This document shows positions 1-32,835 of a stretch of DNA of 32,835 nucleotides, in pieces. The stretch is taken from contig CAIYMZ010000088.1 in assembly GCA_903927415.1 (NCBI GenBank), positions 1 through 32,835 on the forward strand, given 5' to 3'. A program made the translations under genes and the position numbers. Numbering within the stretch: the stretch's first letter is position 1; each line of letters begins with the position of its first letter. The stretch comes from an uncultured Alphaproteobacteria bacterium (GTDB lineage: Bacteria > Pseudomonadota > Alphaproteobacteria > Rickettsiales > UBA1997). Under the pieces are notes generated by a model. That model saw only the letters and a program-made list of their open reading frames with translations. It made no database searches and was not told where the DNA came from.

Positions 1-56
1 ACGAATGGATTTTTTTTGAAAGCCGCAACCATTTCGGCGCAAAATATTTCTCTCAT
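1..56 (-). CDS. Transketolase C-terminal subunit, N-terminal fragment (runs off window)
   Basis: Minus-strand ATG at 56-54 reads MREIFCAEMVAAFKKNPFV, typical of the start of a split transketolase C-subunit; overlaps the stop of the upstream N-subunit gene by ATGA (53-56). Confidence 0.6.
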   Translation of the reverse strand, partial: MREIFCAEMVAAFKKNPF

Positions 57-937
57 GAATTTAATTTTTTTGAGATTGAGCCACTTTTTTTACTGTCATT
101 CCCGAGAAGGCGGGAATCCAGAATGTTTAGAGATACTGGATTCCCGCCTTCGCGGGAATGACAACGAGACTTTTCAACCTCCGCTTTAGCCCTTGCGTAG
201 AGCTCTTCTGTGAGCGGTAAATAATGCCATTCCATTTTGTCTTCCATGAAAGAAACGCCGCGACCTTTTTTTGTGTTTAGTAAAAAAACTTGCGGACGAT
301 CAGAATTTTTAGAAATTTTTTGCAGATCTTTTTCACTGTGTCCGTCAATCACTTCCACATCCAAATCGAAATTTTTGAGCAGAGAAAAAAGTTTTTGAAT
401 ATCCATCGAAGCCACGTCTTTTGTGCTTCCAAAACCTTGCAATCCGTTGCAGTCAATCAGCAAAGTTAAATTCGATAAACGCTGGTGATTGAGAAAAATC
501 AGCGCTTCAAAATTACTGCCCTCTTGCCATTCGCCATCCGACATCAAGCAAAAAATTCGTCCGTCTTTTTTTTGCAGGCGATTACCGAGCGCCATGCCGC
601 AGCTAAGCCCCAAGCCGTGCCCTAGACTTCCGGTCGCAAAAGGAATTTCAGGAATCCAGCTTGGAGCAGAATGTCCAGAAAGTTTTGTGCCATCTTTGTG
701 AAAAGTTTTAAGCTGCTCATCCGAAATTTTTCCCACCATCCAAAGTGCAATGTAAAGTGCCCCTGCCGCGTGACCTTTTGACAAAATAAATTGATCATTT
801 TTCTGCATCACCTGCGAATGTAAATAAAGTGTGGCATCAAGCGCCGAAAGGTTTCCGCCAATATGTCCAACCCCAGATTCAAAATGCATTGCAAGCAAAC
901 GCAGCACAGCTTTTTTTTGCATTTCGCGGAAATTCAT
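53..937 (-). CDS. Transketolase, N-terminal (TPP-binding) subunit; likely start at MNFREMQKK within the 53..1033 ORF
   Basis: Motifs HIGGNLSALD, LSKGHAAGALY, GSLGHGLG, SDGEWQEGSNFEA, DCNGLQGFG. C-terminus contains repeat-encoded CHSREGGNPVSLNILDSRLLGNDS. Confidence 0.9.
   Translation of the reverse strand: MNFREMQKKAVLRLLAMHFESGVGHIGGNLSALDATLYLHSQVMQKNDQFILSKGHAAGALYIALWMVGKISDEQLKTFHKDGTKLSGHSAPSWIPEIPFATGSLGHGLGLSCGMALGNRLQKKDGRIFCLMSDGEWQEGSNFEALIFLNHQRLSNLTLLIDCNGLQGFGSTKDVASMDIQKLFSLLKNFDLDVEVIDGHSEKDLQKISKNSDRPQVFLLNTKKGRGVSFMEDKMEWHYLPLTEELYARAKAEVEKSRCHSREGGNPVSLNILDSRLLGNDSKKSGSISKKLNS
94..163. repeat. Dispersed palindromic repeat (TGTCATTCCCG...CGGGAATGACA) inside the transketolase ORF
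   Basis: tgtcattcccgagaaggcgggaatccag ... ctggattcccgccttcgcgggaatgaca forms a long near-perfect inverted repeat. Confidence 0.9.
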
Positions 938-1047
938 CGAGGAAAATTTTGATTGATTTTGAGGAGCTGGTTGATTTGATGCGCGCCCGCAAAAAGTAAT
1001 CTTCCACATCATCGATTTCAACACTGACTTCACTTCAACTTTTCTAT

Positions 1048-1123
1048 GGGGCTATAGCGCAGTTGGTAGCGCGCTTGCATGGCATGCAAGAGGTCACGAG
1101 TTCGAATCTCGTTAGCTCCGCCA
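1048..1123 (+). tRNA. tRNA-Ala (anticodon GGC)
   Basis: Cloverleaf: GGGGCTA/TAGCTCC acceptor, GCGC D-stem, CTTGC-ATGGCAT-GCAAG anticodon arm, ACGAG-TTCGAAT-CTCGT T-arm, encoded CCA. Confidence 0.95.
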
Positions 1124-1175
1124 TAATACCAAAAAAACATAGTCTCTAACCAAGATTATCAGCCAAAGAGTATCT

Positions 1176-1206
1176 CGCGAAACGCCAGTAATTGGGGCGT
1201 CTCGCG
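1176..1206 (+). terminator. GC-rich hairpin downstream of tRNA-Ala, possible terminator
   Basis: cgcgaaacgcc / ggcgtctcgcg inverted repeat with one mismatch; only a weak T tract follows. Confidence 0.35.
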
Positions 1207-1428
1207 GTATTTCGATTTTCATTTCACCTTCACCTTCCTCTCTCCAAATCTTCAGATTTTCCTCAAATTCTTAGCTATTCTCTCTCTGTTTCTCCGTTTC
1301 ACCTTCACCTTTGCGAAAAAGGTGAATATCGATAAATGCTGAGTTTAGGAGCTTTTCATAAAACTTTTCCGCTTGCTACCCCGAGTGGATTTTTTGGCTT
1401 TTTTGCGAACTAATCGTACCTAAATTGT

Positions 1429-4400
1429 TTATCTGATAAATTTCTTAATCAAAACTGGACTCAAAATCAGTGTCGCAATTGTTGAACTGATAATACCACC
1501 AATCACGGTTATTGCAATTGGCTGTTGAACTTCTGCGCCAATTCCATGTCCGAATGCCATTGGTAAGAAACCAAGTCCGGCAACGATTGCGGTCATCAGG
1601 ATTGGTCGCAATCTTGAAAGACAAGTGAGCTTCAAATCGTTATTTTTTGCAAAAGTGTCGATGAGGATTATCGAGTTAAGAAGACTAATTCCGATCAAAG
1701 CGATGAAGCCAACATAAACAGAAATTGTGATTGGAATTTGGCAAATGAATAACAACAGAATCGCGCCGCTCAAGGCAAAAGGCGCAGCAGAAAAAACGAT
1801 CAAAACTTTTTTCACATCGCCAAACATTTTGTAGAGCATGCCAAAAATCGTCAGGATAATCAGCGGAATGATAAGAAAAATTTGTTTTTTGGCGCTGTTA
1901 AAATTTTCAAATCTGCCGCCCCATTCAAGATAGTAACCCTCTGGCACGATTTTGTTTTTGGCGATTTCCGCTTCGGCATTTTTAATGAAACTGGCGTAAT
2001 CGGTATTTTTCAGATAGATTGAAAGGCTAGAATATCTTTTGCCAAAGAGACGCGGGATCGAAGTGATGTCCTCGCTTTCACGCAAATTAGTAACCTTATC
2101 CAACGGAAAACTTCCGCCATCTGGCAAGCCAATTGGAATATTACTAATCCCATTGATGTCGTTGCGGCTTTTTTCGCTTAAATGTAAAATGATCGGGACT
2201 GGAAATTCTGTAGCATAAAAACTTCCCACCTGAATGCCGGCCATGGCATCTTTGAGATCATTATTAATGTCAGCGACGGTGACTTGGTGTTTGGCAATCT
2301 GTGTGTAATCAGGCACGACATCAATGAATAAGCCTTTGCGTATTGCGTAAATAAAATCTTCCTCAATCTCTTTCATTGCCGGTTTTTCGTGAAGTAGATT
2401 TTTGATTTTCTCAGCCGTTGCCATCAAAACATTCAAATCTTCGCCAAAAATTTTTAGAGATAGATCAGCTCTGCTTCCTTCAAGCATTTCATTGAATCGC
2501 ATCTTGATTGGCTGCGATGTTGCAACTTCACATTCCTCACAATTTTCCTTAATTTTTTGGTAAATTTTTTCAGAAATCTTTTTGGCATCACCCTTAAATT
2601 CCGACTTCAAAATCACAAAAAAATCTGCGGAGTTTTGCGGCATGGGATCAAGCCCTGCTTGTGTTGTTCCCAATCGCGCAAAAGTTTTATCAACTTCTCT
2701 TTCTGCGGAAATTTTTGTCTGCAAATTTTTTACAATTTCTATCGTGTGCGAAAGGCTGCTGCTATTATTTTCAAGCACCAATTCATATACGATGTCGCCT
2801 TCATTTAACTCAGGCAAAAAGTCTGAAGGCATGAAAGCGAGTAATGACAGTGATAAAATAAAAAATCCCACACAACCAAAAATTACTCCTCGGCCGTTTT
2901 GTAGAGCTCTGTTTAGAAGGCTTTCATATTTGGTTTTTATCGCTGAAAAAAGTCGATGCCTTTCGTGAGTTATTGCGCCATCAACAAAGAAATAGGACAA
3001 AACCGGCATCAATAAAAACGCTACAAAGATGCTGGCAATCATGGCGATAATCACATTGATCGCCATTGGTTTAAAAGTTTTTCCCTCAATGCCAGAAAAC
3101 ATCAAAATCGGTACATAAACCAGAATGATGATGGTGATGCCAATGAATATCGGCTTAGCAACTTGTGCTGATAATTTGGCAATCGATTCAATTTTTTCAC
3201 TTCTGCTTTTATGCAAAATTAGGCTACTAACGATGAACTCAACGATTACCACCGAAGCATCAACCAACAAGCCAAAATCAATAGCACCAAGGCTCATCAG
3301 ATTTGCTGAAATACCAAAAAGATTCATGGCCGAGGCAAGAATCAAAATACAAAATAGCAGCGATGAAGCAACGATCATGCCGACTTTAAAATTGCCGAGC
3401 AGCAGGCATAAAACTCCGACAACTAGCAAAATTCCTTCAGCCAGATTTTTTATTACAGTTTTGATGGTGGAATCGATTAGGAATTGTCGGTCGTAGAGAA
3501 TTTCAATTTTAGCATCCGCGTTGTGCTGATTTAACTTTGCAATTTCCTGCTTAACTTTTACTAAAACCTCTTTGACATTTTCTCCCGATTGCAACATCAC
3601 TGTTCCAATCACCGCCTCTTTGCCTTGATAAGTTGCGGCTCCAAGCCTTTGCGAATAATTCGGACTGATTTCAACAACATGCGAAAGCGGCAATGCTTTT
3701 CCGCTGTAATCAATTTTGACAGGAATATTCATCACATCTTCAAAACTGCTAATGTTAGCAAAAGTTCTGATTACTTTCTGTTGGCCATCTTGCTCAATGT
3801 AACCACCACCAAAATTTTCTCCGACAGTTTGGATTTGCGCGATCAGCTTTTCTAATGTCAGTCCATATTGCTTAATTTTTTCCGAACTAAAATTGAGATG
3901 AAGCTCACGAGCAAAACCTCCAATCGTATCTACTTCTGCAACACCTCTAATCTTTTTTAATTCGCGGGCGATTTGATATTGCTGGATGGTGCGTAGCGCC
4001 ATTAAATCATCTTCACCGCTTGGATTATAAACGCGATACATGACAATCTCGCCGATGCCGGTGGTAAGCGGCGCAATCTCTGGCGATAGGCCATTTGGAA
4101 TTTGGTCGCGCAAAGTTGAAATTCTCTGCAACACCTGATTTCTGGCGAAATAAATATCCACCTCATCGCGGAAAATCAGAATGATTTGCGAAAGACCGAA
4201 TTTGGAAATCGAGCGCATTTCCTGCAAGCCAGGAATACCGTAAAGCTCGGCTTCAATTGGATAGGTGACAGCCTTCTCAACCCTTGTCGGATCCATCCCA
4301 AAAGTCTTGGTGTTCACGATTACTTGCTTGTTACTAATATCGGGAATGGCATCGATTTTAACTTTACTTAAAGAGTAAAATCCGAATAGCGAAATGAGTC

Positions 4401-4461
4401 CAAAGAGAATCAGAACATACCATCGCAACTCAATTATTTTTGTGAAAAATTTATTTATCAT
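1429..4461 (-). CDS. Heavy-metal efflux RND transporter (CzcA/CusA family), 1010 aa
   Basis: N-term KVKIDAIPDISNKQVIVNTKTFGMDPTRVEKAVTYPIE, GAIDFGLLVDASVVIVE, FLPELNEGDI; RND-like TM organisation. Confidence 0.93.
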   Translation of the reverse strand: MINKFFTKIIELRWYVLILFGLISLFGFYSLSKVKIDAIPDISNKQVIVNTKTFGMDPTRVEKAVTYPIEAELYGIPGLQEMRSISKFGLSQIILIFRDEVDIYFARNQVLQRISTLRDQIPNGLSPEIAPLTTGIGEIVMYRVYNPSGEDDLMALRTIQQYQIARELKKIRGVAEVDTIGGFARELHLNFSSEKIKQYGLTLEKLIAQIQTVGENFGGGYIEQDGQQKVIRTFANISSFEDVMNIPVKIDYSGKALPLSHVVEISPNYSQRLGAATYQGKEAVIGTVMLQSGENVKEVLVKVKQEIAKLNQHNADAKIEILYDRQFLIDSTIKTVIKNLAEGILLVVGVLCLLLGNFKVGMIVASSLLFCILILASAMNLFGISANLMSLGAIDFGLLVDASVVIVEFIVSSLILHKSRSEKIESIAKLSAQVAKPIFIGITIIILVYVPILMFSGIEGKTFKPMAINVIIAMIASIFVAFLLMPVLSYFFVDGAITHERHRLFSAIKTKYESLLNRALQNGRGVIFGCVGFFILSLSLLAFMPSDFLPELNEGDIVYELVLENNSSSLSHTIEIVKNLQTKISAEREVDKTFARLGTTQAGLDPMPQNSADFFVILKSEFKGDAKKISEKIYQKIKENCEECEVATSQPIKMRFNEMLEGSRADLSLKIFGEDLNVLMATAEKIKNLLHEKPAMKEIEEDFIYAIRKGLFIDVVPDYTQIAKHQVTVADINNDLKDAMAGIQVGSFYATEFPVPIILHLSEKSRNDINGISNIPIGLPDGGSFPLDKVTNLRESEDITSIPRLFGKRYSSLSIYLKNTDYASFIKNAEAEIAKNKIVPEGYYLEWGGRFENFNSAKKQIFLIIPLIILTIFGMLYKMFGDVKKVLIVFSAAPFALSGAILLLFICQIPITISVYVGFIALIGISLLNSIILIDTFAKNNDLKLTCLSRLRPILMTAIVAGLGFLPMAFGHGIGAEVQQPIAITVIGGIISSTIATLILSPVLIKKFIR

Positions 4462-5689
4462 TTTGAGGTAAAGTAAAGTTGCCGACTTTGATCATGAGCG
4501 CTGCATAAGACGCGGCGAGCTCCACCTGAGTGTCGATGATAGTGTCGATGGTTTGATATTCCTGCGAATCGAGCTCTATGTAAGTGATGAAATCGAGCAC
4601 ACCTTTTTTGAAATCAGAATTAGCTTCGGCGAGGCGCGAAATGATTTTGCTGATATTATTGACAGGGAAATTCTTGGTGAGTTTCAGCGAAGTTTCATAT
4701 TCGCTAATGTCGTTGCTGATGAGCTGAACCAGCTGATTGCGTCGGAATTCAACTTCTTGTTCCTGCGCTCTTATTTTCGATTCACTCGAGGCGATTTTTT
4801 CCTGATTGCGATTGAAAAGTGGAATAGAAACGGAAAGACCAACGCCGCTAGAGTCTTTACCTGTCGAGGCTGAGCCATTTTCTCTTGTTGCTGAAACATT
4901 CACATCCGGCATCTGTTCAACTTTGGCAAATGACAATTCTGATTTGTATTTGCTGACGAGAATTTTTTGCTCTTTTAGTTCAAGATTGTTTTCAAGCGCG
5001 GCTTCAACGAAGAATTTTTTGCCCCGATAATTTTTGTCATCAAGCCATTCGAGGCTGATATTTGTTGGCTCACTTTCAAGATTGAGATAAACATTCGCTA
5101 GATTCCAAGTCTGATAAAGTTCATTACGAAACTTAATCAGATCACGTTCAACTAATCTGATTCTATCTTTGGTGATGTGCCATTGTGCCTTCTTGGTTGG
5201 AGAGCTTAAGACGATGGTAGCGAGATATTTATCAACCAACGTTAAACGATCCAAACGCCGCTGCGCCAGATCAATTTTTGATCGAAGAGCCTGATATTGG
5301 TAAAGCAGACTGAAGACCTCGGACTTCACAAATAAAGCCAGATTATTTTTTCTAACATCAAGTACGCGAAACTCTGCTTCTTCAATGTCATATTTGCTTT
5401 GCAGTTTGCCGTAAAAAGGAACGGTTTGACTAACGCTGTAACTATCTTGTCCACCAATTCTGCCGGCACTCACAACTGGATTACTCCAATATTTTTGCTG
5501 GTTAGCTAAACGCTGTTGCGCCAAAGCAGAATATTGCGCTGCTCTAATATTGGCACTGTTTTGCTCAGCGATATCAATGAGTTCTCCGATTTTGTAATCC
5601 TTACAAAAAGCCGAGGAACTGAAAAAAATAAGTGAGAGAAGTACGAGAAAAAATTTTGCCATTTTATCCAAAAAAATAGTTCTTAACAA
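4451..5689 (-). CDS. TolC/CusC-family outer-membrane efflux protein
   Basis: Signal peptide, coiled-coil OEP pattern, VSIPLFNRNQEKIASSESKIRAQEQEVEFRRNQL; overlaps the RND gene start by 11 nt. Confidence 0.88.
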   Translation of the reverse strand: MLRTIFLDKMAKFFLVLLSLIFFSSSAFCKDYKIGELIDIAEQNSANIRAAQYSALAQQRLANQQKYWSNPVVSAGRIGGQDSYSVSQTVPFYGKLQSKYDIEEAEFRVLDVRKNNLALFVKSEVFSLLYQYQALRSKIDLAQRRLDRLTLVDKYLATIVLSSPTKKAQWHITKDRIRLVERDLIKFRNELYQTWNLANVYLNLESEPTNISLEWLDDKNYRGKKFFVEAALENNLELKEQKILVSKYKSELSFAKVEQMPDVNVSATRENGSASTGKDSSGVGLSVSIPLFNRNQEKIASSESKIRAQEQEVEFRRNQLVQLISNDISEYETSLKLTKNFPVNNISKIISRLAEANSDFKKGVLDFITYIELDSQEYQTIDTIIDTQVELAASYAALMIKVGNFTLPQNDK

Positions 5690-5726
5690 ATTGCTTCAAT
5701 ACTTGAGGCAAGTGACTTTACAAAGT

Positions 5727-6059
5727 TTAAGAAACTATTTTTGGCGGCTTTTGAGGAGAGGTATTTTGAAGAGGAAGAGAAGAAGCTAGATCGAAAGAAA
5801 AATTATCAACTTTTGCAGATTCTATAGCAAAACTTTTAGCAAGAGAAGCAAAGTCAAAGTGATGATGGCAATGACAACCGCAATCTTTGCAATCGGAAAA
5901 ATCGGAAGAGTCCGAAAGATCGTCGGAGTTATTGTAAGAGATAACCGGTTTATTTTGTGATGATTTTGAATCATCGCACTTATCTTGAGCCAGCACTTTC
6001 CCAGCAAGAGAAAGGCATAGCACTATAAGAAATGTGATACGAAGAAACTTGGTTATCAT
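5727..6059 (-). CDS. Small exported Cys/His-rich putative metal-binding protein (CzcI-like)
   Basis: Signal peptide ending near LAGKVLAQ; DCKDCGCHCHHHFDF cluster; Pro/Lys-rich C-terminus. Confidence 0.6.
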   Translation of the reverse strand: MITKFLRITFLIVLCLSLAGKVLAQDKCDDSKSSQNKPVISYNNSDDLSDSSDFSDCKDCGCHCHHHFDFASLAKSFAIESAKVDNFSFDLASSLPLQNTSPQKPPKIVS

Positions 6060-6137
6060 CCAATTACTTTGACTAAATTAAGGTTAAATCCTAACGGAGA
6101 ATATACTAAAAAATTTTAAGAAACAATTTTTAACCAC

Positions 6138-6878
6138 TTAAAATCTTAATCTTATCCCTGCGGCAACAATAAAATTATCAACTCTTTGACCAAGTTGTTT
6201 TGCTAAATCTGCCGTGCCAAAAGTTTTGGTATGATAACGTAGCGCAAAATATGGGGCGAATTTGCGAGTGATTTCGTAGCGTGTTGCAACGCCAATTTCA
6301 AAATCGGAAATGCCTGATGCCACTTCTAATTTCGGAACATCTTGAGCAAAAATCTCGGTCTCAAAATATGGTTGGGTGATTAGTTTTTGTGTAATAAAAA
6401 TATCAACTTCCTGCTTGAATCTGGCGCTGTAATTGCCCTGATCACTTAAAAAGATTTGAGCCTTAGTTTCAAACATTTGCGGAGCAAGACCTTCGAGTCC
6501 GATGGTTAAATAATTTACGTTTGTTGGAGTGAAATCAGTGCTAAAATCATGAGAAACACCAATTTGAGCATCCCAGAATTGAGAAAAATTCTTGCTGTAA
6601 AGCGCCTGAACTTCGAATATTTCTTCGTAATTGCCGTAATTTTTCTTTTCGCTGTTTATCCATAATCTATCGTAATCGCCACCAACCCAGCCGGAAAGAT
6701 CAAAACTTTTTGATCTACCATCTTGCGCCTCACCAACATCTCCTTCCAAAGTAAAAGCATGGTAAATTTGTCCATGATCATCACCGTGATCCATTTCCTG
6801 TTTTGCATCTTGCGCAACGGCAATTCCGCTGAGGAAAAAAAATAATAAAGATGAATTTAAGAAAAATTTTACTCTCAT
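6138..6878 (-). CDS. pcoB: Copper resistance protein B (PcoB/CopB) outer-membrane family
   Basis: FDLSGWVGGDYDRLWINSEKKN, QAQIGVSHDF-like strands, terminal aromatic beta-strand GIRLRF; adjacent to a multicopper oxidase. Confidence 0.88.
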   Translation of the reverse strand: MRVKFFLNSSLLFFFLSGIAVAQDAKQEMDHGDDHGQIYHAFTLEGDVGEAQDGRSKSFDLSGWVGGDYDRLWINSEKKNYGNYEEIFEVQALYSKNFSQFWDAQIGVSHDFSTDFTPTNVNYLTIGLEGLAPQMFETKAQIFLSDQGNYSARFKQEVDIFITQKLITQPYFETEIFAQDVPKLEVASGISDFEIGVATRYEITRKFAPYFALRYHTKTFGTADLAKQLGQRVDNFIVAAGIRLRF

Positions 6879-8560
6879 TATTTACCCTCCTTATCAACGG
6901 TTACACTAGTCATCATGCCGCTTGCCATATGAAGAAGTAAGTGGCAGTGAAACGCCCATTCACCGGCTTCATCGGCGGTTAAAAGCAGGGAAACGGTTTT
7001 AGCTGGCGGAACAATCACTGTGTGTTTATTTGGCAGCCATTGCATTTTCTGGCCATTTTCTAACTGCATAAATATGCCGTGTAAATGAATCGGATGTGCC
7101 ATCATGGTTTCATTGACAAATTTTAGGCGCACTCGTTCGCCATATTTCAAGTGCATTGGCTTGGGGAATTTTTCACCGTTAATTGTCCAAATGTAACGGT
7201 TCATGCTGCCACCGAATTTGAATTCGATTTCACGAATTGGTTTTCTTAAATCTTTTTGCGGATGAAGAGAGACAAGATCAGAATATTCTAAGGCTTTATT
7301 GCCTTTTGGTGTGCCGCGATCTGCCCAGCCGCTTTTTACATTATCCATATTCATTCCGGTCATACTCATACTTCCGCTCATATCCATATCACTCATGTCG
7401 TGACCCATAGCTGAATGATCCATGCCTTCCATTTTATCGTCACTCATCTTATTGCCGCCGTGATCCATTCCTTTCATGTCACTCATACCATCATTATTCA
7501 TTCCTTGCATACTGCCATGATCCATGCCTCCCATCGCCATATCTGCCATGGTTAAAACTGTGCGGGGGCGCATTTTTGGAATTTCACCGGACATTCCTTC
7601 TTTTGGCGCTAAAGTTCCTCTCGCATATCCCGTGCGATCAATTGACTCAGCAAAAATTGTGTAAGCTTTATCTTCTTTTGGCTCAACAATAACATCATAA
7701 GTTTCAGCAACACCAAAACGGAATTCATCGGCAATTACCGGCTTTACCTCCTGCCCATCAGCTTCAACAAATTTCATTTTTAAGCCAGGAATTGAAATAT
7801 CATAAATCGTCATCGCCGAAGCATTGATGAAGCGCAGTTTTACACGCTCACCTTTTTTGAAAATTCCTGTCCAGTTTTGTTCAGCGGTTTTGCCGTTTGT
7901 TAAGAAATGATATTTGGTAACATCCGATAAGTCTGTTGGGTCCATACGCATTTGACCCCAATCCATGTAATCACGCCAAGTTGCTGAAAATCCGTTCTTT
8001 TTTATATCAGAAAAAAATGTGAAAATTGTGCGCTTGTTGTAGTTGTAATAGCCAGAATCGATTTTGAGATTGTTAAGAACGGTGTTGGGATTTTCTTCAG
8101 TGAAATCAGAAAGAAGAATTACATATTCGCGATCTGCTTTTGTTTCGCTTGGCTCAATCACGATTGATCCGTAAACACCTTGTTGCTCCTGCAAATTTGA
8201 ATGCGAGTGATACCAATAAGTTCCTTTTTGTCTGACTTTGAATTTGTAAGTGAAAGTTGTGTGCGGCGCGATACCGTGAAATCCGTTTAAACCAGGAACT
8301 CCGTCCATTGATCCATCAAGCAAAATTCCATGCCAGTGAATTGAAGTTACTTCATCCATTGAGTTTTTTACCTTCATCACGACATCTTCACCTTCTTTAA
8401 AGCGCAAGGTTGGGCCAGGAATTCCTCCATTGATGGTGATTGCTTCCACCGCTTTGCCGGTGATAAAAACATCCTGCTTTTTGATTTCTAAATCATAAGT
8501 TTTAGCAAAAGCTGATGATGTAAAAATCGTGAGGAAAACTGTTAAAAGAATCTTCTGCAT
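6878..8560 (-). CDS. pcoA: PcoA/CopA-type multicopper oxidase with Met/His-rich insert; start at MQKILLTVF
   Basis: Copper-site motifs SIHWHGI, GTYWYHSHS, HPIHLHG, HCHLLLHMASGM; Met-rich GMDHGSMQGMNNDGMSDMKGMDHGG...; start lies 4 nt after the ATPase stop. Confidence 0.95.
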   Translation of the reverse strand: MQKILLTVFLTIFTSSAFAKTYDLEIKKQDVFITGKAVEAITINGGIPGPTLRFKEGEDVVMKVKNSMDEVTSIHWHGILLDGSMDGVPGLNGFHGIAPHTTFTYKFKVRQKGTYWYHSHSNLQEQQGVYGSIVIEPSETKADREYVILLSDFTEENPNTVLNNLKIDSGYYNYNKRTIFTFFSDIKKNGFSATWRDYMDWGQMRMDPTDLSDVTKYHFLTNGKTAEQNWTGIFKKGERVKLRFINASAMTIYDISIPGLKMKFVEADGQEVKPVIADEFRFGVAETYDVIVEPKEDKAYTIFAESIDRTGYARGTLAPKEGMSGEIPKMRPRTVLTMADMAMGGMDHGSMQGMNNDGMSDMKGMDHGGNKMSDDKMEGMDHSAMGHDMSDMDMSGSMSMTGMNMDNVKSGWADRGTPKGNKALEYSDLVSLHPQKDLRKPIREIEFKFGGSMNRYIWTINGEKFPKPMHLKYGERVRLKFVNETMMAHPIHLHGIFMQLENGQKMQWLPNKHTVIVPPAKTVSLLLTADEAGEWAFHCHLLLHMASGMMTSVTVDKEGK

Positions 8561-8564
8561 ATTT

Positions 8565-10724
8565 TTAAATTTTAATTGTTTTGAGACGAAGAGCATTCGC
8601 AACCACTGATACATCACTCAAAGCCATAGCAGCCGCCGCGATCATCGGACTTAGTTGAAAACCAAATAAACCAGCTGCTAAAGGGATTGCCAGAGCATTA
8701 TACCCAAAAGCGAAAAACAGATTTTCCTTAATGTTGCGAATAGTTTTTTTGGAAAGATGAAAGGCTTTAACCAGCTTCGCCAAATCACCATGCAGCAGAA
8801 CAATTCCTGCGCTTTCAATCGCCACATCAGTTCCATTTGCAACTGCAATTCCGACGTCAGCCATTGCCAAAGCCGGAGCATCGTTAATACCATCTCCAAC
8901 CATGGCCACAACTTTTCCTTCAGATTTTAATTTGGCGATAATTTGACTTTTTTCCTGCGGTAAAATTTCGGCGAATACTTCAGAAATTCCTAATTCTTGT
9001 GCAACTTTTTCAGCAGTTTTTTTACCGTCTCCGGTGAGCATTACAATTCTTAAACCAAGATTTTGCAGCTCTTTTACTGCTGCAAGAGTTGTCGATTTTA
9101 GAGCATCTTCAATTGCAAATAGACCGGCAAGTTTTTGATTGATGGCAATAAAAATTACCGTCGCACCATGTTCTCTAAGTTCTTCCGCTTTTGTCTTTAG
9201 CTCTTCACAATCAACAGAATTTTCCGCTAGGAATTTGGCATTGCCGATGAGGATTTTTTGATTTTCGACTTCACCACTAACACCTTTTCCGATTGGAGTA
9301 ATAAAGTTTTTAACCTCAAGAAAAGAGATTTTATTTTCTTTGGCATAATCGGTTATCGCTTTGGCAAGCGGGTGTTCACTGTGATTTTCGAGACTTGCAG
9401 CAAGCTGTATAATTTCTTTTTCAGCAAAATTTTTACTCGGAATAATTTTGGTTAAGCGCGGTTTTCCTTCGGTTAAAGTTCCGGTTTTATCGACAACAAT
9501 CACATCAACTTTTTCCATTCTTTCTAGGCTTTCAGCATTTTTAACCAACACACCATTTACCGCTCCCTTGCCAAGTGCCACAATGATTGACATTGGTGTG
9601 GCAAGTCCCAGAGCGCATGGGCAAGCGATGATTAAAACTGTTACTGCCGCTACTAAACCATGAGCTGGATTGTTAGCAAAAATCATCCAGCTAAAAAATG
9701 TTACGATGGCAATTGCAATGACGAGTGGCACAAACCATGCGGCAACCCGATCAACCAATTTTTGAATTTTGGTTTGACCTTGTTTAGCTTCATTTACCAT
9801 TTTGATTATTTTACTGAGCATCGAATCTTCGCCAATCTGCAAAACTTTCATCACAAAAGAACCGTCCTGATTGATGGTTGCACCAATTACCCTGTCGCCA
9901 ATTTGCTTTTTTATCGGCATTGATTCACCAGTAATCATGGATTCATCAATATTGCTGGCACCTTCAGTAATTTCACCATCAGCAGGAATTTTCTCACCAG
10001 GACGCACTCGCAATAAATCACCGGCTTGGATTTGTTCGATGTTAATTTCTTCTTCACCATTTTTGGTAATACGATGGGCAATTGTGGGAGTAAGTTTCAA
10101 CAATGCAGAAATTGCGCTGGAAGTATTTTTATGCGCTTTAATTTCAAGAATTTGGCCTAGTAAAACCAGCAAAGTAATTACAGCTGCCGCTTCAAAATAA
10201 ACCGAAATATGACCTTCTTGATCTAAAAATTCGACGGGGAAAATTTGTGGGAATAAAACTGCGATAAGGCTGTAAGCCCATGCTACTCCTGTTCCAAGGG
10301 CAATAAGAGTGAACATGTTTGCTGAGCGGTTTTTTAAAGAATCGACAGCTCTTTTAAAAAAAGTAAATCCGCTCCAGAACACAACCAAACTTGATAAAGC
10401 TAGTTGAATAATCTGGGAAGTTTTAGCGGATACAATCGCATTCGATTCAAAAAAATGCTCACTCATTTCCAAAACAACGATTGGTAAGGTCAGAATTAGC
10501 GCAACTAAAAATCGTTTTTTAAAATCGAATAATTCCTCGTCAGAATCATCTTCGATTGATGAAACTTCAGCCTCTAAAGCCATTCCACATATTGGACAAT
10601 TCCCTGGCTTATCTTGCCTAATTTGCGGATGCATCGGACAGCTATAAGTAACATTTGATTGGCTTTTGTTTTGCGAAGCAGCCTTGTCATTACCACCGCA
10701 ACATCCTGAATGATTACCGTTCAT
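8565..10724 (-). CDS. copA: P1B-type copper-exporting ATPase with N-terminal heavy-metal-binding (CPMHP..CPICGM) domain; start at MNGNHSGCC
   Basis: [39 protein letters not shown]-terminal [16 protein letters not shown]-term [25 protein letters not shown]. Confidence 0.95.
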
Positions 10725-10751
10725 ATAAAAATTTTTTGAATAAAAACTTAC

Positions 10752-10790
10752 TTGACAGATACTATAGGGCAGTATATCATCTGATGTCAA
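10752..10790. promoter_or_regulatory. Overlapping divergent sigma70-type promoters with internal CsoR-like palindrome
   Basis: Plus: TTGACA 10752-10757, 17 nt, TATCAT 10775-10780. Minus: TTGACA 10790-10785, 18 nt, TATAGT 10766-10761. Palindrome ATACT-ATAGGGC-AGTAT 10759-10775. Confidence 0.75.
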
Positions 10791-10810
10791 TTAACTTTTT
10801 CATTTTTTTC

Positions 10811-11164
10811 ATGAATAAAAATTTAAATAAATCCCAGACCAAAAAACCTTTGGTCAATTCTAAAGAAAAAAAGAACTGTTGCGATGCCATGCAATATCCA
10901 GATCACAGCAATTTGTTGCCGAATGTAAACCGCGTTGCCGGACAGATTGAGGGGGTAAAAAAAATGATTACTGAGAGGCGCTACTGCCCTGATATTTTAC
11001 AACAATTGAAATCAGCCAAATCAGCAATTGCTTCAATTGAGGCTGCAATGCTGGAAGTGCATATGGATTCTTGCGTTACTAATGCGTTCAACTCTCAGAA
11101 TGAAAAAGAAAAAGCTAAAAAAATTGCCGAGCTAAAAGTTTTATATCGTCGTTTTAACAATTAA
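10811..11164 (+). CDS. csoR: CsoR/RcnR-family copper-sensing repressor; start at MNKNLNKS
   Basis: NRVAGQIEGVKKMITERRYCPDILQQLKSAKSAIASIEAAMLEVHMDSCV: Cys ... His-x3-Cys ligand pattern as in CsoR. Confidence 0.9.
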   Translation: MNKNLNKSQTKKPLVNSKEKKNCCDAMQYPDHSNLLPNVNRVAGQIEGVKKMITERRYCPDILQQLKSAKSAIASIEAAMLEVHMDSCVTNAFNSQNEKEKAKKIAELKVLYRRFNN

Positions 11165-11176
11165 TTTTTTTGCAAA

Positions 11177-11872
11177 ATGAGCTTTGAAATTATTCCAAAT
11201 TGGCATCCGATTTTTGTGCATTTTTCAATCGCACTTTTATCCGTCTCAAGCGCGCTACTTATTATTGGAAAATTTGCGCCGCAGAAATATTTGTGGAGAA
11301 ATACTGTACTTACTGTTTCTAGGTGGAATCTTCTGATTGGAGCTGCAATTTCAATCGCGACAGTTCTAGCTGGCTGGTATGCTTACAACACGGTAAATCA
11401 TGATGATCATTCGCATCTTGCCATGACCTCTCATATGAAATGGGCTTTGGGAACTTTCTCTCTGTTTGTTGTGGTAGCGACATGGTCTCTTACTATGCGC
11501 AAAAAAGAGGTAGGATTTTTGTTGATGTCATTCCAACTATTTGCCACATTGATGCTTCTTGTAACTGGATTTAAAGGTGGAGAGTTAGTTTATCGACATG
11601 GTTTGGGAGTGATGTCATTGCCTGAAGCAGAAGCTGGCGAAGGACATGAGCATCATCATCACGATCATGATAGTCATGAGCATAGTAAAAACGAAAACTC
11701 ATCAGATGAAAAAATCGATGTTCAAAAAGATAAAGCTGATTATGATAAGGCAAAAAAGATTAAGAAAGTCGCTCCGAAAACTGATAAGGTAAAGCAAGAT
11801 AAGAAAGCTGCTGTAGGTGATGATTCTGGTGAAGAAAGCGAAGAGCATGAACATCACCATAACCATGAATAA
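11177..11872 (+). CDS. DUF2231-like membrane protein with His-rich cytosolic/periplasmic tail
   Basis: NWHPIFVHFSIALLSVSSALLIIG, several TM segments, tail HEHHHHDHDSHEHS ... EHEHHHNHE. Confidence 0.75.
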   Translation: MSFEIIPNWHPIFVHFSIALLSVSSALLIIGKFAPQKYLWRNTVLTVSRWNLLIGAAISIATVLAGWYAYNTVNHDDHSHLAMTSHMKWALGTFSLFVVVATWSLTMRKKEVGFLLMSFQLFATLMLLVTGFKGGELVYRHGLGVMSLPEAEAGEGHEHHHHDHDSHEHSKNENSSDEKIDVQKDKADYDKAKKIKKVAPKTDKVKQDKKAAVGDDSGEESEEHEHHHNHE

Positions 11873-11892
11873 CAAATATAAAAAAATTCTAA

Positions 11893-13149
11893 ATGATTAA
11901 AAAGATCAAATATTCGAAATCATTAAAAGATTCCAACAGGGGATTGATCTCGTCTTTTTTGGTTTTTATTTTATCTACTACAATTTCTGTAGCAGGAACC
12001 ATGCAAGTGCAGCAGCACATGACATTCGATGAATTCATAAATGCTGCACAGGAACAAAATTTAGATCTAAAAATTGAATCCGAAAAATCCAAAGCTGCTC
12101 GCTCAAATGCCAAAGGAGCAAGAATACCACCTCCGATAGTCAGCTACACAAAAGTAACAGACAGAGCCGGAAACTCCGCCAATGGTCTTGAAGTCAATCA
12201 AACAATTCCATTTCCAAGCAAACTTACCGGCGATTATGAAGCAAGAAAATATGAAGCCAGAGCGCAAGAAGAAAGTCGTTTGGGAGCAGAGTTAGAAACT
12301 CTAGCCAGAGCCCGAGTCTTATATTTCAACCTCTGGGCCAGTCAGCAGCAAAACAAAGCGTTACGTGAAAAAAAGAATGGGTTTGCACAACATATCAAAC
12401 TTTCTCGCGCCTCTGTCAGGTCAGATAGTTTTCTTAAAATTCACCTACTCAATACCGAATCAGAATTTGATTCTGTAGAAAATGAAATAATTTCCTCTGA
12501 GCAAAATATTAAAGAAAAAGAAGCGCTGCTTGCGGGATTTTTAAATTTAGATCCATCTTCATTTCATCCGACATTGGATGAGCCACCAATGTTAATTCTT
12601 CCTCAAGAAAAAATATCGAACAATTCACATCAACTTGAAGCAAAAAGATTGACCGTTGAAAGTTTTAAAGCGCGTGAAAAATCTGCTAAATCTAGCTGGC
12701 TTCCCGATTTTTATCTTCGTTACAAAAATGTACAACAGACACAAGTAGGGATGTCTGGCTATTCCGAAGCAACAATTGGTGTTAGCCTGCCTTTTGTTTT
12801 TCCAGGAGATCCTTTATCCAATTCAGAAAAAACTTCGGCTCTGCGATCGGAATCACAGTTTGAATATGAAAGAGACAAGCGAAAAATCGAAGTCGAAAGA
12901 AGTATTCTCTTTGAAAAAATATCGTCACTCAAAAAACAGATCTACAACATCAAAGAAAAATTACTTCCCCGCGCGGAAAAGCGCATGAAGACCGTTTATA
13001 ATCTCGCTCCAAGAGATCCCGAAGCACTGCAAGATCATTTAGAAGCGATGCAATCCTTTCCAAATTTAAAACTCAAAATCATCGATTTGAGAATGCAATA
13101 TGAAGCATCAGTTGCAGAAATTCTAAAATATGAACGAGGTACAGAATGA
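11893..13149 (+). CDS. cusC: TolC/CusC-family outer-membrane efflux protein
   Basis: OEP-like coiled-coil; MTFDEFINAAQEQNLDLKIESEKSKAARSNAKGA; ATG of next ORF overlaps its stop. Confidence 0.8.
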   Translation: MIKKIKYSKSLKDSNRGLISSFLVFILSTTISVAGTMQVQQHMTFDEFINAAQEQNLDLKIESEKSKAARSNAKGARIPPPIVSYTKVTDRAGNSANGLEVNQTIPFPSKLTGDYEARKYEARAQEESRLGAELETLARARVLYFNLWASQQQNKALREKKNGFAQHIKLSRASVRSDSFLKIHLLNTESEFDSVENEIISSEQNIKEKEALLAGFLNLDPSSFHPTLDEPPMLILPQEKISNNSHQLEAKRLTVESFKAREKSAKSSWLPDFYLRYKNVQQTQVGMSGYSEATIGVSLPFVFPGDPLSNSEKTSALRSESQFEYERDKRKIEVERSILFEKISSLKKQIYNIKEKLLPRAEKRMKTVYNLAPRDPEALQDHLEAMQSFPNLKLKIIDLRMQYEASVAEILKYERGTE

Positions 13150-14060
13150 AAAAAATTGTGATTGGAATTATCGTAACATTATTAGTAATTGTAGGATTTT
13201 GGGTATCTAAAAAAGATTCAAATAAATCTGCTGCGAAGGAAAATGCCTCGATGGAAAATGAATCAACCATGAAGATGGAAAAAACTAATAAGTCTTACTG
13301 GACCTGTCCAATGCACCCTCAAATTCACATGGATCATCCAGGGGAATGCCCGATTTGCCACATGACGCTGGTTAAGGTAGAAGAGCAAGTTGAAGAAAAA
13401 TCTGATAACCAATCAAGCAAAAATGAAAATATGGCGGATATGCCAATGATGTCAAATCAAGGTGGTGGTGAAAAAAGAGCTAAATCTATAAAAGTAAAAC
13501 CAGCTCAAATTGAGCTTTCAGGAATTCAAAAACAGACAGTAGAAAAAATGGATCTCATTGCACGCATTCCCATATCTGGTCGCATGTTATCAAATTCATC
13601 AGTGGCTTTTCAGGTGTTTGAAAAAGATCTAAAATACATTCATTCGGGCCTTAGTTTTAAAGGCGAAAGCGACATTTATTCAGGAGAAGAAATTTCTGGA
13701 ACCATCACTTCAGTTGATTCAATTATTGATCCCACCAGCCGCACAACTCGTGTTATAGGCACTATTCGTAAAGGTCCGCGCGGATTAATTTCCGAAGCTA
13801 GTTTTCGTGGGGAAATTCAAATTGAGCTTAAAGACAGAACCGCAATTTCAGAAAGTTCTGTTCTGCATACCGGAAAAGGAGCGTTGGTTTATCTCTTTGA
13901 AGGAGAAGACAAACTAACCCCTAAGACAATTGAATTAGGTTTGAAAACAGAAGGATTTTACGAAGTAATTTCCGGTTTAAAAATAGGCGATGTCATCAGC
14001 TCTGGTCCTAATTTTTTGATCGACTCGGAAGCAAAAATTCGAGGAGGAGCGAATGATTAA
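13146..14060 (+). CDS. cusB: CusB-like periplasmic adaptor, unusually short (304 aa), with N-terminal heavy-metal-binding domain
   Basis: YWTCPMHPQIHMDHPGECPICHMTLVKV; VAFQVFEKDLKYIHSG; GTITSVDSIIDPTSRTTRVIGTI; GLKIGDVISSGPNFLIDSEAKI. Position between cusC and cusA. Confidence 0.8.
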   Translation: MKKIVIGIIVTLLVIVGFWVSKKDSNKSAAKENASMENESTMKMEKTNKSYWTCPMHPQIHMDHPGECPICHMTLVKVEEQVEEKSDNQSSKNENMADMPMMSNQGGGEKRAKSIKVKPAQIELSGIQKQTVEKMDLIARIPISGRMLSNSSVAFQVFEKDLKYIHSGLSFKGESDIYSGEEISGTITSVDSIIDPTSRTTRVIGTIRKGPRGLISEASFRGEIQIELKDRTAISESSVLHTGKGALVYLFEGEDKLTPKTIELGLKTEGFYEVISGLKIGDVISSGPNFLIDSEAKIRGGAND

Positions 14061-17000
14061 AAAAATTATCGAGTTCTCCGCTCATAATCGTTTTCTCATT
14101 CTATTTTTTACTACCGTTACCGTTTTTTTTGGAATTTATTCGCTTAAAAAAATTCCGCTCGATGCCATTCCTGATTTATCCGATACCCAAGTCATTATCT
14201 ACTCCAAATGGGATCGTTCTCCCGACATCATGGAGAATCAAGTCACCTATCCGGTTGTATCCGCTATGCTTGGATCGCCAAAAGTAAAATCGGTGCGCGG
14301 ATTTTCGGATTATGGATTTTCTTATGTCTATGTGATTTTTGAAGATGGAGTTGATCTTTATTGGGCAAGAAGCCGTGTCCTGGAAGCGATGAATCGAATT
14401 ACTTCGCGGCTTCCGAATGGTGTAAAAACCGAAATCGGTCCTGATGCCACCTCAGTTGGCTGGGTTTATCAATATGCTCTGAAAGATGAATCAGGACGCT
14501 TTAATGCTGCTGATCTGAGATCAATGCAAGATTGGCTGATTCGCTTTCAGCTGCAATCAGTGCAAGGTGTTGCTGAGTTGGCATCTATTGGCGGCTTTGT
14601 TAAGCAATATCAAATCAAGGTTGATCCAACAAAACTTCAGCTCTTCCAGGTGACCATGGGTCAAGTCATGGAAGCAGTTAAAAATTCGAATCAGGAAAGT
14701 GGTGGTCGCACTATTGAATTCTCTGGTACTGAAGCAATGGTGAGAAGTCGTGGACTCGTTGATAAAGTGGAAGATATTGAAGATGCTGTCGTGGCCTATA
14801 ATCCCAGAAGTCGCGCTCCAATTCTGGTTAAACAACTAGCTTCAGTTTCTATAGGACCTGAGATGCGCCGCGGCATTACCGATTTTAACGGAACTGGCGA
14901 TACAGTTGGTGGAATTGTGGTGATGAGACAAGGTGAAGATGTTCCTGCTGTGATTGGTCGCGTCAAAGATAAAATCAAAGAAATACAAAAAAGTCTTCCG
15001 CAAGGAGTGAAGATTGTTCCGGTTTACGATCGTTCGGATTTAATAAAGCGCGCTATCGCAACTCTAAAATCAACATTGGTCGAAGAGTTGATAATCGTGA
15101 GTTTGGTAATTCTTTTTTTCCTTTGGCATATACCATCAGCACTGATTCCGATCGTTACTATTCCTGTCGCAGTAATCATATCTTTCATTCCACTTTATCT
15201 GATTGGACAGAGTTCCAATATTATGTCTCTTGCAGGAATTGCGATCTCCATCGGTGTTCTGGTTGATGGTGCAATAATTGAAGTAGAAAATACTTATCGA
15301 AAAATTCAACATTGGGATGAAGCGGGACGAAAGGAAGATTTTTTTCAAATCAGACTTGAAGCAATAAAACAAGTTGGCCCTTCGGTATTTTTTTCTCTGC
15401 TAGTAATAGCAGTTGCTTTTATTCCAATCTTTACTCTAGTCGATCAAGAAGGACGTCTCTTCAAGCCGCTAGCCTTCTCGCAAAACTTCGTGATGGCAAT
15501 TGCAGCAATTCTGGCCGTGACACTGAATCCGGCGATGCGCATGATGTTTACCAGAGTTGATAAATTTTCCACTCCGAAAAAATGGCTAAATGAAATTGGC
15601 AACAGAGTGTTGGTTGGAACTTACTACTCCGAGCATAAGCATCCAGTCAGTAGAAAACTTTTTACAATCTACAGACCGGCCATTGATTGGGTTTTAAAAT
15701 ATAGAAAACTCACTCTTAGTTTGGCAGTTGTTGGTATGCTCTCAATCATTCCAGGTTTTATGATGCTCGGATCTGAATTCATGCCAACTCTGCATGAAGG
15801 AAGTTTGCTTTATATGCCAACAGCACTCCCTGGAATTTCCGTCAGCGAAGCGCAGCGAGTTCTGACTATTCAGGATAAAATCCTCAAATCTTTTCCGGAA
15901 GTAGACACGGTTTTTGGTAAATCAGGAAGAGCTGAAACCTCAACAGACACCGCACCGCTGAACATGGTGGAAACTACAATCACATTAAAGCCAAAATCAA
16001 AATGGCGAAAAATAAATCGTTGGTATTCCTTCTTGCCTAATTTTCTAAAAAGCCCTTTCGAACATATTTGGCCAGAAACTATCAGTGAAGAACAGCTCAT
16101 TTCCGAAATAAATGAGAAGCTGAATTTCCTTGGCATGCCTAATATCTGGACGATGCCGATAAAAAATCGCATCGATATGTTATCGACCGGAATCAGAAGT
16201 CCGGTAGGCATTAAAATTTTCGGGCCTGATCTACAAACCATTCAGGCAATCGGCAAAAATATTGAGCAAGAATTAAGAACTTTAAATGGCACCAGAACCG
16301 TAATTGCTGAAAGAATCGCCAGCGGTTATTTTCTCGATGTAGATTTTGATCGAGAAAAACTAAAATTATTCGGACTCTCTCTCAAAGATGCACAAGACCA
16401 GGCGATGGTTGCAATTGGCGGAGAAAATGTTTCTCAGATTTTAGCAAATCGCGAAAGATATCCCATTCAAGTAAGGCAAGCGCCGGCATTTAGGCAAGAT
16501 GTGGAAAGCATCAAACGAGTTCTGATCACCAGCAATACCGGCGCACAAATTCCGCTGAGCTCGGTTGCAAAAATTCATTTTAGAGAAGGTCCGAGCATGA
16601 TTCGTGATGAAAATGCCTCACTGGTTGGCTATGTTTATATTGATGTTGATCCAGCTAAGATTGATGTTGGCACTTACGTCAAAAAAGCAAAAACCCAGCT
16701 CAAAGATAAAATTAAAATACCGGAAGGTTACATCGTTTCATGGAGTGGACAATTTGAGAATATGATACGGGTAAAAGAGCGCCTGAAAGTTATTATTCCC
16801 CTAGTCCTAGTTTTGATTAGCTTCCTACTTTATTTAAATACGAGATCTTTGACAAAAACCGGAATCATTTTATTGGCGGTGCCATTTTCTTTGATTGGAG
16901 CGGTTTGGATATTGATTATTCTTGGTTACAATCTCTCAATTGCAACTTGGGTTGGAATGATAGCGCTTCTTGGTCTTGATGCCGAGACCGGTGTTTTTAT

Positions 17001-17307
17001 GCTGATGTATCTTGATTTTGCTTTTGACGATTATGTGAAGAGAGGCAAAATGAATTCTCTCGCCGATTTGAAAAGCGCAATAATTGAAGGCGCTGTCCAC
17101 AGAATCCGCCCCAAATTAATGACGGTATCAGCTCTATTTATTGGTCTTATTCCTATCATGTGGTCCGTTGGAACTGGAGCAGACGTCATGAAGAGAATCG
17201 CCGCTCCTATGATTGGCGGCCTCTTCACTTCATTTCTTTTGGAACTTCTGATCTATCCGGTGATTTTTTATATTTGGAAGGAAAAGGAAATGAAGTCGGT
17301 ACAATGA
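14053..17307 (+). CDS. cusA: CusA-type copper/silver RND transporter, 1084 aa
   Basis: IPLDAIPDLSDTQVIIYSKW, GSEFMPTLHEGSLLYMPTALPGIS, IKNRIDMLSTGIRSPVGIKIFG, GLDAETGVFMLMYLD. Confidence 0.95.
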   Translation: MIKKIIEFSAHNRFLILFFTTVTVFFGIYSLKKIPLDAIPDLSDTQVIIYSKWDRSPDIMENQVTYPVVSAMLGSPKVKSVRGFSDYGFSYVYVIFEDGVDLYWARSRVLEAMNRITSRLPNGVKTEIGPDATSVGWVYQYALKDESGRFNAADLRSMQDWLIRFQLQSVQGVAELASIGGFVKQYQIKVDPTKLQLFQVTMGQVMEAVKNSNQESGGRTIEFSGTEAMVRSRGLVDKVEDIEDAVVAYNPRSRAPILVKQLASVSIGPEMRRGITDFNGTGDTVGGIVVMRQGEDVPAVIGRVKDKIKEIQKSLPQGVKIVPVYDRSDLIKRAIATLKSTLVEELIIVSLVILFFLWHIPSALIPIVTIPVAVIISFIPLYLIGQSSNIMSLAGIAISIGVLVDGAIIEVENTYRKIQHWDEAGRKEDFFQIRLEAIKQVGPSVFFSLLVIAVAFIPIFTLVDQEGRLFKPLAFSQNFVMAIAAILAVTLNPAMRMMFTRVDKFSTPKKWLNEIGNRVLVGTYYSEHKHPVSRKLFTIYRPAIDWVLKYRKLTLSLAVVGMLSIIPGFMMLGSEFMPTLHEGSLLYMPTALPGISVSEAQRVLTIQDKILKSFPEVDTVFGKSGRAETSTDTAPLNMVETTITLKPKSKWRKINRWYSFLPNFLKSPFEHIWPETISEEQLISEINEKLNFLGMPNIWTMPIKNRIDMLSTGIRSPVGIKIFGPDLQTIQAIGKNIEQELRTLNGTRTVIAERIASGYFLDVDFDREKLKLFGLSLKDAQDQAMVAIGGENVSQILANRERYPIQVRQAPAFRQDVESIKRVLITSNTGAQIPLSSVAKIHFREGPSMIRDENASLVGYVYIDVDPAKIDVGTYVKKAKTQLKDKIKIPEGYIVSWSGQFENMIRVKERLKVIIPLVLVLISFLLYLNTRSLTKTGIILLAVPFSLIGAVWILIILGYNLSIATWVGMIALLGLDAETGVFMLMYLDFAFDDYVKRGKMNSLADLKSAIIEGAVHRIRPKLMTVSALFIGLIPIMWSVGTGADVMKRIAAPMIGGLFTSFLLELLIYPVIFYIWKEKEMKSVQ

Positions 17308-17702
17308 CGAACCTAATAACTATGAAGAAATTTTTTGATTCTTTTCTATCCTTCCTGTCCCTTTTTACTTCCTTTGGAACTTTGTTTTGTTGCGCTTTGC
17401 CAACCTTATTTGTATTGCTTGGGGCCGGTGCAGCTTTTGCCGGCTTGAGCGCAAGTTTTCCACAGTTGGAGTGGGTTTCAGATCATAAAAATTTCATTTT
17501 TATTTTTGCTGGATCGATGATTTCTTTAAATCTGATTTTACGATTTAAAAATCGTAATGCCGCATGTCCAACTGATCCAAAATTAGCAAAATCTTGTGGC
17601 AAAATGAAAAAAATTAGCGATGTGATTTTTTATATTTCTGTGGCTTTTTTTCTAATCGGATTTTCTTTCGCTTATTTACTGCCTCATCTGCTACACCAAT
17701 AA
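17304..17702 (+). CDS. Small multi-TM membrane protein, MerT/MerC-like in character
   Basis: ATGA overlap with the cusA stop; SFGTLFCCALPTLFVLLGAGAAFAGL and further TM helices; internal Cys residues. Confidence 0.6.
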   Translation: MTNLITMKKFFDSFLSFLSLFTSFGTLFCCALPTLFVLLGAGAAFAGLSASFPQLEWVSDHKNFIFIFAGSMISLNLILRFKNRNAACPTDPKLAKSCGKMKKISDVIFYISVAFFLIGFSFAYLLPHLLHQ

Positions 17703-17745
17703 AACTTCTTGCCAAAAATTCTTTTTTTACAAAACTGAATTATCT

Positions 17746-17826
17746 GGTCGGGAGTTGCGCCGAATAAAACACCTTTACGGGAATAGGACGCAACACAGAT
17801 GGGTTCTGTGGTGGTGGCTCCCGATC
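17746..17826 (+). ncRNA. Candidate structured RNA (three-way junction)
   Basis: P1 17746-17754/17818-17826 (ggtcgggag/ctcccgatc, 9 bp incl. one G-U); P2 ttgcgcc/ggacgcaa 17755-17761/17786-17793 with one bulged A; P3 cacaga/tctgtg 17794-17799/17805-17810. Strand assumed from the downstream terminator. Confidence 0.5.
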
Positions 17827-17881
17827 TTTCTGCTTATTTTTCTTCTTTCGACTTGATAGACACCTTTTTTGAGGTAAAATA

Positions 17882-17931
17882 AAACCGTGTAAAGCCTTCT
17901 ATTTATTGGCTCTACGCGGTTTTTTATTTTT
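17882..17931 (+). terminator. Rho-independent terminator
   Basis: aaaccgtgtaaagcc / ggctctacgcggttt (15-bp stem, one mismatch, one wobble) followed by tttttatttt. Confidence 0.85.
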
Positions 17932-17950
17932 AACCTTTTAAGGAGTTTTT

Positions 17951-18145
17951 ATGTTGAGTGAAAACAAAATCGAATATTATTTTTTGCGCGCTTCAGCAGA
18001 AAAATTTGCGACAGACTTAAGACATTTTGCTAAAGATGTTCACACTTTTTCTGATGAACAACTTCTTGCGATAGTTTCATATTGCGATCATATCAAAGAC
18101 AATATGGCGAACGTGAAGAAGGAGTTAGAAAGAAGAGTAAAATAA
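17951..18145 (+). CDS. Hypothetical 64-aa protein
   Basis: ORF preceded by aaggag RBS (ttttaaggagtttttatg), downstream of the structured RNA/terminator. Confidence 0.55.
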   Translation: MLSENKIEYYFLRASAEKFATDLRHFAKDVHTFSDEQLLAIVSYCDHIKDNMANVKKELERRVK

Positions 18146-18262
18146 TTTTCCACCACAAATTTAACCATTTTTTAAATCTGTTATCTGCCTTACGGAAGAG
18201 ATCTCTCGAGAGATTAAGATGTTCATCCACAAACTTCCAAATAAAAATCAAAATTCAGTTTT

Positions 18263-18667
18263 CTAAAATCCCCACTGCTTTTCCTGCTCATCCCACAAAT
18301 CCGGCATTTCTTTAATGACGATATCTTGCAGCTTCAAAGTTCTTGGCTGAGTTCCGCTTAAAATCCTCGCAACAATTTTTGGTGACAGGAAGTTTAAGTT
18401 AAAAATCTTACTCACGTAAGAAGCGCCGAGACTCTCTTTTTGAGCAATTTCCGCCAAAGATGAAACTCGCTCCTCATCAATCATCACTTTCCATTTATAG
18501 GCTCTAGAAATTGATCTAATCATCTTCTCGTCAAAATATTTCTGATCATCCTCTTTGTCAGCATTTTTGGCAACGATGATCATTGCCGCTCCACCCCTTC
18601 TTTTAATTTCCAGCGGAACAAAAAGATCGATGGTTTCTTCATCGGTGATTTTAATATTTTTTTTCAT
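18263..18667 (-). CDS. Hypothetical protein with HTH-like region, recombinase-operon partner
   Basis: ERVSSLAEIAQKESLGASYVSKIFNLNFLSPKIVARIL resembles a ParB/KorB-type HTH; 1 nt from the recombinase stop. Confidence 0.7.
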   Translation of the reverse strand: MKKNIKITDEETIDLFVPLEIKRRGGAAMIIVAKNADKEDDQKYFDEKMIRSISRAYKWKVMIDEERVSSLAEIAQKESLGASYVSKIFNLNFLSPKIVARILSGTQPRTLKLQDIVIKEMPDLWDEQEKQWGF

Positions 18668-18668
18668 A

Positions 18669-19994
18669 TTAGCTGTTCAGTTCGTTTGATAATGAGTGAA
18701 GCCCTTCTTTAAAAATTCTAATGTTTAGACCATCCGGATTGATGGTGATATCTTTGACCAAAAGACTGACTATTCTTGCTTGTTCGATTGGGAATAATTC
18801 ATCCCAGACTTTTTCGATTTGCTTGAAGGAATTTATGACAACGCTTTCCGAAATTTTTCCTGCTGATTGGCTGATGGTGTTAACAATAAATTCCGGTTTT
18901 TTTAGCAAACCTAGAATTTGATTCGTGACTAAATTTTCCGCTTCGACTGCGGATATTCTTCCCACTTTGCAAGAATCGTTATTGCCGACCGCCTTATATG
19001 AACAAAGGTAATAGCGGTATCTTTTGCCTTGTTTGTTGGTGTAAGTCGGAATCATTTTACTGCCGCAAACTCCACAATTCATAATGCCTTTCAGAAGCGG
19101 TGCTGTAGTTATTCTTGTTACCGGAATTGATGGTTTGTTGTCCTGATTTTTACCAAAAATATCCTTTGTTTTTTGCCAAACATTTTCAGAAATGATTGCT
19201 TCGTGAAGGCCGTTATAGAGCTGATTCTTGTGCCTAATCTTTCCGGCATAAATCGGATTTTCTAACACTCTTCTAACATTTCTTTTGTTAAAATTTTGAC
19301 CTTTTTGCAGCTTATCGGTTTTTGAAACCCAGGTCTTAGTTTCAAAGCCATGTTTATTTAATTCTCTGGCGGTTTCGGTTATCGATTCAGTTTCAATAAA
19401 AGTTTGAAATAAAACCCTGACAATCTTCGCTTCCGCTTCATTGATTACGAGTTTTTTATCCAGGATATCATAGCCAATTGAAGGATTCCCGCCCATCCAC
19501 ATTCCTTTCTTTTTTGATGCGTCAACCTTGTCTCTGATGCGTTCGCCGGTTAGCTCTCTTTCGTATTGAGCAAAGCTGAGCATCACATTTAACATCAACC
19601 TTCCCACGGAATCATCGGTAGTAAAGTTTTGAGTAACCGATGCAAAGCTGACTTTTTTCTGATCAAAAAGTTCAATGATTTTTTGGAAGTCAAAAAGCGA
19701 TCTGCTCAAGCGGTCAATTTTGTAAATGACCACGCAGTCAATTTTATTTTCCTCAATATCACGAAAAAGTCGCTTCAATGCTGGTCTTTCAAGCGTTCCT
19801 CCGGAAAACCCTCCGTCATCGTAATGATCATCAATCAGAACCCATCCTTTTCCAACTTGCGAAGCGATAAAATTTTCACCGGAAAGCCTTTGAGCATCAA
19901 TTGAATTAAATTCCTGCTCCAAACCATCTTCACTAGATTTTCTAGTATAAATGGCACAGCGAATTTTTGGCTTTACGCTAAGTTCTTCTGTCAT
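18669..19994 (-). CDS. Serine recombinase (resolvase N-domain, recombinase domain, zinc ribbon)
   Basis: AIYTRKSSEDGLEQEFNSIDAQR, DCVVIYKIDRLSRSLFDF, FAQYERELTGERIRDK, CGVCGSKMIPTYTNKQGKRYRYYLCS. Confidence 0.95.
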   Translation of the reverse strand: MTEELSVKPKIRCAIYTRKSSEDGLEQEFNSIDAQRLSGENFIASQVGKGWVLIDDHYDDGGFSGGTLERPALKRLFRDIEENKIDCVVIYKIDRLSRSLFDFQKIIELFDQKKVSFASVTQNFTTDDSVGRLMLNVMLSFAQYERELTGERIRDKVDASKKKGMWMGGNPSIGYDILDKKLVINEAEAKIVRVLFQTFIETESITETARELNKHGFETKTWVSKTDKLQKGQNFNKRNVRRVLENPIYAGKIRHKNQLYNGLHEAIISENVWQKTKDIFGKNQDNKPSIPVTRITTAPLLKGIMNCGVCGSKMIPTYTNKQGKRYRYYLCSYKAVGNNDSCKVGRISAVEAENLVTNQILGLLKKPEFIVNTISQSAGKISESVVINSFKQIEKVWDELFPIEQARIVSLLVKDITINPDGLNIRIFKEGLHSLSNELNS

Positions 19995-20410
19995 GATTTT
20001 AATTTAAAAAATTTAGGACCATTCCACCTCGTGCCAGTAATTTTTCTCGCGATTGATGAAAGGCTTTTGAATTTCTGTCCCTGATATTCAAAGCAGTCTT
20101 TGAGCACCTCGACTTCGTGCATCGCTCCGCCCCATTCGCGGCAAATTTTAGTTCCGGCCATCAGATCATTGTGATGCCTTAAAGTGTTGACGGAAATTCC
20201 GTCAGAAATTTTCAGTAATTTTGCTCTGTTATCTTCGCTCATGCTGCCGAACTCCAGCTCCTGCAAACGATGTGCAATTCTTGGTCTCAAATATTCTTTG
20301 CTGACATTGGCAGCACATTTTTTTGGCATAATCCCATTGTAGATTTGCCTCATTTCTCCAACTGATTTATTTTCTAATTCGATGATTTGACGGATAATAG
20401 TTTTGCTCAT
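19991..20410 (-). CDS. DUF2924-family protein
   Basis: RPRIAHRLQELEFG ... GTKICREWGGAMHEVEVLKDCFEYQGQKFKSLSSIARKITGTRWNGPKFFKL; ATGA overlap with the recombinase. Confidence 0.9.
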   Translation of the reverse strand: MSKTIIRQIIELENKSVGEMRQIYNGIMPKKCAANVSKEYLRPRIAHRLQELEFGSMSEDNRAKLLKISDGISVNTLRHHNDLMAGTKICREWGGAMHEVEVLKDCFEYQGQKFKSLSSIARKITGTRWNGPKFFKLKS

Positions 20411-20607
20411 AACATAGCTTGTTGATTAAGGTTAGAATCAATGCTATGAACGCTTGGGAACGGTTTGTTATCAACTAGAATCTGACTATTTTTGCTTCTT
20501 TCTTTTGCTTCCAAGCGACAGATGCCGTAACTCAGGATTTTCCCAATTTCTTGCAGCTTTTTATGAGGGGAAATTTCTATTTTTTGCTTATTGGTTTTTA
20601 GTTCCAT
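20407..20607 (-). CDS. Hypothetical 66-aa protein, first gene of recombinase operon
   Basis: 4-nt overlap with the DUF2924 gene; same strand. Confidence 0.6.
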   Translation of the reverse strand: MELKTNKQKIEISPHKKLQEIGKILSYGICRLEAKERSKNSQILVDNKPFPSVHSIDSNLNQQAML

Positions 20608-20622
20608 TTTGATTGCGATTTT

Positions 20623-20644
20623 ATTAGCGGATTAATCCGCTAAT
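20623..20644. promoter_or_regulatory. Perfect 22-bp palindrome, putative operator
   Basis: attagcggatt|aatccgctaat, in the intergenic region between divergent operons. Confidence 0.6.
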
Positions 20645-20958
20645 TATCACAAAACGCTCCAGAACCGCAATATCCCTTAGTCTAGGGGATTTACTCTTGT
20701 TTACTCCAGCAAATTTAAAATGACTGATTTCAGCTCATTTTCAGACAGCAATTTGAGTTTTGCTTAAAAACCGATTAAAAAGATTTACAAAAAACAAATT
20801 ATGAGAATAATTATTAAAGTTCTAAAATTTCGGGCTCTTGTATTTTTAGCTAATACCTTAAGCAGCTGATAAAGAAGCGGATAAAGATGATCGTATAGCT
20901 AAATGTTTAATGTCTCTGGCACAAGCCGCTCTTCCTCAATCAAAGAGTTCAACGTGCC

Positions 20959-22140
20959 ATGCAAACAAAAATAAAGAAGTTCATTCGCAACACTCCCGAA
21001 GAAGATCTCAAATCCTTCCTTAACGATTACGAACTGAATTTGCCGGAGAATTTTAAGTGGCGAAATGGTGACAGAAAATATCACGCTCAACTTTTTAATT
21101 CGATCTGGAATACCAACGAAGATCGCAAAGCACATCTTTTTGAAATTATCGAACGCATTCACGAAATGGTTGATGAACTTGGGCAAGCTGCATTGCAGGC
21201 TCAACCGGTAATCGGCAGTAACGATAATTTTCTGAGTTTAAAAAGTGAAAATTCACGCTGCATTTGGGCACTTCAAAATCACCCGCTGGAATTTCAGAAA
21301 GCCGAATATTGCGCGTCATCAGATTACAAAAGAAAATCCCGCGAATGGAGTTCGTTTGTTGCACCAAAAGGAAGGGAAATTCAAAACTCGGCAGAACAGA
21401 TAGAGGATTTTAAACAGCTGGTTCTCCAGCATTTCAACATCAGCCGCAAAATTAAAGTTGATCTTTTTGATAGAATTAAAGCTGATCACAATAACAAAGA
21501 GATCGTGGTTTTTCAGCTAGTGGCTTATCATGATGGATTACACAGATCGGTGCAAACCTTTGACAAGGATGAGGTCGTCACTCAATTCATCTCCTCTGTG
21601 AATGAATTTTCTATATCCTACGAACCTCACAGCGGCATAGTTGAAGTAGTTTCCGATTATAAAGATAATCGCGACAAATTAGCCAAAGCCTTCGTTAATG
21701 CTTTTCTAAAGATTGATGAAGATGTTGATGAAGTTCCGCTTAAAAAATTCGATCTTTCAAAGCTGAATGTTCCTTACGATTTCATGAAAGATGTTGATGC
21801 GACTGATTTGATTGATGATGTCAAAGTAACTCTTCTCAAGCTCAAACCGCATAACAGCAGAAACTCCACAACCATTGAAGCGTTGTTTAGTGAACATCGC
21901 TCAATTTACGATCTTGCTCAAGAATGGTATGCACAAAATAACCCTCTTCACGGCTCTTTCTCTATCAAGAAAGCCAGGCTGTCGATCAAGTTCAAACCAA
22001 CCGACAAAAATCCGCGTGGAAAACTTCTGCATGTGATGATTACCGATCCCAATGGCTGCGATTTGAAAGACCGCTCCGAAAGAGAAAAGATGATAGGAAA
22101 TAAATATTTAGAACGATGGGGATTAATGGAAAGAATATAA
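20959..22140 (+). CDS. Hypothetical protein (393 aa), gene 1 of two-gene cassette
   Basis: Long ORF with consistent codon usage; no family recognised by eye. Confidence 0.75.
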   Translation: MQTKIKKFIRNTPEEDLKSFLNDYELNLPENFKWRNGDRKYHAQLFNSIWNTNEDRKAHLFEIIERIHEMVDELGQAALQAQPVIGSNDNFLSLKSENSRCIWALQNHPLEFQKAEYCASSDYKRKSREWSSFVAPKGREIQNSAEQIEDFKQLVLQHFNISRKIKVDLFDRIKADHNNKEIVVFQLVAYHDGLHRSVQTFDKDEVVTQFISSVNEFSISYEPHSGIVEVVSDYKDNRDKLAKAFVNAFLKIDEDVDEVPLKKFDLSKLNVPYDFMKDVDATDLIDDVKVTLLKLKPHNSRNSTTIEALFSEHRSIYDLAQEWYAQNNPLHGSFSIKKARLSIKFKPTDKNPRGKLLHVMITDPNGCDLKDRSEREKMIGNKYLERWGLMERI

Positions 22141-23090
22141 CGAAAATTTCGGCGCAGATTTGCAAATTATTGATGGAAATTGTGGAGCAAAAAAATCCCA
22201 ATATTTCTCACTCGTTTTTGAGTTCTGAATTTGGTAATGATGTAACAAAATTTTTGTTAAAAGAAAATTATTTGACTAGCGGACATAGCCTTGAAACCTA
22301 TTGGATTAGTGGTGAAGACAAAGATGTCGATGTTGAATGGAATGAAAAATTAAACTCTTTTGCTTATCTCTCACTCAGCGGAAAATTCACAGTAATAAAA
22401 GAAGATGAATTAAAAACTTACGATGCAGACATTTCAAAAATTATAAATTTTTTAGCCGCAGAATTTGATGTTTTAGAAAGCAGTAAAACCAAACAAAATC
22501 AACATCTCGAAGGTCTTTTATATTTTGTTGGAAATGCTCAGATTGGTAAAAAGAAAGTCGCAATATTTTTTGCTCGAAGATTAAACGACAACTCAGTTTT
22601 TAGAAAAATCGAAGAGTTCTTTATCAAAGAATCTACATCCTCTCTACCCAAGCTAATCCTCACTTCATCGAATCATCTCTGCCCCGAATCTCTCAAGACA
22701 AAAGCTAAAATTATCCCCATTCCAAAACTGCTTGGTCTGGCCAACAGCAAGGCTTTATTCAATATTGACTATGTTGCCAATATTTTATTTGGCAGCAGCG
22801 ATGATGATACAAAACCTTATGCTCACTGCTCAGAAGATGGCTCTACTCTTTTTGTCGGAGATAAAAATTGGGATGTTAAAGGTCAAAGCCAGCGCCAAGT
22901 TATTAAGATCATGTGCGAATTATACTCTCAAAATCCTGACAGCAAAATGCGGTGGAATGCCGTGTTATCAATGGCAGACCTCGATGAAAGCTATTCTCGT
23001 TTCAAAGATTTATTCAAAAAAAGTTCCGTGAAAGATGCTATTGACCATGGAAAAGGTTTTGTCTGGTTCAAAACCGCAGAAATTTCTTAA
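22116..23090 (+). CDS. Hypothetical protein (324 aa), gene 2 of two-gene cassette; alternative start 22173
   Basis: Overlaps the preceding ORF by 25 nt; C-terminal part looks like a winged-helix-type region. Confidence 0.75.
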   Translation: MGINGKNITKISAQICKLLMEIVEQKNPNISHSFLSSEFGNDVTKFLLKENYLTSGHSLETYWISGEDKDVDVEWNEKLNSFAYLSLSGKFTVIKEDELKTYDADISKIINFLAAEFDVLESSKTKQNQHLEGLLYFVGNAQIGKKKVAIFFARRLNDNSVFRKIEEFFIKESTSSLPKLILTSSNHLCPESLKTKAKIIPIPKLLGLANSKALFNIDYVANILFGSSDDDTKPYAHCSEDGSTLFVGDKNWDVKGQSQRQVIKIMCELYSQNPDSKMRWNAVLSMADLDESYSRFKDLFKKSSVKDAIDHGKGFVWFKTAEIS

Positions 23091-23209
23091 AAAAAATCAA
23101 AAAAACTTAATTCCTCCCTTTTCGTCCCCCCTGCGTCCCCCGATCTCCTCCCCCTAGTACCCTCTAAATTACTCACAGTTTCTACAACAAACTAATGGGT
23201 AATTTTTTT

Positions 23210-23494
23210 ATGACAGACAAAGACGCAAAACAAACAGAAGAACAATTCCACGAACAATACTTATCCGAAAAACACCTCGCCAAGAAGTGGGGCATTTCTT
23301 TTCGCACTCTCCAGAAGTGGCGATGGCAAAGCATAGGTCCGCCTTACATCAAAATCGGCGGTCACGTCCGCTACTCTCCAGAAAACATCAAAAATTTCGA
23401 AGAAGAAAATCTACGTCTGCGCAAAAGCGGCAACCCATCTTCCTGCAACAAAATTTTATTAACTACAAACGAGGTAAATTATGGATCAAATTAA
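23210..23494 (+). CDS. HTH excisionase/AlpA-like DNA-binding protein
   Basis: YLSEKHLAKKWGISFRTLQKWRWQSIGPPYIKIGGHVRYSPENIKNFEEE; start MTDKDAKQ. Confidence 0.8.
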   Translation: MTDKDAKQTEEQFHEQYLSEKHLAKKWGISFRTLQKWRWQSIGPPYIKIGGHVRYSPENIKNFEEENLRLRKSGNPSSCNKILLTTNEVNYGSN

Positions 23495-23972
23495 CAAAAT
23501 TACGCTTTCAGAAGTTCCTAATATTCCAATCGGAAAATTATCAACTCTTTCTCCAGACCAACTACTTTCTCTTCAGGAGCAAGCAGAAAAGAACCTACAA
23601 AGAGCCAAGTTGTTAAAGGATTGGCTGGAAAGCAGCATCTCTTTAAAATATCGCGATGTCGCATCCAATATCAGAAAGCTGGATTCCAAAGATACTGGCA
23701 CAGTTCACTTCACTGACGGCAATTACAAAATCACTTCAATTATAGCCAAAAAAATTGAGTGGGATCAGCAAAAATTAAAAGATGTCGTTTCTGCTATCAG
23801 AACTCACGGCGACAACCCTGAAGAGTATGTCGACACTTCCTACAAAATCCTAGAAAACAAATACACCGCCTGGCCGGAGCATATTAAAAACATCTTTAAG
23901 CCAGCGCGCGTTTTCAAACTAGGAAAAGAAAGTTTTGCCATCGCAACTTCTAAGGAGGTTGGCCATGAGTAA
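23481..23972 (+). CDS. Phage-type hypothetical protein
   Basis: Overlaps neighbours in the early operon; DGNYKITSIIAKKIEWDQQKL. Confidence 0.7.
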   Translation: MDQINKITLSEVPNIPIGKLSTLSPDQLLSLQEQAEKNLQRAKLLKDWLESSISLKYRDVASNIRKLDSKDTGTVHFTDGNYKITSIIAKKIEWDQQKLKDVVSAIRTHGDNPEEYVDTSYKILENKYTAWPEHIKNIFKPARVFKLGKESFAIATSKEVGHE

Positions 23973-24816
23973 TCTTCCAATCATTAGCGCTGACGAACGC
24001 TTAAAAGAAATCAGGGGAATAAAAGGCTGCATCTTCGGTAAATCCGGTATCGGCAAAACTTCTCTGCTTTGGACTCTCAATCCGAAAACCACTCTCTTCT
24101 TTGATCTCGAAGCTGGTGATCTGGCTGTTGAAGGCTGGCAAGGTGACACAATTCGCCCGAAAACTTGGTCGGAATGTTGTGACTTTGCAGTTTTCATTGG
24201 CGGACCAAACCGCGCTTTACGCCCCGATCAAAAGTTCAGCCAGCGACATTTTGACGAAGTTTGTCAGAAGTTCGGCGACCCATCCATTCTCGATAAATAC
24301 GACACAATCTTCATCGACAGTATAACAGTCGCCGGTCGTTTGTGCTTCGGATATTCGCAGGGACAACCGGAAGCATTTAGCGAGAAGTCGGGAAAACCGG
24401 ATACTCGCGGAGCTTATGGTTTGCATGGTCGCGAGATGATCTCTTGGTTAACTCATCTTCAGCATACGCGCAGCAAGAATATTTGGTTCGTCGGAATCCT
24501 CGATGAAAAGCTCGATGACTTTAACCGCAAATATTACCAGCCGCAAATCGAAGGCAGCAAAACCGGTCTAGAGCTGCCAGGTATTGTCGATCAGGTGATC
24601 ACCATGGCGGAAGTGCAACTGGAAGAGAAAGGCAATTCCTACCGCGCTTTTATCTGCCAGACCATCAATCAATTCAATTATCCGGCGAAAGACCGCTCAA
24701 GAAGACTCGAAGCAATCGAAGAGCCTCATCTGGGCAGATTGATGGAAAAAATACGGTCTGAAGCCAAGCCAATCAACGAACATCTCATTTTTAACAACAA
24801 TCAAAAACAGGAGTAA
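23965..24816 (+). CDS. Phage RecA-like/AAA_24 nucleotide-binding protein (Sak4-like)
   Basis: RGIKGCIFGKSGIGKTSLLWTL Walker A, DTIFIDSITVAGRL Walker B; start at MSNLPIIS after aaggagg. Confidence 0.85.
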   Translation: MSNLPIISADERLKEIRGIKGCIFGKSGIGKTSLLWTLNPKTTLFFDLEAGDLAVEGWQGDTIRPKTWSECCDFAVFIGGPNRALRPDQKFSQRHFDEVCQKFGDPSILDKYDTIFIDSITVAGRLCFGYSQGQPEAFSEKSGKPDTRGAYGLHGREMISWLTHLQHTRSKNIWFVGILDEKLDDFNRKYYQPQIEGSKTGLELPGIVDQVITMAEVQLEEKGNSYRAFICQTINQFNYPAKDRSRRLEAIEEPHLGRLMEKIRSEAKPINEHLIFNNNQKQE

Positions 24817-24818
24817 CT

Positions 24819-25394
24819 ATGTGGAACGATTTTAATAATACTGAAAGCCAACAAAGCTTTGACCTCATCCCAAATAACACTATAGCCAAGGTCAGAATGT
24901 CAATCAAGCCAGGTGGCTATGATGACGCAAACCAAGGATGGGTCGGAGGTTATGCCACCAAAAATGATGCTACTGGCTCGATTTATCTAGCTTGTGAATT
25001 CGTAGTTTTGGAAGGCGAATATGCCAGACGCAAAGTCTGGAGCCTGATTGGGCTGCACAGCAACAAGGGAGCGGAATGGGGAAATATCGGCAGATCATTC
25101 ATTAAAGCGATCCTCAATTCTGCTCGTGGATTTTCTGAAAACGATAATTCACCTCAAGCTCAAAACTCTCGAAGAATCAGCGGTTTAGCAGATTTAGACG
25201 GCATCGAGTTCGTGGCAAAAATTACTACCAAAAAAGATCAAAACGAAGATCTGAGGAATGAAATTCGCTTTGCCATCGCGCCTGATCACAAGGACTACAA
25301 AAGCATTATGGGAGCGATTTCATCGGTAGCAAAAACTTCAGTTAATTCCGCTGTCACACCTGCCGCCAACAATCGTCCTGCTTGGGCTAAGTAA
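24819..25394 (+). CDS. Conserved phage protein, possibly SSB-like
   Basis: KVRMSIKPGGYDDANQGWVGGYATKNDATGSIYLACEFVVLEGEYARRKVWSLIGL; directly follows Sak4-like ATPase. Confidence 0.75.
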   Translation: MWNDFNNTESQQSFDLIPNNTIAKVRMSIKPGGYDDANQGWVGGYATKNDATGSIYLACEFVVLEGEYARRKVWSLIGLHSNKGAEWGNIGRSFIKAILNSARGFSENDNSPQAQNSRRISGLADLDGIEFVAKITTKKDQNEDLRNEIRFAIAPDHKDYKSIMGAISSVAKTSVNSAVTPAANNRPAWAK

Positions 25395-25411
25395 TAATCA
25401 GGTAAAGACCT

Positions 25412-27106
25412 ATGATACTTCGCCCTAGACAAAAGGAATTTGTGGAAAGAAGTGTTGTCGCGCTGCAAAAGCACGGCAACACTCTTGGGATTGCGCCAAC
25501 AGGAGCCGGCAAAACTTTAATGCTGTCTGCTGTTGTCGGATCAATTCTGAAGACTGATAGCAAAGCCTTAATTCTTGCTCATCGCGATGAGTTAACTTCG
25601 CAGAATCAAGACAAGTTCCTCAAAATAAATCCAGGAATCAGAACTTCAGTTTTTGATGCCAAGACCAAATCGTTTGATGGTCAGGTGGTGTTTTCGATGG
25701 TGCAAACGCTATCGCGCAAAAACAACCTAGAGCAGATTCCTTTTATTGATTTCTTGGTAATTGATGAGGCGCACCACGCTCCTTCTGAAAGTTATCAAAA
25801 CATCATCGGCGAGGTAAAAAAGAAGAATCCGAAAACGCTTATTTACGGCGTGACCGCTACTCCCAACCGTGGTGATAAAAAAGATTTAGGCGCAATTTTC
25901 TCTAACGTTGCTGATCAGATAAGAATTTCTGAACTCATTGCATCCGGTCACTTGGTGCGACCAAGAACCTACATTATTGATGTTGGCACTCAGAAAGATT
26001 TAGGAAATGTTAAAAAAACCGCCGGTGATTTTGACATGAAAGCAGTTGAGGAGATCATGAATAAATCTCCGATCACCGAAGAAGTTTTTGCAAAATGGCA
26101 TGAGATTGCCAGCGACAGAAAAACCGTAATTTTTTGTTCAACTCTCGTGCACGCAAAAGCCGTATACGAGGTCTTCAATAATCATGGTGTTAAAACAGTT
26201 TTTATCCATGGCGATCTGAGCGAAGCAGAAAGAAAGGAGATTCTCTTTGCCTACGAACAAGGTGATGCACAAGTCATAGTCAATGTTTCGGTTTTAACTG
26301 AAGGCTGGGATTATCAGCCAACCTCCTGCGTGATTTTACTGCGTTTAGATTCTTTCAAATCAACTCTAATTCAAATAATCGGCAGAGGACTCAGGGTTGT
26401 TGATCCGCAGCTTCATCCAGGAATTATCAAAGAAGATTGCATCGTTTTAGATTTTGGAATTTCAAGCCTGACCCATGGTTGTTTGGAAGTAGATGCTGAA
26501 TTAGAAGCAGCCAAAAAAACCAAAAAAGAAAAAGGGCAAGCGCCACAAAAAGAATGTCCAAGCTGTAACGCAATTGTGCCTTCAGGATGCAACTCATGTC
26601 CTTTATGTGATTATGATTTTGCGAGCAAAGATGAAGAGTTGACGAAGGGAGAGCTGTCAGGCTTTACGATGTCAGAAATTGATCTACTCACAGCAAGATC
26701 AAATTTCCAATGGTGCGATGTTTTTGATGATCAGGCGGCTTTCATGGCTTGTGGTTTTAACGCTTATAGCGGCGTTTTTCTGCTTAATGACCACTGGTAT
26801 TCTATCGGTGGAAGTGATGGCGGTCTCAAGCTCTTATCTTGCGGCACAAAAGAAGTTTGTTTAGCGCAGGCTGATGACTTTCTTAACAACAACGAAACCT
26901 ACGAGAACGCCCACAAATCAAATCGCTGGCTGAACGAGGCTGCATCAATCAGGCAGATCAACTGTCTTCCTGCTGAATATCGAAACGACTTCAGCATCAC
27001 CAAATACAAGGCTGCAAACCTTCTCAAATTCTACTTCAACAAATCCTCAATTCAAAAACTCCTCTTTGAAGCTGATGCCAAAAGGCAAGCAGGAGGTGCT
27101 GCATGA
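25412..27106 (+). CDS. SF2 DEAD/DEAH-box helicase with C-terminal zinc ribbon
   Basis: LGIAPTGAGKTLML, LVIDEAHHAP, GVTATPNRGDK, QIIGRGLRV; ECPSCNAIVPSGCNSCPLCDYDF. Confidence 0.95.
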   Translation: MILRPRQKEFVERSVVALQKHGNTLGIAPTGAGKTLMLSAVVGSILKTDSKALILAHRDELTSQNQDKFLKINPGIRTSVFDAKTKSFDGQVVFSMVQTLSRKNNLEQIPFIDFLVIDEAHHAPSESYQNIIGEVKKKNPKTLIYGVTATPNRGDKKDLGAIFSNVADQIRISELIASGHLVRPRTYIIDVGTQKDLGNVKKTAGDFDMKAVEEIMNKSPITEEVFAKWHEIASDRKTVIFCSTLVHAKAVYEVFNNHGVKTVFIHGDLSEAERKEILFAYEQGDAQVIVNVSVLTEGWDYQPTSCVILLRLDSFKSTLIQIIGRGLRVVDPQLHPGIIKEDCIVLDFGISSLTHGCLEVDAELEAAKKTKKEKGQAPQKECPSCNAIVPSGCNSCPLCDYDFASKDEELTKGELSGFTMSEIDLLTARSNFQWCDVFDDQAAFMACGFNAYSGVFLLNDHWYSIGGSDGGLKLLSCGTKEVCLAQADDFLNNNETYENAHKSNRWLNEAASIRQINCLPAEYRNDFSITKYKAANLLKFYFNKSSIQKLLFEADAKRQAGGAA

Positions 27107-27462
27107 AGATTTGCTCAATCTGCAAAAGAGAAGCTCACGGATTTGCTTTTATCAAACCACCGCTGCGCGCAAGCGACCCAAGAAATCGCAAGATGATGAA
27201 GCATTTTTGCTCACGAAATTGTCAGGAAATTTTTACTAACCGCCAAATAAAAAACAGTATGATCGATTTAACAAAATTGGAAAAAGAAGCCATTGAATCC
27301 GCATTAATACCTGTGGGTGAATATGTGGCAGAAATCGGCATGAATAAGCCTCTAGCCGAATATTCTCGAGAAGAAGTTTTGTGCTTAATTGAAGTCGCGC
27401 TCAGCTCTTACTTCGATTTTATGCAAGGCAAAGTCGATGATTCGGAGGTACTACCATGCTAG
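27103..27462 (+). CDS. DUF6511-like protein with N-terminal zinc-finger-like motif
   Basis: CSICKREAHGFAFIKPPLRASDPRNRKMMKHFCSRNCQEIF. Confidence 0.7.
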   Translation: MKICSICKREAHGFAFIKPPLRASDPRNRKMMKHFCSRNCQEIFTNRQIKNSMIDLTKLEKEAIESALIPVGEYVAEIGMNKPLAEYSREEVLCLIEVALSSYFDFMQGKVDDSEVLPC

Positions 27463-28208
27463 ATTTTAATCACAGAGGAAGTCTTTCGGAAAAAATAAAT
27501 CTTCTCATCGACAAGGCATTAACCGCAGAACATTCAAAACAAACCAAGAGAGATTATCTTGGCGCATCAAGGCTTGGCGTCTCCTGCAACCGTGCTTTGC
27601 AGTTTGAATATACCGACACTCCGAAAGATGAAGATCAGAATTTTAGCGGCAGAATTTTAAAGATTTTTCAGGCTGGTCATGTCTTTGAAGAGCTGATGAT
27701 CAAGTGGTTGAGGATTTCTGGCATTGACCTCATCACCAACAAACCAAATGGTGATCAATTTGGATTTACTGTCGCCGGCGGTAAAGTTAAAGGTCATGTT
27801 GACGGCGTTATTATCAACGCGCCAACAGAGTTTGATTTCAAATTTCCGATGCTCTGGGAATGCAAATCACTTAACGATAAATCTTGGAAAGATGTTGTTA
27901 AAAAAGGGCTCGCTGTTTCAAAGCCGATCTATGCCGCGCAAATAGCCATCTATCAGGCTTACATGGAGGGATCAATTGAAGGAATCTCAAATAATCCTGC
28001 GCTTTTTACAGCTATCAACAAAGACACCGCAGAGGTTCATTTCGAGTTAATTCCCTTCGATAAATCACTCGCTCAAAAAGCCAGCGACAGAGCGGTAATG
28101 ATTTTGCGCGCCACTGAATCTCACGAGTTGCTGCCAAGAATTACAAACGACCCAACATACTTTGAGTGTAAATTCTGCCCATGGCAGGAACGTTGCTGGA
28201 GGTTGTAG
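27456..28208 (+). CDS. PD-(D/E)XK nuclease, Cas4/RecB-like
   Basis: GHVDGVI, MLWECKSLNDKSW, YAAQIAIYQAYM, terminal CKFCPWQERCW cluster. Confidence 0.85.
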   Translation: MLDFNHRGSLSEKINLLIDKALTAEHSKQTKRDYLGASRLGVSCNRALQFEYTDTPKDEDQNFSGRILKIFQAGHVFEELMIKWLRISGIDLITNKPNGDQFGFTVAGGKVKGHVDGVIINAPTEFDFKFPMLWECKSLNDKSWKDVVKKGLAVSKPIYAAQIAIYQAYMEGSIEGISNNPALFTAINKDTAEVHFELIPFDKSLAQKASDRAVMILRATESHELLPRITNDPTYFECKFCPWQERCWRL

Positions 28209-28212
28209 GCAC

Positions 28213-30321
28213 ATGGAAAACTTTTTAGATTTTAACAGTGCCAATAATCAGCAAAGCAGTCCTGAGAGACTTGATTCTGAGGTAGTCAGAGAAGCTCTAC
28301 TTAACAGGATTGAAGATACTTTATTTTATCTTTTTCCAAGTGGTCATGTTCGAAATAACTGCTTTCACATCGGCAGCACCAAAGGCGAGCCAGGCAAGAG
28401 TCTGATCGTTCAACTTGGTGGAGAAAAACAAGGCAACTGGTATGATTTTTCTGAAAATACCGGCGGCGATATTTTTAGCCTTTGGTCAGAAGTCAGGGGC
28501 TATCATAAATCGGATTTTAGCAAACTGCTTGCTGAAGTAAGTCAGTGGCTTGGAAATCCAATAGTAACAAGAGAAAATCGCGCGACTCATTCTTACAATT
28601 CCAGTGATGATCTCGGCAAGCCAACTGCCAAGTGGGATTACTTTGATAAAGAAGGAAAGTTAATCGCCTGCGTCTATCGCTACGATACCGAAGACGGCAA
28701 AGAGTTTAGAGTTTGGGATGTAAAAAACAGAAAAGCCAAATCACCTGATCCACGACCACTCTACAACATTCCTGGCATTTTTTCTGCCAAAAAAATCATT
28801 CTTGTCGAAGGTGAAAAGTCGGCAGACAGCCTGATCGCTTTTGGCTTTACCGCCACAACCGCAATGTTCGGCGCAAGCGCTCCAATCAATAAAACTGATT
28901 GGTCGCCGCTCTTGGGAAAGGAAGTAATAATCTGGCCAGACAATGATGATGCAGGTTTGGAATATGGCAAAAAAGTCGCCGCACACCTGCTTAAAGTTGC
29001 TTCCTTCGTTTCGATTGTAACGCCTCCAAAAAACAAGCCGCTCAAGTGGGATGCTGCTGATGCGGTTCTAGAAAATTTTAACATCCAATCACTTTTCGAA
29101 GTAGCAAAAGGAATCGAGTCAAAACTGCCAAGCTATTCGATTTCTGAATTCCTAAAAGATAACAGCCCGATGCCGGAGGACTTGATAACACCAAGACTTC
29201 TAACGCCCGGTGGAATGTTGTTAATTGGTGGCGCACCCAAAGTTGGAAAAAGTGATTTTCTGATCAATTTTTTAATTCATCTAGCCGCCGGTGAAAGTTT
29301 TTTAGGATTAAAACCACCAAGACCTTTAAAGATTTTTTACCTGCAAGCAGAGATCGGCTACCACTACATGCGCGAACGCATTAAGAAGCTCGCAATCTCA
29401 AAAGAAACCTTCTTCAAAGCCTCAGAAAATCTGATCGCAACATCTCAGGTTAAGATGATTTTGAATGAGCAAGGCGTTGAAGCGACTTACCACACCATCA
29501 AGCATTATTTCCCGAATCAGACTCCCGATATTATCTGCATTGACCCGATCAGAAATGTATTTGATGGCGGTGAAAATGGCAGCGAGAACGATAATAATGC
29601 CATGCTGTTTTTCTTGCAGAATCGAGTCGAGAAACTCAGGTCGATGCTAAATCATGACATGGGAATTATCCTCTGTCACCACACCAAAAAAATTAAGAAG
29701 AAGGATGTTGAAGATGATCCATTCCAAGCATTTTCCGGCGCCGGAAGTTTAAGAAGTTTCTACAGCAGTGGCTTGATTCTGCATCGTCCAAGCGAGTATG
29801 AGCCAAAAATACATCTTCATTTTGAACTTAGAAATGGCTCGGCGATTCAAAGAAAAATTATTGAGAAAGTTGATAATAAATGGACTGAACTAAATCCGTT
29901 TTCTGAAAGATTAGTCAGAAGAGATTATGGCGAGAAGCTAGATGCTGAAAGAGATCGCAAGGCTGATGCAATTTTAGAATTGATAGAGTCGGAAGCGCTT
30001 TTGGGAAATGTTTACACCGCTCATCAATTTTCTGAGAGGTTTGAAAACCAAGCTGGGCTTGGCTGCATTGATAGCATTAGCAAAAGAATATCCGTTTTGG
30101 CAACCAAGGGTTATGTCAGATTTAGTCGTAACTGGCCAGAATTTGGTTTGAGAGGCACGCGTTCAAAATACGGCATACTGTGTGTTCAGCACATGAAGTT
30201 TACCACAAATGGAGTGGCAAAAACAGTCCTGCCCACCCACTTCAAATGTCCAAAGATCGGATCTGTTTTGGAAGTAGAAAATGCAGAAATCTGGCCGATA
30301 TATGAGGAGGAAAATGCTTAA
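28213..30321 (+). CDS. Phage primase-helicase (Toprim + RepA/AAA_25-like ATPase); start MENFLDFN
   Basis: ILVEGEKSADSLIAFGF, VIIWPDNDDAG, LLIGGAPKVGKSDFLINFL, IICIDPIRNVFDGG, GIILCHHTKK. Confidence 0.9.
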   Translation: MENFLDFNSANNQQSSPERLDSEVVREALLNRIEDTLFYLFPSGHVRNNCFHIGSTKGEPGKSLIVQLGGEKQGNWYDFSENTGGDIFSLWSEVRGYHKSDFSKLLAEVSQWLGNPIVTRENRATHSYNSSDDLGKPTAKWDYFDKEGKLIACVYRYDTEDGKEFRVWDVKNRKAKSPDPRPLYNIPGIFSAKKIILVEGEKSADSLIAFGFTATTAMFGASAPINKTDWSPLLGKEVIIWPDNDDAGLEYGKKVAAHLLKVASFVSIVTPPKNKPLKWDAADAVLENFNIQSLFEVAKGIESKLPSYSISEFLKDNSPMPEDLITPRLLTPGGMLLIGGAPKVGKSDFLINFLIHLAAGESFLGLKPPRPLKIFYLQAEIGYHYMRERIKKLAISKETFFKASENLIATSQVKMILNEQGVEATYHTIKHYFPNQTPDIICIDPIRNVFDGGENGSENDNNAMLFFLQNRVEKLRSMLNHDMGIILCHHTKKIKKKDVEDDPFQAFSGAGSLRSFYSSGLILHRPSEYEPKIHLHFELRNGSAIQRKIIEKVDNKWTELNPFSERLVRRDYGEKLDAERDRKADAILELIESEALLGNVYTAHQFSERFENQAGLGCIDSISKRISVLATKGYVRFSRNWPEFGLRGTRSKYGILCVQHMKFTTNGVAKTVLPTHFKCPKIGSVLEVENAEIWPIYEEENA

Positions 30322-30646
30322 TAATTTCTCCAAAAAACTAGGCAAGAAACCAAGTTCAGAATCAAGTTCAGAACAAAATCAGAATCTTAGGAACTTACCC
30401 CTCAAGCCAATACCAGAGCAAGTTCCGCATTTTTTGTTTAAGTTCAGAAAGTGCGAATTGGCAAAACCATCCTCAAGCCTTGCATTACTTGGCTTCATCC
30501 AAGTTCAGAAAGTTGTCAAAAATAATCCAAAAAAATTCAAGTTCAGAAACACGCGAAACTTGCTACAGGCAAGACTGCATGACCTTATTTCAAGTTTATG
30601 GTGTGTATACCCCCCATATACTATGGGGGTAAGAATACCCCCGTAG
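30314..30646 (+). CDS. Small basic hypothetical protein
   Basis: ATG at 30314 preceded by gaggaggaa; overlaps the primase-helicase stop. Composition odd, so coding status uncertain. Confidence 0.4.
   Translation: MLNNFSKKLGKKPSSESSSEQNQNLRNLPLKPIPEQVPHFLFKFRKCELAKPSSSLALLGFIQVQKVVKNNPKKFKFRNTRNLLQARLHDLISSLWCVYPPYTMGVRIPP
30352..30548 (+). repeat. Five direct repeats AAGTTCAGAA (iteron-like)
   Basis: Exact copies at 30352, 30364, 30440, 30501 and 30539. Confidence 0.85.
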
Positions 30647-30660
30647 TTGTTTATGGGGTA
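30611..30660. promoter_or_regulatory. Interlocking C-tract/G-tract inverted repeats
   Basis: cccccata-tac-tatggggg (30611-30629); gggggta-agaa-taccccc (30625-30642); tacccc...ggggta (30636-30660). Confidence 0.6.
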
Positions 30661-30707
30661 TCACGAATTCACGGATCGTTTTTTCAAAACAACAAAATCA
30701 AAAAATT

Positions 30708-31181
30708 ATGAACAGTAAAAAAATTTTAGCTCTCGATCTTGGAACAAAAACCGGATGGGCAATCAAATCAGAAAATCAAATTACCAGTGGTACGATTGAA
30801 TTTAAGCCAAGCAGATTCGAAGGCGGCGGCATGCGCTATCTTCGATTCAAAAAATGGCTGGAAGAAATTTATCAACTAACAAACGGCATTGATCGCGTCT
30901 ATTTTGAAGAAGTCAGAAGACATATTGGAGTGGATGCAGCTCATGCCTACGGTGGCTTCTTAGCTTATCTTACAAGTTGGTGTGAAGAAAATAAAATTCC
31001 CTACCTAGGCATACCAGTTGGCACGATCAAAAAACACATCACAAAAAAAGGTAACGCCGGCAAATCGCAAATCATGATCGAGGTAAAAAAACTCGGATTC
31101 AATCCGGTTGATGACAACGAAGCAGATGCTCTAGCTCTACTCAATCTCGTGATCAAGGACTATGAAGGAGGTGTTTTATGA
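30708..31181 (+). CDS. RuvC-like Holliday junction resolvase
   Basis: ILALDLGTKTGWAI, VYFEEVRRHIGVDAAHAYGGF, GTIKKHITKKGNAGKSQ, DDNEADALALL. Confidence 0.9.
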   Translation: MNSKKILALDLGTKTGWAIKSENQITSGTIEFKPSRFEGGGMRYLRFKKWLEEIYQLTNGIDRVYFEEVRRHIGVDAAHAYGGFLAYLTSWCEENKIPYLGIPVGTIKKHITKKGNAGKSQIMIEVKKLGFNPVDDNEADALALLNLVIKDYEGGVL

Positions 31182-31390
31182 GTGATGAGAACCCTTTAAA
31201 ATGCAATCTCGGACGCATTCAACCAAAGCAAATTGATGCCGAAAAAATTAAACGCGAAGGCTGGAACAATGACGGAATTTTGGTCGTCAAAGTTGATGAT
31301 GAAAGATTGAGCTGGCCTGAGAAAGAGCTGATCAAGCAGATCGGCGATAAAATTTACAAAAATAAAAAAGGAGCAAAACATGCAAAATAA
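31178..31390 (+). CDS. Hypothetical protein (70 aa)
   Basis: ATGA overlap with the resolvase gene; followed by an overlapping ORF. Confidence 0.6.
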   Translation: MSDENPLKCNLGRIQPKQIDAEKIKREGWNNDGILVVKVDDERLSWPEKELIKQIGDKIYKNKKGAKHAK

Positions 31391-31763
31391 AGAAAAAATC
31401 TGGACGGAAGAAATGGTGATTCACGCCTTTGAAGAAGCGATCAGAACGCTAAAAAAACTGCCGTCAGAAAAGCTGCGTGATTATTTCACGAGTTGGCCTG
31501 AAGTGATTTACACGCCAATCGAAATCATCAGAATGGATCAGAAGCCAAAGAAGTGGCCGGCAACGCGGGAGAGCATTTCACGCATGGAAAAGACCTGTAG
31601 CTGGATTCATTTTCTTAAAGAAATCGAGGAAAGAAAATTGATTTGGCTACGCGCCAAAAGGACTCCGTGGAAGTTAGTTTGCGGTGAGCTTGGCTTTTCC
31701 AGAGCAACTGCCAATCGAAAATGGAAAAATGCTATACGCCAAATTACTCTCAAATTAGACTGA
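31380..31763 (+). CDS. DUF6362-like protein with C-terminal HTH
   Basis: WTEEMVIHAFEEAIRTLKKLP ... WPATRESISRMEKTCSWI ... LVCGELGFSRATANRKWKNAI. Confidence 0.75.
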   Translation: MQNKEKIWTEEMVIHAFEEAIRTLKKLPSEKLRDYFTSWPEVIYTPIEIIRMDQKPKKWPATRESISRMEKTCSWIHFLKEIEERKLIWLRAKRTPWKLVCGELGFSRATANRKWKNAIRQITLKLD

Positions 31764-31906
31764 GCACTTTTGTTTACGATGAGACAAAAAAGCCTTAGAC
31801 ATTTGAGACAAATTCGGGGAGTCTATTTCCCAATGGTCGACGATTGTGTCTACAAAAAAGCAATGACAAAACTACCGATGACGGGTTTTCAGGCAACGGA
31901 ACGAAC

Positions 31907-32509
31907 ATGGCAATCATAAGCCTCCAGATCAAAAGTAACGCAAGCGATGAACTTGTCAGCATAGCAAAAAAACAAATTCCTTTTGCAGTTGCAAAGACCC
32001 TGACCAATGTTGCACAAAAAAGTCAGAACGAAGTCAGAAACAGCATCAAAGAAAAGTTTTTTATCAGAAAAAAATCTGGTGGTTTTGAAAGTAGCATCCG
32101 CGTTAAACCGGCAACGAAAACAAATCTAACCGCTGAAGTCTACACGATGGCAGCCTTCGCTGCACTGCAACAAACCGGTGGAATTAAAAAAGCAAAAGAT
32201 GGACGGCTTGCAATCCCCTCTTATCAGAGTATCAATCAAGTAAAGAAGAGAAGCGATTCAAACAGTCCATCAACCTACCTTGCAGGCGATGCCTTCAAGA
32301 TGAAAACAAAATCAGGACAAGAGGTCATCGCACAACGCAAAGGTAAGGAATTAAAAATCCTCTACTTCCTGCATAAGAGCGCCAACATCGACAAGAGATT
32401 TGATATGATTGAAATAACTACCAAAACAGTAAAAGATCGCTTTGACGCGCAGCTTAGCGCGAACCTGAGCGAAGCCTTAAATAAAAAAGGTACTGTGGCG
32501 AAACCTTAG
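31907..32509 (+). CDS. Putative phage minor tail/gp10-like protein; start MAIISLQI
   Basis: VAKTLTNVAQKSQNEVRNSIKEKFFIRKK..., YLHKSANIDKRFDMIEITTKTVKDRFDAQ; typical size. Confidence 0.5.
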   Translation: MAIISLQIKSNASDELVSIAKKQIPFAVAKTLTNVAQKSQNEVRNSIKEKFFIRKKSGGFESSIRVKPATKTNLTAEVYTMAAFAALQQTGGIKKAKDGRLAIPSYQSINQVKKRSDSNSPSTYLAGDAFKMKTKSGQEVIAQRKGKELKILYFLHKSANIDKRFDMIEITTKTVKDRFDAQLSANLSEALNKKGTVAKP

Positions 32510-32619
32510 CCGCGGGTAACGCGCGACCGCAGGCCTTTTTTAGCGACAGAGATTTTAAAAGGGTTCGCACTCCGGTTCGCAGTTTCTATTTCAAACCAAC
32601 AAACAACAGCATTCACAAG

Positions 32620-32653
32620 GTGCGCACTCCTAAAAAGGGTGCGCATTTTTTTT
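32620..32653 (+). terminator. Rho-independent terminator after tail-like ORF
   Basis: tgcgcactcc-taaaaa-gggtgcgca followed by an 8-T tract. Confidence 0.7.
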
Positions 32654-32683
32654 GCGCAATTTTTTAGAAAAAGATTTTTACGT

Positions 32684-32835
32684 GTGGATTTACATCCCTT
32701 CAGAATTTTATCCCTATGCTCAGGAGTTGGCGGAATCGAGCTTGGATTTAAACTCGCAGAGCCAACTTCTCGAACAGTTTGTTATGTCGAGATCGAAGCC
32801 TTTGCGTGCGAAATCTTGGCTCGCCGCATGGAAGA
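32684..32835 (+). CDS. C5-cytosine DNA methyltransferase, N-terminal fragment (runs off window; GTG start)
   Basis: Translation from GTG 32684: (M)DLHPFRILSLCSGVGGIELGFKLAEPTSRTVCYVEIEAFACEILARRME, matching the SAM-binding motif I region of Dcm-like enzymes; absent from the ORF track. Confidence 0.85.
   Translation, partial: MDLHPFRILSLCSGVGGIELGFKLAEPTSRTVCYVEIEAFACEILARRME

Follow-up and report, generated by a model that had tools for sequence, protein, structure and literature searches.

A candidate iteron origin beside a prophage primase-helicase gene, with repeat words that change among relatives

The locus and its repeats

The window is the whole stretch of DNA analysed here, 32,835 nucleotides of an alphaproteobacterial contig (CAIYMZ010000088.1), and its closest named relatives are alphaproteobacterial MAGs. 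A large serine recombinase gene (18669-19994) precedes a replication module that comprises, in order, a Sak4-like protein, a phrog_2300 protein, a helicase, a primase-helicase, a repeat array, a RuvC-like resolvase and a DUF6362 protein. Beside the prophage, a copper/heavy-metal resistance cluster (window 1429-17307) encodes two AcrB/CusA-type RND pumps, two outer-membrane efflux proteins, CopB, a multicopper oxidase, a P-type ATPase with a heavy-metal-binding domain and a CusB-like protein, and is adjoined by a tRNA-Ala (GGC) gene at 1048-1123. Two neighbouring ORFs of 393 and 324 aa (window 20959-23090), located after the integrase region, yielded no significant Pfam or PADLOC match. The features in and around the array are as follows, with primase-helicase residues numbered such that codon 28210 is residue 1.

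28213-30321, + strand: primase-helicase (Toprim and AAA_25), the presumed initiator; Pfam Toprim 2e-5 and AAA_25 4.5e-18, phrog_239 DNA primase/helicase 1e-59
30001-30195, + strand: C-terminal winged-helix region, residues 598-662; AlphaFold2 pLDDT 84, with the element order of a winged helix
30067-30108, + strand: predicted recognition helix, residues 620-633; helix 70-83 of the model of residues 551-703, and covariation
30304-30310, + strand: Shine-Dalgarno sequence GAGGAGG, within the final part of the primase-helicase gene; nearly all relatives have it
30314-30646, + strand: ORF over the array; one frame open in 69/69 relatives, no third-position excess
30351-30361, + strand: iteron 1, CAAGTTCAGAA
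30363-30373, + strand: iteron 2, CAAGTTCAGAA
30419-30429, + strand: variant iteron CAAGTTCCGCA, which is the word of a relative (L017)
30439-30449, + strand: iteron TAAGTTCAGAA
30500-30510, + strand: iteron CAAGTTCAGAA
30538-30548, + strand: iteron CAAGTTCAGAA
30591-30601, + strand: degenerate last site CAAGTTTATGG, matching the position of the relatives' isolated last iteron
30604-30662, no strand: extended hairpin or two-hairpin element; inverted repeats and fold, with compensatory changes in the relatives' counterpart
30708-31181, + strand: RuvC-like Holliday junction resolvase; phrog_159 1e-24
31380-31763, + strand: DUF6362 protein, a conserved downstream neighbour; PF19889 2e-27

The original prediction, that of a candidate phage origin, named five exact copies of AAGTTCAGAA at 30352, 30364, 30440, 30501 and 30539, and these were confirmed, all on the + strand and spanning 30352-30548. 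Their offsets from the ATG at 30314 (38, 50, 126, 187 and 225) use all three codon phases, as had been claimed. When the 333-nt ORF was shuffled 3000 times with dinucleotides preserved, no 10-mer exceeded two copies, versus the five observed, and the window stretches listed outside the array region likewise hold at most two copies per 10-mer. The word is not repeated throughout the genome. No further exact AAGTTCAGAA occurs in the window, where nine one-mismatch copies are scattered, and the genome-wide count that had been proposed as a check found CAAGTTCAGAA seven times in the 1.55-Mb, 175-contig genome, four of these in the array.

Overlooked at first were a sixth copy, the variant AAGTTCCGCA at 30420, a degenerate copy CAAGTTTATGG at 30591 and the hairpins at about 30604-30662, all of which are parts of the same element as the five exact copies. 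As in iteron origins, short repeats are clustered beside the gene of the presumed initiator. An AT-rich unwinding element beside the array was not evident in the window, GC skew showed no switch and was uninformative, and no Rfam match was obtained for the window array or 12 related loci.

Arrays, reading frame and hairpins in relatives

Viral contigs and alpha-, beta- and gammaproteobacterial genomes share a syntenic interval, usually of 260-500 nt, between the primase-helicase and RuvC genes, and at the corresponding place Wolbachia phage WO and dozens of proteobacterial prophages have an array. Related prophages had been suggested as a check, with absence of the motif from close relatives sharing the replication gene to count against an origin. 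Literally, this absence is what we found, in that no relative carries the exact AAGTTCAGAA array, and a search of viral contigs for the exact window word retrieved no more than isolated pairs, with two copies at most of the loci. The literal reading is misleading, however, because each relative bears its own word at corresponding sites (for example CAGTTGGCA, CAGTTTGCA, CAGATTGCA and CAGAATCCA). Most of the syntenic intervals examined contain a repeated 8-11-nt word above shuffled expectation, and a held-out set of 80 novel intervals has the same pattern of own repeated words. Across the beta/gamma group, the position and orientation of the sites are kept (counted from the primase-helicase stop: 17+, 32-, 53-, 67+, 81-, 130+, 137+, 149-, 157- and 206+) and the word is altered in all sites together. 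With this comparison, the reading of the repeats as origin-type iterons appears strongly supported.

The words fit a common frame, AG-x1..x6, with 22 types in 71 loci. They include AGTTGGCA, AGTTTGCA, AGATTGCA, AGATGGCA, AGAATCCA, AGTTTGAC, AGTTCCGC and AGTTGGGA, and the window's own word in this frame is AGTTCAGA; those of a freshwater clade (L024-L029) are weak and degenerate. Words were assigned by hand for L029 and L191, L173 and L198 were excluded as not fitting the AG[TA][TA] frame, the truncated L162 was left out, and L191 is absent from the stratified and tree statistics owing to its broken C-terminal reading frame. In the excluded L198, the Acidithiobacillus phage AcaML1, both the repeat, CCGTCAGACCCG, and the primase-helicase C-terminus depart from those of the others, and the phage is not counted as support; its repeat (GGTCTGACGG / CCGTCAGACC) sits in the equivalent short gap (L198 7242-7370).

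In Wolbachia phage WO, whose RepA is about 35% identical to the window protein, copies of AAG[TA]TGGCAA start around the RepA stop codon, and seven of the 12 in the 65.6-kb record fall within 210 bp directly at the RepA 3' end (L196 5869-6078; KX522565.1 62148-62357), the sole cluster in the complete record. No RuvC gene follows in WO or in Endozoicomonas (L164, L167, L169 and L179), where the ORF is lost and the repeats are retained; in both, AT-rich TATATATA tracts come after the last iteron. The annotation of WO gp5 notes similarity to RSF1010 RepA, and the WO literature, in the portions available, treats the host chromosome's ori and not WO's own.

The small ORF lies beside the primase-helicase as described, its ATG overlapping the end of that gene, and the strong ribosome-binding site is likewise in place. 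One frame starting from an ATG or GTG at the primase-helicase stop is open in all 69 loci, versus 12-13 for the other forward frames, a result somewhat favoured by our choosing the start that gave the longest frame. In 78 of 80 held-out loci the ORF has at least 60 codons, and it often continues in frame into RuvC or stops on the RuvC start codon. The ribosome-binding site and the open frame would suit a functional protein in which the repeats are codon-level repeats, as would a mild excess of synonymous changes between close pairs (332 vs 214 expected). Nevertheless, we hold this to be most improbable, as the repeats lie in three frames, the amino acids change along with the word, substitutions by codon position in close pairs (401/501/447) have no third-position excess, the ORF product has no family match, and the WO and Endozoicomonas arrays do without the ORF. 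The frame is kept and the peptide hardly so, with weak or no amino-acid constraint, and conservation at the level of DNA rather than protein, as first proposed, is strongly supported by the relatives. The ORF is likely a translated corridor through which expression of the following gene is coupled, so that origin and coding frame would share the same DNA. At L124, L129 and other beta/gamma loci, the array ORF and the RuvC-like resolvase are read in one frame totalling about 259 aa, and the N-terminal part of such fusions would be the encoded iteron array; the annotated RuvC start may therefore differ between genomes.

The element 3' of the array is predicted to form two hairpins or a three-way junction, and eight of its 16 predicted pairs have a two-sided compensatory change among 18 beta/gamma sequences. 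By analogy with the stem-loops of pRN1, which were proposed to serve primase loading (PMC4234260), these hairpins may have a role in loading the primase. Covarying hairpins, together with the pairing of + and - copies into hairpins in the beta/gamma group (many inverted pairs) and the probable translation of the region, could also point to an element acting as RNA, its words forming mRNA hairpins that are bound by protein or control RuvC translation. Yet the exact copies in the window all have the same direction and hence do not pair among themselves, pairing alone needs no single word common to all copies, and the residue that covaries with the word belongs to the predicted recognition helix, within a winged-helix fold of the kind that reads DNA. 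An RNA element is, in our judgement, very unlikely, although in the beta/gamma group the many inverted pairs leave some room for a role as RNA.

Covariation of the word with the winged helix

In the model of residues 551-703, residues 620-633 are helical and are followed by a beta wing that includes residue 642, so that one turn of the presumed recognition helix separates residues 620 and 624. Residue 624 (codon 30079-30081) is Ser in the window. Pfam HTH_65 (2e-5) matches the winged-helix region in relatives; a sequence search of solved structures retrieved nothing significant, and Foldseek against the PDB gave at most weak Fur/MarR-type winged-helix matches (best E 0.017).

The primase-helicase columns that shared most mutual information with the word were C-terminal, with residues 620 and 624 leading for x3 and 642 for the whole word. 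A coarse first stratification admitted phylogeny and read-through ORFs and was replaced by finer strata and independent pairs. When permuted within strata, residue 624 came first for x3 at three phylogenetic cut-offs among 2102 columns of eight module proteins. The tree for the pair test was built from residues 2-560 only; it implies 13 changes of x3 to or from G, and across independent pairs R624 went with x3=G in 8.4 concordant and 0.0 discordant of 9 (p ~0.008), while the next best of 583 primase-helicase columns reached 4.4 concordant pairs.

The rule in the first set was that N624 accompanies x3=T, R624 with R/K621 accompanies G, and A624 accompanies AGAAT or AGAAA. In held-out viral contigs, N624 occurred with T in 12/12, R624 with R/S621 occurred with G in 45/45, A/I/L/Q/V624 (or S624 with R621) occurred with AGAAT in 9/9, and R624 with D/H621, an exception already apparent in the first set, occurred with T in 8/8; these counts are not independent because many of the loci are related, and the pair test is the fair measure. 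As R624 with D/H621 mostly goes with T (L021 is the exception), the residue-624 code depends on context. The window's combination of Ser624 with x3=C is otherwise found only in L017, and so it is in the relatives that the R/N code is shown. In helices of this type, Arg usually contacts guanine and Asn the adenine opposite T; the fit of these preferences to the residue-624 rule is suggestive only.

Closely related loci offer natural experiments. Over residues 2-560, L250, L274 and L246 share 94-96% identity, and L250 and L274 (96%) have five differences in the winged helix, including residue 624. L250 combines N624 with an array of CAGTTTGCAG and L274 combines R624 with CAGTTGGCAG, such that nearly all of about 10 iterons differ T/G, and the spacer DNA has diverged. 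In the freshwater clade, R624 is found with AGTTGGCA (L025 and L031) and N624 with AGTTTGCA in weaker arrays (L024, L026, L028 and L029). Among near relatives of the window, L021 has R624 and AGTTGGGA, versus S624 and AGTTC in the window and L017. WO has R624 within LGSERSIRER (SERSIRER).

Word and winged helix are about 300-500 bp apart, and since the winged helix adjoins the array, recombination could move both together, leaving them co-inherited as neighbours without contact. We find such linkage hardly credible as the whole explanation, given independent same-direction changes at one recognition-helix residue, the absence from the top columns of those of RuvC, which is equally near on the other side, and a rule that holds in WO at about 35% identity. 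Each of the explanations by RNA hairpins, linkage alone or a coding function breaks down on particular points. Of the steps in our proposal, recognition of the iterons by the primase-helicase has the best support and, judging from these comparisons, is highly likely.

Proposed function, known systems and significance

We propose that the C-terminal winged helix of the upstream-encoded primase-helicase would bind the iteron copies, with the recognition helix (620-633), and residue 624 above all, reading the variable middle of the word. Several bound copies would lead to assembly of the helicase ring and DNA opening, with the adjacent hairpins aiding assembly or priming, and the array ORF would convey ribosomes on to RuvC. 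Clustering, the conserved layout of the sites, the joint change of the word, its covariation with residue 624, the swap in a natural near-isogenic pair and the open frame are what the analysis shows; physical binding, origin firing, the hairpin role and translational coupling we infer. The repeats are very probably docking sites at which the viral primase-helicase starts DNA copying, and we think it quite probable that the array (30351-30601) would act as the (pro)phage replication origin, read by its own primase-helicase.

Covariation speaks for recognition, not initiation, and the array might be bound by the primase-helicase as a control locus, whether for copy number or incompatibility, like P4 crr, or as an autoregulatory operator; in P4, both ori and crr are bound by alpha. 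The window has no second array, though, the complete WO record has this cluster only, and the adjoining covarying hairpins fit an initiation site. We consider a control locus unlikely; that the array is the sole one, and the parallels with P4 alpha, lambda and pRN1, favour an initiation site.

Initiators that read iterons and bring their own primase and helicase are a known mechanism class. The likeness to lambda ori that had been drawn is a partial fit: the iterons are indeed within an ORF, but this is not the initiator gene, and their likely reader is the upstream primase-helicase. Lambda carries its iterons inside the initiator's own gene (O), whereas here they occupy a separate ORF with little amino-acid constraint, and lambda and Stx iterons are almost identical, whereas here words differ between close relatives. 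P4 alpha comprises a Toprim-type primase, a helicase and a C-terminal origin-binding winged helix and is accompanied by ori/crr iterons. The window protein similarly has Toprim, helicase and C-terminal winged helix in one polypeptide, next to short iterons. Unlike in P4, the array sits within an ORF immediately 3' of the gene, and no sequence relationship was found between P4 alpha and the window primase-helicase. The P4 alpha helicase is SF3, whereas here it is AAA_25 (RepA/RecA-like) with no SF3 match in Pfam, and the window protein would therefore work like P4 alpha without being a member. RSF1010 oriV has iterons and hairpin primase sites, served by RepA (the helicase), RepB' and RepC; the window resembles it in iterons, hairpins and a RepA-type helicase, but has one protein where RSF1010 has three separate ones.

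pRN1, which has been compared with P4, has a C-terminal winged helix (in ORF904) and an essential element with a structure-conserved stem-loop directly downstream of the gene (PMC4234260). Plasmids of this type share with the window the C-terminal winged helix and the element directly 3' of the replication gene; unlike the window system, pRN1 has no iterons and an archaeo-eukaryotic primase. Geminiviruses come closest to this combination of fixed positions and fast-changing words, in that their iteron positions and repeat pattern are conserved and the sequences are diverse, each with a cognate Rep (PMC12548392), although these are eukaryotic viruses with an unrelated initiator fold and rolling-circle replication.

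Literature searches in an open-access collection, from which most subscription papers are missing, turned up neither this family nor its word/residue covariation, and an earlier description is possible. On balance we lean towards a widespread, undescribed class of prophage origins in which the iteron word is dictated, through a readable code, by whether residue 624 is R, N or small/hydrophobic, origin identity has been repeatedly rewritten, and the origin is hidden in a translated corridor to RuvC. Sequence alone would then suffice to place the origins of a large proteobacterial prophage group and of Wolbachia phage WO, for which the residue-624 reading, if true, predicts an apparently unmapped origin. 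The locus would also be a case of an origin maintained inside an open reading frame whose peptide has no evident use. Repeated rewriting of the word, if true, would provide many potentially orthogonal replication specificities, and a winged-helix initiator whose specificity is switched in nature by a single residue would make the divergence of replication specificity and incompatibility testable in laboratory plasmids.
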